In this document: one piece after another, positions 1-57,098 of the stretch
How positions within the stretch are numbered: position 1 is the stretch's first letter
How the letters are laid out: each line of letters opens with the position of its first letter
IMG/VR virus record: IMGVR_UViG_3300042908_000950
Coordinates: 1 to 57,098 of that record
Length of the DNA: 57,098 bases
Direction: 5' to 3' (one strand)
Source of the DNA: a virus
Notes under the pieces: model-generated
What the model was told of the DNA's origin: nothing
The model's input: the letters and a program-made list of their open reading frames with translations, nothing else
The model's database searches: none
Made by a program: the position numbers and the translations under genes

Positions 1-48
1 GCATCATGTAACAGTCAGTTCCTTGTTAGTTCTAAATTTTAGGCTTAT

Positions 49-124
49 GCACCCATCGTCTAGAGGCCTAGGACATTGCCCTTTCAAGGCAGTAACACGG
101 GTTCGAATCCCGTTGGGTGTACCA
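49..124 (+). tRNA. tRNA-Glu(UUC)
   Basis: Cloverleaf with a 7-bp acceptor stem (GCACCCA with TGGGTGT), anticodon loop CTTTCAA (anticodon TTC), a T-arm containing GGTTCGAATCC, and encoded ACCA. It decodes GAA/GAG and is the first gene of the tRNA array. Confidence 0.95.
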
Positions 125-146
125 CAATTAAATTATTGGAGATGAT

Positions 147-338
147 ATGAATACGAATCGTTACATTGGTCGTTTCAATAAGTACAAAGTGGGAGAAAAA
201 ATTGCAATTGGTATGAAAGAAGCAAAGTTTTTCCAACGAGGTTATTCTCTGTTGGGTGGTAAAGAATATAAAATTGTAAAACTGAATCAAAGTGTTCGAT
301 TGTATCATTCAAATGAATTAGGGTTTTTTGTAAAATAA
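147..338 (+). CDS. Small basic hypothetical protein
   Basis: A 63-residue protein starting at ATG 147 with a good ribosome site (GGAG at 138-141, 5 nt spacing). It lies between the tRNA-Glu and tRNA-Lys genes on the same strand, so it is probably co-transcribed with the tRNA array. It is rich in Lys and aromatic residues, with no membrane segment and no motif I recognise. The site and the clean fit between two tRNAs support a real gene; function unknown. Confidence 0.6.
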   Translation: MNTNRYIGRFNKYKVGEKIAIGMKEAKFFQRGYSLLGGKEYKIVKLNQSVRLYHSNELGFFVK

Positions 339-380
339 AGGAGAGTCCATTATGGACAGCGACAAGAGTGATAATATAGA

Positions 381-456
381 GGGGCTATAGTCAAACGGTT
401 AAGACAGCGGACTTTTAATCCGTCAGGTCAGGGTTCGAATCCCTGTGGCCCCACCA
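381..456 (+). tRNA. tRNA-Lys(UUU)
   Basis: Acceptor GGGGCTA pairs with TGGCCCC, the anticodon stem GCGGA/TCCGT encloses loop CTTTTAA (anticodon TTT), the T-arm is present and CCA is encoded. Confidence 0.95.
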
Positions 457-461
457 TCTAA

Positions 462-486
462 AAGCACATTAGTGACCAGTGTGCTT
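462..486 (+). other. Inter-tRNA hairpin
   Basis: Inverted repeat AAGCACA (462-468) / TGTGCTT (480-486), 7 bp with an 11-nt loop, between tRNA-Lys and tRNA-Gln. There is no U-run, so it is more likely a processing or stability element of the polycistronic tRNA precursor than a terminator. Confidence 0.4.
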
Positions 487-499
487 ATAAATGGTTTGT

Positions 500-575
500 T
501 GGAGGTTCGCCAAGTTGGTAAGGCATCGGATTTTGATTCCGACATGCACAGGTTCGAGTCCTGTACCTCCTGCCA
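500..575 (+). tRNA. tRNA-Gln(UUG)
   Basis: Anticodon stem TCGGA/TCCGA with loop TTTTGAT gives anticodon TTG. The acceptor pairs GGAGGT with ACCTCC; the outermost pair is a T-T mismatch, a weak first pair being usual for tRNA-Gln. GCCA is encoded at the 3' end. Confidence 0.9.
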
Positions 576-582
576 AAAATAT

Positions 583-660
583 GGCATGTTAGCATAGTTG
601 GCCTAATGCGCCGCCCTGTCACGGCGGAGACCACGGGTTCGAATCCCGTACATGTCGCCA
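583..660 (+). tRNA. tRNA-Asp(GUC)
   Basis: Acceptor GGCATGT/ACATGTC, anticodon stem CCGCC/GGCGG with loop CTGTCAC (anticodon GTC), T-arm with GGGTTCGAATCCC, GCCA encoded. Confidence 0.95.
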
Positions 661-669
661 AAGAATTAT

Positions 670-744
670 TGCTCAGTAGATCAGCGGTAGATCAGCGGAC
701 TGTTAATCCGTGTGTCGTAGGTTCGATCCCTACCTGAGCAGCCA
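670..744 (+). tRNA. tRNA-Asn(GUU)
   Basis: Acceptor TGCTCAG/CTGAGCA, anticodon stem GCGGA/TCCGT with loop CTGTTAA (anticodon GTT), T-arm GTAGGTTCGATCCCTAC, discriminator G and CCA encoded. Confidence 0.95.
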
Positions 745-938
745 AATCCGGTTACTACTTTCCTGAAAGTAGCGTGTGGCGACGATAACTGTCCCGGTGG
801 CTATGGCACCGTTAGCGTTACTAGTGACTGACAACATAGCAGCGTACATTATGCGTGAAAATTTCAACATGATGTGGACAGGGTAACAACTCAGCATAGG
901 GGCTTGTCTGGTAAACAAGTAGCCTAAGCAAGAATGTA
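745..938 (+). other. Structured non-coding gap between tRNA-Asn and tRNA-Tyr
   Basis: About 190 bp with no convincing ORF. It holds three hairpins: CTACTTT/AAAGTAG at 755-772 (4-nt loop), CGGTG/CACCG near 815, and CTTGT/ACAAG at 903-919. The last has a 7-nt loop CTGGTAA that looks like an anticodon arm (GGT, Thr), but no acceptor stem or T-arm surrounds it. This may be a decayed tRNA or a processing spacer. Confidence 0.4.
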
Positions 939-1023
939 GGGTGACGAGCAGCACTGGTGACTGCACCTGACTGTAAATCAGACGCCTTCGGCATACTTGG
1001 TTCGACTCCGAGGTCACCCACCA
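939..1023 (+). tRNA. tRNA-Tyr(GUA)
   Basis: Acceptor GGGTGAC/GTCACCC, anticodon loop CTGTAAA (anticodon GTA), a long variable arm with CGCCTTCGGCA as expected for a type II tRNA, T-arm and ACCA. About 85 nt. Confidence 0.95.
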
Positions 1024-1035
1024 TATAAGTAATAA

Positions 1036-1111
1036 CGGTCTTTAGTAAAATGGATGATTACGGCGGGCTACGGACCCGCAGGTGGGAGTTCGATTCTCTC
1101 AGGACCGGCCA
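1036..1111 (+). tRNA. tRNA-Arg(ACG)
   Basis: Acceptor CGGTCTT/AGGACCG, anticodon stem GCGGG/CCCGC with loop CTACGGA (anticodon ACG, read after A-to-I editing), T-arm GGGAGTTCGATTCTCTC, GCCA encoded. Confidence 0.93.
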
Positions 1112-1127
1112 AACTAATGGAGATATT

Positions 1128-1718
1128 ATGGATGCAGATTTGATTGAACAGATAGCGTATCATGCACAAATGCTTGCGACCCTGGGCAAAAAAGCAGGCA
1201 TTCATAAAATAACAGATAAAACGAAATGGCGTGAATTAGTTATGGCTGGTAAGTTGAATCATCAAGCCTTTGAAAAAATTAGCGCAGGAAAAAAATCTGC
1301 AAAGTATGGCGCTGATGCGTTTGATTCAAATGCAAACAAAATGGCAGAATATAAATCTTCTGCTATTGAAGATAAAGATTTGAAAAATTTGCTTCAAAAA
1401 GTAAAAAGCAAAAAGACAGGCACAAGATACAATTCGCTGACAATCGGTGGTGTTTATAACGGTGCTTATAATCATGAGAGTGTTGATAGATATGCATTTC
1501 ATGATCATTATTTTGGAATATTTTATGATGAAAGATGTTTGCTAATTATAAAGCCTCATACGGAATATGTAATTAGTATTTTGCGTGATGGAGTAAATAA
1601 AATGATTGCCAAAGGAAAAGGCACAACAAATTTGAATACCGTCAAAGTAAACTTGAAAGATAGTCATTTGTATGATATAGTGTATCGTAATGACGAATGG
1701 TTTGCAGAAAATGGCTGA
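1128..1718 (+). CDS. Unknown protein translationally coupled to a DNA methyltransferase
   Basis: A 196-residue protein. An upstream in-frame ATG at 1050 lies inside tRNA-Arg, so I place the start at ATG 1128, preceded by GGAG. The N-terminal half is Lys-rich and probably helical. The C-terminal half contains a cluster of aromatic, His and Asp residues (DRYAFHDHYFGIFYDE near residues 119-134) and hydrophobic strands. I do not recognise the family. Its stop overlaps the methyltransferase start in the string ATGGCTGA, so the two are made together. A restriction enzyme, specificity factor or methyltransferase partner is possible, but that is inference from position only. Confidence 0.75.
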   Translation: MDADLIEQIAYHAQMLATLGKKAGIHKITDKTKWRELVMAGKLNHQAFEKISAGKKSAKYGADAFDSNANKMAEYKSSAIEDKDLKNLLQKVKSKKTGTRYNSLTIGGVYNGAYNHESVDRYAFHDHYFGIFYDERCLLIIKPHTEYVISILRDGVNKMIAKGKGTTNLNTVKVNLKDSHLYDIVYRNDEWFAENG

Positions 1719-2643
1719 AAGTAGATTATCAAAAGATATTACAACCGAAGAATTGATGGCGATTGATTATCGTTACAACTATTCGGCCAAAGAGTTGAAC
1801 ACTGATTGGATAAAATTGTGTGGGACTAAACAATTCAAAAAAGGGGCGCAGTTCAAACCCGGAATGAAATTGTGTCAACACTTTTGTGACAATTTTTGGA
1901 CGATTCAAAATGATAAAGGCTTATCATTTGCTGATGCATGGAAAAATCCAGAAATAATGGATAAAGTGCGTTTATGGGGCTTACAAGGTATGTCGCAATT
2001 GTGGCTATCTTGGATTCGAAGAGCAGTTTTTATGACTGCTGGTTTACCGAATTCTAGTTTCTATCGACCGCATTTTTCTAAACAGATAACAATGATGACT
2101 GGTAAGAAAAGCGGAACATTGTTTGATCCGTGTGCTGGTTGGGGTGGCAGAATGTTGGGCACAGTATCTAACAATTGGAAATATGTTAGTTGTGATCCTA
2201 ATGTTGAAACTTATAACAATCTATTGAGAATGATAGAATTTCTCAATATACAATCTGAAGTTTATTTACATAATGTTCCTGTTGAAGATTTTGATATTGA
2301 GAGTTTAGGCAAAGTTGATGTTGTGTTGACTTCACCGCCCTATTTCAATTTAGAAGTTTACACGGGTGATGAAAATCAATCGTATAATAAATTTGATACA
2401 TATGAAGTTTGGCGTGATAACTGGTTGTATCCACTTATCGACAGAAGTTTGAATGTATTGTGTGATGATGGTATCAGTGCTTGGAATGTGATGAATTTCA
2501 AAAAGTATGACTTTGTTGGTGATGTTATTCGAAAGCATGAAGAAAGAGGTTATAAATTAGTGGACACAGTTGGTTTTGATAGTCCATTAGCAAATATACG
2601 TAAATTGAAAAATAAAGATGTTACGTATATTTTCAGAAAGTAA
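1711..2643 (+). CDS. DNA methyltransferase (N4-cytosine/N6-adenine class)
   Basis: A 310-residue protein. The SAM-binding motif FDPCAGWGGRMLG lies near residues 138-150 and the catalytic motif TSPPYF near 206-211. The SPPY form is commonest in N4-cytosine enzymes but also occurs in N6-adenine enzymes, so the target base is open. The aromatic-rich region before the first motif may carry target recognition. I chose ATG 1711, which overlaps the upstream stop; an in-frame ATG at 1690 would add seven residues. Likely roles are protecting phage DNA from host restriction or epigenetic marking. The gene sits between two groups of tRNA genes, a frequent site for acquired genes. Confidence 0.85.
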   Translation: MAESRLSKDITTEELMAIDYRYNYSAKELNTDWIKLCGTKQFKKGAQFKPGMKLCQHFCDNFWTIQNDKGLSFADAWKNPEIMDKVRLWGLQGMSQLWLSWIRRAVFMTAGLPNSSFYRPHFSKQITMMTGKKSGTLFDPCAGWGGRMLGTVSNNWKYVSCDPNVETYNNLLRMIEFLNIQSEVYLHNVPVEDFDIESLGKVDVVLTSPPYFNLEVYTGDENQSYNKFDTYEVWRDNWLYPLIDRSLNVLCDDGISAWNVMNFKKYDFVGDVIRKHEERGYKLVDTVGFDSPLANIRKLKNKDVTYIFRK

Positions 2644-2644
2644 T

Positions 2645-2720
2645 GGGGGATTGGTGCTAATTGGGAACACATGTGCTTTGCAAGCATGAGTAAGCAGTTC
2701 GAATCTGCTATCCTCCACCA
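2645..2720 (+). tRNA. tRNA-Ala(UGC)
   Basis: Acceptor GGGGGAT/ATCCTCC, anticodon loop TTTGCAA (anticodon TGC) closed by TGTGC/GCATG, T-arm AGCAGTTCGAATCTGCT, ACCA encoded. It begins 1 nt after the methyltransferase stop codon. Confidence 0.93.
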
Positions 2721-2727
2721 TAGTTTT

Positions 2728-2801
2728 GCCCGTTTAGTTAAATGGTATAACAGTTGATTTGTAATCATCTATTGGCAGTTCGATTCTGTCAACGGGCACC
2801 A
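2728..2801 (+). tRNA. tRNA-Thr(UGU)
   Basis: Acceptor GCCCGTT/AACGGGC, anticodon loop TTTGTAA (anticodon TGT), T-arm GGCAGTTCGATTCTGTC, ACCA encoded. Confidence 0.93.
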
Positions 2802-2824
2802 GTTTTTTTATTTACGGGTGAAAC

Positions 2825-3292
2825 ATGAAAAAAGAAATTGACATACATGAAGTGGCTGCATTTCTTGACACATGCGGTCCCGATACGAAAGTTTACATTG
2901 GTGCTGACAGTGAACGCTTTCAAATAGATGGTGAATGGTTTGCTGATTACATTGTAGCAGTCGTGGTCCACATTGATGGTCGTCACGGCTGTAAGATATT
3001 CGGCGCTGTTCAGCGTGAACGTGATTATGAACAAAAGAAAAGTCGGCCACGTTTTCGTTTGATGAACGAAGTTTACAAAGTGGCTGATTTGTATTTGAAA
3101 TTGTATGAAGTAATTCCACATGATATACAAATTCATTTGGACATCAACCCAAGTGAAATTCATGGTAGTTCATGTGTAGTAAACGAAGCAATTGGTTATA
3201 TCAAAGGTACATGTAATGTTGTGCCGCTGGTGAAGCCAAAAGCATTTGCAGCAAGTTATGCGGCAGATCGTTTCAAAAGTTTAGTAGCGTAG
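2825..3292 (+). CDS. YkuK-like RNase H-fold protein (DUF458)
   Basis: A 155-residue protein with features of the YkuK/DUF458 RNase H-like family: an early acidic strand VYIGADSE (residues 23-30), a long central helix and a second acidic strand HLDINPSE (near 101-108). These are suitable for the metal-binding carboxylates of an RNase H fold. Biochemistry in this family is poorly known, so a nuclease role is inferred. The stop codon TAG ends at 3292, which is also the first base of the following tRNA-Gly, so coding and tRNA sequence abut with a 1-nt overlap. Confidence 0.75.
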   Translation: MKKEIDIHEVAAFLDTCGPDTKVYIGADSERFQIDGEWFADYIVAVVVHIDGRHGCKIFGAVQRERDYEQKKSRPRFRLMNEVYKVADLYLKLYEVIPHDIQIHLDINPSEIHGSSCVVNEAIGYIKGTCNVVPLVKPKAFAASYAADRFKSLVA

Positions 3293-3367
3293 CGGGTATA
3301 GTACAGTTGGTAGTACATTTGCTTGCCAAGCAAAAGGTCATCGGTTCGAGCCCGATTACCCGCTCCA
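3292..3367 (+). tRNA. tRNA-Gly(GCC)
   Basis: Acceptor GCGGGTA/TACCCGC, anticodon stem TTTGC/GCAAA with loop TTGCCAA (anticodon GCC), T-arm ATCGGTTCGAGCCCGAT, TCCA encoded. Its first base is the last base of the preceding stop codon. Confidence 0.95.
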
Positions 3368-3373
3368 ATTTAT

Positions 3374-3447
3374 CCTGATGTGGTGTAATGGCAGCACTGC
3401 GGTCTCCAAAACCGTAAGTTGCGGTTCGAGTCCGTACATCAGGGCCA
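3374..3447 (+). tRNA. tRNA-Trp(CCA)
   Basis: Acceptor CCTGATG/CATCAGG, anticodon stem GCGGT/ACCGT with loop CTCCAAA (anticodon CCA), T-arm, GCCA encoded. Confidence 0.93.
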
Positions 3448-3449
3448 AT

Positions 3450-3544
3450 GGTAGACAGCACTGGTGTGCGGCGGAGACTTATAAACTCTGGAGATCGGTC
3501 AGATGGGCTGAAACGGCTAGGTTCAAATCCTAGGTCTACTACCA
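3450..3544 (+). tRNA. Atypical type II tRNA, apparent anticodon UAU
   Basis: About 95 nt. Acceptor GGTAGAC/GTCTACT, T-arm CTAGGTTCAAATCCTAG and ACCA are all sound. The D region (GCAC TGGT GTGC) is too short for a normal D-loop. The anticodon arm is CGGAG/CTCTG closing a 9-nt loop ACTTATAAA (or a 6-bp stem with an A-A mismatch and 7-nt loop CTTATAA), whose centre is TAT. The variable region is about 27 nt, with CGGTC/GGCTG able to pair. A long variable arm normally means Leu, Ser or Tyr, yet the anticodon would read AUA (Ile). Identity is unresolved; it may be a degenerate Leu-type gene. Confidence 0.6.
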
Positions 3545-3551
3545 GAACAAT

Positions 3552-3626
3552 GGTGTCTATGGTGTAGTGGTAGCATTACTCTCTGTGAAAGAGTAGGTAC
3601 GAGGTCGGTACTCGTTAGACACCCCA
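3552..3626 (+). tRNA. tRNA-His(GUG)
   Basis: G-1 at 3552 faces discriminator C, the His identity pair. Acceptor GTGTCTA/TAGACAC, anticodon stem ACTCT/AGAGT with loop CTGTGAA (anticodon GTG), CCA encoded. Confidence 0.93.
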
Positions 3627-3635
3627 AATGATGAC

Positions 3636-3709
3636 TGCCCTGTAGTTAAATGGTATAACTGTCGATTGATAATCGACCATTACAAGTTCAATTCTTGTCG
3701 GGGCAACCA
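3636..3709 (+). tRNA. tRNA-Ile(GAU)
   Basis: Acceptor TGCCCTG/CGGGGCA, anticodon stem GTCGA/TCGAC with loop TTGATAA (anticodon GAT), T-arm ACAAGTTCAATTCTTGT, ACCA encoded. Confidence 0.93.
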
Positions 3710-3710
3710 T

Positions 3711-3785
3711 GGTAATGTAGCATAATGGTAGTGCGCCTCCTTCATACGGAGTAAAGTGTAAGTTCAACTCTTACCATTACCACCA
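3711..3785 (+). tRNA. tRNA-Met-type (CAU)
   Basis: Acceptor GGTAATG/CATTACC, anticodon loop TTCATAC (anticodon CAT), T-arm GTAAGTTCAACTCTTAC, ACCA encoded. The sequence alone does not separate elongator Met from a lysidine-modified Ile(AUA) tRNA; the weak outer anticodon-stem pair argues against an initiator. Confidence 0.88.
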
Positions 3786-3796
3786 TATAAGTAAAG

Positions 3797-3871
3797 GCAT
3801 CGTTAGTTCAGTGGTAGAATCCCTGCCTTACAAGCAGGTTGTCGGTGGTTCGAATCCATCACGATGCACCA
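3797..3871 (+). tRNA. tRNA-Val(UAC)
   Basis: Acceptor GCATCGT/ACGATGC, anticodon stem CCTGC/GCAGG with loop CTTACAA (anticodon TAC), T-arm GGTGGTTCGAATCCATC, ACCA encoded. Confidence 0.95.
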
Positions 3872-3877
3872 GAATTT

Positions 3878-4030
3878 ATGTTAGAAATATTTTTTACAAT
3901 CATATTTTATTGGATATCTTTAGCGATATCTGTTACAATTCTGATGTGGTCTGGTCTAAAACTAGCCATGTTGTGTGAGTTCGTGGTAAGGTGGCTGAGT
4001 GGTCCAAAGCAGCAGTCTGCAAAACTGTAA
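3878..4030 (+). CDS. Possible small membrane peptide overlapping tRNA-Cys
   Basis: ATG 3878 opens a 50-codon frame whose first 30 residues are strongly hydrophobic, enough for one membrane span. There is no clear ribosome site, and the 3' third runs into tRNA-Cys (3985-4062). The hydrophobic run is the only support; it may be a chance frame. Confidence 0.25.
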   Translation: MLEIFFTIIFYWISLAISVTILMWSGLKLAMLCEFVVRWLSGPKQQSAKL

Positions 4031-4062
4031 AACCGTCGGTTCAAATCCGACCCTTACCTCCA
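3985..4062 (+). tRNA. tRNA-Cys(GCA)
   Basis: Acceptor GGTAAGG/CCTTACC, anticodon stem GCAGT/ACTGT with loop CTGCAAA (anticodon GCA), T-arm GTCGGTTCAAATCCGAC, TCCA encoded. Confidence 0.93.
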
Positions 4063-4067
4063 GTTAT

Positions 4068-4155
4068 GGAAGCGTGGCCGAGTGGTTGAAGGCACTGGTC
4101 TTGAAAACCAGCAACGGGAAACTGTTCGTGAGTTCGAATCTCACCGCTTCCGCCA
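4068..4155 (+). tRNA. tRNA-Ser(UGA)
   Basis: Type II tRNA: acceptor GGAAGCG/CGCTTCC, D-arm GGCCGAGTGGTTGAAGGC, anticodon stem CTGGT/ACCAG with loop CTTGAAA (anticodon TGA), long variable arm, GCCA encoded. Confidence 0.95.
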
Positions 4156-4159
4156 GTTT

Positions 4160-4251
4160 GGAGTGTTGGCCGAGTTGGTCGAAGGCACTTTCCTGCTAAG
4201 AAAGCATACCTCAAAAGGGTATCATTGGTTCGAATCCAATACACTCCGCCA
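4160..4251 (+). tRNA. tRNA-Ser(GCU)
   Basis: Type II tRNA: acceptor GGAGTGT/ACACTCC, anticodon stem CTTTC/GAAAG with loop CTGCTAA (anticodon GCT), variable arm TACCTCAAAAGGGTA, GCCA encoded. Last gene of the main array; a promoter starts 2 nt later. Confidence 0.95.
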
Positions 4252-4252
4252 C

Positions 4253-4281
4253 TTGACAATGTTTTTTTCATGCTATATACT
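4253..4281 (+). promoter_or_regulatory. Sigma70-type promoter directly after the tRNA array
   Basis: TTGACA at 4253-4258, a 17-bp spacer, TATACT at 4276-4281. The predicted transcription start (about 4288) coincides with ATG 4289, so the first gene would be read from a leaderless or nearly leaderless message. Confidence 0.8.
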
Positions 4282-4288
4282 GTCTATC

Positions 4289-4462
4289 ATGTCTAAGAAA
4301 TTGAAAAATCAGTCGCAAAAAGTCTCTAAGCCACGAAACTATGTGGCAAAAGACTTGTTCACACCCAAATACAGCATGAAAGTTGAACATTCTATCGTCA
4401 ATTTTTACAGTCGTGCTGCCGAAAAACAAAACTTCCGAAAAAATTATGTCACTTTTCTCTAA
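4289..4462 (+). CDS. Small basic protein behind an early promoter
   Basis: A 57-residue Lys/Arg/Asn-rich protein starting at ATG 4289, 8 nt after the -10 element. No upstream ribosome site fits, in line with a leaderless start. No domain recognised. Its last codons overlap the next frame at 4446. High net positive charge fits a nucleic-acid or RNA-polymerase-binding early protein, but that is only inference. Confidence 0.6.
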   Translation: MSKKLKNQSQKVSKPRNYVAKDLFTPKYSMKVEHSIVNFYSRAAEKQNFRKNYVTFL

Positions 4463-4895
4463 AAAAGCACCGAAAGTAGAAGTTGATGATGATCATGAGA
4501 TAGTTCCTCGTGATGAAATGAGTGAGTTTGATGGTTTTTACTTTGTTCCTGATGAAAATGACTATGAGGAAAATTGTAAGATTGCATTTTTCAAGATAAA
4601 AGATGAAGAAGCAAATTCGGAACCCGTTGAAAGTTCACACATGGGTCTAAAATATCATCTTTGCCTCTTCACACATGATGAAAATAGTCTTCCAGTGTTT
4701 GATGATGCGTTTGAGGCGATACTTGTTGATCCACTTGTGTATGTAAAAGGTCTTGTCGGCACTGGAATTTCAGGCTGTATTGTCAAAAAGTCAGGAAAAT
4801 CAGAAAAATGGTGGATTGAGTATCTTGATTATATTATGAACGGTGAATTTAAGCGAAAAGCAAAGGAAGCACTTGAATCTGTAGCACAAAACTGA
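4446..4895 (+). CDS. Acidic hypothetical protein
   Basis: A 149-residue protein. An in-frame ATG at 4383 exists, but ATG 4446, overlapping the end of the preceding gene, gives the natural start MSLFSKKAPK. It has an acidic N-terminal linker (VDDDHEIVPRDE), then a mixed alpha/beta region with strands such as KYHLCLFTH and a Lys-rich end. No transmembrane segment. I do not recognise the family. It is the second gene of the short unit started by the promoter at 4253. Confidence 0.7.
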   Translation: MSLFSKKAPKVEVDDDHEIVPRDEMSEFDGFYFVPDENDYEENCKIAFFKIKDEEANSEPVESSHMGLKYHLCLFTHDENSLPVFDDAFEAILVDPLVYVKGLVGTGISGCIVKKSGKSEKWWIEYLDYIMNGEFKRKAKEALESVAQN

Positions 4896-4911
4896 TAACA
4901 TGGAGATCAAA

Positions 4912-5196
4912 ATGGTGAATGTTTTTACTGGTGATACTAAAGATGCAAAAAAAGGTCGTAAGTGGCTCAAAAATGTACTTGAAACTGATGTTGTCGAAGT
5001 CACTTTTACGAAAAAAGACGGTTCTGAACGAATTATGAAGTGTACATTGAAAGAAGATGTACTTCCTGAAGTTCAAAACAAAGAAACGAAACAAAAATCT
5101 CAAGAAGCAATTGCTGTTTGGGATGTAGAGTCTGAAGGTTGGCGCTCATTTCGTTGGGATTCAATCAAATCTGTGAAATTTACAATTGAGAGGTAA
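4912..5196 (+). CDS. SH3-like barrel protein (DUF2693-type)
   Basis: A 94-residue protein. Start ATG 4912 is chosen because GGAG at 4902-4905 is correctly spaced; ATG 4900 would lie upstream of that site. The pattern VTFTKKDGSERIMKCTL followed by VWDVESEGWRSFRWDSIKS matches a widespread phage family predicted to form an SH3-like beta-barrel (DUF2693). Function in the family is not established. It sits among small genes behind the promoter at 4253. Confidence 0.7.
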   Translation: MVNVFTGDTKDAKKGRKWLKNVLETDVVEVTFTKKDGSERIMKCTLKEDVLPEVQNKETKQKSQEAIAVWDVESEGWRSFRWDSIKSVKFTIER

Positions 5197-5198
5197 TC

Positions 5199-5489
5199 AT
5201 GCCTAAGTACATTGTTGAACAAATCTCGGCTTTTCGAAATGTTCATGTAGTTGAAGCGGAAAATGAAGATGAGGCACTTGCGATTGCCGATCAAGCCGAT
5301 GATAATTGGCAAGAATGGCTAGGTTCTCTCAAAATTGATGTAACTAACTATACTGATGAGAGAATTTCGTTCTTCAAAGATAAAGATTACTTTTGGGGCG
5401 GTGTATCATACAAAGATGCTGATGGTTTTATCGGATATATCCATCCTAACGGTGAAAGAGTTGAGCGGAAAGAAGTCAAAGTTAAATAG
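5199..5489 (+). CDS. Hypothetical protein
   Basis: A 96-residue acidic protein with GAGAGG upstream of ATG 5199, two bases after the preceding stop. The N-terminus (YIVEQISAFRNVHVVEAENEDEALAIAD) has the strand-helix pattern common in small phage proteins of unknown role, and the C-terminus is Trp/Tyr/Gly-rich. Followed immediately by tRNA-Gly(UCC). No function can be given. Confidence 0.65.
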   Translation: MPKYIVEQISAFRNVHVVEAENEDEALAIADQADDNWQEWLGSLKIDVTNYTDERISFFKDKDYFWGGVSYKDADGFIGYIHPNGERVERKEVKVK

Positions 5490-5490
5490 T

Positions 5491-5565
5491 GCGGGTGTAA
5501 CTCAGTGGTAGAGTGTCAGCCTTCCAAGCTGTTCGTCGCAGGTTCGATCCCTGTCACCCGCTCCA
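5491..5565 (+). tRNA. tRNA-Gly(UCC)
   Basis: Acceptor GCGGGTG/CACCCGC, anticodon loop CTTCCAA (anticodon TCC), T-arm GCAGGTTCGATCCCTGT, TCCA encoded. It stands alone, 1.2 kb past the main array and within an operon of protein genes. Confidence 0.95.
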
Positions 5566-5574
5566 AGGAATAGT

Positions 5575-5736
5575 ATGAAAAGTTGGACATTAGAAGTCAA
5601 AGAAGTTGATGGTGAAGCAATTTTAGAATTCACCGATGAAATTCTTGCCGAAGCAGGCTGGAAAGAAGGTGATGTACTTGAATGGATTGATAACAAAGAT
5701 GGAAGTTGGACTTTAAGGAAAAAGGAGATAGAATGA
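5575..5736 (+). CDS. Small AbrB/MazE-like phage protein
   Basis: A 53-residue frame starting at ATG 5575. It ends in ATGA shared with the rubrerythrin start at 5733, so the two are translationally coupled. The pattern AGWKEGDVLEWIDNKDGSWT resembles the swapped-hairpin (SpoVT/AbrB/MazE-like) core of many small phage proteins. Those are usually annotated hypothetical; a DNA-binding or antitoxin-like role is inference. Confidence 0.65.
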   Translation: MKSWTLEVKEVDGEAILEFTDEILAEAGWKEGDVLEWIDNKDGSWTLRKKEIE

Positions 5737-6167
5737 GTTCGTTAAAAGGTACAAAAACTGCCGAGTGTTTGAAAGAAGCATTTGCTGGTGAATCAATGGC
5801 AAACCGCCGTTATCTGTATTTCGCAAATCAGTGTGATATCGCAGGTGAGAATGATTTGGCAGCATTGTTCCGTTCAACCGCTGAAGGTGAAACAGGCCAT
5901 GCCCATGGTCATATGGAGTATTTGATTGAAGGTGGTGCTGGTGAGCCTGGTACAGATATGCCAGCAAAAACTGCACGGCAAATGTTAGAGGCTGCTATTG
6001 CTGGTGAAACACATGAGTATTCAGACATGTATCCAGGCATGGCAAAGACAGCACGTGAAGAAGGTTTTGATGAAGTTGCTGATTGGTTTGAAACTTTGGC
6101 AAAAGCAGAACGTTCACATGCAAATCGTTATGCAAAAGCATTAGAAAAGCATCTTACCGAAAACTAA
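5733..6167 (+). CDS. Rubrerythrin-like diiron protein
   Basis: A 144-residue ferritin-like four-helix protein. Likely iron ligands are visible: E20 (AFAGES), E53-x-x-H56 (EGETGH), E92 (AGETHEY) and E126-x-x-H129 (AERSH), the spacing of the rubrerythrin domain. The C-terminal rubredoxin-like Cys4 domain of classical rubrerythrin is absent, so this is a diiron-only form. Known relatives reduce peroxide or handle iron. In a phage it may protect the infected cell from oxidative stress (inference). The start ATG 5733 overlaps the upstream stop; an in-frame TTG at 5706 is less likely. Confidence 0.9.
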
Positions 6168-6170
6168 AAG

Positions 6171-6197
6171 AAAGCGGCTATCTGGCCGCTTTTTTTC
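6171..6197. terminator. Bidirectional intrinsic terminator between convergent genes
   Basis: AAAGCGGC/GCCGCTTT (6171-6178 with 6185-6192) and a 6-nt loop, followed by a T-run on the + strand and preceded by A residues, so it can stop transcription in both directions between rubrerythrin (+) and the leftward gene ending at 6178. Confidence 0.85.
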
Positions 6198-6369
6198 TTC
6201 TCTCAGGTTTTACTACTAATCTAAATCCAGAATCATCTTTTTTGTTTTTCAGTGCAGCATTAGTGATTGTTGCTAACCGATTGCTGCGTGTAACCAAAAT
6301 CAAATTGTTACCTGTGTTTGTGTAAACAAGGTAAAATAACTCACCATCAATAATTTGTATTGTAATCAT
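6178..6369 (-). CDS. Small hypothetical protein
   Basis: A 63-residue protein on the minus strand, ATG at 6369; a TTG five codons upstream is the alternative start. It begins inside the 3' end of the preceding leftward gene (23-bp overlap), suggesting coupling. Strand-rich N-terminal half, basic C-terminus (KPERRKKAAR) that also forms part of the terminator. No family recognised. Confidence 0.55.
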   Translation of the reverse strand: MITIQIIDGELFYLVYTNTGNNLILVTRSNRLATITNAALKNKKDDSGFRLVVKPERRKKAAR

Positions 6370-7135
6370 TTGGCTCACAGTCAACCCATTTGAGATTATT
6401 ATAATGCTTGTAAAGCCAAGTTCCTTTTGGTATGAGACAAATTCCTAATTCAGGTTTTTCAGCAATTCTTATTTGAACTACGCTCCATGTCAGCACACAT
6501 ATGTAAATTACCGCAATAACACCAATACTCCATGTAGTAATTTTTTCTCTTATTTTCTTTATTCTTTTTGCCCTGACTATCGCCGCTTTTGCATCTTTTT
6601 CTTTTTGTATTTTGAATGCAATTGCTTGTTCTTTTTTCATTTGCTCCATCATCTTTTGAACACGTGTGTATAAATCACCAAGTTCGGGTGGTGAGTTATA
6701 AACCATAAGTTCACGGAGTTCTGCTTCCATTGCCGTCAAACGACTTTGCATCAAAACACGCTGTAATGCTCTTTTACCTAAACTTGTTTCACCCTTATAA
6801 ACTTCTAGAGCATGTTTTTCTTCTTCTTCAAAGATTGCCATGCAAGTAGCATAGTTTTCGAAGTATGTTCCTAAACTTTCACCGATTTCTGTAAAGATAT
6901 CATCGGGCTGTTTTTTGCTGAGTTCAAGGACACGATTTTTTTCTTGTATGTACTGATTTTTTTCAGCAACAGTTGGCGCACGATCTTTGAACTTTGAATT
7001 GAACTGTTCCTCAAGATCACTCAACACTCCCTTGACATCACCAGCAGCAGATGCTATTTCTTTATATAATGCACACCCTTGTTTGACAGCCGCAACAGCA
7101 CCGTTAGCAAGAGCAAACAGAGTTATTGGGTCCAT
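6347..7135 (-). CDS. Coiled-coil membrane protein
   Basis: A 262-residue protein. The N-terminus MDPITLFALANGAVAAVKQG is small-residue-rich and hydrophobic. Residues about 40-190 are highly charged and helical, probably coiled coil. One clear membrane segment (SIGVIAVIYICVLTW) lies near residues 201-217, followed by a short Cys-containing tail. I recall similar proteins in marine T4-like phages, without known function. It lies in a short leftward operon with the 71-residue gene upstream. An inner-membrane or superinfection role is speculative. Confidence 0.75.
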   Translation of the reverse strand: MDPITLFALANGAVAAVKQGCALYKEIASAAGDVKGVLSDLEEQFNSKFKDRAPTVAEKNQYIQEKNRVLELSKKQPDDIFTEIGESLGTYFENYATCMAIFEEEEKHALEVYKGETSLGKRALQRVLMQSRLTAMEAELRELMVYNSPPELGDLYTRVQKMMEQMKKEQAIAFKIQKEKDAKAAIVRAKRIKKIREKITTWSIGVIAVIYICVLTWSVVQIRIAEKPELGICLIPKGTWLYKHYNNLKWVDCEPNDYNTNY

Positions 7136-7143
7136 AGTTTAGC

Positions 7144-7359
7144 TTATACTTTCTTTTTTTTCTCTATGGCATCTTTCAGCATATCTTTGAATATCTTGAC
7201 TGTATTCTGTTTATTCTTTTCAGCAAACATTTTGACAACAACCAATTTATCATCGTAACTATTAGCGTTGTCTAAAAACTCTTTTGGTACAGTAAGTTTT
7301 TTCTTTTTTGCTTTGAATTTATCCAGTTTGTTTTTTATATCTTCCGAATCATCGGACAT
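7144..7359 (-). CDS. Lys-rich small helical protein
   Basis: A 71-residue protein, ATG at 7359, preceded on its strand by AAGGAAA. It is strongly basic, with Lys clusters at both ends and helical stretches between; no domain recognised. First gene of the leftward unit 7359-6178, divergent from the operon starting at 7541. Confidence 0.65.
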   Translation of the reverse strand: MSDDSEDIKNKLDKFKAKKKKLTVPKEFLDNANSYDDKLVVVKMFAEKNKQNTVKIFKDMLKDAIEKKKKV

Positions 7360-7476
7360 ATTAGGGTTTCCTTGGACGTTGAAATCACGAAAGCACTAAT
7401 ACTAGGAGACAGAACGGGGTACCCTGTGGCCAGGAACACTCAGTTAGTATGGGAATCATTGCCACTCAGACAATAC

Positions 7477-7506
7477 TTGACAATTATGGTATATTTATGC
7501 TATACT
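7477..7506 (+). promoter_or_regulatory. Sigma70-type promoter for the rnh/sugar operon
   Basis: TTGACA at 7477-7482, an 18-bp spacer, TATACT at 7501-7506. Predicted start near 7513, leaving a leader of about 28 nt with AGGAG at 7531-7535 before ATG 7541. Confidence 0.75.
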
Positions 7507-7517
7507 GTAGTTTCATG

Positions 7518-7525
7518 AATAAATA
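7518..7525 (+). promoter_or_regulatory. Possible T4-type late promoter
   Basis: AATAAATA at 7518-7525 matches the NATAAATA late element. It lies only 15 bp from ATG 7541, so a transcript started from it would keep little of the ribosome site; treated as uncertain. Confidence 0.35.
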
Positions 7526-7540
7526 CACTCAGGAGTCATT

Positions 7541-8614
7541 ATGGGTAAGTCAATTGACATAAAAGCAATCTTATCAAACAACAAAGAACCCAAGTTTTCG
7601 GGTGAATTGTCACAATCGCAACTTACGCAAGCACTGAACTGGTACGCTCAGAATCGTGATGCCAAGGATGCAACAAAATACGCCAACGACTTTCTAAAAA
7701 AGAAATACAAAATAACGGCTCTGGACGCTCTGAAATCCGTTTCGAGTACATTTGGGTTTCTGTGTAGAATCGTTAGCTCCGGCGGCGTTCTGGACGCTTC
7801 CAGCAGCAAATTTTTTGATGAAACGGTTGACAAACTCAAACAGTCGAATCCAATTGTCAAACCGACAACTGCAAATCCAAACGTCTTATCAATTCAAGAT
7901 CATATCAAAAGAAAAGCAAGTGAATGTATTGGTGAACTAGAAGGTCAGATTGACGAATTGATAACAACCGAGTTCAAAGCAAATGTTTCACCTTATGCAA
8001 CAATGACAAGTATGGAAACAAAAGGCGCTCATGCTAAATTTGTAATTGAACACTTCAAAACACGCCGAGTTGAATATGATAATGTTTTGACAACAAAAGA
8101 TGATGATGTCAAAGAAGCATATTCTAACTTTACAAAAGTACAATTGAAAAAGTTGGTAGCATATTGCGACCAAGTAATTGTTGATGCTATGAAACTGGCT
8201 GGTGAAGCGGTGAAAACCCGTAAGCCACGTAAACGTAAAGCAAAGTCTGCTGAACAGATTGTTGGTAAGATGAATTATGCAAAAGACTTTGCTGAATTGA
8301 AACTTGTATCGGTTGATCCGAAAATAATCATTGGTGCATCATCGTTGTGGGTGTATAATACAAAAACACGTAAACTCGGTGTTTATCATGCACTTGATGC
8401 GGCAGGTTTGAATATCAAAGGCTCTACGATACAAAACTTTGCCGAAAGCAAATCTGTATGCAAAACACTTCGTAAGCCAGAAGTAACTTTACCAGAATTA
8501 TTGAAAGCAGGTAAAGTAGCGTTACGTAATATTTTGACGGATATTCGTGCCGCTGAAAAAGCATTGACAGGACGAATCAATGTTGATACAATTCTACTGA
8601 GGGTGACTAAATGA
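7541..8614 (+). CDS. Hypothetical protein, first gene of the rnh operon
   Basis: A 357-residue protein with an excellent AGGAG site 5 nt before ATG 7541. The middle is helical. A strongly basic patch TRKPRKRKAK lies near residues 226-235, followed by a mixed alpha/beta C-terminal domain with IIIGASSLWVYNTKTRKLGVYH. The basic patch suggests nucleic-acid binding or virion association. I do not recognise a named family. The stop overlaps the start of the next tiny gene as ATGA. Confidence 0.7.
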   Translation: MGKSIDIKAILSNNKEPKFSGELSQSQLTQALNWYAQNRDAKDATKYANDFLKKKYKITALDALKSVSSTFGFLCRIVSSGGVLDASSSKFFDETVDKLKQSNPIVKPTTANPNVLSIQDHIKRKASECIGELEGQIDELITTEFKANVSPYATMTSMETKGAHAKFVIEHFKTRRVEYDNVLTTKDDDVKEAYSNFTKVQLKKLVAYCDQVIVDAMKLAGEAVKTRKPRKRKAKSAEQIVGKMNYAKDFAELKLVSVDPKIIIGASSLWVYNTKTRKLGVYHALDAAGLNIKGSTIQNFAESKSVCKTLRKPEVTLPELLKAGKVALRNILTDIRAAEKALTGRINVDTILLRVTK

Positions 8615-8712
8615 CCATGCGTGGTTATTACTACCGTAAATTTAAATTCCATTTACGAGTCGCACTTTTGACTTTGTTCAAAGGTGTGATTCTAGGAAAA
8701 CACGTAAAATGA
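8611..8712 (+). CDS. Tiny basic protein coupled on both sides
   Basis: A 33-residue frame starting at ATG 8611 inside the ATGA of the previous stop and ending in the ATGA that starts rnh at 8709. The double overlap shows it fits exactly between two coupled genes. The product is basic with a hydrophobic stretch (VALLTLF) that could form a short amphipathic helix. Function unknown; it may mainly relay translation into rnh. Confidence 0.6.
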   Translation: MTMRGYYYRKFKFHLRVALLTLFKGVILGKHVK

Positions 8713-9557
8713 TAATCTTTGATTACAATCAAGTGGCGATATCGTCACTTATGGAGCAGATCGGTTCATCTAAAAAACCGGTTGAAGAAAATCTTGTTCG
8801 ACATATGATATTGAATGTCATAAGAACATATGTCAAAAAGTTCAAGGAAACACACGGACCAGAAGTTGTGATTGCATGTGATAATCGCAATTACTGGCGC
8901 CGTGAGTATTTTCCACAATACAAAGCCAGCCGTAAGAAAGCCAGAGATTCTTCTGGGCATGACTGGAATTCTATCTTTGAATGTTTGCATAAAATCAAAG
9001 AAGAGTTGAAAAATTACTCACCTTACAAAGTGATTGATGTTGATACGGCTGAGGCTGATGATATTATTGCTACATTGGCGATACTCAAGTCTGCTAGTGA
9101 AAAAGTGATGATTCTATCATCCGACAAAGACTTTGCACAGTTACAGAAATATCCTAATGTGCAACAGTATTCGCCTATATTGAAGAAGTTCATCAACGAA
9201 CCGCTTCCGGCAGTTCAGTTGAAGCAGATGATCATTCGTGGTGATAAGGGTGATGGCGTACCTAACATTCTGACACAAGACAATGTGTTCATTGAAGGTG
9301 GTCGTCAAAAGCCTATCACTGAAGCCAAAATTATCAACTGGCTCAATCAAAAGCCAGAAGAATTTTGTACTGATGAAATGTTGCGTAATTATAAGCGAAA
9401 TGAATTGTTGATTGACTTGACAAAAATTCCAGAAACTCTTCAAAAAGGCATCATAGATACATATGATGCTGCTGCTGGCAACAACAAGCAGAAGTTCATG
9501 AATTATATGATTGCAAACAAACTAAAAAATCTACTTGAAGTCATTGACGAATTTTAA
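8709..9557 (+). CDS. rnh: RNase H / FEN-1-like 5'-3' exonuclease
   Basis: A 282-residue protein of the T4 RNase H (flap nuclease) family. Visible metal-site features are the N-terminal DYNQ strand (D5), ACDNRNYWRREYFPQYKASR (residues 57-76, the arch region), DVDTAEADDIIA (near 109-120), LSSDKDF (near 136-142) and RGDKGDGVPNI (near 177-187). In T4 this enzyme removes RNA primers from lagging-strand fragments with gp32. Length is near T4 Rnh. Start ATG 8709 overlaps the previous stop. Unlike T4, it is not next to the 33-59-32 cluster, which lies 18 kb downstream. Confidence 0.92.
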   Translation: MIIFDYNQVAISSLMEQIGSSKKPVEENLVRHMILNVIRTYVKKFKETHGPEVVIACDNRNYWRREYFPQYKASRKKARDSSGHDWNSIFECLHKIKEELKNYSPYKVIDVDTAEADDIIATLAILKSASEKVMILSSDKDFAQLQKYPNVQQYSPILKKFINEPLPAVQLKQMIIRGDKGDGVPNILTQDNVFIEGGRQKPITEAKIINWLNQKPEEFCTDEMLRNYKRNELLIDLTKIPETLQKGIIDTYDAAAGNNKQKFMNYMIANKLKNLLEVIDEF

Positions 9558-9565
9558 AGGAAATT

Positions 9566-9997
9566 ATGAGTTCTGAAAAATTATATTCCGAAATATTTGA
9601 GGAATTTGAAAAAGCAACGACAAAACAGGAACGAATAAACATTCTACGCCGTGAGGGTGATGAACGTTTTCGTTTTTTTCTTCAATTAGTATTCAATCCT
9701 GCAATTGAGTTTGATATTATAATGCCGCATATCTATCGGCCAGCAAAAGAACCTGCTGGTTTGAATTTTGCATATCTTGATACCGAAATGCCACGCATGT
9801 ACCGGTTTATCAAAAATCATCCTTTGCGACCACCAGAGTTTACCGCAGAAAAGACTACACAAATGATTTTGGTTATGCTAGAATCATTACATAGAGATGA
9901 AGCAGCAATTCTCATCAAAGTATTCCAAAAAGATTTCAAAGTAAAACAACTAACTGCTAATTTGGTAAAAGAAGCATTTCCTGATTTGGTCATATGA
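9566..9997 (+). CDS. Conserved marine-phage protein (DUF6433-like)
   Basis: A 143-residue protein. Helical N-terminus, central FNPAIEFDIIMP, and a C-terminal pattern ILIKVFQKDFKVKQLTANLVKEAFPDL. That end resembles the segment before the catalytic domain of phage ATP-dependent DNA ligases, but no ligase catalytic domain follows, so this could be a stand-alone ligase N-domain relative. I recall the family as DUF6433 in T4-like marine phages. AGGAAATT precedes ATG 9566. Its stop overlaps the next start by 4 bp. Confidence 0.65.
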   Translation: MSSEKLYSEIFEEFEKATTKQERINILRREGDERFRFFLQLVFNPAIEFDIIMPHIYRPAKEPAGLNFAYLDTEMPRMYRFIKNHPLRPPEFTAEKTTQMILVMLESLHRDEAAILIKVFQKDFKVKQLTANLVKEAFPDLVI

Positions 9998-10434
9998 AAA
10001 TAGTCGTTGTCTCTGGTGGATTTGATCCCATTCATTCGGGTCACCTTGCACTGTTGCGTGATGCATCTGCTATGGGTGACAAACTCATTGTTGGCGTAAA
10101 CTCTGATGCATGGCTTACACGTAAAAAAGGTAAGCCATTTATGGACATTCGTGAACGTAAAGCAATACTCGGATCAATTCGTTGGGTTGATGAAGTATGG
10201 GAGTTCGACGATTCGGATGGCACAGCATGTGACTTACTTTATCGTGTGCGTGAACATCATTCTCAAATACTTCCGGTATTGTCTAACTTTCAAATTTGGT
10301 TTGCAAATGGTGGTGATAGAAACGAATCAAACAATGCAGAAGTAAATGTGCCGGGCATTAATTTTGCCTATGGTGTAGGTGGTAGTGATAAAAGAAATTC
10401 ATCATCTTGGATATTGAGGAACTGGAATGAGTGA
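9994..10434 (+). CDS. Cytidylyltransferase-like nucleotidyltransferase
   Basis: A 146-residue nucleotidyltransferase of the HIGH superfamily: GGFDPIHSGHL at residues 8-18 with catalytic H14-x-x-H17, and SSSWIL near the C-terminus in place of the usual ISSTxIR motif. Relatives include the RfaE/HldE C-terminal domain and glycerol-3-phosphate cytidylyltransferase, which activate small sugar or polyol phosphates. Followed by a glycosyltransferase, an RmlC-like epimerase and a GalE-like enzyme, so it probably makes an activated sugar for the same pathway. Start overlaps the upstream stop as ATGA. Confidence 0.85.
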   Translation: MKIVVVSGGFDPIHSGHLALLRDASAMGDKLIVGVNSDAWLTRKKGKPFMDIRERKAILGSIRWVDEVWEFDDSDGTACDLLYRVREHHSQILPVLSNFQIWFANGGDRNESNNAEVNVPGINFAYGVGGSDKRNSSSWILRNWNE

Positions 10435-10576
10435 CGGTGGAAAAGGCTCAAAGCCAAGACCTATTGAAATACCACGTGAAAAATTCAATGACAACTGGGA
10501 TAAAATTTTTAGTAAAAAGGTGAAAAATGAAAGTAGCAGTAGTAACTCCAACAATCGGAGCAAAAACTCTAAGTAA
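10427..10576 (+). CDS. Small GGKGS-type phage protein
   Basis: A 49-residue frame starting at ATG 10427 inside the end of the nucleotidyltransferase gene and ending inside the next gene. The pattern MSDGGKGSKPRP ... EKFNDNWDKIFSKK matches a small protein I recall from many phages, with conserved GGKGS and NWDxIF but no known function. The Ser/Asn-rich tail overlaps the next gene and may be extra. Confidence 0.6.
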   Translation: MSDGGKGSKPRPIEIPREKFNDNWDKIFSKKVKNESSSSNSNNRSKNSK

Positions 10577-11282
10577 ATGTATTCAGTCTGTTGAAGCACA
10601 AACATATGAAAATTTGACGCATTATATTTTTCTTGATGGTGAGGAAGAGCATGGCGACAAAATTTGGAATCAACTTCAGGGTGCTTCAAAAGTCAAAACA
10701 ATCCGTCTGCAAGAAAATATCGGCAAAGGCTGGTATGGTCATCGTGTATATGCTGCATGTGGCTATCTTGTCAATGCTGACCTCATATGTTATCTTGACG
10801 AAGATAATTGGTTCGAGCCTAATCATGTTGAGAAACTTGTGGAGAGAATCAAAAAGGGTGTTGATTGGACATACTCACTAAGAAAGGTTCACGACAAAGA
10901 AGGTAGCTTTGTCTGTGAAGATAACTGTGAATCTTTAGGTCAATGGCCAATCTATTTCAACAAAGATGCGTATCACATTGACACTTCATCGTTCATGGTG
11001 AAAGCAGACATTGCACGAAAACTCGGCGGAGCATGGTATGGACAGTGGGGCGCAGATCGTCAATTCTTCAATGCACTCAAACAATACTTTCCAAACTTCT
11101 CTTGTTCAAAAGAATATTCACTGTGCTATCGTTTAGATGGCAACGAAAACTCTGTAAATGCAGAATTCTTTGAAAAGGGCAATGCAGAAAACGAAAAACA
11201 ATATCCAAATGGCTTCCCATGGAAACAACAGTATAAGGAAGAATACACCGTTGGACCCGGCATAACGATTGTGAGTGGATAA
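10527..11282 (+). CDS. Family 2-like glycosyltransferase
   Basis: A 251-residue GT-A fold enzyme. N-terminal VVTPTIG strand, QTYENLTHYIFLDG, and the metal/nucleotide-sugar motif DEDN at residues 91-94 (the DxD position). A later GADRQFF segment suits the acceptor-site region. It likely transfers a sugar to cell-surface polysaccharide, a virion protein or modified DNA; the sequence does not show which. It sits between an activating nucleotidyltransferase and two sugar-modifying enzymes. The stop overlaps the next start as TAATG. Confidence 0.85.
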   Translation: MKVAVVTPTIGAKTLSKCIQSVEAQTYENLTHYIFLDGEEEHGDKIWNQLQGASKVKTIRLQENIGKGWYGHRVYAACGYLVNADLICYLDEDNWFEPNHVEKLVERIKKGVDWTYSLRKVHDKEGSFVCEDNCESLGQWPIYFNKDAYHIDTSSFMVKADIARKLGGAWYGQWGADRQFFNALKQYFPNFSCSKEYSLCYRLDGNENSVNAEFFEKGNAENEKQYPNGFPWKQQYKEEYTVGPGITIVSG

Positions 11283-11776
11283 TGATAGTTGAAAATACCG
11301 AACTTGAAGGCGTAAGGTTAATCAAGCCAACGGTGTATGAAGATTTTCGTGGCACAAACTTTGAATCTTACAATGATACGAAATATCGTGATGAGATATC
11401 TTATCCGTTTGTTGTAGATAGTATTTCCACATCACGCAAACATACTCTGCGTGGCATTCATGGAGATAATAAAACGACCAAACTGGTATCATGTTTGTAT
11501 GGCACCATTCACATGGTCATCATCAATCGTGATCCTGAGCATGAACAATACAATCAATGGTTCACTATCACGCTATCGGATCGTAACAAGCATCAATTGC
11601 TGATACCGCCAAAGTTTGGTAATGGCCACTTGGTTATGTCTGATGAAGCGGTATTCAGTTACAAACTAAGTGAATTTTATGATCGTGAGTCACAATTCAC
11701 AATCAAGTGGAATGACCCGATGCACAACTTCTTTTGGCCAATCAAGAATCCTATTTTATCTGAAAGAGATAGATGA
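11282..11776 (+). CDS. dTDP-4-dehydrorhamnose 3,5-epimerase-like (RmlC/cupin)
   Basis: A 164-residue RmlC-type cupin. The signature LRGIHGD contains the catalytic histidine (H60), and IPPKFGNGHLVMSDEAVFSYKLSEFYD contains the typical RmlC strand with a tyrosine. Family members epimerise 4-keto sugars on dTDP. No RmlA or RmlB is visible here, so the substrate may come from the host or be a different 4-keto sugar. Coupled to neighbours on both sides (TAATG upstream, ATGA downstream). Confidence 0.85.
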   Translation: MIVENTELEGVRLIKPTVYEDFRGTNFESYNDTKYRDEISYPFVVDSISTSRKHTLRGIHGDNKTTKLVSCLYGTIHMVIINRDPEHEQYNQWFTITLSDRNKHQLLIPPKFGNGHLVMSDEAVFSYKLSEFYDRESQFTIKWNDPMHNFFWPIKNPILSERDR

Positions 11777-12744
11777 GAAAAGCACTGGTAACTGGCGGTT
11801 CGGGTTATCTTGGTTCACATTTAGCAAAAGCACTAAAGAAAGCAGGCTATTACACAGTCTGTTTTGATATCAAAACACCACAGAGTGATGTTTACTGGGA
11901 TGTTTATTGTCCTGGTGATATTCGTTCTTATCAAGACTTGTCCAGAGTTTTTGTAAACTGGACACCTGATATCGTTTTTCATCTTGCAGGTCGAATTGAA
12001 GTTGGTGAATCAGTTGAATTCCCTGAAGTGTTTTGGGATGTCAATGTAGGAGGCACTTGCAATTTATTATATTTTATGAGGATGTATAATGTTAGGAATA
12101 TTGTTTATTCTTCTACTGCCGGTCTTTATAGTCCTCAACTTACCACACTCTCTGAGAAAGCTCAAGTAGGTAACAACAATCCTTATGCAAACAGTAAGTA
12201 TGCTGCTGAGTGTGCCATTCGTGATTCAAAAGTAAATCATATTATTTTTAGATTCTTCAATCTTGCTGGTGCTGATCCAGATGGTGAGATGGGTGAGATG
12301 CACGAACCAGAAACACATTTGATTCCGCTAATGTTCGAAAGTCTAAATAATAAAAAGGAGTTTATTGTAAATGGTAACGATTATAATACACCTGATGGTA
12401 CATGTATTCGTGATTTTGTGCATGTTTCCGATGTAGCAGATGCTCATGTGTTAGCAGACAACTATCTTCAAACAAAATACGACAATCAACCCACACTATT
12501 CAATTTAGGAATAGGAAAGGGTTATTCTATCTTGCAGGTTATCAACACCGCAAAGTCTGAACTTCAACTTGATATTGACTACGAATTTGGCAAAAGAAGA
12601 GAAGGCGACCCATCAAAACTTGTAGCCAATATTGACTCGGCTAAAGAATATCTGAAATTCAAACCCAAACACAACTTGAAATCTATTTTGAGAACGGCAT
12701 ATAATTGGTATGAGCGACAACAAAGAGAACGAAATACAATTTGA
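11773..12744 (+). CDS. NAD-dependent sugar epimerase (GalE-like)
   Basis: A 323-residue extended short-chain dehydrogenase. The NAD motif GGSGYLGSH is at residues 8-16, the catalytic SST/YANSK at S113-S114-T115 and Y138-x-x-x-K142, with a C-terminal domain having GTCIRDFVHVSDVADAH as in UDP-glucose 4-epimerases. It completes the nucleotidyltransferase-GT-RmlC-GalE set. It probably interconverts UDP-hexoses for the glycosyltransferase. Overlaps ClpP-like gene by 35 bp. Confidence 0.88.
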   Translation: MRKALVTGGSGYLGSHLAKALKKAGYYTVCFDIKTPQSDVYWDVYCPGDIRSYQDLSRVFVNWTPDIVFHLAGRIEVGESVEFPEVFWDVNVGGTCNLLYFMRMYNVRNIVYSSTAGLYSPQLTTLSEKAQVGNNNPYANSKYAAECAIRDSKVNHIIFRFFNLAGADPDGEMGEMHEPETHLIPLMFESLNNKKEFIVNGNDYNTPDGTCIRDFVHVSDVADAHVLADNYLQTKYDNQPTLFNLGIGKGYSILQVINTAKSELQLDIDYEFGKRREGDPSKLVANIDSAKEYLKFKPKHNLKSILRTAYNWYERQQRERNTI

Positions 12745-13246
12745 ACACTATGCTCATTTTTTGTCTGGCAGCATTGAGCCAACAGTTATTGAGGCAGCAT
12801 CACGTTGGTTGCTTTATGCCAAATTCAATAAGATTGAGAAGCCACTAACACTGCACATCAACTCTGAAGGTGGCAATTTAGGTGATGCAATAGGGCTTAC
12901 TGATCTAATGCTAGGCGTGGGTGTGCCTGTTCGTACACTTGCATATGGCAATCTAATGAGTGCTGCATTTGTGATATTTGCTGCTGGTGAAAAAGGTTAT
13001 CGTGCTGTTGGTAAGAACACGACAATTATGATTCATCAATTCAATGATGAAATGGGCGGTAAGTATCATGATATGCGGGCTTATGCCAAAGAGTGTGATA
13101 GGTATCATCACAAAATGGCAAAGATTCTTTCTGACTGCTCAAAACTGTCAGTCAAGGATGTCAAATCCAAGTTTCTGCGACAAACCGATGTTTGGTTGAC
13201 CGCAGAGGACTTGGTAGAATATGGTGTAGCAGATATTATCTTTTAG
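12710..13246 (+). CDS. ClpP-like serine protease
   Basis: A 178-residue ClpP-fold protease. Catalytic residues are visible: S84 in YGNLMSAAF, H109 in IMIHQF and probably D160 in RQTDVW, followed by TAEDLVEYGVAD as in ClpP. Glycine-rich HINSEGGNLGDA matches the substrate-cleft strand. No Clp ATPase is encoded nearby, so it may work with host ClpX/ClpA, alter host proteolysis, or process phage proteins. Its start lies within galE, indicating coupled translation. Confidence 0.88.
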   Translation: MSDNKENEIQFEHYAHFLSGSIEPTVIEAASRWLLYAKFNKIEKPLTLHINSEGGNLGDAIGLTDLMLGVGVPVRTLAYGNLMSAAFVIFAAGEKGYRAVGKNTTIMIHQFNDEMGGKYHDMRAYAKECDRYHHKMAKILSDCSKLSVKDVKSKFLRQTDVWLTAEDLVEYGVADIIF

Positions 13247-13257
13247 GAGCAATAAAT

Positions 13258-13410
13258 ATGTTGTCTGGCGGTAAGAAATTTCAAAAGCCAAAGAAAACTA
13301 AATTCCACAAAAATCGTGAGCAGTATGAGAGTCAACAATTGAAGAATCAAAAGCATCATGACAAGTCTCTGTATCGCTTACTCAAGCAGGAAAAAGATTA
13401 TGTCGTATAA
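13258..13410 (+). CDS. Small basic protein
   Basis: A 50-residue protein from ATG 13258, preceded by TAGGAGC. An in-frame extension to 13192 would overlap ClpP and lacks an ATG. It is rich in Lys, Gln and His with no hydrophobic core, so probably disordered. The end overlaps the next gene by 11 bp. Unknown function. Confidence 0.6.
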   Translation: MLSGGKKFQKPKKTKFHKNREQYESQQLKNQKHHDKSLYRLLKQEKDYVV

Positions 13411-13576
13411 AGAACAAATCAGAAAACGCATACGTGAACTTGAGGATAAGATTGCTGAGTCCAACATTGACAGAGTTCAGCTAGACAGTCTGAGGTCTGA
13501 ACTGGCTCGGCTGAATATGCAGGATTTTGAAGAAGATTTACGCACCGAAGGAAGCCAGCAACTTCTCAAAGGATAA
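13400..13576 (+). CDS. Small coiled-coil protein
   Basis: A 58-residue protein starting at ATG 13400 (MSYKEQIRKR). Heptad-like pattern IRKRIRELEDKIAESNIDRVQLDSL supports a short coiled coil. It overlaps the end of the preceding gene and is the last gene before the late promoter and fibre block. Function unknown. Confidence 0.6.
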   Translation: MSYKEQIRKRIRELEDKIAESNIDRVQLDSLRSELARLNMQDFEEDLRTEGSQQLLKG

Positions 13577-13594
13577 AGTCAAGTCTCTTGTTCG

Positions 13595-13602
13595 TATAAA
13601 TA
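13595..13602 (+). promoter_or_regulatory. T4-type late promoter
   Basis: TATAAATA, identical to the T4 late consensus, 18 bp upstream of ATG 13621 and followed by AGGAG. It would drive the fibre block 13621-19592 late in infection with gp33-type co-activation. Confidence 0.75.
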
Positions 13603-13620
13603 AGCGAATAGGAGACTACT

Positions 13621-14280
13621 ATGCCTTTAGACAAAATTACCGTTGACAGCATCTCTGCAAATGCTGTCACAAACGTTGGAATTGCCAATGGTACGATTGT
13701 ATCGGTTGACCTTGCTGATCAAGCAGTTATCGGTTCAAAACTAGGTCCTGGTGCCGTATCAGGTAATAATCTTTCTGCCGGTGCTATATCTGGCAATAAC
13801 ATCACATCAAATTCAATTCGTGCCAACAACATCGTTGCTGGTTCAATCTCAAGCAACACACTTTCCAGTAATCTTACTCTTTCTCTCTCAAGAGTTCTTG
13901 AAGAAGCAAACATCAACTCAATCGCTGTTGGTGGCAATGTCAATATCGATATATCTAACAATAGTGTATTTTTCTTCAATGCGAACACAACGGCCAATGT
14001 AACGTTCAATATTCGTGGAAATAATAGTACAACTTTTGACAATATTGCTTCAATTGGTGCAACTTCAATTGCAATAGCGGTCAAACATGGCACGGTGCGT
14101 CATGAAGCGAATCTCTCAATCGATGGTGTGCAACAAACATTGTATTATGCAGGAAACACAAAGCCATCGAATGTTTCAATTTCGAGTTCTGAAATAAATC
14201 TTTTCAATTACTCGATATTCAAAACTGCATCAAATTCTTATGTCGTTATCACATCTAATACTCTTTTTGCTCTAGGATAA
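13621..14280 (+). CDS. Fibre protein with SGNNI-type repeats
   Basis: A 219-residue structural protein. Residues about 35-85 carry tandem motifs of the form A-hydrophobic-S/A-GNNI-x-x-N (AVSGNNLSAGAISGNNITSN), which predict an elongated beta-repeat. The rest is Ser/Asn/Thr-rich beta sandwich. The repeat module recurs in the proteins at 51325 and 56218. It is probably a short tail-fibre or collar component. First gene under the late promoter at 13595. Confidence 0.75.
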   Translation: MPLDKITVDSISANAVTNVGIANGTIVSVDLADQAVIGSKLGPGAVSGNNLSAGAISGNNITSNSIRANNIVAGSISSNTLSSNLTLSLSRVLEEANINSIAVGGNVNIDISNNSVFFFNANTTANVTFNIRGNNSTTFDNIASIGATSIAIAVKHGTVRHEANLSIDGVQQTLYYAGNTKPSNVSISSSEINLFNYSIFKTASNSYVVITSNTLFALG

Positions 14281-14282
14281 AA

Positions 14283-17171
14283 ATGCCAGCGATTGGTTCG
14301 TTTGCGGCTGGTTCAGCAAGAGGGCTTGGTCTATTTCGTAGAGTGAGTTTTGGTTCTGCCGCAGCAGGACCTTCAGATTCCCCTTTTGGATATGTTAGTT
14401 TGCTTCTGTCTGGCGATGGTACAAATAATTCAAACAATAATGTATTCGTAGATTCTTCAACGAATAATTTTAGTATTACTCGTAATGGTAATGCGACACA
14501 AGGAACTTTTAGTCCATTCAGTCAGACAGGATGGAGTAATTATTTTAACGGCTCCACTGGTTACCTTACTGCGCCGAATAATAGCAACTGGGTTCTTGGC
14601 TCGTCATACACAATAGAGGCGTGGGTCAATTTTTCTGATCTTAGTGGACAAGATATTATCTGTGGCAGCAACAGCCGTTGGTGGTTGAGTCGTTCATTGA
14701 CAGATACGGGAGTTGGTTCTGGCAGATTCGGCTTTTCCACTTACAGTGGTTCTTGGAACTCGATTTCTTCCACGACAGTTCCTGTTGTTGGAGTTTGGTA
14801 TCACATTGCAGTGACAATTTCCAGCGGTACAGTAAGTCTATATGTAAGCGGAGTGTTGGAAGCGTCTGCGTCTTTGACAATTCCGACAGACAACGCCGAC
14901 CTTCTTGATATCGGCACTTGGAATGGCGGCGTATCAACATATGCCATCAACGGCCATATTTCAAACTTGCGGTTGGTGAAGGGTTCAGTTCTTTACACTG
15001 GTAACAGCTTTACTCCATCCACTGAGCCGCTTACTGCTGTAACCAATACAGTTCTGTTGACATGTGGAAGCAATCGTTTTTTTGATGCTAGTACCAATAA
15101 CTATACTCTGACCCGCAACGGCAATGTGAGCGTTCAAGCCTTCAGTCCGTTTCCACCTATAACCGAATATACTTCTGCAACAGTTGGTGGTAGTGCATAC
15201 TTTGATGGAACGGGAGATTGGCTTACTCTAGCTGGTTCACAGAACTTTACTCCCGGTACCGGTGACTGGACAGTTGAAGGTTGGCTATATTCAATTTCTG
15301 GAAACTGGGCATTAGTTTCTGGTTCAAATTTTTATATTAACAACAATGGTGGTACTGTTTATCTTGGAGATGCATCTATTGATATTATTGCTGTGTCACC
15401 TCCACCAACAGGGACTTGGACACATATTGCGGGAACAAGGTCTGGATCAACGGTAAGATTGTTTTACAATGGAACACAAGTAGGTTCATCATCATCAGCT
15501 TTGTCAACTGCAACCACAACATCAATGGTTGTCGGTGGTAGGCCATCACAATCTATTTCTACAAACGGCTACCTATCTAGCGTCCGGATTGTCGTAGGCA
15601 CAGCCGTTTACACCGCCAACTTCACCCCACCAACTGCACCACTTACCGCAATCACCAACACACAACTGCTTTGCAACTTCACCAACGGCGGCATCACAGA
15701 CGCTACAGCAAAGAACGTTCTTGAAACTTTAGGTGATGCTAAAATAAGCACGGCACAAAGCAAGTTTGGTGGATCGAGTATCGCATTTGATGGGACGGGA
15801 GATTATCTTGTAAGCAGTCCTACTGCAACTGATTTGTATGCGTTCGGTGGTGGAGATTTTACGATTGAGATGTGGATTTATTTTAATGTCGTAAATACGA
15901 TACAATGTGTTTATGATTCACGTCCCGCTTCTACTCAAGGTAATTATCCGCTTATCTACTTAAATTCTGACGGAACAATTAGATTATGGGTAGACAGTGC
16001 GGATAGAATCACATCTTCTGTTTTATCTTCAAGCACATGGTATCATGTAGCAGTTAGTCGTTCTGGAACCTCTACGAGATTATTTATTAACGGAACACAG
16101 TCTGGTTCTACTTATACAGACTCGACATCTTATCTCAATGCTTCTGGAAGACCTTGGATTGGTATTAACGCATTCAACACCACGCAGGGATTGAATGGTT
16201 ATATCGACGATCTACGTATCACTAAAGGAATTGCTCGTTATACATCTAACTTTACTGCACCAACTGCTGCATTTCCAAAATCAGCAAGTGCTTCTGGACC
16301 ACCTACGTCCGTCGAATATCTTGTTGTCGGCGGTGGTGGCGGCGGTGGCGGAGGTTCAGTTACAGGTGGCTATACAGGCGGCGGTGGTGGTGGTGCTGGC
16401 GGTTTACAAAGAGGAAGAATAGTACCCGTAAATGGTGTACCCATTACTGTAACTGTAGGCGCTGGTGGCGGTGCAGGTGGAACAAATGGATTTGGATCTA
16501 ATGGTACAAGTTCAGTTTTCGCATCAATTACAAGTTTAGGTGGCGGTGGTGGCGGCATCGGTGGTGGTGCTTATGTTGGTGGTACAGGTGCTTATGGATT
16601 TAGTGGCGGTAGTGGTGGTGGTTCAGGATACAGAGCAACATTTGCTGGACTTGGTACAGCTGGACAAGGCAGAAATGGTGGTTCCGCTGGTTCAGGTGAA
16701 GAAGGTTCGGGTGGCGGTGGTGGCGCTGGCGCTGTTGGAGTAAATGGTAGTGCAACTCCTGCTCAGTATACAGGAGGAAATGGTGGAATAGGAATATTCT
16801 CGTCAATTAGCGGCTCGAACACTGCATATGCAGGTGGTGGTGGAGCAGGTGGATTAGGCACTAGTGGATATGATGGTCGAGGCGGTTCCGGTGGACAAGG
16901 CGGTGGAGGAAATGGTTCGGGAGTGTTGGGCAACTATACTACTTCTGCTAATAACGCTAATACAAATTCTGGTGGCGGTGGCGGAGGCGGTTCCCGTCGA
17001 GTTGATGGTGGCACTCCAGGCGGTGGAGGCTCAGGAGGTTCAGGAATTGTAATCATTCGTTATGCTGATACTTTTGCTGACGCCAATTCAACTACAGGAA
17101 CACCAACTTACACTAATTCTGGTGGCTTCAAAACTTATACTTGGACTGGTTCAGGAACAATTACATTCTAA
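14283..17171 (+). CDS. Multi-LamG tail adhesin with poly-glycine tip domain
   Basis: A 962-residue protein. Three successive concanavalin A/LamG-like modules (about residues 37-225, 228-470 and 480-665) repeat the patterns DSSTNNFSITRNG, FDGTGDYL, FTIEMWI, WYHVAVSRSG, LFINGTQ and DDLRITKGIARYT. Residues about 680-922 are extremely glycine-rich (GGGGGG runs broken by S/T/A/N), resembling the polyglycine sandwich of T4-like gp38 adhesins, then a short beta tail. LamG domains bind glycans, so this is a strong candidate for a receptor-binding fibre or adhesin. The glycine region gives a marked GGN codon bias. Confidence 0.85.
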   Translation: MPAIGSFAAGSARGLGLFRRVSFGSAAAGPSDSPFGYVSLLLSGDGTNNSNNNVFVDSSTNNFSITRNGNATQGTFSPFSQTGWSNYFNGSTGYLTAPNNSNWVLGSSYTIEAWVNFSDLSGQDIICGSNSRWWLSRSLTDTGVGSGRFGFSTYSGSWNSISSTTVPVVGVWYHIAVTISSGTVSLYVSGVLEASASLTIPTDNADLLDIGTWNGGVSTYAINGHISNLRLVKGSVLYTGNSFTPSTEPLTAVTNTVLLTCGSNRFFDASTNNYTLTRNGNVSVQAFSPFPPITEYTSATVGGSAYFDGTGDWLTLAGSQNFTPGTGDWTVEGWLYSISGNWALVSGSNFYINNNGGTVYLGDASIDIIAVSPPPTGTWTHIAGTRSGSTVRLFYNGTQVGSSSSALSTATTTSMVVGGRPSQSISTNGYLSSVRIVVGTAVYTANFTPPTAPLTAITNTQLLCNFTNGGITDATAKNVLETLGDAKISTAQSKFGGSSIAFDGTGDYLVSSPTATDLYAFGGGDFTIEMWIYFNVVNTIQCVYDSRPASTQGNYPLIYLNSDGTIRLWVDSADRITSSVLSSSTWYHVAVSRSGTSTRLFINGTQSGSTYTDSTSYLNASGRPWIGINAFNTTQGLNGYIDDLRITKGIARYTSNFTAPTAAFPKSASASGPPTSVEYLVVGGGGGGGGGSVTGGYTGGGGGGAGGLQRGRIVPVNGVPITVTVGAGGGAGGTNGFGSNGTSSVFASITSLGGGGGGIGGGAYVGGTGAYGFSGGSGGGSGYRATFAGLGTAGQGRNGGSAGSGEEGSGGGGGAGAVGVNGSATPAQYTGGNGGIGIFSSISGSNTAYAGGGGAGGLGTSGYDGRGGSGGQGGGGNGSGVLGNYTTSANNANTNSGGGGGGGSRRVDGGTPGGGGSGGSGIVIIRYADTFADANSTTGTPTYTNSGGFKTYTWTGSGTITF

Positions 17172-17174
17172 AAT

Positions 17175-17558
17175 ATGGCACATTTTGCAAAACTAGATGA
17201 TAACAATAATGTTATAGACGTAATAGTGATTCATAACAATGAATTGTTAGACACTAACGGAACTGAAAGAGAAGAAGTTGGTATATCCTTTTTGGTCAAT
17301 TGGTCGGGTGGCCATGCTCAGTGGAAACAAACAAGCTATAATAGTAATTTTAGAAAAAATTATGCGGGCGTAGGATATTACTATGATAGTGATAGAGATG
17401 CTTTCATACCACCTAAACCTTTTCCGTCTTGGCAATTGAACGAAGAAACTTGTTTATGGAATCCACCTTTCAATTCTCCAGATAATGAAAAGATATATCG
17501 ATGGAATGAAGAAGAATATAAATGGGATGAGATTGATTCCAATATACATAACATATAA
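17175..17558 (+). CDS. Conserved virion-associated protein (MAHFAKLD family)
   Basis: A 127-residue protein of a family I recall as very common beside fibre genes of marine phages: N-terminal MAHFAKLDDNNNVIDVIVI, central WKQTSYNSNFRKNYAGVGYYYD and FIPPKPFPSW, C-terminal Trp-rich end. Function unknown; position between two adhesin-like genes suggests a role in fibre assembly or host specificity. Only 3 bp separate it from the adhesin gene. Confidence 0.75.
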   Translation: MAHFAKLDDNNNVIDVIVIHNNELLDTNGTEREEVGISFLVNWSGGHAQWKQTSYNSNFRKNYAGVGYYYDSDRDAFIPPKPFPSWQLNEETCLWNPPFNSPDNEKIYRWNEEEYKWDEIDSNIHNI

Positions 17559-17582
17559 TCAAAAATAAAACAGAGGTAAAAA

Positions 17583-19592
17583 ATGCCATTCTTAGCGACA
17601 TTGGGTGTAGGTGCAATTGGAGCGTATGTGCGCTTTAGGAATGCTGTTGTTCCTGAAAAAGTCTATGTTGAAGATGTATTCTCGACATATGTGTATACGG
17701 GGGATGGAAGTGGTTTTTCCGTTAACAATGGAATAGACCTGTCAACAAAGGGCGGTTTAGTTTGGCTGAAAGATAGGAGTGCAGCCAATTTTCACTCTCT
17801 TTATGACACTGCTAGAGGTGCTACGAATTTTCTTCGATCCAATGGCACAGATGTTCAGGGGCAAAACGGCAATTCACTAACAGCGTTTAATTCAAACGGT
17901 TTTACTATCGGTGATGCAGCTTTCGTTAACACAGCTTCAAACAGATACGTTTCATGGACATTCCGCAAGCAGCCTAAGTTCTTTGACATAGTAACATATA
18001 CAGGTAATGGTGTTACGAATCGACAAATACCACACAATCTCCAATCTACGCCAGGTTGTGTTATGATTAAAAAAACAAGTTTAAATACTGGCAGTAATGG
18101 TGATTGGATAGTTTGGAACAGAGGAGTATCAAGTCCAAGTGGATCATTTGGTCTTTTGAACGGCACAAATGCATTTGGAGTCAACTCCGACGCACTTTAT
18201 TTCACCAATCCGACAAGCACTCATATAACAGTAGGAACTGCCGATACAGTAAATACAAATGGTGAGTCTTACATTGCATACATATTCGCTCACAATGCGG
18301 GCGGGTTTGGCTTGACTGATACTGACAATGTGATTAGCTGTGGATCGTTTACTAGCACTGGTGCTACTCGACTTGATATTAACCTTGGATACGAGCCTCA
18401 GTGGGTTTTGATAAAACGCTCCAATTCAACATCTCAATGGTATGTGGTTGATAACATGAGAGGTTTGCCTGCGGTAAACGGCGAGTCATCAAACGATCCA
18501 ACGTCAAGAGTTCTTTTTCCAAATTTATCAAACGCAGAAGGCGATTACAGCGTTCAGTTAAGAGCAAACGGATTCAGTATGCCTGCCGGTCAATTTGCTG
18601 GGGCAGATGAAACCTACATCTACATAGCCATTCGTCGACCGATGAAAACGCCGACGAGTGGAACGAGTGTGTATAACGCAATCGCAAGAACAGGCACAAG
18701 CACAGCAGTCACACTTACAGGTGTGGGCTTTACTCCGGATTTGCTTTTTGATGATAATAGGACGTCAACAACTCCAGAACCTTTTAAATACTGGTGGGAT
18801 CGTTTAAGAGGAACACGTTTTTTAACTTCAACTACAACAAATGCTGAAGCCGGTGGAGCCGATGATATGGCTGGATTTGACACCATGGATGGAGTAAGGT
18901 TCGGTTCATCGGCGTCTGAACGCACAAATGCGTCAGGTAAAACATACATCAATTGGTTTTTCCGTCGTGCTCCTGGTTTCTTTGATATCGTTGCTTATAC
19001 AGGAACAGGTTCAGCAAGAACCATAGCACATAACTTGGGTGTAGCGCCTGAGATGATGATTATCAAAAGGCGTGACTCATCAGCCAGCTGGCCTGTTTAT
19101 CATTCCGCATATGGTCCAACGGAAACTGCATTTCTCAATTCAAATGGCAATGCTGATCCTGCCACGCCTAATAAATGGAATTCAACAGCACCCACAAGTT
19201 CTGTATTTTCTCTTGATAATGCAAACGATGTAAATATAAACGCAGGATCCTTTATTGCTTATCTATTTGCATCATGTCCTGGAGTGTCTAAAGTGGGCAG
19301 CTATGTTGGTTCCGGAACAACTAAACAAATCGATTGTGGCTTTACTACTGGTGCAAGATTTGTAATGATAAAACGTTATGATGATGTAGATCCTGGTGCT
19401 TGGTATGTTTGGGATAGCACAAGAGGTATTGTGGCAGGTAACGATCCATACCTCATAATCAATTCAACTGCGGCTGAAGTTACTAACACAGACTATATTG
19501 ATGCATTCAATTCAGGATTTGAAATTAGTAGCACAGCGCCAGCAGCAATCAATGGCAGTGGTGGTTTATTTCTTTTCTTAGCAATTTCATAA
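17583..19592 (+). CDS. Fibre/receptor-binding protein, DUF7483-like repeats
   Basis: A 669-residue protein made of repeated beta modules: FSTYVYTGDG, GGLVWLKDRS, LTAFNSNGFTIG, SWTFRKQPKFFDIVTYTGNG, IPHNLQSTPGCVMIKK, then a second round with FFRRAPGFFDIVAYTGTG and IAHNLGVAPEMMIIKR. It ends in FEISSTAPAAINGSGGLFLFLAIS. I associate this with phage fibre proteins of the DUF7483 type. The protein at 52353 is a full-length paralogue with an extra domain near the C-terminus. AGAGG lies before ATG 17583. Confidence 0.78.
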   Translation: MPFLATLGVGAIGAYVRFRNAVVPEKVYVEDVFSTYVYTGDGSGFSVNNGIDLSTKGGLVWLKDRSAANFHSLYDTARGATNFLRSNGTDVQGQNGNSLTAFNSNGFTIGDAAFVNTASNRYVSWTFRKQPKFFDIVTYTGNGVTNRQIPHNLQSTPGCVMIKKTSLNTGSNGDWIVWNRGVSSPSGSFGLLNGTNAFGVNSDALYFTNPTSTHITVGTADTVNTNGESYIAYIFAHNAGGFGLTDTDNVISCGSFTSTGATRLDINLGYEPQWVLIKRSNSTSQWYVVDNMRGLPAVNGESSNDPTSRVLFPNLSNAEGDYSVQLRANGFSMPAGQFAGADETYIYIAIRRPMKTPTSGTSVYNAIARTGTSTAVTLTGVGFTPDLLFDDNRTSTTPEPFKYWWDRLRGTRFLTSTTTNAEAGGADDMAGFDTMDGVRFGSSASERTNASGKTYINWFFRRAPGFFDIVAYTGTGSARTIAHNLGVAPEMMIIKRRDSSASWPVYHSAYGPTETAFLNSNGNADPATPNKWNSTAPTSSVFSLDNANDVNINAGSFIAYLFASCPGVSKVGSYVGSGTTKQIDCGFTTGARFVMIKRYDDVDPGAWYVWDSTRGIVAGNDPYLIINSTAAEVTNTDYIDAFNSGFEISSTAPAAINGSGGLFLFLAIS

Positions 19593-19610
19593 CGTTGTAA
19601 AAATACAACG
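19593..19610 (+). other. Hairpin directly after the fibre gene stop
   Basis: CGTTGT (19593-19598) pairs with ACAACG (19605-19610) around a 6-nt A-rich loop, immediately after TAA. No U-run follows, so it is a weak terminator at best or an mRNA 3'-end element. Confidence 0.4.
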
Positions 19611-19616
19611 GCAGAC

Positions 19617-19645
19617 TTGACAAAGTATTGTTACCATACTATAAT
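19617..19645 (+). promoter_or_regulatory. Consensus sigma70 promoter (leaderless configuration)
   Basis: TTGACA at 19617-19622, a 17-bp spacer, TATAAT at 19640-19645: a full match to the bacterial consensus. The expected start (about 19652) is only about 3 nt before ATG 19655. Confidence 0.88.
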
Positions 19646-19654
19646 GGTAATACT

Positions 19655-20011
19655 ATGAAAAGTCTGCCTAGTATTGGTTCGACAGTATCCATAAATTGTC
19701 AATATTACACTGGTCGTGCCAGTTTCAACGGCGTGGTCGTCAATCCTTATCGTTGGCTCTCCGCTGACGAATTCTGTTTACAAACTGGCAATCCAGACTT
19801 TCCAGTTTCTGTTATCAATTTAGCAAATGTTGTCGATTTGAAAATACTTAAAGGTTCGACAACAAATACCCGTAAGTTTAAAGTTTCTGGCTCAAAAGGT
19901 GACTATATTGTAACGTTGTCAGGAAAGCATTATTCTTGTTCCTGCATTGGTTTCAAATATCACAACAAATGTAAGCATATCACAAAGGTAAAAGAGAAAG
20001 TTACCTCTTGA
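19655..20011 (+). CDS. SWIM-type zinc-finger protein
   Basis: A 118-residue protein. The C-terminus has C95-x-C97-x8-C106-x-H108 (YSCSCIGFKYHNKCKH), the SWIM zinc-finger pattern. The N-terminal half (GSTVSINCQYYTGRASFNGVVV) looks like a small beta-barrel. SWIM fingers bind DNA or proteins. The start ATG 19655 is nearly at the transcription start of a consensus promoter; no ribosome site is visible, so initiation is probably leaderless. An upstream TTG at 19628 lies inside the promoter and is rejected. Likely an early DNA-binding or regulatory protein (inference). Confidence 0.82.
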   Translation: MKSLPSIGSTVSINCQYYTGRASFNGVVVNPYRWLSADEFCLQTGNPDFPVSVINLANVVDLKILKGSTTNTRKFKVSGSKGDYIVTLSGKHYSCSCIGFKYHNKCKHITKVKEKVTS

Positions 20012-20036
20012 CACGTGGCTCAACCCTTGATATAAT
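20008..20036 (+). promoter_or_regulatory. Consensus sigma70 promoter (near-leaderless)
   Basis: TTGACA at 20008-20013 (overlapping the SWIM stop codon), a 17-bp spacer, TATAAT at 20031-20036. Predicted start about 20043; ATG 20046 follows at once. Confidence 0.85.
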
Positions 20037-20045
20037 GGTATTGTT

Positions 20046-20438
20046 ATGATGATACGTATATACAGCAAGTCAAAGAAACGCAAGTTGACTAAAAAGCAAT
20101 TGCAAGATCAGCAAGACTTCATTGCTTCTGTCAATCGTATTCCACTGCCGTCTGGTGGTCGTTTCCCGGCTGCTGCACCCAAAGTTACAAAAGAAAAGTC
20201 AGTGATGCCTCGGCGTGTTATCCGTGAGGTAAAGCACATACCATCACTACCAGATACACATTTAGGTGCGTTGACTAAAACTGGCATTATGAAAGATTAT
20301 CACAAACTCTCACCTACCGACCGTGAGATTGTGGCTGATGTAGCATCCTGTACGGCTCCGATGCACAAGGGTAACTATGTTTACGTTACTCCTGGCATGA
20401 ATCCGGCAGGTCTTGGTCGGAAAAACGAAGTATTGTAA
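20046..20438 (+). CDS. Basic hypothetical early protein
   Basis: A 130-residue protein with a strongly basic N-terminus (SKSKKRKLTKKQLQ) and a Pro/Val-rich middle; no domain recognised. ATG 20046 (with ATG 20049 next) sits about 10 nt from the -10 box of its own promoter, again with almost no leader. Charge and regulation fit an early nucleic-acid-binding or host-takeover protein, as inference. Confidence 0.7.
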   Translation: MMIRIYSKSKKRKLTKKQLQDQQDFIASVNRIPLPSGGRFPAAAPKVTKEKSVMPRRVIREVKHIPSLPDTHLGALTKTGIMKDYHKLSPTDREIVADVASCTAPMHKGNYVYVTPGMNPAGLGRKNEVL

Positions 20439-20441
20439 TGC

Positions 20442-20470
20442 TTGACAAAGTGTCCAGGCTTTGCTATACT
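20442..20470 (+). promoter_or_regulatory. Sigma70-type promoter
   Basis: TTGACA at 20442-20447, a 17-bp spacer, TATACT at 20465-20470, 3 bp after the preceding stop codon. Predicted leader about 25 nt with GGAG at 20490-20493. Confidence 0.85.
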
Positions 20471-20501
20471 ATTATTTCTTCTGTTGATATGGAGTTTCAT
20501 T

Positions 20502-20936
20502 ATGGCTCAAACTAAATCGGCCAATTATTGGTCACAGCGTAAAGCAAAACAAAATGGCAAACTTGTTCGTTGGGAACGTCTTTTGACTGTTCTTGGTAAC
20601 GGCGGTGTTGTTACTTTGCAAGAGATTCAAGATACAATGCAGTATGATAATATGTATCGTATTGGTGCTGAGATTCTCACACTCAAATACAATGGCGGTG
20701 TTGTTCGTGCAAACAAAAATGGTCGTAATGTAATTGGTTACGAACTCATCAATGCACAAGAAATGGTTGCAAAGTTTCTGACACCACGTGGCTTTGATGT
20801 TGTGTCTATCGTTGGTCGTGATGCCAACAAGATTGAAAAACTGTCCGATCTAACCACGGACGTTCAACCAAAAGCAACAAAAACTAAAAAAGCAAAGGTT
20901 GAAGAAGATATCGAGGTGACTGAACTCACCGACTAA
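20502..20936 (+). CDS. Putative winged-helix-like early protein
   Basis: A 144-residue protein. A longer frame from TTG 20442 would run through the promoter, so ATG 20502 with GGAG is chosen. Residues about 25-80 (WERLLTVLGNGGVVTLQEIQDTMQYDN, then a helix and VVRANKNGRNVIGYELI) show the helix-turn-helix-wing pattern of a winged-helix domain. The C-terminal 30 residues are Lys/Glu/Thr-rich and disordered. Probably an early DNA-binding protein; this is inferred from pattern and promoter. Confidence 0.7.
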   Translation: MAQTKSANYWSQRKAKQNGKLVRWERLLTVLGNGGVVTLQEIQDTMQYDNMYRIGAEILTLKYNGGVVRANKNGRNVIGYELINAQEMVAKFLTPRGFDVVSIVGRDANKIEKLSDLTTDVQPKATKTKKAKVEEDIEVTELTD

Positions 20937-20994
20937 ACAGTTTCGGGGTGATAGCCGTCAGCGGTACAATAGGCTTATCATTAAACAACAATGA

Positions 20995-21008
20995 ATGTCG
21001 GGAGACAT
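20995..21008 (+). other. GNRA-tetraloop hairpin in leader
   Basis: ATGTC - GGGA - GACAT, a 5-bp stem capped by a GNRA-type tetraloop, 30 nt upstream of ATG 21039. Possibly an mRNA stability or control element. Confidence 0.35.
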
Positions 21009-21038
21009 CCACGTGCCCCTCCTTTTTATGAGGTGAAA

Positions 21039-21275
21039 ATGTCAAAACTCAAAGACTGGGTTGTAACAAAGTATTTAAATTTCGAAGCACAAGCCGTTCA
21101 AGCAATTGAAACGGCTAATTTCTATGGTAATTTATTCACAGAGCGCCAAAAGTTTTATATTGCTGCTACATTCATGGCACTCTTTGCTATGGCAGGCGTG
21201 TATGGAGCAGTTCACTTTATTGGCCTCGTTTATATCATGGGCAAACTGACACCCGAGGACAAAGATGAAAACTAA
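21039..21275 (+). CDS. Small membrane protein
   Basis: A 78-residue protein from ATG 21039 with AGGTG upstream; an in-frame ATG at 20991 lies in the leader hairpin and is rejected. An amphipathic N-terminal region of about 40 residues is followed by one long hydrophobic segment (FYIAATFMALFAMAGVYGAVHFIGLVYIM, given as about residues 39-67) and a short charged tail. It overlaps the downstream lipoprotein gene by 11 bp. A lysis or envelope role is possible from the pairing but not shown. Confidence 0.7.
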   Translation: MSKLKDWVVTKYLNFEAQAVQAIETANFYGNLFTERQKFYIAATFMALFAMAGVYGAVHFIGLVYIMGKLTPEDKDEN

Positions 21276-21534
21276 ACTTATTTTTATTTTACCCTTTGTA
21301 GCGTTGACAGCGTGTTCGACTTACAAAGATCCTATTCATAATCCGCAAAGTTTGAACAATGATGATTTGATCAAAACGCAAATTGCTAAGATCGAAGCAT
21401 TGCAGCGTGACATGGACAAACGTGAGCAAGAATTGAAAATGCAACATCTAAAAGAGTTGCACCAGACTCAATTACAGAATAAATCGTCAGCAGCACAGAC
21501 GGTGAATACAAACTGCCGTTTTCTCTGTTTCTAA
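21265..21534 (+). CDS. Small lipoprotein
   Basis: An 89-residue protein with a signal peptide and lipobox: MKTKLIFILPFVALTAC with cleavage before C17 (LTAC-S). The mature part is helical and Gln/Lys/Glu-rich, probably coiled coil, ending in a Cys-containing hydrophobic tip (NCRFLCF). Candidate outer-membrane spanin-like or envelope lipoprotein; it lacks the proline-rich body of Rz1 and is 4.5 kb from the endolysin, so the lysis role is uncertain. The start overlaps the upstream gene and the stop overlaps the next start (TAATG). Confidence 0.75.
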   Translation: MKTKLIFILPFVALTACSTYKDPIHNPQSLNNDDLIKTQIAKIEALQRDMDKREQELKMQHLKELHQTQLQNKSSAAQTVNTNCRFLCF

Positions 21535-22073
21535 TGAACGTCTTTTATCTTCATTCTGATCCTAAGATTTGTGCCGAATACCACAATGATAAACATGTGG
21601 TAAAAATGATTATTGAGTATGCACAACTCTTGTCAACGGCGCATCGTATCTTAGATGGTGATGAATATACTGATTTGACTGCAAATGGTCGAAAGATCAA
21701 GCGTTGGCGTTTGCCTGATGAACGTGAGCAAGAACTCATGAAAGCATCACATATCAATCATCCATCTGCGGTATGGGCCAGAGCATCGGACTTGAATTAC
21801 ATTTGGTTGTACAATATGTGGCGGTGTCTGTTGACCGAGTACACTTATCGCTATGAAAAGAATCATGCATGTGAAAGACTCATAAATGCTTTGAGTGTGG
21901 TGCCTAAAAACATCAAAACTGGTTTCTTTACTGAACCAACGCCAGCAATGCCTGATGATGTAAAAGTGTTAGATGATTCACTAAAATCCTATCGAAATTA
22001 TTATACTAAGAATAAAATTCATCTGGCTAAATGGAAAAAACGACCAGTCCCAGATTGGTACTTGACTATATAA
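21534..22073 (+). CDS. Conserved phage protein of unknown function
   Basis: A 179-residue protein of a family I recall from many T4-like marine phages: N-terminal FYLHSDPKICAEYHNDKHVVKM, central INHPSAVWARASDLNYIWLY, C-terminal PTPAMPDDVK and SYRNYY...KHLAKWKKR-like end. The conserved His, Asp and Trp residues suggest an enzyme, sometimes guessed to be DNA-repair related, but I cannot assign a reaction. Coupled to the lipoprotein by TAATG. Confidence 0.7.
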   Translation: MNVFYLHSDPKICAEYHNDKHVVKMIIEYAQLLSTAHRILDGDEYTDLTANGRKIKRWRLPDEREQELMKASHINHPSAVWARASDLNYIWLYNMWRCLLTEYTYRYEKNHACERLINALSVVPKNIKTGFFTEPTPAMPDDVKVLDDSLKSYRNYYTKNKIHLAKWKKRPVPDWYLTI

Positions 22074-22078
22074 GAATA

Positions 22079-22381
22079 ATGCCGACATACGATTTTTATA
22101 ATACAGAAACGGGTGAAGAATTCTCTGCGCTGATGAAAATATCTGAGCGTGGAGAATTTCTGAAAGCAAATCCCCACATCCAACAAGTCATAGGAGCCAC
22201 TGCTACAGTCAGTGGCGTATCAATCACTGGTAAAATACCAGACGGTTTCAAAGAAGTTCTATCAAAAGTTTCCGAGAATCATAAACAATCTTCTGTGGCA
22301 AATCGTCACGGCAAGAAGTCTATCAAAGAATCACAAACACAAAAAATTGTTGATAAACATTTAGGAAAATTTGGGCAGTAA
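22079..22381 (+). CDS. Small MPTYDF-type protein
   Basis: A 100-residue protein from ATG 22079, 5 bp after the preceding stop; an ATG at 22031 would overlap that gene. The N-terminus MPTYDFYNTETGEEF resembles FmdB-type zinc-ribbon proteins, but the metal-binding cysteines are absent. The middle is LKANPHIQQVIGATATVSG, and the C-terminus is basic. Frequent in marine phages; function unknown. Confidence 0.65.
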   Translation: MPTYDFYNTETGEEFSALMKISERGEFLKANPHIQQVIGATATVSGVSITGKIPDGFKEVLSKVSENHKQSSVANRHGKKSIKESQTQKIVDKHLGKFGQ

Positions 22382-22422
22382 TTGTATTATGCTAACCTGT
22401 AGTCCGTATATAAGGAACATTT

Positions 22423-23184
22423 ATGGCAAGGAGAGCAGCACTAAAGCAAGTTTATAGCAGTGAAGAAGTAACTGATTATCCAAAACCAACCAATAGATTA
22501 AGACTAAGGTTGGATGATATGAAAACGTTTCAACCACTAACTGAAAATCAAAAAACATTTTTTGATGCATATAAGAGGCAAGATTATTTTATAGCGTTAC
22601 ATGGTGTTGCTGGAACAGGTAAAACGTTTTCAGCATTATATAAAGCAATTGAAGAAGTATTAGATAAAAGTAATCCTTTTGAAAAAATTGTTGTTGTTCG
22701 TTCCGCAGTACAATCTAGAGAAATCGGACATCTGCCTGGAAGTGTAGATGAGAAGATGGAAATCTATCAGCAACCATATCGTCAAATATGCGAAACACTT
22801 TTTGGTCGCAAAGATGCATGGGATAGACTAGAAGAACAAGGTCACATTGAATTTATTTCAACATCGTTTATTCGTGGTATGTCATTTGATGATGCAATTA
22901 TCATCGTTGATGAAATGCAGAATATGACTTTTGAAGAAATAGATACGGTGATGACACGTGTAGGCCATCGATCAAAGATCATTTGGTGTGGTGACTACAG
23001 ACAAACCGACTTAAACAAAAAGAAAAACGATGTATCTGGCTTGTTGAAGTTTTTTGATATTGCATACCATATGGATGCTTTTACAAGAATAGAATTTACG
23101 CCAGATGATATTGTTCGTTCAAGCCTGGTCAAAGATTACATTTTGGCTAAATTGAAGTTTGAGGATATCTCAGAGAAAACATAA
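22423..23184 (+). CDS. phoH: PhoH-like ATPase
   Basis: A 253-residue P-loop protein. Walker A GVAGTGKT at about residues 60-67, VVRSAVQSREIGHLPG at about 90-105, Walker B AIIIVDEMQNMT at about 157-168, and WCGDYRQTD near 189-197, the standard PhoH order. PhoH is common in marine phages; a role in RNA or nucleotide metabolism under phosphate stress is proposed but unproven. AAGGAAC precedes ATG 22423. First gene of a group with a RecB-like nuclease. Confidence 0.92.
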   Translation: MARRAALKQVYSSEEVTDYPKPTNRLRLRLDDMKTFQPLTENQKTFFDAYKRQDYFIALHGVAGTGKTFSALYKAIEEVLDKSNPFEKIVVVRSAVQSREIGHLPGSVDEKMEIYQQPYRQICETLFGRKDAWDRLEEQGHIEFISTSFIRGMSFDDAIIIVDEMQNMTFEEIDTVMTRVGHRSKIIWCGDYRQTDLNKKKNDVSGLLKFFDIAYHMDAFTRIEFTPDDIVRSSLVKDYILAKLKFEDISEKT

Positions 23185-23186
23185 TA

Positions 23187-23852
23187 ATGCGAATATTTGA
23201 ACATGTAAATTTGCCGCAACTCCAATTCGATCTAAACGCCGAAACTACCGATAGTGGTAGACTCTATACTACACCAGAAGGCAATAAGTATAAGTCTATC
23301 ACTACGGTACTTTCAAATTATAATAAGAAAGCCATCTATGAATGGCGCCAGGCTGTTGGTGAAGAACAGGCCAACAAAGTGTCACGTAAGGCAGCAAGTC
23401 GTGGTACGAAAGTGCATAAGATTTGTGAAGATTACATCAACAATGAGATATCCGAAATGAAGATGCAAATGTTGATGCCTGATATGAAGGAACTATTCTT
23501 CAAAATCAAGCCAGATATTGATGAATGCGTTGGCAAAGTCTATGCACAAGAGCAAGCCCTATATTCTGACAAATACAGAATCGCTGGTCGAGTTGACTTG
23601 ATTGCTGAATGGGATGGTAAGTTATCAGTCATTGATTTCAAAACATCGACCAAACAAAAAGATGAAGAAGATATTCAGAACTACTTTATGCAGTGTACAG
23701 CATATGCTTTGATGTTTGCTGAACGAACTGGCATTTGGATTGATGATATTGTGGTGGTGATTGCTACTGAAGAAGGTCCAGCACAAATTTTTGAAAAACA
23801 GATACATGATTATCGGCAACCATTATTAGTTTATGTTGATAAATATGCTTGA
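23187..23852 (+). CDS. PD-(D/E)XK exonuclease (RecB/Cas4-like)
   Basis: A 221-residue nuclease. Motifs in order are H77 in SRGTKVHKI, E122 in YAQEQALYS, D137 in AGRVDLIAE, D150-x-K152 in VIDFKTSTK and Q169 in YFMQCTAYA. This is the active-site layout of RecB-family nucleases. It lacks the four-cysteine Fe-S cluster of Cas4. Likely processes DNA ends in recombination or replication, or degrades host DNA. It starts 2 bp after phoH. Confidence 0.88.
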   Translation: MRIFEHVNLPQLQFDLNAETTDSGRLYTTPEGNKYKSITTVLSNYNKKAIYEWRQAVGEEQANKVSRKAASRGTKVHKICEDYINNEISEMKMQMLMPDMKELFFKIKPDIDECVGKVYAQEQALYSDKYRIAGRVDLIAEWDGKLSVIDFKTSTKQKDEEDIQNYFMQCTAYALMFAERTGIWIDDIVVVIATEEGPAQIFEKQIHDYRQPLLVYVDKYA

Positions 23853-23867
23853 CAATTTGGAGGCGTC

Positions 23868-24398
23868 ATGCTATCATTCAAACAACACAAACAATTAGAT
23901 GAGGGTAATCCTCTTGCCAGACTGCAAAAACATGCCGAAGAAGGTAGACATTATGCAGTTCTTTCCTCACAACGACCACATAGTGAGGTGTCTCCAGAAG
24001 AAAATAAAAAGCATCACGAAGAGTTGAAAAAGAAACTAACGGCGCAGGGTTATGCCCATAAAGAAGTAGAAGGTCATTGGGAAGGTGGCAAAGAAAAGTC
24101 TATATTGGTACATGCTAAAGGAAAAGGAGATGAACACGGCAAACAACTCCTCCATGATATTAAAAAACATGGAGAACATTATAACCAAGACTCAATCTTA
24201 CATCATGATGGAAAAACAGCAACCTTACATGGAACAAACAAAACAGGTTTTCCAGGACACGGCAAGACAGAGAACGTAGGTAAAATGGCTTTCAATAAAG
24301 CACATGCACCATTTCAAACAGAAATGAAACCGAAGTCAGACAAGCCGTTGAAACCCGGAAGAACAACTAAGAGTTCATCTAGATTTACGACGGAGTGA
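23868..24398 (+). CDS. DUF3293-like conserved phage protein
   Basis: A 176-residue His/Lys-rich protein. The pattern YAVLSSQRPHSEVSPEENKKHHEELKKKL followed by EGHWEGGKEKSILVHAKG matches the DUF3293 type. The later NQDSILHHDGKTATLHGTNKTGFPGHGK block is, as I recall, conserved in marine phage homologues. Function unknown. GGAGG lies 5 nt before ATG 23868. A promoter-like TTGACA/TATCAT pair overlaps the start but is not counted as a promoter. Confidence 0.7.
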   Translation: MLSFKQHKQLDEGNPLARLQKHAEEGRHYAVLSSQRPHSEVSPEENKKHHEELKKKLTAQGYAHKEVEGHWEGGKEKSILVHAKGKGDEHGKQLLHDIKKHGEHYNQDSILHHDGKTATLHGTNKTGFPGHGKTENVGKMAFNKAHAPFQTEMKPKSDKPLKPGRTTKSSSRFTTE

Positions 24399-24400
24399 TA

Positions 24401-24571
24401 ATGGAAATAAGTGAAAAAGAATATTACAAAAGACTCGATAATTATTTGAGAGAATGTGGTCCGAATCCAGGCACTACATTTTTTGGTTCATGGGGCTGGT
24501 ATGCCCACAAAAGAAATGAGTTCAATGCAATAATGAAAGAGGAAGGAATTGTTGTAATCCCTTCAAAGTGA
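24401..24571 (+). CDS. Small protein overlapping the tmRNA acceptor piece
   Basis: A 56-residue frame from ATG 24401, 2 bp after the preceding stop with GGAG upstream. Aromatic-rich (FFGSWGWYAHKRNEFN). Its last codons coincide with the probable 5' part of the tmRNA acceptor piece (pairing segment from 24559), so either the gene and RNA share sequence or the RNA piece begins slightly later. Function unknown. Confidence 0.55.
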   Translation: MEISEKEYYKRLDNYLRECGPNPGTTFFGSWGWYAHKRNEFNAIMKEEGIVVIPSK

Positions 24572-24918
24572 AGGCATTCTGGACGTGGGTTCGACTCCCA
24601 CCTGGTCCACCAGAAGTGTTGTTTAGGGTGATATGTAAGAGTTTAACAAGACTCTGAGGATTGGAATTCCCGACCTGTGAACAGCAGGACACTTCTGATG
24701 GGCCAGACATGGTTTCGACAGGATGAGATAGTGGAGAAGGCAACACGAAAGGCGACGGACGTAATCCGAGCAAAAATAGTAACTGCAAACGATGAAAGTT
24801 ACGCTCTAGCAGCCTAAATTGCTAGATGAGGTTTCGCCGACTGTCCTTATTATCCAATCAGTCGGCACCAATTGTGGGTTTGGTGGCATCACCCGGACTA
24901 GTGCCAAAAAACCACCAC
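24559..24918 (+). ncRNA. ssrA: tmRNA, circularly permuted (two-piece)
   Basis: Acceptor piece first: GGACGTGGGTTCGACTCCCA T-arm and CTGGTCCACCA ending at 24612. A spacer (24613-24699) follows. The coding piece starts at 24700 with GGGCCAG, which pairs over 7 bp with CTGGTCC (24602-24608); the tRNA-like segment GGTTTCGACAGG matches the standard tmRNA 5' end. AGGATG (24720-24725) pairs with CATTCT (24575-24580), and GAAGG (24736-24740) with CCTTC (24560-24564), giving helix P2 between the pieces. The tag begins at resume codon GCA 24785 and reads ANDESYALAA with stop TAA at 24815-24817, in a hairpin TCTAGCA/TGCTAGA. Downstream are GCCGACTG/CAGTCGGC (24836-24866) and a possible H-type pseudoknot (GGCAC/GTGCC with TGGTGG/CCACCA). 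It rescues stalled ribosomes and tags the broken protein. The exact outer ends are estimates. Confidence 0.93.
24613..24699 (+). other. tmRNA internal spacer hairpin
   Basis: CAGAAGTGT (24611-24619) pairs with ACACTTCTG (24689-24697), extending the acceptor stem without interruption. Inner stems AGAGT/ACTCT and CCTG/CAGG fold the rest. This is the linker expected to be excised from a permuted tmRNA precursor, leaving the CCA end and the 5' end of the coding piece. Confidence 0.8.
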
Positions 24919-24935
24919 TTATTCAGGAATATATT

Positions 24936-25604
24936 ATGAAAGTTTATTCGTCAAAGTATCGTAATCATTGGCTCTCACCATATACAATACTGGAGAAAGT
25001 TTTCTTTTGGCGTGAAATTGATTATGATGAACCTATCATCAAAAAACTCTCAGATATTCTTCATCCGTTTTCTAGTGCATGGATGAAGTTTCTTGACTTT
25101 GTTCATCCACGAATTCAATATGTCAAGATTGATTATTGGGATGTGTGGAATATGGATCACACACTCTCACCAATCATTCTTCCGATGTTGAAGAAACTTA
25201 GGGAAACAAAACACGGTTCTGGCTTTGTTGATTTAGAAGATGTACCAGAACACCTTCGTTACACAACAACCGAAGATTATGATTCACAATCCACATTTGA
25301 TTTTTACCATAAACATGAAATCAAAGAAGGTGAAGCAGATATTCATGCTCGTTGGAATTGGGTACTTGATGAAATGATTTTTGCCTTTGAGCATCTTGTT
25401 GATGATTCATGGGAGCAAGAATATAGTTCGGGTGAAATAGATTATAAGTTTGTCAAGAATGAAGATAATCCACACTTGTCTGCCATGGAATATGGACCTA
25501 ATCACACATATGTTTGTGACTATGACGGTTTACGCAAGGTATATGAGCGTATAGATAATGGTCTACGTTTGTTTGGCAAATACTACAGGAACTTGTGGGA
25601 TTGA
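24936..25604 (+). CDS. Conserved marine-phage protein, unknown function
   Basis: A 222-residue protein. The open frame extends back to 24819 into the tmRNA, so ATG 24936 with AGGA at 24925-24928 is taken as the start. It is Trp/Tyr/Asp-rich: DYWDVWNMDHTLSPIILPMLKKLRETKHGSGFVD, then RWNWVLDEMIFAFEHL. I recall homologues in many T4-like marine phages; no function is known. It follows the tmRNA by about 18 bp and may share its transcript. Confidence 0.7.
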   Translation: MKVYSSKYRNHWLSPYTILEKVFFWREIDYDEPIIKKLSDILHPFSSAWMKFLDFVHPRIQYVKIDYWDVWNMDHTLSPIILPMLKKLRETKHGSGFVDLEDVPEHLRYTTTEDYDSQSTFDFYHKHEIKEGEADIHARWNWVLDEMIFAFEHLVDDSWEQEYSSGEIDYKFVKNEDNPHLSAMEYGPNHTYVCDYDGLRKVYERIDNGLRLFGKYYRNLWD

Positions 25605-25617
25605 ACAAATAAAATCA

Positions 25618-25625
25618 CTAAATAT
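25618..25625 (+). promoter_or_regulatory. Weak late-promoter-like element
   Basis: CTAAATAT, a two-mismatch variant of TATAAATA, 57 bp upstream of ATG 25682, with a hairpin starting near the expected transcript start. Confidence 0.35.
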
Positions 25626-25628
25626 ATG

Positions 25629-25656
25629 TACTGGCATCACACACACTTCGCCAGTA
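25629..25656 (+). other. 5'-leader hairpin
   Basis: TACTGGC (25629-25635) pairs with GCCAGTA (25650-25656) around a 14-nt CA-rich loop. If transcription starts near 25631 it would cap the mRNA 5' end and could stabilise it. Confidence 0.45.
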
Positions 25657-25681
25657 AACACACACAACACAGGAGAAGTAA

Positions 25682-25954
25682 ATGAGTAATCTGACACCGT
25701 TTGAGATTCGTCTTGAACTTCTAAAAATGGCGAAAGAATTATTGTTAGAAGAGTATCACTCTAACAAAGATCGCCTAACCAATGAATGGCACGTAAAGGT
25801 AGAGTCCGCTAAACTAAACGGACAAGCAATACCTGAACATCCAGCCTTTCCAACTTATCCCTCAGAAAGCGACATCATTACCAAGGCACAGTCCTTGAAT
25901 GGATTCGTTTCAAACATTACAGCAGAAAAATCACAGAGCAAAAAATCTGCCTGA
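25682..25954 (+). CDS. Conserved small phage protein
   Basis: A 90-residue mainly helical protein: MSNLTPFEIRLELLKMAKELLLEEY, then AIPEHPAFPTYPSESDIITKAQSLNGFVS. I recall very similar small proteins across T4-like marine phages, function unknown. AGGAG lies 6 nt before ATG 25682. A long leader and a strong downstream hairpin suggest a separately controlled, probably abundant message. Confidence 0.7.
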   Translation: MSNLTPFEIRLELLKMAKELLLEEYHSNKDRLTNEWHVKVESAKLNGQAIPEHPAFPTYPSESDIITKAQSLNGFVSNITAEKSQSKKSA

Positions 25955-25961
25955 TGGGACC

Positions 25962-25981
25962 GAGTGTGCTTCGGCACACTC
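25962..25981 (+). terminator. UUCG-capped hairpin, possible terminator
   Basis: GAGTGTGC - TTCG - GCACACTC, a perfect 8-bp stem with the very stable UUCG tetraloop, 7 bp after the upstream stop. No T-run follows, so it may act as a 3'-end stabiliser or weak terminator. Confidence 0.55.
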
Positions 25982-26000
25982 CTAACTTATAGGAGAAACT

Positions 26001-26555
26001 ATGCGTTACATCACACTATTACTTTGTAGTATATTTGCAGCATTTGTTGTTTATGTTGGTCATGCAGCAGCACAAATAAACATACCAGTTGAACCGAAAA
26101 TTCAACTAGAAGATTTATCACCACAAGCAAGATCGGAAGTTGAATGTCTTGCACAGAACATGTATTTCGAAGCCGGTCTAGAACCAAGACTCGGCCAAAT
26201 TGCCGTAGCATTTGTTACACACAATAGAATGCAATCTGGAGTTTTTCCAGACACATATTGTGGTGTAGTAAAACAAAAAGTCGGCACAGTTTGTCAGTTC
26301 TCATGGGTATGTGAAAATCGTCCAAAGGATATGATGAGAAAAGGACTCTTGACAATTGAGAACAATTCGTTATATAATAAAGTAACTGAACTAGCGTTGT
26401 CGTTCTATCTTTATACTGAAAAGTTCAAAGATCCAACTAGAGGTGCTTTATTCTTTCATGCAGATTATGTGAAACCTGGTTGGAATAATATGAAGTATAC
26501 AGCACAAATAGGTAGACATTTATTTTACAACAAGGTAAGTAGAAAGGCATCATGA
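26001..26555 (+). CDS. SleB-type cell wall hydrolase (endolysin)
   Basis: A 184-residue protein with an N-terminal signal or anchor segment (YITLLLCSIFAAFVVYVGHAAAQ). The catalytic domain matches the SleB/hydrolase_2 family: LAQNMYFEAGLEPRLGQIAVAFVTHNRM and VCQFSWVCE, with the conserved Glu in MYFEAG as probable catalytic acid. Family members are lytic transglycosylases of peptidoglycan. The signal implies export by Sec rather than release by a classical holin alone. TAGGAG precedes ATG 26001. The stop overlaps the next start. Confidence 0.88.
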   Translation: MRYITLLLCSIFAAFVVYVGHAAAQINIPVEPKIQLEDLSPQARSEVECLAQNMYFEAGLEPRLGQIAVAFVTHNRMQSGVFPDTYCGVVKQKVGTVCQFSWVCENRPKDMMRKGLLTIENNSLYNKVTELALSFYLYTEKFKDPTRGALFFHADYVKPGWNNMKYTAQIGRHLFYNKVSRKAS

Positions 26556-26809
26556 GTATTTTATCAAGCAAAAAAGAAAGGGAGATTGTTATGGAAAAGG
26601 GATTGAATAGTACAGTCACAATATCAATCACAGTGATTTTACTTTCAGTCATTGTTGCGATTTGTATCTATGGTTTGAATGACCGAAAACTTATGGCAGC
26701 AAATATTGAAAACGCTATTGCAAAAGGTATTGATCCATTGTCAGTAAGATGTTCTTATGCTCACAGTGATGATATCGTTTGTGTAGCACACGCCTCAACA
26801 CGCAAATAA
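26552..26809 (+). CDS. Small membrane protein beside the endolysin (two possible starts)
   Basis: An 85-residue product from ATG 26552 (overlapping the endolysin stop as ATGA), or 72 residues from ATG 26591, which has its own AGGGAG site. The shorter form starts just before a membrane segment (VTISITVILLSVIVAICIYGL); the longer form adds 13 charged residues. The rest (NIENAIAKGIDPLSVRCSYAHSDD) recurs in small proteins of many phages. Two starts around one membrane segment recall dual-start holins, but with a single span a holin role is only a suggestion. Confidence 0.7.
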   Translation: MSILSSKKEREIVMEKGLNSTVTISITVILLSVIVAICIYGLNDRKLMAANIENAIAKGIDPLSVRCSYAHSDDIVCVAHASTRK

Positions 26810-26825
26810 AAACGGGAGATATATT

Positions 26826-27221
26826 ATGGATTTTGATAACGACACTCATAACTTTACAATTCGATTCGATTCAAATGATGGCAATAGAAGTCTTGAAATG
26901 AACTTTAATGAATTATTTCTTGATGACATTCTCAATCAAATGAGAGACTTTCTAAGAGGTTGTGGTTACGAAATCGATGGACAGATTCAAGTTGTGCCTT
27001 CTGAACACGAAGATGTATATGTGGGAACAGATGACTATTTGGTATTAGATGATGCACCAGATTTTAGTTTCGAAAATATTCCAAACAACAACTGGCCATT
27101 CAGTGCAACAGTGAATGATACAATTCCACCGCAAGCAAAAGAACCTGTGACATTTGCAATGCCAGGCACAGTCGGCGGTGCTACTTATGACTTGCGCTTT
27201 GGTAGCCCAAATGGTGCGTAA
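26826..27221 (+). CDS. Acidic hypothetical protein
   Basis: A 131-residue acidic protein. N-terminal beta/alpha part (FTIRFDSNDGNRSLEMNFNELFLDDILNQMRDFLRGCGYEI, positions 10-50) and a Pro/Asn-rich C-terminus. GGGAG lies before ATG 26826; the stop overlaps the gp33-like start (TAATG). No family recognised. Confidence 0.65.
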   Translation: MDFDNDTHNFTIRFDSNDGNRSLEMNFNELFLDDILNQMRDFLRGCGYEIDGQIQVVPSEHEDVYVGTDDYLVLDDAPDFSFENIPNNNWPFSATVNDTIPPQAKEPVTFAMPGTVGGATYDLRFGSPNGA

Positions 27222-27445
27222 TGCCGACTAAAGAGGAAATGCTAAAGTTTTCTTTGGGCATTGAACAACTGGTAGCCAATACAGATTACACATATCTTGA
27301 GGCTATTGGTGAACACTGCAAAGAAACTGGTTTGGAGGTTGAAGTTGCTGCTACTTTGATTACGCCAAATCTCAAAGCAAAAATTCAAGAACAAGCAGAA
27401 AGTTTGAACATGCTAAAAGGAAAAGGTAATCGTTTACCCATATGA
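27221..27445 (+). CDS. 33: gp33-like late transcription co-activator
   Basis: A 74-residue helical protein, MPTKEEMLKFSLGIEQLVANTDYTYLEAIGEHCKETGLEVEVAATLI ending NLKAKIQEQAESLNMLK (positions 1-66). It resembles the small T4-type late co-activator gp33, which links RNA polymerase to the sliding clamp at late promoters. The position immediately before gp59 and close to gp32 matches the T4 33-59-32 order. Presence of NATAAATA promoters agrees. The gp55 sigma is not in this window. Overlaps gp59 by 4 bp (ATGA). Confidence 0.65.
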   Translation: MPTKEEMLKFSLGIEQLVANTDYTYLEAIGEHCKETGLEVEVAATLITPNLKAKIQEQAESLNMLKGKGNRLPI

Positions 27446-28053
27446 CTGGATATGAAGCATTCTGTTTATTTCATTCTCTCAAACTTCACTTCAATTCCGA
27501 TTCTTACGATTACTTTCGATATAATGGTAAGACTAGTACGAGCATAGATGCCTTTGAGAATCGAAAAGACAAATATCATTTTTACAAATTGAGTCGGCGA
27601 TTCTCAAATGCTGAACAAGGTCGTGATTTTATCGTTGCTAATCTTGTGCATGATTCTAATGTTTGGATTGGACATCTATTGACAGAAGAATCAGACATTC
27701 AGTATCGGAAAAGACAAAAAATAATCCAAGCACTGACATATCATTTTACTAATGAAGTCAAAGATTTTTTATTTGATGGTAATCCAAATGATAATCTGAC
27801 AGTGGTAGATACTCAGTATCCTAAGTTACTACACAATATGTTGCATGGTGATGTATCAATTGAAACGATTTGTGTATTGAATAGCATACTGAACTTTTTG
27901 CCCAAATGGGATGTGAAGATTGAAGATACGATTCATTTTCCAAAGATCAGCCGAACAATAAAGAAGTACACTCCGTTCATAAATTTCGAACCAACGAAAT
28001 ATAAACTTATACTGAAAAAGGAATATGATGCGAATACAGAAAATTTATCTTGA
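27442..28053 (+). CDS. 59: gp59-like helicase loader
   Basis: A 203-residue protein. The N-terminus MTGYEAFCLFHSLKLHF followed by DSYDYFRYNGKTSTS and ENRKDKYHFYKLSR is the hallmark of T4 gp59, which loads the gp41 helicase on gp32-coated forks. The two-domain helical layout and length (T4: about 217) agree. It sits between gp33-like and a HAD gene, then gp32. Overlaps the HAD gene by 29 bp. Confidence 0.9.
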   Translation: MTGYEAFCLFHSLKLHFNSDSYDYFRYNGKTSTSIDAFENRKDKYHFYKLSRRFSNAEQGRDFIVANLVHDSNVWIGHLLTEESDIQYRKRQKIIQALTYHFTNEVKDFLFDGNPNDNLTVVDTQYPKLLHNMLHGDVSIETICVLNSILNFLPKWDVKIEDTIHFPKISRTIKKYTPFINFEPTKYKLILKKEYDANTENLS

Positions 28054-28570
28054 CATGGATGGTGTGTTGTCTGATTTCAATAAACGATACAAAGAGATGT
28101 TCAAACGAGCAGCATCAAGCAGCCGTGAACGAGGTGAAAAACACGATGACAATTGGAATCGATTTGAGGACGGTAAAAACTTTGAAACACTTGATTGGTA
28201 TCCTGGTGGTAAAGAGTTGTTGAAGTTTGTTCTCTCACTTGATATACCGATTGAGATTCTTTCATCGTCTGGTGGTAAAATGCATCACGAAGAAGTAAAG
28301 AAGCAAAAGAAAGTTTGGCTGAAACAACATAACATTGACTTCAAGGCTAATATCGTGCCCGGTCGTCATCTCAAAGCAGACTACGCAAAGTCTGATGTAA
28401 TTCTGATTGATGATACAACGGATGTAATCGATGACTTCAATCATGCCGGTGGTATTGGTATTCTTCACAGAGATACCGCAGAAACGATAAAAATTGTGCA
28501 ATCGGTTCTTGACGATACATATATAAGTGTATATAATGAATCATGTGGACAAGATGCACATACAATCTAA
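28025..28570 (+). CDS. HAD-family 5'(3')-deoxyribonucleotidase-like phosphatase
   Basis: A 181-residue protein. Motif I YLDMDGVLSDF with nucleophile D10 and acid D12, motif II SSSGG near 79-83, a Lys-rich helix, and motif III ILIDDTTDVIDDF near 133-145. The layout matches 5'(3')-deoxyribonucleotidases, which dephosphorylate dNMPs. It may adjust nucleotide pools during phage replication. It lies between gp59 and gp32, where T4 has none. ATG 28025 is followed directly by a second ATG. Confidence 0.82.
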   Translation: MMRIQKIYLDMDGVLSDFNKRYKEMFKRAASSSRERGEKHDDNWNRFEDGKNFETLDWYPGGKELLKFVLSLDIPIEILSSSGGKMHHEEVKKQKKVWLKQHNIDFKANIVPGRHLKADYAKSDVILIDDTTDVIDDFNHAGGIGILHRDTAETIKIVQSVLDDTYISVYNESCGQDAHTI

Positions 28571-28593
28571 CACTTTTACATACGAGGTAATAT

Positions 28594-29457
28594 ATGGACT
28601 TTTCTAAACTACGCAATAACCGCAACTCATTCGAGAAACTCACCAAAGCGGTTGAATCAATCAATACAAACACAGAATCTGGTTCAAGAGGCGATGATCG
28701 TTTCTGGACACCAGAGGTTGACAAAGCAGGTAACGGCATGGCTGTTGTTCGTTTCCTTCCTGCTCCAGCAGTAGATGGTGATGATGGACTTCCTTGGGTA
28801 CGTATCTTTGATCATGGCTTTCAAGGTCCCGGTGGTTGGTACATTGAAAACTCTTTGACAACACTCAATCAAAAAGATCCAGTTTCGGAGCATAACTCTG
28901 TTTTGTGGAACTCAGGCATTGAAGCAAACAAAGAGATTGCACGTAAACAAAAACGCCGTTTACATTATGTGACTAATGTTTACATTGTTTCTGATCCAAA
29001 GAATCCAGATAATGAAGGACAGATTCGTCTTTACAAGTTTGGCAAGAAAATCTTTGATAAGATTACAGAAGCAATGAATCCAGAATTCGAAGATGAAAAG
29101 GCAATCAATCCTTTTGATTTCTGGGAAGGTGCTAACTTCAAAATCAAGATTCGTCAAGTTGAAGGTTATCGCAACTATGACAAGTCTGAGTTTGATTCTC
29201 CTTCAGCATTGCTTGATGGTGATGATGCAAAACTTGAAGCACTGTGGAAAAAGCAACACTCACTCAAAGAGTTTCTTGATCCAAAGAACTTCAAATCTTA
29301 TGATGTGTTGAAAGCAAAACTTGATAAAGTCTTAGGTCTTGATGGTGCAGCACCAGTATCAAAGACTAAGGCTATTGATGAGAACTTTGTTCCTAAACCA
29401 TCAGCAGATATTGATGATGAAGAACTTGATTACTTCAAGTCTCTAGCAGAAGATTGA
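28594..29457 (+). CDS. 32: gp32-like single-stranded DNA-binding protein
   Basis: A 287-residue protein with T4 gp32 layout. N-terminal basic cooperativity segment FSKLRNNRNSFEKL, OB-fold core beginning DDRFWTPEVDKAGNGMAVVRFLPAP, GGWYIENSLTTLNQKDPVSEHN, KQKRRLHYVTNVYIVSDP, and acidic tail DIDDEELDYFKSLAED for protein contacts. The cysteines that bind zinc in T4 gp32 are absent. It coats ssDNA in replication, recombination and repair. Last gene before a strong terminator. Confidence 0.93.
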   Translation: MDFSKLRNNRNSFEKLTKAVESINTNTESGSRGDDRFWTPEVDKAGNGMAVVRFLPAPAVDGDDGLPWVRIFDHGFQGPGGWYIENSLTTLNQKDPVSEHNSVLWNSGIEANKEIARKQKRRLHYVTNVYIVSDPKNPDNEGQIRLYKFGKKIFDKITEAMNPEFEDEKAINPFDFWEGANFKIKIRQVEGYRNYDKSEFDSPSALLDGDDAKLEALWKKQHSLKEFLDPKNFKSYDVLKAKLDKVLGLDGAAPVSKTKAIDENFVPKPSADIDDEELDYFKSLAED

Positions 29458-29465
29458 TGATTGTG

Positions 29466-29491
29466 ACGCCACCTTCGGGTGGCGTTTTTTT
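29466..29491 (+). terminator. Strong intrinsic terminator after gp32
   Basis: ACGCCACC - TTCG - GGTGGCGT, an 8-bp GC-rich stem with UUCG loop followed by seven T residues (29485-29491). It ends the rightward operon just before the convergent leftward tail genes. Confidence 0.95.
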
Positions 29492-29492
29492 G

Positions 29493-31637
29493 TCAACCAT
29501 AATAACTAGATGTTGCTCTATCCACTAAAAGATTTGTAGCGTCAGAGTTATATGCTGATGGAATGTGATAACTTGAACCTGATGCTGATTGTGAGTTATT
29601 GTTTATAGTTTGTGAGTTATCAACAAGAGTAGGATTGTTCATAAACTCTCTTGTTATATCTCTCAACATATCTGCAAGTGCTGTTGAACCTTGCATCAAT
29701 TTTCCACCCATCATTCTATCCAATGCAGTTATTTGTTCGTATGCAAGCGAAGCAACACCATCTGACATACTCGTTTTAGCTGCTGGCGCACCGGGTGCTG
29801 GACTTGGTTTTGGTTTTTCTGCCGATGCGATTGGTTGTTCTGGCGTTCCAGTGGCGCCAGCAACTTTCATCAAAGAACGTTCATAGTTTCCATATGCGCC
29901 AGAAGCCATTTCAGATGCAGATGGATTTACCCATTTCTTGATTGCTAGTTGTAAGTCCATATTTCCATATTTTCTGGACCACAAATCTCTCTGTGCTTCC
30001 CAACCAGCTTGCCAATTAGGAAATCTCACAAAAGTTCTTGTAACACCTTCATGCGTAATTGTTTCACCAGGAACACCTCCAAACTTTGCTTGTTCTGGAT
30101 AAACTTCAGTGCGACTTTTTGCTATAATATTACCAGGATTATTATGTCTGAAACCAACCGTACCAGGTTTAGTTGAGCCTTCTCGTTTTGCTTGTTCTTC
30201 CATTAGTTGATTTTGTTGCGCTCTAGTCAGACTATTGAAAGTAATTTTCTTATCGTAACTGTATGATGCTGCTCCTGCAGGAGTTGGTGAACCTTGTGCT
30301 TGTCTTTCGGCCAATCTTCTATCATATTCTAATCCGATGTCAGCAGATGTCATTCGATTTATTACACCTTGTGTGTTACTTGTTCTCAATTCTTTCTGTC
30401 TGATAAATTCTTCATTTTCTCTTATTTTACTTTCTATATCACTTGCTCTCTGACCTGCTGTTGTATATCCTGTTACATTTCCCAAAGCATCATAAGTTGG
30501 AACTTGTTTACCCTCTTTCATTGTTTTTTGCAATTCAAGTTTCAAGGCTTCATTTTCTGACCGAGCTTCTTCAATAGATTTCTCTCCTGTCATTTTACCA
30601 TATGCTGCCATTGCTGCTGCAATTGCCATAGAAACTGCGGCGCCAGAAAGTGTACTAAATCCTCCTAACGCACCCATCGCACCAATCGCAATCATTCCAA
30701 GAATTTTACCTTTATTTTCTTGAAATAAATTTATCATGAAGCCATACATATCTTTCATGACTGCTGTTCCTAAATCTCGAAAAAGACTTAGAGAAGTTTC
30801 TAATGCTGCCACGATTTTATCGGTCGTGCTTTTGAATATCTTTTGAGCATTCTCAATAAATGTATTCAATCCAAGTTCTTTAGACAAACCAGATAGAGTT
30901 TCTTTGATTGCACTCAAAGATTCACCTATGCCGCCTCCTAATTTTGAGAAATCAAGTGACTTATAAAGAGAGTAGAGGGCAAATCCAACAACACCAGCAA
31001 GAACTACTCCCATGAAACCCATATTACCTAATGCACCCCCTAATACACCAAATATGCCACGAAATGCACCTCCAACTAAACTTCCAATTCCACCGAGTAT
31101 GGACCCAATAATACTTCCTGCGCTACCAAGTAAACTTCCCGCAGCACTTCCAATACCACCTAACATACCAAGTAAGTTGAAACCACCACCAGCAGAAGAT
31201 TTGCCTAAACCAGGCATACCTTTTCTTCCAGTGCTATACTTTGATTCATATGCTGCTTCTCTTTGTCCTGCTCTTTCAAAATACTTTGCTGGTGTTCCGC
31301 CCCATATACGAACCAGTTGTGCCATGTTACGGGCGATTGATGGTAAAGCCATAGAATTTCTGGCGCTAATTCTTGCATCACGTGCTATAGAACTCAATGC
31401 TGTCGGTGAAGATCCTGCTTGCTGCGCCATCAATGAAGATGGTGAACGATTTGATGCCGTGGCTTGATATCCTTTTAGTTCGGGAAATAAAGCAGTCATA
31501 AGTCCTCCTCTGCTAAACAAAGCATTTCGAGGATCATATTTTTGCATATTCATTTGATTGTATGCGCCAGACAATGAAGTAACTACACTTTTACCTGATT
31601 GTCTTTGGGCACGAACTAAGTCTGTAAATGAAGCCAT
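29493..31637 (-). CDS. Tape-measure/hub-like tail protein with NPGN lysozyme-like domain
   Basis: A 714-residue protein on the minus strand. Residues about 150-235 are a Gly/Ala/Leu-rich hydrophobic region (GGIGSAAGSLLGSAGSIIGS) as in tape-measure proteins. A second hydrophobic block lies near 310-345, and a charged coiled-coil near 355-420. Residues about 490-600 hold a RHNNPGNI domain with FRHNNPGNI, FPNWQAGWEAQRDLW and KWVNPSASE. This resembles muralytic domains of some phage structural proteins. It is last in the leftward hub operon after gp26- and gp51-like genes, where T4 has 28/29. Likely tape measure or hub with peptidoglycan activity; the domain's catalysis is inferred. Confidence 0.75.
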   Translation of the reverse strand: MASFTDLVRAQRQSGKSVVTSLSGAYNQMNMQKYDPRNALFSRGGLMTALFPELKGYQATASNRSPSSLMAQQAGSSPTALSSIARDARISARNSMALPSIARNMAQLVRIWGGTPAKYFERAGQREAAYESKYSTGRKGMPGLGKSSAGGGFNLLGMLGGIGSAAGSLLGSAGSIIGSILGGIGSLVGGAFRGIFGVLGGALGNMGFMGVVLAGVVGFALYSLYKSLDFSKLGGGIGESLSAIKETLSGLSKELGLNTFIENAQKIFKSTTDKIVAALETSLSLFRDLGTAVMKDMYGFMINLFQENKGKILGMIAIGAMGALGGFSTLSGAAVSMAIAAAMAAYGKMTGEKSIEEARSENEALKLELQKTMKEGKQVPTYDALGNVTGYTTAGQRASDIESKIRENEEFIRQKELRTSNTQGVINRMTSADIGLEYDRRLAERQAQGSPTPAGAASYSYDKKITFNSLTRAQQNQLMEEQAKREGSTKPGTVGFRHNNPGNIIAKSRTEVYPEQAKFGGVPGETITHEGVTRTFVRFPNWQAGWEAQRDLWSRKYGNMDLQLAIKKWVNPSASEMASGAYGNYERSLMKVAGATGTPEQPIASAEKPKPSPAPGAPAAKTSMSDGVASLAYEQITALDRMMGGKLMQGSTALADMLRDITREFMNNPTLVDNSQTINNNSQSASGSSYHIPSAYNSDATNLLVDRATSSYYG

Positions 31638-31640
31638 TTT

Positions 31641-31832
31641 TTATCTCTTATTTGAAATCTTTTCTTGTTGCAATTTTTCGTTTTCTTCTTTTATGAAGTT
31701 TACTAACATCGTTACATAAACACTTTTTTCCCAAGGCAACATCTGCTCAATATCATAAAGACTATATTTGTGATGCTGCATCAGAGCAAAGTTGGTATCA
31801 AAATAGTTTTTCAAATTATCATAACAAAACAT
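31641..31832 (-). CDS. 51: gp51-like baseplate hub assembly protein
   Basis: A 63-residue protein. The pattern YSLYDIEQMLPWEKSVYVTMLVNFIKEEN matches the small protein found after gp26 in T4-like phages (T4 gp51, a hub assembly factor absent from the virion). It directly follows the gp26-like gene with a 1-nt overlap and precedes the tape-measure-like gene, the expected hub order. Confidence 0.65.
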   Translation of the reverse strand: MFCYDNLKNYFDTNFALMQHHKYSLYDIEQMLPWEKSVYVTMLVNFIKEENEKLQQEKISNKR

Positions 31833-32566
31833 TATACGAAAAAACTTTGTAGGCCCTCTATCGTAATCTTTTCATCATATCCACATTTTGAACAATGGAA
31901 GTCTACATCTTTTTTGATTTTAGGCATTGTCTCAAAAAACTCTTGTATTTTGCTGAACTGTTCACGTGTCAAGTTCTCAACAAATTCAACAAGTTCTTTC
32001 TTAGGAACATCTTTGGAATAAAAGATAGTTTCTTCTGTATAAACCCCATCAATACAAGCTATCAGAATATTCATAAGTTTATCAACTTCTGAACCCTCTT
32101 GTTTCTGTGCTTCTTCTACCATCTTGAACGACGGATACTTGATTAGCAGACCCATCGTTGCGCTGAGTGGAATTTGATCGATTTTTTCTTTATGTACTTC
32201 TGGATGAATATCGAGCAAATTCATCTCAAGTGTAACAATATTTCCACACTCTTTTTCTTCACCATCAGCGCTGACTTTGTTGTTACAGCGATAAGGCAAT
32301 TCAACAACTTCGTTGACTGACCGGGCACGAAGATTCAGAAACAAAAACTCTATATCAGTAATTGGTAAGTCATCAATATTCAAATCAGATAAACAGCAAT
32401 TTGTTAGTATCTGTTTCACTGCTAACAGAATAGAATCTGCTTCATTTGATTCCATTGCCATCAACAGAATTTTCTCTTCTTTGACAAGAAACGGTCGAAA
32501 TTGAATTACTTTCTTTGTCAAAGGTAAAGCTAGTTCATAAATCGGTACATCTATTTTTGGTAACAT
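31832..32566 (-). CDS. 26: gp26-like baseplate hub protein
   Basis: A 244-residue protein. The N-terminus (MLPKIDVPIYELALPLTKKVIQFRPFLVKEEKILLMA, positions 1-37) is highly characteristic of T4-type gp26/baseplate hub proteins. Cysteine pairs, C93 and C106 region (RCNNK...KECGN) and C229-x-x-C232 (HCSKCGY), suggest a zinc ribbon. It takes part in assembling the central hub. In the leftward operon, between the tube-like protein and gp51-like gene. Confidence 0.85.
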   Translation of the reverse strand: MLPKIDVPIYELALPLTKKVIQFRPFLVKEEKILLMAMESNEADSILLAVKQILTNCCLSDLNIDDLPITDIEFLFLNLRARSVNEVVELPYRCNNKVSADGEEKECGNIVTLEMNLLDIHPEVHKEKIDQIPLSATMGLLIKYPSFKMVEEAQKQEGSEVDKLMNILIACIDGVYTEETIFYSKDVPKKELVEFVENLTREQFSKIQEFFETMPKIKKDVDFHCSKCGYDEKITIEGLQSFFV

Positions 32567-32584
32567 AATATCCTCACGGTAAGA

Positions 32585-33313
32585 TTATAGTGATAGAGCC
32601 CTTGCAGTACCTATTCCGAGTAGAGATGCTGCTGTGGCGCCAAGATTGTATTTTCCTTCATAAATCGTTTCGTATCTTTGATATGCAAACTGAATAGTCA
32701 AACGATGAAAGCCTTCTTCTCCCCAACTGAGAGGCTGTGCTGCAACACCTATTGGAAATGCGTCAATTAGATTCACTGCATATATTTGCTTGATAAGATC
32801 ATCAAATTGTGTTATTGTAATTTGTGTCAAGTATCTTGAATTGCTGCCTTTCGGAAAGCGTAAGTTGTTTGTATCTGTTGGCATGATTGCTTCCATCCAA
32901 CGATCAAACAATTTACGTTCGTAAAATTCATTTGTGCATAAAAACGTCAAAGATGTTTCAGCATATTGGGTCTGATAAGGAACTTTGAAAGTAGGACCAT
33001 ATATCTTCACATCTTCAGTTTGAAGTGTTTTGCCTGGCAGTTCAGCAGTTTCACACTGCAAAGCAAGATATCTTGTCATTCCAGGATTGGCACTTTTCTG
33101 TGCATCATTTTTTTGACCTAGAGCATTTCCTATTGCTTCTGATATTTCAGAAAAAGCAGAGTTAGGTAAGTTTAGAATTCTTTCAATGACAGAATTTTTT
33201 ACATATTTACCAATATAATCAGGAACAGGAAGTATTACTTCATATCGACATGGACGAGCTAGACCATCTTTGCCTTTGATGTTCGATAAGAATAAATTTG
33301 GTGAAAACGACAT
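32585..33313 (-). CDS. Tail-tube-fold protein (gp54/gp19-like)
   Basis: A 242-residue protein starting at ATG 33313, which overlaps the previous stop as TAATG; the frame remains open upstream. It has tail-tube features: CRYEVILPVP, YLALQCETAELPGKTLQTEDVKIYGP, TLTFLCTN-like strand, FERWMEAI-like helix and a final beta segment FHRLTIQFAYQRYETI. This fits the baseplate tube initiator gp54, a tube-fold paralogue of gp19. The location in a hub operon favours gp54 over the main tube gene. Confidence 0.75.
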   Translation of the reverse strand: MSFSPNLFLSNIKGKDGLARPCRYEVILPVPDYIGKYVKNSVIERILNLPNSAFSEISEAIGNALGQKNDAQKSANPGMTRYLALQCETAELPGKTLQTEDVKIYGPTFKVPYQTQYAETSLTFLCTNEFYERKLFDRWMEAIMPTDTNNLRFPKGSNSRYLTQITITQFDDLIKQIYAVNLIDAFPIGVAAQPLSWGEEGFHRLTIQFAYQRYETIYEGKYNLGATAASLLGIGTARALSL

Positions 33314-33897
33314 TAGTATTTGTCCTTTGATTCTGACCAGACTTGGCTGGCACTTGCTTTGGCAAATGACTCTACTGGTAACATGACGGCAATGTCCCAC
33401 TCATCTGCTGTAATTTCTAAAAATCGAGATTGTATATGACTAAACAAATATCGCTTGATGCAGGGTTTGGCTTGAGAAAAAACTTTTGTTGCTCTTGCCA
33501 AATAATCATAACTTATTCTCAGTTTTGTTGTCTCATCATAGCTATGATTATTCAATATGGTACTAAGTTTATCTAATAGGACTATACGCTGCTTTGGGTG
33601 AATGTAATGTAAATTCAACCCTAGAAAACCGTCTGAGTATCGTTCTATTGGTATGACCAATGGGAACTTGTCGTAATATGGCAGCGTGTCCTTTGTTTTA
33701 GGATCATAGTAATAAAAATACATTCGGCCAATAAAAGACTTGTCTCGGAGTCTCTGACGATCACGCATCAGTTCACCCTTTGTTGGTCTAAGACTTGGTA
33801 TCTTTGTTCTTAGCCATCTACGAGCGTCACGTGTGCGTGGTTCATAACCAGATTTTGCCAGCGACTCTTTTACTCTGTCTATTAGTTTTTTAGCCAT
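33313..33897 (-). CDS. Conserved T4-like structural or assembly protein
   Basis: A 194-residue protein: basic N-terminus with RVKESLAKSGYEPRTRDARRWLRTK, then GRMYFYYYDPKTKDTLPYYDKFPLVIPIE and GFLGLNLHYIHPKQRIVLLDKL, ending DEWDIAVMLPVESF. I recall this family beside gp4 in marine T4-like phages. In T4 the neighbour is gp53, but a better gp53 is encoded at 35715, so this is a different protein, possibly a head-tail or end-protection factor. Assignment left open. Confidence 0.7.
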   Translation of the reverse strand: MAKKLIDRVKESLAKSGYEPRTRDARRWLRTKIPSLRPTKGELMRDRQRLRDKSFIGRMYFYYYDPKTKDTLPYYDKFPLVIPIERYSDGFLGLNLHYIHPKQRIVLLDKLSTILNNHSYDETTKLRISYDYLARATKVFSQAKPCIKRYLFSHIQSRFLEITADEWDIAVMLPVESFAKASASQVWSESKDKY

Positions 33898-33909
33898 CGA
33901 GTATTTATC

Positions 33910-34341
33910 TTAGATACCCAGATGTTTTTCTGTCAGTATAAGAAACTGCCAGCCATGATCTTTGCAGAACTCTTCGGCAGCATACCACTTGGCTTTGTTG
34001 ACTTCATACGTCATTGATTCTTGAATGAACGTCTTTGTTTTGCGTTTCTGTGTTGGAGGTTTTGTTTGTTTTTCTGGCTTGACTTCAATAATGTAAGTCA
34101 TCACTTTGCCATCATTTTTACGGATTTTGGCAATGAAGTCTGGGAAATATCGGTGCTTTTTCTTGTCGATTGGACTAAGATACGGTATAGGCAACTCTTC
34201 GGAACCCCACCAAATGATGTTTGGATTCTCATCCAAATATCTCATCACCTTTATTTCCCACGTGGATCTGTAGATAATATTGGCGGCATCACCCTTGTAT
34301 TTCTGCGGGTTTTTCGGTCTAAATCTTCCTTTATTTGACAT
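33910..34341 (-). CDS. 4: gp4-like head completion protein (TnsA-nuclease fold)
   Basis: A 143-residue protein. SKGRFRPKNPQKYKGD-type N-terminus, YRSTWEIKVMRYLDENPNIIWWGSEELPIPY, then YFPDFIAKI and YIIEVKPEKQ. The E...D...ExK pattern is that of a TnsA-like PD-(D/E)XK fold, as in T4 gp4, which completes heads after packaging. ATG at 34341 overlaps the rightward late promoter. First gene of the leftward operon. Confidence 0.88.
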   Translation of the reverse strand: MSNKGRFRPKNPQKYKGDAANIIYRSTWEIKVMRYLDENPNIIWWGSEELPIPYLSPIDKKKHRYFPDFIAKIRKNDGKVMTYIIEVKPEKQTKPPTQKRKTKTFIQESMTYEVNKAKWYAAEEFCKDHGWQFLILTEKHLGI

Positions 34342-34346
34342 AAATA
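34339..34346 (+). promoter_or_regulatory. T4-type late promoter for the rightward baseplate operon
   Basis: CATAAATA, one base from consensus, 27 bp before ATG 34374 and followed by CAGGA. It overlaps the start codon of the divergent gp4-like gene. Confidence 0.7.
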
Positions 34347-34373
34347 CTATCTAGTCAACTCACAGGAATTCTC

Positions 34374-35708
34374 ATGGCATTTTTCGGTCTTTCAGAAATA
34401 AGATTCAACTACGATGAAACTCGTTCTTTTGGTCCTCTTTCCGTATTAGATGCCACAAGCGGAGGATTCAAACAAAACGCTCTGAAGTATCCTCTAGATG
34501 TAGGCAGTGCTGACAAAGGTCATTATATGATCTTTTTTGTACGTCAACAAAAAGAGACACAGTTTTCTTCTGCATATCGTGGCGGTCAAGTCTTTGATTC
34601 AAACGCTGAAAGTGCTATTCAGGATCAATTGTCCAGAGGAGTTTCTGTTGCACGTGCAACAAATCCAAGCAAAGTAGTCAATTCTTTTGCTGATAAAATA
34701 AACAGAGAAGTTCAAAATGGGATTTCTGGTGTAGCGCAAAAAATTGGCCAGTATGGAGGAAATGTAGGACAGAAAGTTCGTTCTGGTATTGAGGGATGGA
34801 TAGGAACAAATACAACGTCAGCTTCAGTTCCTTTATATGGCAGTGAACAAAAAATAAACGACAATATTACAAGTTCAGTCAAAAGAATTACAGATAAAAC
34901 ACCTTTTGCATTTATCAATAAAACACAGTTGACAACTGATTCTATTGCACTGTACATGCCCGACACAATTCAGTTTGATAGTCGGCAGTCTTATGATGGT
35001 TTATCTCCGGGCAAAGAACTTTTGGGACAAGCACTTGTTGCTTTACCCGGTTTAGTTGATACTTATAAATCAGGTGGTGGCAAAGCAGCACTTGAAGCAA
35101 TCAAAAAAACAGGTGCATTGCAAGCACTTGGTGAAAGAGTTATTGGTGGAACAACTGGTGCTACAGATACAACTCGTCTAGGTGTTTTTGGTGTAACAGG
35201 TCGAGTAGTCAACCCAATGTTGGAATTGATTTACAACTCACCAGATTTTCGTCAATTTCAATTTGAGTTTTTCTTTTGGCCACGTGATGAGAGAGAAGCA
35301 CTGGAAGTTCAAAAGATTATTGAACGTTTTCGTTTTCATCAGGCGCCAGAGCTAGAAAAGATTTCAGGCAAACAATCTGGTCTTTTGATACCACCATCAG
35401 AGTTCGACATTCAGTTTTTCTATGCAGGACGCCAGAATCCAAACATTCCTCCGATTGCTTCGTGTGTGTTAGAAAACATTCAAGTGAACTACACACCAAG
35501 AGGATGGGCAGCATATGAAGTTCCTGGTGAAAATAATCCTGATATAGGTCGCACAGGTATGCCAGTCGGTATTCAATTGACTCTTCAGTTCAGAGAAACA
35601 ACTTATGTTACCAAAGAAGATTTTACTTCCGCTCAAGGTTACGGTTCAACAAAAGTAGATGTTGAACAATTGAAAACCCAAAACGGAGGAATTTTTTCTA
35701 GAAAATAA
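34374..35708 (+). CDS. 48: gp48-like baseplate tube cap protein
   Basis: A 444-residue protein. The N-terminus FGLSEIRFNYDETRSFGPLSVLD and RYPL...HYMIFFV-type strand, a long Gly/Ala/Lys-rich insert, and a C-terminal tube-like domain (YNSPDFRQFQFEFFFWPRDEREALEVQKIIERF, positions 294-326; MPVGIQLTLQFRETTYVTKED) match T4-like gp48, which caps the hub and nucleates the tube with gp54. First gene behind the late promoter. Confidence 0.85.
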   Translation: MAFFGLSEIRFNYDETRSFGPLSVLDATSGGFKQNALKYPLDVGSADKGHYMIFFVRQQKETQFSSAYRGGQVFDSNAESAIQDQLSRGVSVARATNPSKVVNSFADKINREVQNGISGVAQKIGQYGGNVGQKVRSGIEGWIGTNTTSASVPLYGSEQKINDNITSSVKRITDKTPFAFINKTQLTTDSIALYMPDTIQFDSRQSYDGLSPGKELLGQALVALPGLVDTYKSGGGKAALEAIKKTGALQALGERVIGGTTGATDTTRLGVFGVTGRVVNPMLELIYNSPDFRQFQFEFFFWPRDEREALEVQKIIERFRFHQAPELEKISGKQSGLLIPPSEFDIQFFYAGRQNPNIPPIASCVLENIQVNYTPRGWAAYEVPGENNPDIGRTGMPVGIQLTLQFRETTYVTKEDFTSAQGYGSTKVDVEQLKTQNGGIFSRK

Positions 35709-35714
35709 TAAAAA

Positions 35715-36377
35715 ATGGCAAACTATTTCAATTTTTTTCCAGCAACATTTTATAAGGTTGATGAAAGTGTCAATGCACTTGATGTTGTAACAAACATCAC
35801 TTCAAGATTTGCATTTGAATCTTCACTCAAAGAAAACTCTAATGTTTTCTATCCATACGAAATAAAAGACTCAGACACTCCAGAATCAATCGCATACAAA
35901 CTTTATGGAAGTTCTGAAAGACATTGGGTAGTTTTGATATTCAATAATATTATTGATCCTCAGTATGATTGGCCAATGAATTATTCCAATTTCATAGACT
36001 ATGTAAATGAAAAATATTCGGCAAATGGAGCAGCAAATACCACAGTTCAAACTGGACTACAGTGGGCAAAAAGCGAAAATAACATCCATTCTTATTATCA
36101 GGTAAACACAAGAAGTTCTGTTTCTCAGACATTTGATACCAAGACAATCAAAGAAAAGGTTCAAATAACAGCAAACAATTATGCTAATGTAATTGTCGGT
36201 TCAGTCACATATACTCTTCAAAATGGAAAGACAATAACTGAAGCTGTTGCAAAAGAAAAGTTGACATATTATGAATATGAAATGCAAGTGAATGAAGATA
36301 AGAGAAAGATCAGATTATTGAAACCAGAATTTGCATCTGATGTTTTCGAAGAATTCAAACAGATTATTAGAGAATGA
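35715..36377 (+). CDS. 53: gp53-like baseplate wedge protein
   Basis: A 220-residue protein. MANYFNFFPATFYKV, LDVVTNITSRFAFESSLKENSNVFYPYEIKDSDTPESIAYKLYGSSERHWVVLIFNNIIDPQYDWPM (positions 22-86) is the diagnostic gp53 region, containing a LysM-like fold. gp53 locks wedges together around the hub. C-terminal part is Tyr/Glu-rich. 6 bp after gp48; overlaps gp27 by 4 bp. Confidence 0.9.
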   Translation: MANYFNFFPATFYKVDESVNALDVVTNITSRFAFESSLKENSNVFYPYEIKDSDTPESIAYKLYGSSERHWVVLIFNNIIDPQYDWPMNYSNFIDYVNEKYSANGAANTTVQTGLQWAKSENNIHSYYQVNTRSSVSQTFDTKTIKEKVQITANNYANVIVGSVTYTLQNGKTITEAVAKEKLTYYEYEMQVNEDKRKIRLLKPEFASDVFEEFKQIIRE

Positions 36378-37699
36378 CTACAACTTTACAAGATTCAACG
36401 CAGTTCAAAGTAAAAAAGATTTCCATTATGTCTAAAGGTGGATCGATTGACGTTTCTGCTGTATATGATGAGATCAACATTTACGATTCATTGTTCATGC
36501 CAATGATGACTGGAAATATTCTGATAACAGATGCAGTTGGACTTTCCAAATCTTTGAGTTTTGATGGTTCAGAAGTTATTTTGTTTGATATTGAAAAGAG
36601 TTCTAACTTTTTATCGTTTACAAAATCATTTAGAATATACAAGCAGACCGATCGTAAAAACGTAAATCAATCTGCTGAAAAATATATTCTACATTTTGTT
36701 GCCGATGAATTTGTTTTTTCTCTACAACAAAAGATAAATCAAAGTTACCAATCAACATATTCGGATATTGTACAGAAAATTTTATCATCTTATTTGAAGC
36801 TGGAAAATAGGGACAAAGGTATAATCGAGAATTCTTTTGGCATCAGAAAAGTCGTAATACCGAATTTATCTCCTATCGAGGCAATAGAGTGGTGTGCTAA
36901 ACGTTCATTGGATAATAGAAATGCTCCTAGCTTTATTTTCTTTTCTAATATTTTTGGCTACAATTATGTTTCTTTATCATCTCTTTTGAATAAAGACTCA
37001 ATTTTGAAAGTCAACTTTGACCCTAAAAATTTATCTCAAAATGATGCTTTGGTTGAGATGAGCAGTGCTAGAGCATTTGAAGTTGTAATGCAAAATGATT
37101 CTATTGACAAAATCAAAAGTGGCGTAAATGCTGGTAAATTTATTGGTTTCGATCCTCTGACCAAAAGTTTTGCTGAGAAAAATGTTTCATTCGATGAACA
37201 TTATAATCTTGTCGAACATTTGAATAAAACTCCAAATATAGCAGAGATATTCAATAAAGATAACACGACTAATTTGACATCAGTAGATTCAAGAAAAGTA
37301 TTGAGTATTTTTGGTGCAAACAGAAAGAACAGTTCATATATCAAAAAATATGATCCAGATTCAATCTCTAAAGTGGAGAATTATGAAAGTTTTCTTTTTC
37401 AGAGAAAAGCAATTTTCAAAAATCTAACCGCAAAAAGATTGAAAGTAGTTTTACCTGGTAATTTTCAACTAACTTCTGGATTCAATGTAGATGTGTTGAC
37501 ATCCGGCTTCAATAGAAAAACTAAAGATTCGACAAACGATGATCTTTCTTTGAATGGAAAATATCTGATTATAGCAGCAAGACATACTATAACAACCAAT
37601 AAGCATGAAACTTTGATTGAGATTGCTACCGATTCAACAAATAATCCAGAAATCTACACAAGCAATCCTCAACAAAATGAATTACTCAAAAGCACGTAA
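36374..37699 (+). CDS. 27: gp27-like baseplate hub protein
   Basis: A 441-residue protein. The N-terminal strand-rich domain (DVSAVYDEINIYDSLFMPMMTGNILITDAVGLSKSL, positions 27-62) and LNLSPIEAIEWCAKRS-like segment match T4-type gp27, which forms the trimeric torus holding gp5. The C-terminal KRLKVVLPGNFQLTSGFNVDV and ARHTITTNKHETLIEI is the typical tube-like hub strand set. Directly followed by gp5. Confidence 0.88.
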   Translation: MTTTLQDSTQFKVKKISIMSKGGSIDVSAVYDEINIYDSLFMPMMTGNILITDAVGLSKSLSFDGSEVILFDIEKSSNFLSFTKSFRIYKQTDRKNVNQSAEKYILHFVADEFVFSLQQKINQSYQSTYSDIVQKILSSYLKLENRDKGIIENSFGIRKVVIPNLSPIEAIEWCAKRSLDNRNAPSFIFFSNIFGYNYVSLSSLLNKDSILKVNFDPKNLSQNDALVEMSSARAFEVVMQNDSIDKIKSGVNAGKFIGFDPLTKSFAEKNVSFDEHYNLVEHLNKTPNIAEIFNKDNTTNLTSVDSRKVLSIFGANRKNSSYIKKYDPDSISKVENYESFLFQRKAIFKNLTAKRLKVVLPGNFQLTSGFNVDVLTSGFNRKTKDSTNDDLSLNGKYLIIAARHTITTNKHETLIEIATDSTNNPEIYTSNPQQNELLKST

Positions 37700-38629
37700 A
37701 TGAATTCAAGCGCATACGATTTTGCTGGCAGAGCAAACTTTATTTGGTGGGTTGGTGTCGTAGAGGACAGAAAAGATCCACTCAAGTTAGGTCGTTGCCG
37801 TGTTCGTTGTGTTGGTTGGCATTCTGCAAATAAAATGCAACTTGCTACGGATATGTTACCTTGGGCTATACCAAACATACCAGTAAACACCAATGTTGTA
37901 TATACTCCCAAAGAAGGAGATATGGTGTTTGGTTTCTTTGTTGATGGAGAAAATGCTCAAGAGCCTGTGATGCTTGGTTCTTTTCCTGGCATACCACTAA
38001 GAGCAGCAAACAATCAGGAGCCGTTTACAGATCCAAGAACTTCTGCTGAACTTTCTGATGCTCCAGTAAAGCCATACGAATCTGCAACTAATTATCCACG
38101 TAAGTTAGATGAGCCAACAACATCAAGACTTGCAAGAAATGATGCCGACTATCCATCAGAAATTGTAGCGGCAAAAAGATCGAAGAAGGCAAGTAAAGTT
38201 GAGCCTAATCCATATTACAATGCCAAGTATCCATATAATAATGTATATGAATCAGAATCGGGCCATGCACTAGAGTTTGATGACACAAAAGGTTCAGAAC
38301 GAGTTCATTTATATCATCGTTCGGGCTCTTATGTTGAATGGGGACCAGAGGGTGACAGAGCAGAAAGAATACAAAGAAACAAGTACACTGTCGTAATTGG
38401 AGATGAAGAAGTTTATATCAAAGGTGATGTAAAGATATATGTTGATGGAGACTACGACTTGAATGTTACTGGCGATATAAGAATAAATGGTAAAACAATC
38501 AATCTCAATGATGGTAATAATGGAGCCGCCAGAATTGGTGATACTACAAGAGATAATGATACTGAAACAAATGGACCAGACACTGGAACAATTCAGACTG
38601 GTTCGGGAACAGTGTTTATCGGAGACTGA
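37700..38629 (+). CDS. 5: gp5-like hub spike without lysozyme domain
   Basis: A 309-residue protein. The N-terminal OB-fold (FIWWVGVVEDRKDPLKLGRCRVRCVGWH; PKEGDMVFGFFVDGENAQEPVMLGSFPG) is typical of gp5. A linker and C-terminal beta-prism spike follow, with repeated VxGD-type turns (VYIKGDVKIYVDGDYDLNVTGDI) and a Gly/Asp-rich end. T4 gp5 (575 residues) has a lysozyme between these parts; here it is absent. The muralytic domain may instead be on the tape-measure-like protein. Starts right after the gp27 stop. Confidence 0.88.
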   Translation: MNSSAYDFAGRANFIWWVGVVEDRKDPLKLGRCRVRCVGWHSANKMQLATDMLPWAIPNIPVNTNVVYTPKEGDMVFGFFVDGENAQEPVMLGSFPGIPLRAANNQEPFTDPRTSAELSDAPVKPYESATNYPRKLDEPTTSRLARNDADYPSEIVAAKRSKKASKVEPNPYYNAKYPYNNVYESESGHALEFDDTKGSERVHLYHRSGSYVEWGPEGDRAERIQRNKYTVVIGDEEVYIKGDVKIYVDGDYDLNVTGDIRINGKTINLNDGNNGAARIGDTTRDNDTETNGPDTGTIQTGSGTVFIGD

Positions 38630-38640
38630 ATAAATAGAAG

Positions 38641-39063
38641 ATGTCAAGCACAATAACTTCCAATAATCCAAGAATATCTTCTGAAAGGATATTCAAAGAT
38701 TTAGACTTGAATTTTACTTTGCATCCAGTAAAAAAAGATGTGTCAAAGCACATCAACGAGTATGCGATTATAAATTCAGTCAAGAATCTGGTTTCGACCA
38801 ATTTTTATGAAAAGCCTTTTAGACCCGAAATAGGCTCATCGGTTCGTAATCTTTTATTTGAAAACGTCGATCCTTTAGTAGCGTCAAGGCTTGAAAGAGC
38901 AATTGCAGAGACAATCTCAAATTATGAGCCAAGAGTTACGGTAACAAACATTAGAGCGCAAGCATCTCCTGACGAAAACGCATATGCGATAACGCTTACT
39001 TTTGTAATAGTAAATAATCCAATACCAATTACCATTGATTTCTTCTTAGAGAGAATTAGATAA
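38641..39063 (+). CDS. 25: gp25-like baseplate wedge protein
   Basis: A 140-residue GPW/gp25-type protein: ERIFKDLDLNFTLHPVKKDVS, INSVKNLVSTNFYEKPFRPEIGSSVRNLLFENVDP (positions 45-79) and ITLTFVIVNN. gp25 is part of the wedge core that nucleates sheath polymerisation. Length matches T4 gp25 (132). Lies between gp5 and gp6 as in several T4-like phages. Confidence 0.92.
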   Translation: MSSTITSNNPRISSERIFKDLDLNFTLHPVKKDVSKHINEYAIINSVKNLVSTNFYEKPFRPEIGSSVRNLLFENVDPLVASRLERAIAETISNYEPRVTVTNIRAQASPDENAYAITLTFVIVNNPIPITIDFFLERIR

Positions 39064-39065
39064 AA

Positions 39066-41129
39066 ATGGCAGATAGACTAAGAGTAACTGAATTAGATTT
39101 TGACACAATCAAACAAAATCTAAAGACATTTCTAAATCAACAAACTGAATTTACGGACTATGATTTTGAAGGATCAGGTCTGTCTGTTTTGCTCGATATT
39201 TTAGCTTACAACACCCACTATCAAGCATATTATTTGAACATGATTGCCAACGAAGCATTCATGGACACCGCATTGCTTAGAGACTCGGTAGTCTCTCATG
39301 CCAAAGTTTTGGGTTATGTTCCATACTCACGTAAAGCACCGATTGCAACAATCAACTTCACGGCAAATACGAGTTCAAATGCTGCGGCAACTCTAACTAT
39401 ACCTAAAGGATTTAGATTTTTATCCAATGAAATAGACGGCGTTAGTTATGGTTTTGTTACTTTATCGGAAACAACAGTGACAAAAGCCAACAATGATTTC
39501 ACTTTTGCCAATTTGCCAATTTACGAAGGACAGTTAGCATCATATTCATTCAATCATAATGAAGCAACAAATCCTAAACAAATTTTTACATTGCCCGATA
39601 CAAGTGTAGACACATCCACAATTGCTGTAACTGTTCAGCCATCTTCAACAAATACACAAATTTCAGTTTATACGCTGGCCCTAGATGCAAGCAATACATC
39701 AACGCAATCTGAAGTTTTCTATTTACAAGAGAATAGAAATCAGCAGTATCAAATATATTTTGGTGGTGGTATAATTGGTAAAAAATTACCTGATGGCGCA
39801 GTTGTCAATATTTCGTATCTTGTTACAAATGCTGATGCTGCAAACAAAGCAAATAACTTTGTTGCAACTTCATCCTTAGCAGACTCTCTTGGAAATTCTC
39901 AAAGTGATTTTATTATCACACCTATAAGTGCTGCTGCTGGTGGTGCCGAACGTGAAAGTGTAGATGAAATAAAGTTTTCAGCACCCCTTCAGTATACGAC
40001 ACAGAACCGTCTTGTTACAGTAAAAGATTACGAGTCGTATATCAAGAAAAATTATCCATCAATTGATTCATTATCAGTTTGGGGCGGTGAAGATGAGATA
40101 CCTAGAGTGTACGGTAAAGTTTTTATTTCTCTAAAACCAAAAGATAACTATTATCTGAGTGAAGCAGAGAAGCAACGAATTCTTGATGAGATTGTTGGAC
40201 CAAAATCAATTATTTCGGTAAGTGCGGAGATTAGAGATCCTGATTATCTGTATATACTGCTCAATAATCAAGTCAAGTATGATTCAAAGAAAACGACTTT
40301 CACTGAAACACAACTTACTACACAAATTAGAAATGCAATTGTTGGATACAAACAAACTTATTTGAATAAGTTCAATGCCATATTTGCTCTTTCAAAAGTG
40401 CAAGATCAAATTGATGGTGTAGATACAAATGCTATTATTGGTTCGGAAACAACAGTCAAACTCCAAAAAAGAATTGTGCCAGAACTCAATCAAAGTTCTA
40501 ATTACACTATAACATTTGGCGTTCCAATCAAGAGAGGAACACTTGCAGATAGACTGACAACAACAGAATTTTCTGTTTTCGATGCCACTGGTGTGGCAAG
40601 AACAGCAATTATTGAAGAAATACCACAATCATTTACTGGTGTTTCATCGATTGAAATCATAAATCCTGGTTACGGTTACACTTCAACACCAACTGTAACA
40701 ATTTCTGGTGATGGAACTGGTGCAATTGCCGAAGCAATTATTGAGGGTGGTGCAATTACACAAATTCGCATGGTAAATCGTGGCACAGATTACACACGGG
40801 CGACTGTGAGTATTACTGGTGGAGGTGGTTTCAGTGGATCAGCAACAGCAGTGATTGATTCGAAAATTGGCACACTGAGAGTCATTTATTATGATGCCAA
40901 CGCTAATCGACAAATCATCGATGAAAATGTTGGCGAAATCAACTATGATACTGGTATCATTACTCTAAACGATTTGAGAGTTCTTTCGGTATCTTCAAGT
41001 GATGGCTTGTTGAGATTTACTGCCGTTTCGGAAGAAGGTGTGATTGAATCTACCAGAAACTCAATCATTACCATAGATGACGCTGATGCAACTTCAATTG
41101 TAACAACGCTTGAAAAAATGGCATCATAA
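39066..41129 (+). CDS. 6: gp6-like baseplate wedge protein
   Basis: A 687-residue protein. The N-terminus (DFDTIKQNLKTFLNQQTEFTDYDFEGSGLSVLLDILAYNTHYQAYYLNMIANEAFMDTALLRDS, positions 11-75) is diagnostic of gp6, a baseplate_J-type wedge subunit whose dimers form the iris ring. Near residues 525-605 there is an extra repeat module (INPGYGYTSTPTVTISGDGTGAI...) not found in T4 gp6, also present in the next two proteins. Starts 2 bp after gp25. Confidence 0.92.
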   Translation: MADRLRVTELDFDTIKQNLKTFLNQQTEFTDYDFEGSGLSVLLDILAYNTHYQAYYLNMIANEAFMDTALLRDSVVSHAKVLGYVPYSRKAPIATINFTANTSSNAAATLTIPKGFRFLSNEIDGVSYGFVTLSETTVTKANNDFTFANLPIYEGQLASYSFNHNEATNPKQIFTLPDTSVDTSTIAVTVQPSSTNTQISVYTLALDASNTSTQSEVFYLQENRNQQYQIYFGGGIIGKKLPDGAVVNISYLVTNADAANKANNFVATSSLADSLGNSQSDFIITPISAAAGGAERESVDEIKFSAPLQYTTQNRLVTVKDYESYIKKNYPSIDSLSVWGGEDEIPRVYGKVFISLKPKDNYYLSEAEKQRILDEIVGPKSIISVSAEIRDPDYLYILLNNQVKYDSKKTTFTETQLTTQIRNAIVGYKQTYLNKFNAIFALSKVQDQIDGVDTNAIIGSETTVKLQKRIVPELNQSSNYTITFGVPIKRGTLADRLTTTEFSVFDATGVARTAIIEEIPQSFTGVSSIEIINPGYGYTSTPTVTISGDGTGAIAEAIIEGGAITQIRMVNRGTDYTRATVSITGGGGFSGSATAVIDSKIGTLRVIYYDANANRQIIDENVGEINYDTGIITLNDLRVLSVSSSDGLLRFTAVSEEGVIESTRNSIITIDDADATSIVTTLEKMAS

Positions 41130-43624
41130 TGACTACTGATCTGAGAACATCCATACTTGTCAATCGTCAAGTTCCTGAGTTTGTTCGGGACGAATATCCT
41201 CTTTTCGTCACTTTTCTTGAGGCGTACTATGAGTTCCTTGAGCAAAAACAAGGAACAAAAATCAATGATCTGATTACGCAAGCTAAAAATCTGCGTCACG
41301 TTTCAGATGTCGATGATTCAATAGAGCAATTTGAGAAAAACTTTATCAATAACTATGCACCATTATTTCCATTAGATACTGCTGCTGATAAAGCACTTCT
41401 CATCAAAAAAGCATTACCTTTATACCTAACAAAAGGTAGTGTAAAGTCATTTGAATTATTGTTCAGACTTCTTTATGGTCAAGAAGTTACGATTACATAT
41501 CCTAAAGATAATATTCTTCGTGCATCGGACGGCAAGTGGACAGTAGAAAATGTCGTTCGTATTGACAATGATGTTTACTCTTATTATGAAGGTGATGGCA
41601 CAACAAAAATCTTTATTCTTCCACAAGAAGTTGCCGATTCAGACGTTACAGTTTATGTAAACAATGTTGTAATTACGAGCGGCTTTTATATTCTCAAAGA
41701 AGCAAAGAAGATAGTATTCAATTCTGCGCCAGCCAGCAATGCTAAAATAAGAGTTGTATATGACAATTTTGATGAAACATTATTTGCAAACAGAAAAATC
41801 ACAGGTCTGACTTCTGGTGCTACTGCAATTGTTGAACGTGCAGCGCCAAGATTGATCACTCAACAAACTTCAATTGAGTTATATGTTGATGAATCTACTT
41901 TGTTAGGTTCATTTCTCAACGCCGAAACAATCACATCAGATGTTTTTGCCGATGATGGTGTAACTCTTATTACAATACGGTCAGATACCGTCGCTACACT
42001 CAGTTCAATTACAATAATAAATGCTGGTACTAGTTATAATGTTGGTGATCCAGTAACAATTATTGGTGGCGCTCCACAAATTCCTGCCGAAGCGATTGTT
42101 GATGAAGTGTCTGTTGGTTTTGCCGATGCTGCAACTGTTGGTTATGGTGGTGCAGGTTTTGCACTTGGTGGCATCATAACAGCATTCAACGATGATGGTA
42201 CGATTACATTAGCGTCACAGGCAATCGATACATCGGGCGCAAATTCTGCTAACTCATATACAATTTTTACTGATACGATCAACACATATGCAAATATAGT
42301 ATTATCAAATACAAATTATGGCTTTCCATCAAGTGTGATTCCTACAGGCGAAAATATAGCAACTCGTCTTGTTGATGCTTTTTCAAAAGCAACGATTACT
42401 GATATTGGTCCAATGACTAATGTTATAATTCTTTATTCGGGAACAGACACTTCGAATCTTACAATCGATGCAGATGGCGCCAAGTATGCAAATACTTTTG
42501 ATATAAAATCTTTCGGCTCTATTGGTAGAATTGATATTATATCTGGTGGCACTGGTTATAGAATAGGTGATGAGATTGTAATAGGTGCAAATCCTTCTGG
42601 AACTTATGGAAGAGGATTTGCAGCAGCAGTTACAAATACCAATGCATCTGGTGCAATTACTAGAATAGAAATTCAACCAACAAGAATTACTGGTAACGCT
42701 AATACGACAGCGGGTAATGTTGTTGTTGTCGGAACAGGAACAGATTTTGTCAATGAGTTGGCAGTTGGTGACCGCATCATGATCAACTCCGAAGCTAGAT
42801 ATGTCAACTCAATTCTTTCATCAACATCACTAAATGTGAATGTTGCATTTACAAGAACAACTACAGAAAGAAGAATTGGAGCTTTTGATCGTTACTTGAT
42901 CGGTGGTCAAGGCTACGAACAAAATAACTTTCCAACAGTTTCAGTTTCTTCTGCTACAGGTTCGGCAGCGAATTTACGAATCACATCTCTGATGGGTGAT
43001 GGTGAAAGACTTGGAATTACAGGTTCTGGAGTTTCTGGACAAATCACACGAATCAAAATAACAAATCCTGGTGCTGGTTATCAGTTCATTCCTACAATTG
43101 ATTTAGGAAACTTTGGAGATGGAACTGCAACAGCCAATGCACAGATTGAAAGATCGTATATTTCTTTCCCAGGAAAATGGGTAGGTTCTGATGGTATTCT
43201 ATCTTCTTTAGATAGAAAGATTGAGGGCTTAGATTACTATATTGACTTCACTTATGTGACTTCAGTTGCCACCGAATTCTCAAAGTATGCAGCTATTTTG
43301 AAGAATCTGCTTCATCCTGCTGGTTTCAGAAACTTTGCTGAATATCCAATATCACGTTCTATAGATTCAGAAGCTACGGTTGATTCATCGGTTTCAGAAA
43401 CGATTTCTGGTTTAGTGTCCACAACAAATGGCTCTATTATTGTGACTGGTACTAATACCAAATTCAATATAGCAAATACTTTAGGCATCATTTCGATTGG
43501 CACACAAATCGCTATAAATAATCAGATTCGAACAATCAATGCAATTGTCAGCAACACATCATTGACAGTTTCAAGTGCATTTACAAGCAATGCCTCTGCA
43601 CAGACATTGATAATTATTACCTAA
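41129..43624 (+). CDS. 7: gp7-like baseplate wedge protein
   Basis: An 831-residue protein. The N-terminal segment (VPEFVRDEYPLFVTFLEAYYEFLEQ ... LTKGSVKSFELLFRLLYGQEVTITYPKDNILRASDGKW, within positions 15-148) marks the large wedge protein that follows gp6 in marine T4-like phages and is usually called gp7-like. The middle and C-terminus are beta-rich with GYG/GTGY repeats (ISGGTGYRIGDEIVI; ITNPGAGYQFIPTIDLG). Assignment to gp7 rests on gene order more than on direct similarity to T4 gp7. Starts at the gp6 stop (TAATG). Confidence 0.75.
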   Translation: MTTDLRTSILVNRQVPEFVRDEYPLFVTFLEAYYEFLEQKQGTKINDLITQAKNLRHVSDVDDSIEQFEKNFINNYAPLFPLDTAADKALLIKKALPLYLTKGSVKSFELLFRLLYGQEVTITYPKDNILRASDGKWTVENVVRIDNDVYSYYEGDGTTKIFILPQEVADSDVTVYVNNVVITSGFYILKEAKKIVFNSAPASNAKIRVVYDNFDETLFANRKITGLTSGATAIVERAAPRLITQQTSIELYVDESTLLGSFLNAETITSDVFADDGVTLITIRSDTVATLSSITIINAGTSYNVGDPVTIIGGAPQIPAEAIVDEVSVGFADAATVGYGGAGFALGGIITAFNDDGTITLASQAIDTSGANSANSYTIFTDTINTYANIVLSNTNYGFPSSVIPTGENIATRLVDAFSKATITDIGPMTNVIILYSGTDTSNLTIDADGAKYANTFDIKSFGSIGRIDIISGGTGYRIGDEIVIGANPSGTYGRGFAAAVTNTNASGAITRIEIQPTRITGNANTTAGNVVVVGTGTDFVNELAVGDRIMINSEARYVNSILSSTSLNVNVAFTRTTTERRIGAFDRYLIGGQGYEQNNFPTVSVSSATGSAANLRITSLMGDGERLGITGSGVSGQITRIKITNPGAGYQFIPTIDLGNFGDGTATANAQIERSYISFPGKWVGSDGILSSLDRKIEGLDYYIDFTYVTSVATEFSKYAAILKNLLHPAGFRNFAEYPISRSIDSEATVDSSVSETISGLVSTTNGSIIVTGTNTKFNIANTLGIISIGTQIAINNQIRTINAIVSNTSLTVSSAFTSNASAQTLIIIT

Positions 43625-43633
43625 ACAAAACTT

Positions 43634-45190
43634 ATGGCTCTAAATTACACATCCGAAAAACTTGCTTTAGAAAATGCTGAGAGATTCAAAAACTCTTTTA
43701 GCGACTCGGATCCATCTATTCAGTATGTTTTCATTGGAAATCATACTCCATATGCTAATGAATCTTCACCGCCAAGCATTGTAGAAACAATCTCAAGTGA
43801 AAAGTTAGTTTGGGACAATATGTTTGCTGCAAAGAGAGTTACAGCAAACGATGTTGAGCTTGTAATTCCGAGAGTCAACTGGACGGCAAATACAAAGTAT
43901 CGTCAATATGATGATACAATTGCTTTGTCAGATTTGATTACTGGCAACACATCTCAGAATCTAAAGCCATTCTATATTATTACATCGGCTAAAAACGTTT
44001 ACAAGTGTCTGTCTAATAACTTCTCTGCAAACTCTACAGTAGAGCCAATAGGCGATTATTCAACATCAAACGGTGCCATTTCAACGGCTGATGGCTATAT
44101 TTGGAAGTACATGTTCAATGTGAAATCATCGAACAAATTCTTGAATACGGACTGGATACCAACTCCAACCCGAAATACGCAAGCAAGTACGCTATCGGAC
44201 TTCAACTTAGATGATACTGGTGTCGTAGAGGGTGAGCTGACTACTGTAGTAATCAGTAACGGTGGTACAGGTTATTACAACTCAACTGTAAATGTCACTT
44301 CATTTATTACTGGTTGTTCAATTCTGACAGTCGCTAATACGACAAACGTTGCTGCAAATATGACCGTTTCTGGAACAGGTATTCCAACAGGAACAGTTGT
44401 TTCCGTTCTCGACACACCAAATAATAAAATAACACTATCTTCACCCGCAACAGCAAACGGTGGTGGAACTGGTAATAACTTGTCTTTCGCAACACGAATT
44501 TATTTTGATGGCGATGGAACAAGTGCTGCTGCATCGGCAACTTTGGCCAATGGAGCAATAACTAAAATTACATTGACAACAATTGGCATCGGTTATTCAA
44601 GAGCAAATGTTTTGATATTTGGCTCTGGCACAGGAGCTAATGCAAGAGCGATTATCGCACCCAAGTATGGTCATGCTAAGAGCCCAGCAAAAGATTTGTT
44701 GGCAAAGAACGTTGAAGTTACAGCTAAAATTGGAGAGGTAGACTCTACTGAAAATGGTTTGATTTCCGTAGATACTTCTTTCAGACAATTTGGATTACTT
44801 AGAAACCCACATAAATATGGTCAAGCAGCAAAAGCAAATAACTCAACAGCAAATTCAGTTATATCTCAAGCAAGAACATTGACCCTGACACCAGGTCCGT
44901 CTTATACACTGAATGAGTATGTGTCTCAAGTAACTGCTAATAACACTGTAGCTTATGGTTTTGTTTATTCGCAAACTGCAAGTGCTGTAAAAATTACTCA
45001 AGTTCAAGGAACTTTTGTTGTAGGTCTTTCACTAACTGGAGCAACTTCAGGTGCATCAAGAACGGTTGTAGCATCAACTAATCCTGAATTTGAACCATAT
45101 TCTGGTGATGTACTATACGTCGAAAACATCGAAAAAATAGAAAGAGAAGATGGTCAAGCTGAGAATGTTAGATTTATTATACAATTTTAA
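43634..45190 (+). CDS. 8: gp8-like baseplate wedge protein with inserted repeats
   Basis: A 518-residue protein. The N-terminal half (FIGNHTPYANESSPPSIVETISSEKLVWDNMFAAKRV; PRVNWTANTKYRQYDD; SADGYIWKYMFNV-type) matches T4-like gp8. T4 gp8 is 334 residues; the excess lies at about 205-345 as a GTGY-type repeat module and a nested beta module (GTGIPTGTVVSVLDTPNNKITLS). The C-terminus GDVLYVENIEKIEREDGQAENVRFIIQF is typical. 9 bp after gp7. Confidence 0.85.
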   Translation: MALNYTSEKLALENAERFKNSFSDSDPSIQYVFIGNHTPYANESSPPSIVETISSEKLVWDNMFAAKRVTANDVELVIPRVNWTANTKYRQYDDTIALSDLITGNTSQNLKPFYIITSAKNVYKCLSNNFSANSTVEPIGDYSTSNGAISTADGYIWKYMFNVKSSNKFLNTDWIPTPTRNTQASTLSDFNLDDTGVVEGELTTVVISNGGTGYYNSTVNVTSFITGCSILTVANTTNVAANMTVSGTGIPTGTVVSVLDTPNNKITLSSPATANGGGTGNNLSFATRIYFDGDGTSAAASATLANGAITKITLTTIGIGYSRANVLIFGSGTGANARAIIAPKYGHAKSPAKDLLAKNVEVTAKIGEVDSTENGLISVDTSFRQFGLLRNPHKYGQAAKANNSTANSVISQARTLTLTPGPSYTLNEYVSQVTANNTVAYGFVYSQTASAVKITQVQGTFVVGLSLTGATSGASRTVVASTNPEFEPYSGDVLYVENIEKIEREDGQAENVRFIIQF

Positions 45191-45199
45191 AGGTTAAAC

Positions 45200-48100
45200 A
45201 TGGCATTAAATTTCAATACGAATCCATATTATGATGATTTTGATGAAGATAAAAATTTTCACAGAATTCTGTTTAGACCTGGCCGTGCCGTTCAAGCACG
45301 TGAGTTGACACAATCACAGACTATTCTCCAAAATCAAATTGATCGTTTTGGTAAGCATGTTTTTCAAGAAGGCTCAAAAGTTACTGGCGCTGAAACATTT
45401 GACGAACAAGTTTTTTCAGTCAAGCTACAATCAACTTATGCCGGAACTGCAATTAGTATTTCGGGATATGATAATTATTTTGCAGTAGCTAATAGCAGTA
45501 ATGCCGTTTACAAAATCAAAAAAGCAGTAGTTGCCGATGACATTGATCCAAATACATTATTGCTGACCTTTATAAAAACTTCAGGTATATCAACACTCAA
45601 TTCGAATGGTTCAATTGCTAATTCCGAAACTTTAAGAATTTATTCTACCGATGACCTTGCAACAGCCAATCTTGTCGCAAGAGCAAACGTATCGGCAACA
45701 GAATCGTCTACCATAGCAAGAGTGTTTTCTGTATCAGAGGGTGTTTTTTTCATCAATGGAAATTTCGTACAAAGTAATCCTGAAACTGTAATAGTTTCAA
45801 AATATTCCGATAATGCGAATGTTACCGTCGGCTTTGACGTTGAGGAATCTATTGTAACTTCTTCTTCAGATACTTCTTTGCTTGATCCTGCTGTTGGTGC
45901 TTCAAATTATATTGCACCGGGCGCAGACAGATACAAGATTACACTTACACTAACCACAAAAGAAATTAGTGCTAATGAATCTATTCCAAGTCTGACAAGT
46001 TCAAAATACATTGAAGTTGCTCGTTATAGAAAAGGTCAATTAGTCAAGAATGTTCAGAATTCAGAGTATTCTATTTTAGCGGATACTCTTGCTAGAAGAA
46101 CATATGATGAATCTGGAGATTATAAAGTTGAAGGATTAGATCCTAAAATTCCAGATGAAAAATTTGCAGATGCGGCAAACACAAATTTTGTTTTAGATAT
46201 AAGTCCCGGAAAAGCATACGTCAGAGGCTATGAAATAGAAACTGTTGGTGTAACAGAACTTGTATTGTCAAAATCAAGAGATACAGAAATAGTTTCAGGA
46301 TATGATGTTCCTGCATATTATGGTAACTACTTTTATGTGACAAGTGCAAACGGTGAAATTTTCAACTTCTCAACTGCATCAAAACTTGAAATACACAGCA
46401 ATAATGGAAACTTTGGAGCAGCAACAAAGATAGCCGAAGCATATCCAAGAAATATTGAATATGTAAGTGGAAACGGCTCGGCGTCTGTTTATAAATTGCA
46501 GTTGTTCAATATTGTAAAAACTAGCAACACTCCAATTGATTTAGCAAATACAATTATTGCAGGTAATACAACTTCTGTAAATGGAACATGTAATATTGAT
46601 TCCAGTTCAATTACTACAAGAACTCTCACTGGTGCATATAACAGTGCGAATCCTCTTATCAACTTGTCCAGCTCAACTGGTGTTACTGTTGGTATGGCTG
46701 TTAGCAATCCTAACGCTGCCGAAATTAGATTTCCAACGTATGTAACAGCAGTCAATGGTAATCAAATTACAATTAGCCAAGCGCCTGTTGCAAGTAACGG
46801 AGCAGCAACGCTTTCGTTTAGATCAGCATACTTGACAGATACTAACTATGATTCCTCAGTTTTTGAAAGCTCTTACGATGTAGTCAAAGAGTTCTCACAA
46901 GTAAATTATTATACAAAACGAGTATTCAAATCTGTTTCATTTACTGCTGGTGTGGGTTCAGTACAAACAAATGATGGAACAGAAAGATTTGCAAGTGCAA
47001 CTGGAGGAAACAAACAAGAAAACTATGCTATTTGTATTCGAACTCCGGCTAGTGCATATTCAAGAGGACAATGGGTAGACTTGAGTTCTAATACTTATTT
47101 TAGTCTTCCTAGTCCATCTGTTGGTTCTCCAGCTACTCTAAACATCAACCTTGCCGACACAGGTTTCAATGGTACGGCAGACATTTTGACAACGATTGAC
47201 ATTACAGCAGCAGCAAGAAGAACGAAAACTTTAGTAACTGGCGTAAGAAAGTTTATCAATCAATATACTGCAAATACACTGTCTTTAGGTTTTGCTGATG
47301 TTGTCAATGTTTCGGCAATTTATATTTCTGATAGCACAACAAATTCTGCTAATGCCAACGCAAACGTAAACGTAGTTGGTAGTTTTACGATTGATTATGG
47401 TCAAAGAGATGGTTTCTACGATCATGCCACAATCAAAGTCAATAATGACGCTACTGTAAACAGTGGTAATGTTTTGATTATTTTTGACCGTTATAGTCAT
47501 TCTGGTACAGGCTTCTTTGATACACTATCATATCCAACATACAACACTATTCCAACTTATACAAAAACAGATGGAACAGTTATTGATTTGAGAGATTCCG
47601 TTGACTTTAGACCAATTAGAGTTTCGGATGCATCATCGAATGTTTATTCAAATTTAGCAATATCGTTTAGTTCTCAACAGATTGTTGATTCGGTTCTTGG
47701 TGCAGTTGATACTACTGTTGAATATTATCTCTCAAGAACAGATAAAGTTGTTCTACGTAAGAATGGTACATTCAAAGTTATTTCTGGTGTAAGTGCATTG
47801 AACAATCCACCGACTCCAAATGATGAAGTCGATGCGATGACTCTTTATACTTTGAAAGTTGATCCTTACACATACAGTACAAGTAATGTTGATATAACTA
47901 TTCAAAACAATAGACGTTATACAATGAAAGACATTGGTGCCCTCGACACTCGTTTGACAAGAGTTGAGTATTATACAGCACTCAATCTCTTAGAAAAAGA
48001 TGTCGCAACAACTACTTACTTTGATGATCAAGACAATAGATTATTCAACAATGGATTTATTGTAGATTCGTTCAAAGGTCATGGCGTTGGTGATGTTTTC

Positions 48101-50539
48101 AGTCCAGACTATAAATGCTCAATTGATTATGACAACGAAGTTTTGAGACCTAAGTTTGAAAGTAATGGCACTTTCTTATCAATTTCCAGTAACACACTGG
48201 CAGTAACCGGCAATTTACTCACTTTGTCTTATACTTCTGTTCCTTATATTACTCAGAATGTAGCATCAGGAATAATCAATGTAAATCCATTCAACGTGGT
48301 TGGCTTTATTGGATACGTAAAACTGGACAAAGAGTCTCCAAAATGGATAGATTTCAAAAAAGCTAAAGTTGTTTTGAATAAAGACAAAGATTTGGATAAC
48401 TATGTTTATTCAAACAACTTTGAAGGGACAAAATGGAACGACTGGGCTTTACTAGGTTTTTCAGAAGAAAATAATATAGTATACACATATTATTCAACTT
48501 CCGGACAAGAAATTCAAACAACATCCAGTGGTCTAGTAAGAGAAAATGATAGTAAACTGAACGATAATAGAGTTCTTTTATATGTCGCTAACACTACTAT
48601 CAACTTTGAACTTTTTGGAATGCGACCTAATACAGAGTTGACTGTTTACTTGGATTCTGTACATCTAGGTAGTTATTTGAACACTTATAATACAGTTTCT
48701 AATACTTACACAACGGAAGCACTGGTATCAAACACTAATGGTTATGCTAAAGGTCAACTAAAAATTCCTAATGATGATACCTTCAAGTTTACTTTTGGTG
48801 AGAATCATTTATATTTCTGCGATAATCGTTTAGGAATGGAATTAGCAGGCACCCTTGCGGAAACTTATTTTTATTCTGGTAAGAAGAAAAAGAAGAAAAA
48901 GAAGAAGAAACCTAAACAGCCTTTCCTAACAGTTGTTGGCGGAGAATTAACTGGTCCTTATATCGATAGTAATTCTCCATCATATACAACGGGTGTTTCA
49001 GTTGCTATTACTGCTGCTTCAAGTGGTGGCGGAAGATATGGTGGAAGCACCGACTATCAAAAAGCGGTTAACGATTTGACAGGAAGTTCATCATATACAC
49101 CACCTTCTTATGCAACTGTGGTATCTAATGCTAATGCTGCCGCTGATAAAATTGTACAGTTATATGAAAAGGAATTAGGAAGAAAACCAGATCAAGATGG
49201 TTATAATTATTGGGTATCTGTTGCAGCTGGAGGTGCTTCATTAGACAAGGTTGAACAAGCATTCAAGAACGAAGCTAAAAAAGAAAAATGTTCTGTTGGC
49301 GATCCGCTTGCACAAACATTCTTTGTAAATGAGTTCACGAATCCTGAAGGTATCTACGTTTCAAGCATCGATCTTTTCTTTGCTACAAAAGATACATCTG
49401 GAATTCCTGTCACCGTTGAACTTAGACCAACAGTCAATGGATTCCCAGATTCGGATTACGTAATACCAGGATCAACGGTAACGCTAAATCCATCCAGTGT
49501 AAACTTGCCAGTAACTGCAAATGTACCGGTAGCAACCACATTCACATTCAGTTCTCCAATTTTCTTAGAGCCTGGTGAATATTCTTTTGTTGTTGCTGCA
49601 AACTCAGACAAATATAATGTTTACATTGGTACGATTCTGAAGCAAAGAATTGATGGTACAGGACCAATTGTTTCTCAACCATACATTGGCTCATTCTTCA
49701 AATCTCAGAATGGTTCAACTTGGACAGCGGATCAAAACAGTGATATTTGTTTTATTCTGAAAAAGTGTGAATTTGCCACAGATACAACTCAAGTTGCTGT
49801 TTTGAATACTGAACAATTTGGTTACGAGCAGCAATATGATGCAGCAAGACTCACTATTCCTTATGATTCTGTGGCAACATCTGCAAATATTTCTTTTGAA
49901 TTGGCAACCAAAAATAATGGTGCAGCAGTTCTAAGCGATTACATTGGAATTATTCCTAACTCCAACATTATCTTAGATCAAAGAAAAGTTGCGAACACAG
50001 CAGCAGATGCAAACGTAAGAATATCGATGTTTACGACGAATCCAGATGTGTCACCATATGTTGATGTCTCGACTTCTACATATGTTGCAATCAAAAATCT
50101 GTTAGAAAGTCCAGTATCAGCAAATGTAACATCGTATCCTGAAACATTGTCATCGGGTGGTGGTGCAGCATCAAAATATCTTCTGAGAAAAGTTACACTG
50201 AATGATGGATTTGATGCGACTGCTCTCAGAGTTTATCTGCAACAAAACTTACCGCAGGGTTCTTCAATTCAAGTGTATTACCGTGCTGTAGCGGCAACCG
50301 ACTCGGATAAGATTGAGAACAAGCCTTGGATATTGATGGCGCCGAGTGGAGTATCTTCGGTAAATCAAAATGCTTCTGAATACTATGATTACGAATACAA
50401 GGTGAATAATGTTGCTTACACTTCAAGTGGAGTTACATATACAAACTTCAGAACATTTGCAATCAAGATTGTGTTCTTCTCTACAAATCCGGCGGCTGCA
50501 CCGACAGTCAAGAACCTGAGAGTGATTGCACTATCATGA
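45200..50539 (+). CDS. Large baseplate/tail protein (DUF4815-like) with poly-Lys and DUF4214-like segments
   Basis: A 1779-residue protein, the largest here. The N-terminus NPYYDDFDEDKNFHRILFRPGRAVQARELTQSQTILQNQIDRFG (positions 7-50) is typical of DUF4815 tail proteins of marine T4-like phages, which take the place of gp10-type peripheral baseplate proteins. Residues 1228-1237 are ten consecutive lysines, and residues about 1316-1360 match the DUF4214 pattern (IVQLYEKELGRKPDQDGYNYW). The C-terminal 400 residues are a beta-rich host-facing part. Probably forms the baseplate periphery linking to fibres. Confidence 0.8.
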   Translation: MALNFNTNPYYDDFDEDKNFHRILFRPGRAVQARELTQSQTILQNQIDRFGKHVFQEGSKVTGAETFDEQVFSVKLQSTYAGTAISISGYDNYFAVANSSNAVYKIKKAVVADDIDPNTLLLTFIKTSGISTLNSNGSIANSETLRIYSTDDLATANLVARANVSATESSTIARVFSVSEGVFFINGNFVQSNPETVIVSKYSDNANVTVGFDVEESIVTSSSDTSLLDPAVGASNYIAPGADRYKITLTLTTKEISANESIPSLTSSKYIEVARYRKGQLVKNVQNSEYSILADTLARRTYDESGDYKVEGLDPKIPDEKFADAANTNFVLDISPGKAYVRGYEIETVGVTELVLSKSRDTEIVSGYDVPAYYGNYFYVTSANGEIFNFSTASKLEIHSNNGNFGAATKIAEAYPRNIEYVSGNGSASVYKLQLFNIVKTSNTPIDLANTIIAGNTTSVNGTCNIDSSSITTRTLTGAYNSANPLINLSSSTGVTVGMAVSNPNAAEIRFPTYVTAVNGNQITISQAPVASNGAATLSFRSAYLTDTNYDSSVFESSYDVVKEFSQVNYYTKRVFKSVSFTAGVGSVQTNDGTERFASATGGNKQENYAICIRTPASAYSRGQWVDLSSNTYFSLPSPSVGSPATLNINLADTGFNGTADILTTIDITAAARRTKTLVTGVRKFINQYTANTLSLGFADVVNVSAIYISDSTTNSANANANVNVVGSFTIDYGQRDGFYDHATIKVNNDATVNSGNVLIIFDRYSHSGTGFFDTLSYPTYNTIPTYTKTDGTVIDLRDSVDFRPIRVSDASSNVYSNLAISFSSQQIVDSVLGAVDTTVEYYLSRTDKVVLRKNGTFKVISGVSALNNPPTPNDEVDAMTLYTLKVDPYTYSTSNVDITIQNNRRYTMKDIGALDTRLTRVEYYTALNLLEKDVATTTYFDDQDNRLFNNGFIVDSFKGHGVGDVFSPDYKCSIDYDNEVLRPKFESNGTFLSISSNTLAVTGNLLTLSYTSVPYITQNVASGIINVNPFNVVGFIGYVKLDKESPKWIDFKKAKVVLNKDKDLDNYVYSNNFEGTKWNDWALLGFSEENNIVYTYYSTSGQEIQTTSSGLVRENDSKLNDNRVLLYVANTTINFELFGMRPNTELTVYLDSVHLGSYLNTYNTVSNTYTTEALVSNTNGYAKGQLKIPNDDTFKFTFGENHLYFCDNRLGMELAGTLAETYFYSGKKKKKKKKKKPKQPFLTVVGGELTGPYIDSNSPSYTTGVSVAITAASSGGGRYGGSTDYQKAVNDLTGSSSYTPPSYATVVSNANAAADKIVQLYEKELGRKPDQDGYNYWVSVAAGGASLDKVEQAFKNEAKKEKCSVGDPLAQTFFVNEFTNPEGIYVSSIDLFFATKDTSGIPVTVELRPTVNGFPDSDYVIPGSTVTLNPSSVNLPVTANVPVATTFTFSSPIFLEPGEYSFVVAANSDKYNVYIGTILKQRIDGTGPIVSQPYIGSFFKSQNGSTWTADQNSDICFILKKCEFATDTTQVAVLNTEQFGYEQQYDAARLTIPYDSVATSANISFELATKNNGAAVLSDYIGIIPNSNIILDQRKVANTAADANVRISMFTTNPDVSPYVDVSTSTYVAIKNLLESPVSANVTSYPETLSSGGGAASKYLLRKVTLNDGFDATALRVYLQQNLPQGSSIQVYYRAVAATDSDKIENKPWILMAPSGVSSVNQNASEYYDYEYKVNNVAYTSSGVTYTNFRTFAIKIVFFSTNPAAAPTVKNLRVIALS
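48881..48910 (+). repeat. (AAR)10 poly-lysine tract
   Basis: Ten consecutive AAG/AAA lysine codons inside the large tail gene. Such a purine run is prone to slippage and to ribosome pausing. Confidence 0.9.
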
Positions 50540-50745
50540 TGCATAAAGTAAAAGACCATAAAAATCTTTTGAGAGATCCTTTCAACAATGCAATAATTAG
50601 CGTTGACAGGGAAACTTTGATGGAACACAGAAATAAAAACAAAGTGAAAGATGAGATTCAACATCTCAATGAAGAGATAGCGTCTTTGAAAAATGATTTT
50701 CAAGAAATCAAGTTTTTGTTGCAACAGATTGTAAATAGAGGATAA
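50536..50745 (+). CDS. Small coiled-coil protein after the large tail gene
   Basis: A 69-residue protein starting at ATG 50536 (ATGATG overlapping the preceding stop). HKNLLRDPFNNAIISVDRETLMEHRNK followed by a heptad-rich helix (IQHLNEEIASLKNDFQEIKFLLQQI). I recall similar small proteins at this place in marine T4-like phages. Probable trimeric or dimeric coiled coil in the tail. Function unknown. Confidence 0.7.
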   Translation: MMHKVKDHKNLLRDPFNNAIISVDRETLMEHRNKNKVKDEIQHLNEEIASLKNDFQEIKFLLQQIVNRG

Positions 50746-50747
50746 AA

Positions 50748-50963
50748 ATGCCAGCGAATATTAATCAAGTAACTACCGCAAATACTTTCCAGCAGTGGCT
50801 TGTTTCAACACAAGACCTGATTGCAGTTGCGAATAATCTGACAAACGGTGTCGGTGGCACGTTTTATGCTAACACAAACTTAGTTGTTGGTGGAGACTTT
50901 ACTGTAACTGGAAATAACTCTATTGTTGATGATGCCCTTGCTTTTGCTATCGCTTTGGGTTGA
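50748..50963 (+). CDS. Small fibre-type structural protein
   Basis: A 71-residue protein: INQVTTANTFQQWLVSTQDLIAVANNLTNG then FYANTNLVVGGDFTVTGNNSIVDD. This looks like the N-terminal attachment segment of a longer phage fibre (helix plus G-D-x-x-V-x-G-N beta repeat), here as a free-standing gene. Starts 2 bp after the previous stop. Confidence 0.65.
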   Translation: MPANINQVTTANTFQQWLVSTQDLIAVANNLTNGVGGTFYANTNLVVGGDFTVTGNNSIVDDALAFAIALG

Positions 50964-50970
50964 ATAAATA
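50963..50970 (+). promoter_or_regulatory. T4-type late promoter for the second fibre block
   Basis: AATAAATA overlapping the end of the preceding gene, 22 bp before ATG 50993 and followed by AGAGGA. Confidence 0.65.
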
Positions 50971-50992
50971 CTGAAGAAAAACAGAGGATTTA

Positions 50993-51325
50993 ATGGCTAA
51001 TACTTTCAAAAATCAAACACTCAAAGCTGCTGGAACAACAGCGCAGAATGCTTATGCAGCTGGTGCTGGCGTACAAGCAACGGTAATTGGTATGACAATT
51101 GCCAACATTACTGCTACACCAATTTCTGCAAATGTCATTCTAAGTGGAGGCAATATTACTGGTAATGTTTATCTGGTCAAAGAAGCGACAGTGGCACCTG
51201 GTGGTGCTTTAGTGCCAGTCGGCGGCGATCAAAAACTAGTGCTTGAATCAGGTGACTATCTACAAGTCAACACTTCAATCGCATCATCAGCAGACGTTAT
51301 TGTTTCAATTCTGGAGATTACCTAA
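50993..51325 (+). CDS. Conserved tail-associated beta protein
   Basis: A 110-residue protein of a family I recall as widespread in marine phages: MANTFKNQTLKAAGTTAQNAYAAG, VIGMTIANITATPISANVIL, LVKEATVAPGGALVPVGGDQKLVLESGDYLQV (positions 61-92) and SSADVIVSILEIT. An all-beta fold is expected. Position in a fibre block suggests a decoration or fibre-connector role. Stop overlaps the next start (TAATG). Confidence 0.7.
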   Translation: MANTFKNQTLKAAGTTAQNAYAAGAGVQATVIGMTIANITATPISANVILSGGNITGNVYLVKEATVAPGGALVPVGGDQKLVLESGDYLQVNTSIASSADVIVSILEIT

Positions 51326-51993
51326 TGGCATATATTGGCAATAGCCCTGAAGTCAACGTTTTTACTGCTAAAGTAGACAAGTTTAGCGGTACAGGTGCTT
51401 GCACTCAGTTCACTTTGTCAAGAACTATTGATGATGCCAATGCGATTTTAGTTGTTGTCAACAGTGTATTACAAACACCAATAGCATCGTATAATGTTTC
51501 TTCAGGTATTGTTACATTTACTGAAGCGCCATCTCTAGGAACAGAAAACATTTTGGTGAACTATACATCACCAATTACACTGACGTTCAATCAAGTTTCT
51601 GCAAGTCAACTTCAAGCAAATGCAGTTACTACAGGAGCACTTGCAGATAACTCTGTGACGAGCAGTAAGATTGCACCAGGAACAGTGATTGCATCAGATA
51701 TTGCAGATGGTAGTGTTACGGGTGTAAAACTAGGTGTGACTTCGGTAAGTGGAAATAACATTACAGAAAATTCAATTCGTGCTAATAATATTGTTGCAGG
51801 TACAATCACAGGTAATCTAATTGCAGATGGTGCAATTACTGGTAATGAATTGGCTGAAGGTATTATTCGTGCTAACAATATTGTTGAGGGAACAATTACA
51901 GGTAATCTAATCGCAGATAATGCAATCTCTGGAAATAACATCGTATCACCTCCAGACATATTTGATGATGCATTTTTATTTGGTGGAATGTAA
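51325..51993 (+). CDS. Fibre protein with SGNNI repeats (paralogue)
   Basis: A 222-residue protein. Residues 1-95 form a beta domain (MAYIGNSPEVNVFTAKVDKFSGTG; ILVVVNSVLQTP; VNYTSP). Residues about 115-205 are tandem motifs such as SVSGNNITENSIRANNIVAGTITGNLIADGAITGN. It is a full paralogue of the protein at 56218, and the repeats also match the protein at 13621. Likely a slender trimeric beta-repeat fibre. Confidence 0.78.
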   Translation: MAYIGNSPEVNVFTAKVDKFSGTGACTQFTLSRTIDDANAILVVVNSVLQTPIASYNVSSGIVTFTEAPSLGTENILVNYTSPITLTFNQVSASQLQANAVTTGALADNSVTSSKIAPGTVIASDIADGSVTGVKLGVTSVSGNNITENSIRANNIVAGTITGNLIADGAITGNELAEGIIRANNIVEGTITGNLIADNAISGNNIVSPPDIFDDAFLFGGM

Positions 51994-52011
51994 ACAAAGG
52001 AAAACTAACAA

Positions 52012-52350
52012 ATGGCAAGAGCATATAAAATTTTAGGACAAAGAAATCCGACAGCAAATGTACTCAGCACTCTTTACACAGTGCCAGCGGGCAATTCTGC
52101 TATCATTTCATCAATCACTGTAGCAAACCTGGATGAAGGCGCTGCAAACGGTGGTGCATTTAGAATTGCAGCTAACGCTTCAGGTGTTGCTGTGGCAAAT
52201 GCAAACTATCTTGCATACAGTGTCAATGTGCCAGGAAGAGATACAGTTACGCTGACTTTGGGTGTTACTCTCAATGCAGGCTCTATTGTTTCTGTCAATG
52301 CAAACAGTTCACTCTTATCGTTCTCCGCATTTGGCACTGAAGTCTACTAA
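52012..52350 (+). CDS. Small beta-rich tail protein
   Basis: A 112-residue protein: ARAYKILGQRNPTANVLSTLYTVPAGNSAIISSITVANLDEG, ending LNAGSIVSVNANSSLLSFSAFGTEVY (positions about 2-43 and 87-112). All-beta, with the VANLD motif also in the partial protein at 56793, so the two are probably related. I recall similar proteins next to fibre genes in marine phages. Function unknown. AAAGGAAAAC precedes ATG 52012. Confidence 0.65.
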   Translation: MARAYKILGQRNPTANVLSTLYTVPAGNSAIISSITVANLDEGAANGGAFRIAANASGVAVANANYLAYSVNVPGRDTVTLTLGVTLNAGSIVSVNANSSLLSFSAFGTEVY

Positions 52351-52352
52351 GA

Positions 52353-55244
52353 ATGAGCCTAAAAAGAGCCACTGTAGGTACTCTTCAGAGTAAAAAGTTA
52401 TCAACATATAAGTTCAGTTCAAATCGACTGAGCCTTAGACGTTTTCCTTTTCCTTCGGCACCTGCAATTCGTAATTACATCGAAGAAGTATTTTCGACGT
52501 ACTTGTATACAGGCACTGGAGCCTCCCAAAACATTACTAACGAAATTGATTTGTTGGGTAAAGGTGGATTAGTTTGGATCAAAGGCAGAAGTACGGCAAC
52601 TAGTAATTTTTTGTTTGATACAGAACGAGGCGTTACGGATGAGATAAACAGCGACACGACTGGTGCAGAGGTTTCTCTTGCCAATAGCCTGACTGCATTT
52701 AACGCTAATGGATTTACGGTCGATAGTGCAACTGGAATAGGTGTAAACAATGCTCGTTATACATCATGGACATTCCGCCAGCAGCCAAATTTCTTTGATG
52801 TTGTGACGTTTACTCAACCCGGAGTTGCTTCTGGATTGCTAACAGTGAACCATTCTTTAGGTTCCATTCCGGGATGTATTTTTATTAAACGGACAAACGG
52901 TACTGGGAACTGGCAGGTTTACCATCGAAGTACAGCTTCTCAATATTTCTATCTAAATGATACGGCCGCAGCGATTTCTGGAACGGTGTGTGAAAACGTT
53001 ACCAGCACATCATTTGACTTTAATTTGTCCAATTTTGGTGGTGTGGCAGGAAGCACATACGTTGCATACGTATTCGCTCACAATGCAGGTGGCTTTGGTC
53101 TTACTGGCACGGACAATGTGATTAGTTGTGGAAGCTATACTTCGACAACAGGTGCTACGCAAGACATAAATCTTGGTTATGAGCCACAATGGATATATGT
53201 TAGAAGCACTACATCAGGTGCGGTTACTGGTGGATTTATATTTGATGTTATACGTGAAATGACTTTAGCGGACAATTCATATGTCTATGCGAATTCTGTT
53301 GACGCAGAAGCAAGTTTCGGTGCTTCATGGATACGACCAACTGCCACTGGATTTACTGTTTCCAGTGCATTAAATGGAGGTGGAACTGCTGGATATAACT
53401 TTGCCTACATCGCCATTCGTCGTGGTCCGATGAGAACACCAACAGATGCTAGTAAAGTGTTTCAGCCTTTTGTATACACCGGAACAAACGTAGATAATAG
53501 ATTAGTTCCTACTGGCATTTTGACAGACATGATTATGGCTCGTCAAAGAGATACGACGGGCATCTCGGGCATGGTGATGGGTGATAGATTAAGAGGAAAC
53601 CAATATTTGGAGACTGGCGCCACGGCGCCAGGTGTTACCGACGCAGATTCCTTGATGACGCCGACAGTAGGATACGGCAATTCTTTCTCTGCGATGAATG
53701 GTTTTGGTGTCGGTAATGATGGAATAGCGGATTTGAATGCAAGCACTGTTGCTAGTAACCAAGTAGTGGAAGCGTTTGCACGTGCGCCAGGATTTTTTGA
53801 TGTTGTGACCTACACCGGTAGTGGTGTAACTCGAACAGTCCCACATAACCTCGGTGCGGTTCCGCAGATGATGTGGATCAAATCATCAACCGGAACTCGG
53901 GACTGGATTGTTTACACCAACACACTTGGGCCGACTGCTTGGTTAAATTTGAACAGTCAAAGTCAACCTGAGGGTGGTGTCACCGCATTTAACAATACTG
54001 CACCGACGGCATCAGTGTTTACTGTTGGCACACTGACGGGCGTTAACGATTCGGCTGCGAGTCTAGTAGCATATTTGTTTGGCTCAGTGCCGGGCGTATC
54101 AAAAGTATCCTATTACGTCGGCAAAGGTTCGGGTAATACAAATCAAGTGGACTGCGGGTTTACATCAGGCGCTCGGTTCATTTTAATCAGGTCTTTACTA
54201 ACAAGTGGTCTTACGTATGTGTACGATAGTGCCAGAGGTATCGTCGCAGGAAATGATCCTTGGTTTGCCCTTAATTCAAACACTGCTGAAAACACTTCTA
54301 CTGATTACATAGACCCATACTCATTAGGGTTTGAAATAACCAGCACAGCACCTGAGAATCTTAATGGGTCATACGCCGATAATTGGGAGGTGCAAGCTGC
54401 TGTTGCAGGTACTCTTGATATTTTAGACATCATGTACGAGAATGGTTATTGGGTGTTTGGGGATTCAGGTAATAACATCAGATACTCTACTTCCGGGTAT
54501 TCGTGGACTACAACCTCCGCAGTTCTCACTGGTGTCAGCACGGCTATCAATGGTGTGGCCTATGGTAATGGCCTTTATTTAGCTGTTGGTGACGGTGGGA
54601 GAATATCCACCTCCTCCAACCTAACGACTTGGACTACAAGAACTAGTGGTACAGCGAGTAATTTGACGAGTGCTGCTTACGCATTCGGTAAATATTGGGC
54701 ATGTGGTGTAAGTGGAACAGTAGTTTCTTCGACCGATGGTGTTACTTGGTCAACGGTATCAATCGGCACTGCTCAAACTTTAAATGTCGTCAAATTATTA
54801 AATGGAATTCTTGTATTCGCAGGTAACAACGGTGCATTGGTTTCCTCAGCTGACGGTATTAACTTTACAGTTCAAAACACTGGCGGCGCTACCGACGATT
54901 ATTATGCCATCGCTTATGGAAATAACCTTTACGTAGCGATGGGTAATAGTGGAGTCACAAGAACATCACCAGATTTGATCACATGGACAAGCAGAAGCCC
55001 TGGCGCCTTGTCTGGCAATAACATCCGAGGCGTTGTTTGGACGGATAATAGATTTGTTGCAGTCGCCACGGCAGGTGAGACTGGTTATTCCTCTGACGGA
55101 ATTACTTGGTCAACCGGCGGATCCGCCGGCAGCACTCCGCCGCTTTTATGTGTTGCATATGGAAACGAGATGTGTATACTAGGAAACGGTGATGGCGATA
55201 TCTACGTATCAAACCCAAAATTTATTTACATGGCAATCGCATAA
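52353..55244 (+). CDS. Fibre/receptor-binding protein with inserted beta-propeller
   Basis: A 963-residue paralogue of the protein at 17583: EEVFSTYLYTGTG, GGLVWIKGRS, LTAFNANGFTVD, SWTFRQQPNFFDVVTF, AGGFGLTGTDNVISCGSY, and FARAPGFFDVVTYTGSGVTRTVPHNLG. Near the end both have ITSTAPENLNGS / ISSTAPAAINGS. Here about 280 residues (about 675-955) are then inserted before the final strand FIYMAIA. The insert has six or so repeats of the form YGNGLYLAVGDGGRISTSSNLTTWTTR with S-x-D-G-x-x-W Asp-box turns, a BNR/HCF136-type beta-propeller. Likely receptor recognition. Confidence 0.82.
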   Translation: MSLKRATVGTLQSKKLSTYKFSSNRLSLRRFPFPSAPAIRNYIEEVFSTYLYTGTGASQNITNEIDLLGKGGLVWIKGRSTATSNFLFDTERGVTDEINSDTTGAEVSLANSLTAFNANGFTVDSATGIGVNNARYTSWTFRQQPNFFDVVTFTQPGVASGLLTVNHSLGSIPGCIFIKRTNGTGNWQVYHRSTASQYFYLNDTAAAISGTVCENVTSTSFDFNLSNFGGVAGSTYVAYVFAHNAGGFGLTGTDNVISCGSYTSTTGATQDINLGYEPQWIYVRSTTSGAVTGGFIFDVIREMTLADNSYVYANSVDAEASFGASWIRPTATGFTVSSALNGGGTAGYNFAYIAIRRGPMRTPTDASKVFQPFVYTGTNVDNRLVPTGILTDMIMARQRDTTGISGMVMGDRLRGNQYLETGATAPGVTDADSLMTPTVGYGNSFSAMNGFGVGNDGIADLNASTVASNQVVEAFARAPGFFDVVTYTGSGVTRTVPHNLGAVPQMMWIKSSTGTRDWIVYTNTLGPTAWLNLNSQSQPEGGVTAFNNTAPTASVFTVGTLTGVNDSAASLVAYLFGSVPGVSKVSYYVGKGSGNTNQVDCGFTSGARFILIRSLLTSGLTYVYDSARGIVAGNDPWFALNSNTAENTSTDYIDPYSLGFEITSTAPENLNGSYADNWEVQAAVAGTLDILDIMYENGYWVFGDSGNNIRYSTSGYSWTTTSAVLTGVSTAINGVAYGNGLYLAVGDGGRISTSSNLTTWTTRTSGTASNLTSAAYAFGKYWACGVSGTVVSSTDGVTWSTVSIGTAQTLNVVKLLNGILVFAGNNGALVSSADGINFTVQNTGGATDDYYAIAYGNNLYVAMGNSGVTRTSPDLITWTSRSPGALSGNNIRGVVWTDNRFVAVATAGETGYSSDGITWSTGGSAGSTPPLLCVAYGNEMCILGNGDGDIYVSNPKFIYMAIA
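55114..55129. repeat. 16-bp GC palindrome in propeller coding region
   Basis: CCGGCGGATCCGCCGG, a perfect palindrome inside the last propeller repeat, clearly GC-richer than its surroundings. Confidence 0.85.
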
Positions 55245-55269
55245 AACAATTTTTCAATAGGAAACAATC

Positions 55270-55749
55270 ATGGGATACAGATTACAATCAACAGGCGAAT
55301 ACTTTGCAACAGATCAAGCTCTACGTGGCACTTTGCCACATGCTCCTTTTCCAATTACTCTTGAATGGATGGAAGCAAATGGCGTTGATTCTGTATTTGA
55401 AGGACCACAAGCATCTGGTGGCACAGTTTATCAATACAGTCAATTTGCTGGCATTGAACAGCAAGAAGATGGAAAATGGTACACTAAGTATGTACTAGGA
55501 CCAATCTTCACTGACAATGAAGAAAAAACTGCTGCTGAACAAGAAGCAGAATATAAAGCAAGAAAAGATGCCGAGCAAGCAAGTGCTGTTCGTCAGACAC
55601 GCAATCAAAGACTGTCGCAATCTGATTGGACACAATTGGAAGATTCAACTGCTGATAAAGCAGCATGGGCTACATATCGTCAAGCACTGCGTGACATTTC
55701 TGAGCAAGAAGGCTTCCCTTGGACTATTCAGTGGCCAGAACAGCCATAA
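55270..55749 (+). CDS. Tail fibre assembly-type protein
   Basis: A 159-residue protein. The N-terminus resembles virion-associated proteins (YRLQSTGEYFATDQALR). The C-terminus RQTRNQRLSQSDWTQLEDSTADKAAWATYRQALRDISEQEGFPWTIQWPEQP (positions about 107-159) is the standard ending of phage tail-fibre assembly chaperones (LxxsDWtqlxD...W..YRqaLRdi). It probably helps fold the adjacent propeller fibre. AGGAAAC precedes ATG 55270. Confidence 0.8.
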   Translation: MGYRLQSTGEYFATDQALRGTLPHAPFPITLEWMEANGVDSVFEGPQASGGTVYQYSQFAGIEQQEDGKWYTKYVLGPIFTDNEEKTAAEQEAEYKARKDAEQASAVRQTRNQRLSQSDWTQLEDSTADKAAWATYRQALRDISEQEGFPWTIQWPEQP

Positions 55750-55777
55750 GTAAATACATAAAATGAAAGGTGATTGA

Positions 55778-56197
55778 ATGAATAACGAAGAAATATTTTA
55801 TTCGCAGTTTTTGATTGATCATGAAAATAAAAAGTTTTCATGTAACCCACAATCAGCAATTCGTGCGCTTAGACCAACTGCAAAGTATGGTTTATCACAA
55901 CAAGATGGTAATTATATTTTTGGTGAGTGGCAAGATGAAGAAGGATTGTCACCACCAACACAAGAAGAAATAGAAGAAGAATTAGAGTTTCAACAAAGAT
56001 TTTGTGATTACTGGCAACACTTTTATGATCGGTATCAAGCATATCCTGACATCACAGTATTATTCAATATGTTGTGGAATGCAATTGATAAAGAGCAGAT
56101 TCCAGGAAAAGAATCAGACTTTTATCGTACAATCAAATTGGTGAACGAACAATATCCTGCACCTGATGGTGAACCGCCATCAAGGTCAAATAAATAA
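55778..56197 (+). CDS. Hypothetical protein in fibre block
   Basis: A 139-residue acidic protein. N-terminal FYSQFLIDHENKKFSCNPQSAIRALRPTAKYGLS, then PPTQEEIEEELEFQQRF and an aromatic helix. The residues PPTxEEIxxE also occur in fibre assembly proteins, so a chaperone role is possible but weakly supported. AAAGG lies before ATG 55778. Its last codons overlap the next late promoter. Confidence 0.65.
   Translation: MNNEEIFYSQFLIDHENKKFSCNPQSAIRALRPTAKYGLSQQDGNYIFGEWQDEEGLSPPTQEEIEEELEFQQRFCDYWQHFYDRYQAYPDITVLFNMLWNAIDKEQIPGKESDFYRTIKLVNEQYPAPDGEPPSRSNK
56189..56196 (+). promoter_or_regulatory. T4-type late promoter
   Basis: AATAAATA overlapping the preceding stop codon, 21 bp before ATG 56218, with CAGGAA between. 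Confidence 0.6.
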
Positions 56198-56217
56198 AGT
56201 AAAAACAGGAATATAAA

Positions 56218-56789
56218 TGTCTTATATTGGCAATCAAGTTACATCAGTACCTTATATCGTTGATGTTTACAACGGTGACGGTAGCACTGTTGCTTTTGGC
56301 ACATTGGCAAGGTCACCAGCAGGCACAGCATCTATTGCTGTGTATGTCAATGGTGTATATCAAAGACCTGGCTTCGACTATTCGTTGAATGGTGCTGTTA
56401 TCACATTTACAGTTGCACCCGGTACTGGTACAAACAATGTCATTATTCATCATCTTGGTAATGGTACAACAACACAAGTACCATCAGATGGTTCTGTTAC
56501 GGGTGTAAAACTTGCAAGTGGTGCAGTTTCTGGTAACAATATCACAGTCAATGCAATTCGTGGCAATAACATCGTTGCTGGTACGATTACGGGTAACTTG
56601 ATTGCAGACAATGCTGTGTCGGGTAACAACATCGTTGCGAATGCAATTCGTGGCAATAACATCGTTGCAGGGCAAATCACTGGTAATCTCATTGCCGAGA
56701 CATCAATTTCAGCAAATCAATTTTCTTCTTCAGCAAACTCAAAAATCCTAAGTTCAGGATTTATAGGATCAATTATTTTTGGAGCATAA
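56218..56789 (+). CDS. Fibre protein with SGNNI repeats (paralogue)
   Basis: A 190-residue protein, paralogue of that at 51325: MSYIGNQVTSVPYIVDVYNGDGST, IAVYVNGVYQRPGFDYSLNG and VIIHHLG, then about 70 residues of VSGNNITVNAIRGNNIVAGTITGNLIADN-type repeats. The repeats are so recent that a 29-nt DNA string is repeated exactly 90 bp apart. ATG is at 56218 with CAGGAA upstream. Probable thin beta-repeat fibre. Confidence 0.78.
56550..56668 (+). repeat. Direct repeat of 29 bp, 90-bp period
   Basis: The string starting AATGCAATTCGTGGCAATAA occurs at 56550-56578 and again at 56640-56668, exactly 30 codons apart, marking a recent in-frame repeat duplication in the fibre gene. Confidence 0.9.
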
Positions 56790-56792
56790 TAA

Positions 56793-57098
56793 ATGGCCGC
56801 ACCTAATATTGTAAACGTAACTACCATTGTACCACATACAGTGACACTTACGCCAGCAAACACTGCACGACAAGGATTGGTTGCAGCGCCTGCATCAGGT
56901 GCGACACATAAAATCAACACAATCATTGTAGCAAATCTGGATCCAGCAACTGCATACGATTGCACAGTGGAACTTCGTCTTGCAGACGGTACAACATACC
57001 GTTCGATTGCAAACACGATTTCAGTTCCTGCTGATGCAACGCTAGTGTTACTGGACAAAAGTACATCATTTTATTTGTTAGACACCACTGTTACGGGT
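56793..57098 (+). CDS. Beta-rich tail protein, cut by window end (partial)
   Basis: An open frame from ATG 56793 running off the window after 102 codons with no stop. All-beta, with THKINTIIVANLDPATAYDCTVELRLADGTTYRSI (about residues 40-74). The VANLD motif and the following strand pattern match the small tail protein at 52012. It follows the SGNNI fibre by 3 bp, the same order as 51325 then 52012, so the local gene pair is duplicated. Confidence 0.65.
   Translation, partial: MAAPNIVNVTTIVPHTVTLTPANTARQGLVAAPASGATHKINTIIVANLDPATAYDCTVELRLADGTTYRSIANTISVPADATLVLLDKSTSFYLLDTTVTG

Follow-up and report, generated by a model that had tools for sequence, protein, structure and literature searches.

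A linear IMG/VR fragment of 57,098 bases (hereafter the window, by which we mean the whole stretch of DNA analyzed) carries at 24548 to about 24870 of its plus strand what sequence analysis confirms as an intact tmRNA gene, circularly permuted and of the betaproteobacterial type. We consider it very probable that this is a complete, working phage-borne ssrA, long established at a fixed locus, that rescues ribosomes during lytic infection. The window tmRNA belongs to a known kind, and its added interest lies in a phage-only tag class carried by some of its relatives and in a spacer that is both conserved and exchanged.

An Rfam search of the window matched the gene, well above chance, to the beta_tmRNA model RF01850 (152.4 bits, E = 6.3e-47, against a gathering threshold of 84) and to tmRNA_permuted, RF04321 (150.9 bits, E = 5.5e-30), a model of 2025 into which the permuted models for alpha, beta and cyano tmRNAs were merged (PMC11915505). 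RF01850 was the top-scoring model of the tmRNA/tRNA clan at the locus in a search that drops lower-scoring overlapping clan matches, and ARAGORN called a tmRNA* at 24520-24908 with the tag ANDESYALAA. A preliminary description of this DNA had placed a T-arm/CCA half 5' of the 5' half; Rfam, ARAGORN and the covariation described below agree with that gene order, and the gene passes the search with permuted-tmRNA models that the same description had suggested. As to its claim of a two-piece tmRNA, the permuted gene stands (Rfam, ARAGORN), and the two-piece form is presumed from the permutation.

The CCA-bearing 3' tRNA-like half and the 5' half pair as a 7-bp acceptor stem, located where the preliminary description had put it and including the wobble G24702·U24606. 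The T-loop, D-loop and P2 of the tRNA-like domain are present, with the alanine-identity wobble G3·U70, and a tag frame lies downstream, as had been proposed, with a resume codon at its start, a stop codon at its end and an LAA-type degron terminus (Table 1). P2 pairs at 24575-24580/24720-24725 as described earlier, and is extended to 7 bp by G24581-C24719. The second proposed P2 pairing (P2b) forms 5 bp here but is paired in only 60% of 95 homologues. The earlier start at 24559 needs correction: the P2c segment had been missed, and the acceptor piece therefore begins about 10 nt upstream. The coding piece has an uncertain 3' end, since ARAGORN extends it to 24908 whereas its final conserved element, a hairpin with arms at 24836-24843/24859-24866, ends at 24866.

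Table 1. Features of the tmRNA locus and its neighborhood (window coordinates).
Feature	Position	Strand	Basis or remark
PhoH-like protein	22423..23184	+	PF02562; synteny; conserved upstream neighbor
PDDEXK exonuclease	23187..23852	+	PF12705, phrog_298; synteny; conserved upstream neighbor
Candidate sigma-70-like extended -10 promoter, TTGACA-17-TATCAT, 11/12	23849..23877	+	consensus match only
S-adenosylmethionine lyase family protein (anti-restriction-type enzyme)	23868..24398	+	PF23780, 47.8 bits, cut-off 28
Small ORF, 56 aa, MEISEKEY...IVVIPSK	24401..24571	+	present in several relatives, same end point
Acceptor (3' tRNA-like) piece	24548..24612	+	Rfam RF01850 and RF04321 alignments, ARAGORN, covariation
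P2c 5' strand; P2b; P2a	24550-24554; 24560-24564; 24575-24581		acceptor piece
T-stem	24585-24589/24597-24601		acceptor piece
Acceptor 3' strand; discriminator; encoded CCA	24602-24608; A24609; 24610-24612		
Intervening spacer, 87 nt	24613..24699	+	between CCA and coding piece
Coding piece (5' tRNA-like and mRNA-like)	24700..24870, 3' end approximate	+	Rfam, ARAGORN, covariation, 3' hairpin
Acceptor 5' strand; D-loop TGGTTTCGAC	24700-24706; 24710-24719		coding piece
P2a'; P2b'; P2c'	24719-24725; 24736-24740; 24741-24745		coding piece
PK1 pseudoknot	24745..24768	+	P3 24745-24747/24760-24762; P4 24756-24759/24765-24768; compensatory changes among homologues
Tag reading frame ANDESYALAA*, resume codon GCA	24785..24817	+	ARAGORN; synonymous-biased variation in homologues
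P5-like hairpin CTAGCA/TGCTAG with last tag codons and stop codon	24806..24825	+	sequence, fold
3' hairpin GCCGACTG/CAGTCGGC, loop with CCTTAT	24836..24866	+	conserved among homologues
Downstream gene, 222 aa	24936..25604	+	phrog_11543; ATG at 24936 (not TTG at 24819)
Late-transcription coactivator gp33, T4-type	27221-27445	+	PF16805; also 3' of Melnitz tmRNA
Helicase loader gp59	27442-28053	+	PF08993; also 3' of Melnitz tmRNA
gp32 ssDNA-binding protein	28594..29457	+	phrog_224; basis of phage backbone tree

Covariation between the halves was evaluated in 95 permuted phage tmRNAs, all distinct, drawn from loci in IMG/VR and INPHARED, the two halves being aligned by sequence only, the pairs counted being those of the window structure, and shuffles serving as the control. 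The acceptor stem was 93.6% paired, compared with a shuffled mean of 75%, and its three variable pairs had changed on both sides in 39, 45 and 25 sequences. Higher pairing than in shuffles was likewise seen for the T-stem (98.7% versus 78%), P2a (98.5% versus 83%), P2c (99.1% versus 88%) and PK1 (P3, 86% versus 78%; P4, 67% versus 54%); both-side changes were observed in PK1, and conservation among homologues does not extend to the fourth P4 pair. The third acceptor pair was G-U in 90 of the 95; a G-U at this position (G3·U70) is the alanine identity element. A stem of at least 6 pairs was found at the 3' hairpin in 60 of 96 homologues, with 22 different 5' arms, compared with 8.7% of shuffles. 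In these alignments, then, covariation between halves that are encoded apart is seen for the acceptor stem, T-stem, P2 and PK1.

Two tag classes occur at the one locus among relatives of the window. The ALAA class includes ANDESYALAA, ANDERYALAA, ANDELYALAA and others, and the second consists of 13-residue tags of the form ANDxxYGE[D/E]RLAA (for example, ANDAFYGEDRLAA), which are carried by L123, L130, L134 and L157, among others, and alternate with ALAA tags in close phages. The degenerate ANDxxYGE[D/E]RLAA pattern gave no match in 84,980 species genomes of bacteria and archaea and 56 matches in viral contigs, nearly all of them within ARAGORN tmRNA* genes, while the control pattern ANDESYALAA detected 22 bacterial loci in the same genome set, mostly Alcaligenaceae permuted tmRNAs. 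Rhizobial tags ending in RLAA are already known, so what is new is the complete tag rather than its ending, and as far as the literature could be searched this class appears to be undescribed. A tag class that is present in 56 viral contigs and absent from the scanned prokaryote species genomes makes the purpose of phage tags directly testable. In L012, L035 and L049 ARAGORN reported an unusually long tag, ANVSTFKFWQSPVS[VI]AANDEAFALAA; either the tag is extended at its N terminus or the resume codon is misplaced.

Single-base codon differences among tags were mainly synonymous, both in the ALAA class (1735 synonymous versus 223 non-synonymous) and in the RLAA class (1170 versus 180), where 23% synonymous would be expected; these counts are pairwise, hence not independent, and are descriptive, two mis-framed tags having been excluded. 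The bias shows that the peptide is selected in both classes. Both classes retain LAA, which in E. coli is the determinant for ClpX, and phages with the RLAA-class tag must rely on host proteases. By parsimony the tag class changed at least 11 times on the gp32 tree and at least 14 times on the exonuclease tree, with 7 and 8 changes, respectively, forced by starred branches; the number of switches is approximate because recombination can blur both trees. The mode of tag evolution also bears on whether the RNA might instead act on host trans-translation as a decoy or inhibitor, by titrating SmpB or the ribosome. Mycobacteriophage DS6A has a tmRNA that consists only of the tRNA-like part, for which such a role has been proposed, and a similar RNA inhibits tmRNA (PMC4131195, PMC11915505), but a decoy would need neither the intact tag frame and PK1 found here, together with the stop hairpin, nor a tag that evolves mainly by synonymous change, and we regard this explanation as improbable.

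The preliminary assignment to a T4-like phage is upheld by the T4-type proteins of the window, which include gp32, gp33, gp59 and baseplate proteins. The gp6-like baseplate wedge has its best cultured match (42% identity) in Methylophilales phage Melnitz, the nearest cultured relative, and the contig represents part of the genome of a T4-like, Melnitz-like phage of freshwater bacteria. The gene order PhoH - PDDEXK nuclease - tmRNA - gp33 - gp59 - gp32 is common to the window and Melnitz, Pelagibacter phage Mosig has the order PDDEXK nuclease - tmRNA - gp33 - gp59, and dozens of IMG/VR relatives have the same neighborhood. Different tmRNA lineages thus occupy one constant locus, being alpha-type in Melnitz and Mosig and beta-type in the window and its relatives; this difference at one constant locus appears to be new. 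Phages of Nitrincola, Limnohabitans, Sinorhizobium and Agrobacterium that have the downstream gene showed no tmRNA in the stretches examined.

The synteny argues against two other origins. ssrA is a common attachment site (PMC11915505), so that the locus might be an ssrA fragment marking the integration of a temperate phage; however, the gene is complete rather than a 3' fragment, it lies inside the T4-like replication and late-gene region at the same position in related phages, and no integrase was found among the scanned window proteins. We rejected this reading on the basis of synteny and the tmRNA tree, and give it virtually no credence. The other origin is a recently captured host ssrA, a passenger acquired via transduction or imprecise recombination and devoid of phage function, and one could envisage it because Alcaligenaceae permuted tmRNAs also use ANDESYALAA. 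Yet one locus is occupied across a large phage group as well as in Melnitz and Mosig, and covariation and tag selection are observed within phages. Moreover, on the tmRNA tree (141 columns, poorly resolved) the phage sequences are diverse, the window tmRNA has phage sequences as its nearest relatives, and the sampled bacterial ones stand apart in a few clusters. Synteny and tree led us to reject recent capture as highly improbable, and we favor a gene that phages have long carried at this fixed locus.

Several observations concern the genes around the tmRNA. The candidate promoter sits 5' of the part of the operon that includes the tmRNA. The S-adenosylmethionine lyase family gene, which PHROGs names as an SAM-dependent methyltransferase, is kept next to the tmRNA in close relatives and is an anti-restriction candidate. 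The last codons and the stop codon of the 56-aa ORF lie inside the acceptor piece, so that tmRNA maturation would remove the stop and turn the ORF transcript into a non-stop mRNA. The start of the tmRNA is likewise overrun by upstream ORFs, of a different kind, in other relatives. Elsewhere in the window, nineteen tRNA genes at 49-5565 form a large but incomplete set, and a tRNA-Ala(ggc) called by ARAGORN at 42515-42605, inside a long ORF and without Rfam support, is probably false.

The spacer between the two halves has a closing helix, GAAGTGT/ACACTTC, that prolongs the acceptor stem in the precursor (predicted fold with flanks, -41 kcal/mol). A scan of viral contigs with the window spacer pattern matched 26 others, including L102, L081, L078 and L322-L335, and found the spacer only inside tmRNA genes: an ARAGORN tmRNA* surrounds it in 25 of the 26, and in L324 the gene is incomplete but its acceptor half is visible. 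The spacer had no Rfam match of its own up to E = 10, a match to sR1 (E = 6.8) being dismissed as chance, and was not found in INPHARED phages (best E = 3). The tmRNAs that share it differ in acceptor stem, T-arm and tag, comprising 19 distinct mature tmRNAs with 6 acceptor stems and 13 tags, and gp32 identity to the window is as low as 54% among the contigs involved. Mean identity within the 19 was nonetheless 97.5% for the spacer versus 83.5% for the mature halves, with the spacer more conserved in 170 of 171 pairs, and the few spacer changes include compensatory ones in helices, from A-U to G-C and from A-U via G-U to G-C. In a second family, with a spacer of 84 nt, the corresponding values were 95.3% and 82.8% (35 of 36 pairs), while in other families the effect was weak or absent (15 of 45 pairs for a 28-nt family). 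At least five further families have only their ends, CCACCA-RAAG and CTTYTGAT-GGG, in common with the window spacer. The spacers of L154, L194, L030, L012, L043, L089 and L095 contain small ORFs (22-61 codons) whose starts are plausible, several of them hydrophobic and membrane-like.

Near-invariance of the spacer may reflect the recent spread of a cassette by recombination at its short constant ends, strong selection on the spacer RNA, or both. A conserved, exchanged spacer appears to be undescribed as far as the literature could be searched, and the higher conservation of the spacer relative to the mature RNA challenges the view of the intervening sequence of permuted tmRNAs as waste. It could be argued that the spacer is itself the selected product, an 87-nt regulatory or counter-defense RNA or a mobile cassette for which the tmRNA halves provide a processing scaffold. 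The excess conservation, the compensatory changes and the confinement of the spacer to tmRNA genes in the scan are consistent with this proposal, which is partly compatible with ribosome rescue by the mature RNA. On the other hand, near-identity is explicable by recent recombination alone, and the spacers of other phages are unrelated although their ends are alike, some being very short (28-30 nt) and others ORF-bearing. Because the mature tmRNA is itself selected and unrelated spacers occur elsewhere, the spacer is not the sole function, and we view the proposal as rather unlikely, though to be taken seriously.

Exchange at the locus is evident when close phages are compared. The window, L127 and L123 have gp32 proteins about 99% identical, yet they possess three tags (ANDESYALAA, ANDERYALAA and ANDAFYGEERLAA, respectively) and three mutually unrelated spacers of 87, 30 and 56 nt. 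Between L127 and the window the acceptor half is shared at 100% and the coding-side tRNA-like part at 98%; the corresponding values for L127 and L123 are 97% and 98%. The window spacer is 100% identical to those of L102, L124, L216, L232 and L153, and the window 3' hairpin region is closest to those of L133 and L142. Sequence comparison thus establishes module exchange at the tmRNA locus; the tRNA-like halves are retained while spacer, tag and 3' hairpin are swapped as modules via recombination between phages. Such an exchange suggests that the tag, and perhaps the spacer, is tuned to the host or to rivals. We tentatively raise the possibility, which we hold to be somewhat less than even, that in freshwater T4-like phages the tmRNA locus works as a cassette system, in which a near-invariant structured spacer moves independently of the tmRNA, the tag is swapped between the host-type ALAA and the phage-only YGE[D/E]RLAA, and both are selected for something beyond ribosome rescue, for example against host defense or rival phages. 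Phages about 99% identical in gp32 that differ in tag and spacer are natural experiments in which the selected part is separable from the unselected.

The most likely role of the RNA is to supplement host trans-translation during lytic infection. A single transcript would fold such that the CCA half pairs with the acceptor-5' half, and host tRNA-processing enzymes would excise the spacer, leaving two RNAs joined by the acceptor stem and P2. The mature RNA, having the G3·U70 wobble, would be charged with alanine and would partner host SmpB. Neither the 57-kb linear window nor any of 8 relatives, up to 170 kb in length, yielded SmpB, nor was SspB found in those 8 relatives, and host factors are therefore presumably used. 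The tmRNA would then rescue ribosomes stalled on mRNAs broken during infection and add ANDESYALAA, for which we infer recognition of the terminal LAA by ClpXP and compatibility with the host, so that ribosomes and tagged peptides would be recycled. The functions proposed in the preliminary description, ribosome recycling and redirected tagging, are plausible; ribosome maintenance or degradation of host proteins was suggested earlier for the two-piece ssrA of Melnitz (PMC9004378).

A permuted tmRNA in a T4-like phage had been thought unusual in the preliminary description, but this view is out of date, as two-piece tmRNAs in T4-like phages have already been published: the Melnitz paper describes one, and 53 two-piece forms (50 from marine or aquatic samples) were counted among 133 unique phage tmRNAs in 18,146 genomes surveyed (PMC9004378). 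Permuted tmRNAs are present in Melnitz, Mosig, Menderavirus and many IMG/VR loci; some contigs among the tmRNA-scan matches listed resemble proviruses with an ordinary host one-piece tmRNA. Like the window, Melnitz (MZ577097) and Mosig (MT647606) are T4-like (Kyanoviridae) and have their permuted tmRNA after the PDDEXK nuclease and before gp33 and gp59. Unlike that of the window, their tmRNAs are of the alphaproteobacterial type (RF01849, 106.7 and 67.6 bits) and encode the tags ANDNYVPVDYALAA (Melnitz) and GEDNFALAA (Mosig). The Melnitz tmRNA has a glutamine riboswitch in its 3' part, whereas no Rfam riboswitch reached the gathering threshold in the window.

Two-piece betaproteobacterial tmRNA was reportedly described by Sharkady and Williams in 2004, as cited in PMC9004378. 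The window tmRNA resembles betaproteobacterial permuted tmRNAs (RF01850) in gene order, tRNA-like domain, P2, tag frame and short 3' hairpins, and shares the ANDESYALAA tag with those of Alcaligenaceae. It differs from bacterial members of RF01850 in being phage-encoded and in lying among phage sequences on the tmRNA tree, and its 87-nt spacer compares with 29-65 nt in sampled bacterial sequences. Our Burkholderiales survey with RF04321 (at least 22 of 399, from the best 5 candidates per genome) is not a frequency, and its loci served as references only.

Beta-type permuted tmRNAs also occur in cultured phages at other loci. The Menderavirus phages of Stenotrophomonas (Marzo, Moby, Bhz51) are T4-like, and their permuted tmRNA passes both RF01850 and RF04321; unlike that of the window, it lies in a tRNA cluster adjoining nrdA, encodes the tag VAANDDSYTVRIAA and is found with a gammaproteobacterial host. 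The Samunavirus phages of P. aeruginosa (SM1, PA_L9, PaMx31) have a beta-type permuted tmRNA (RF01850, 111 and 101 bits; L121 1481-1901, L122 1475-1895) 3' of PhoH, but these are 93-kb phages in which PhoH was the sole T4-type neighbor detected near the tmRNA, and the tag is ANDTSFDVRLAA. Further cultured phages with permuted tmRNA, in addition to Menderavirus and Samunavirus, are DLP_6, XacN1, X1, Rb1 and Acinetobacter phage BUCT628. A tmRNA is annotated in the Marzo and Bhz51 records examined, and no tmRNA feature was present in the examined records of Moby, BUCT628, DLP_6, XacN1, X1, Rb1 and two Samunavirus phages. The unannotated genes (L121, L122, L280, L281, L282, L283, L286) belong to phages of Pseudomonas, Acinetobacter, Stenotrophomonas and Xanthomonas, and several encode tags unlike host tags (ANDTSFDVRLAA, ANDNVFGAKTLAA, ANDDSFAPMAIAA, ANDDNFRPALRLAA). 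In Xanthomonas phage XacN1 (L282 822-980, 3345-3758), a GOLLD RNA (RF02032, 227 bits) and two tRNAs with CTA anticodons were observed near the permuted tmRNA. The hosts of Menderavirus, DLP_6, XacN1, X1, Rb1, BUCT628 and Samunavirus are, we take it, gammaproteobacteria with a one-piece tmRNA, and the permuted tmRNAs of phages of Pseudomonas, Stenotrophomonas, Xanthomonas and Acinetobacter would show that a two-piece tmRNA is workable in hosts that do not produce one.
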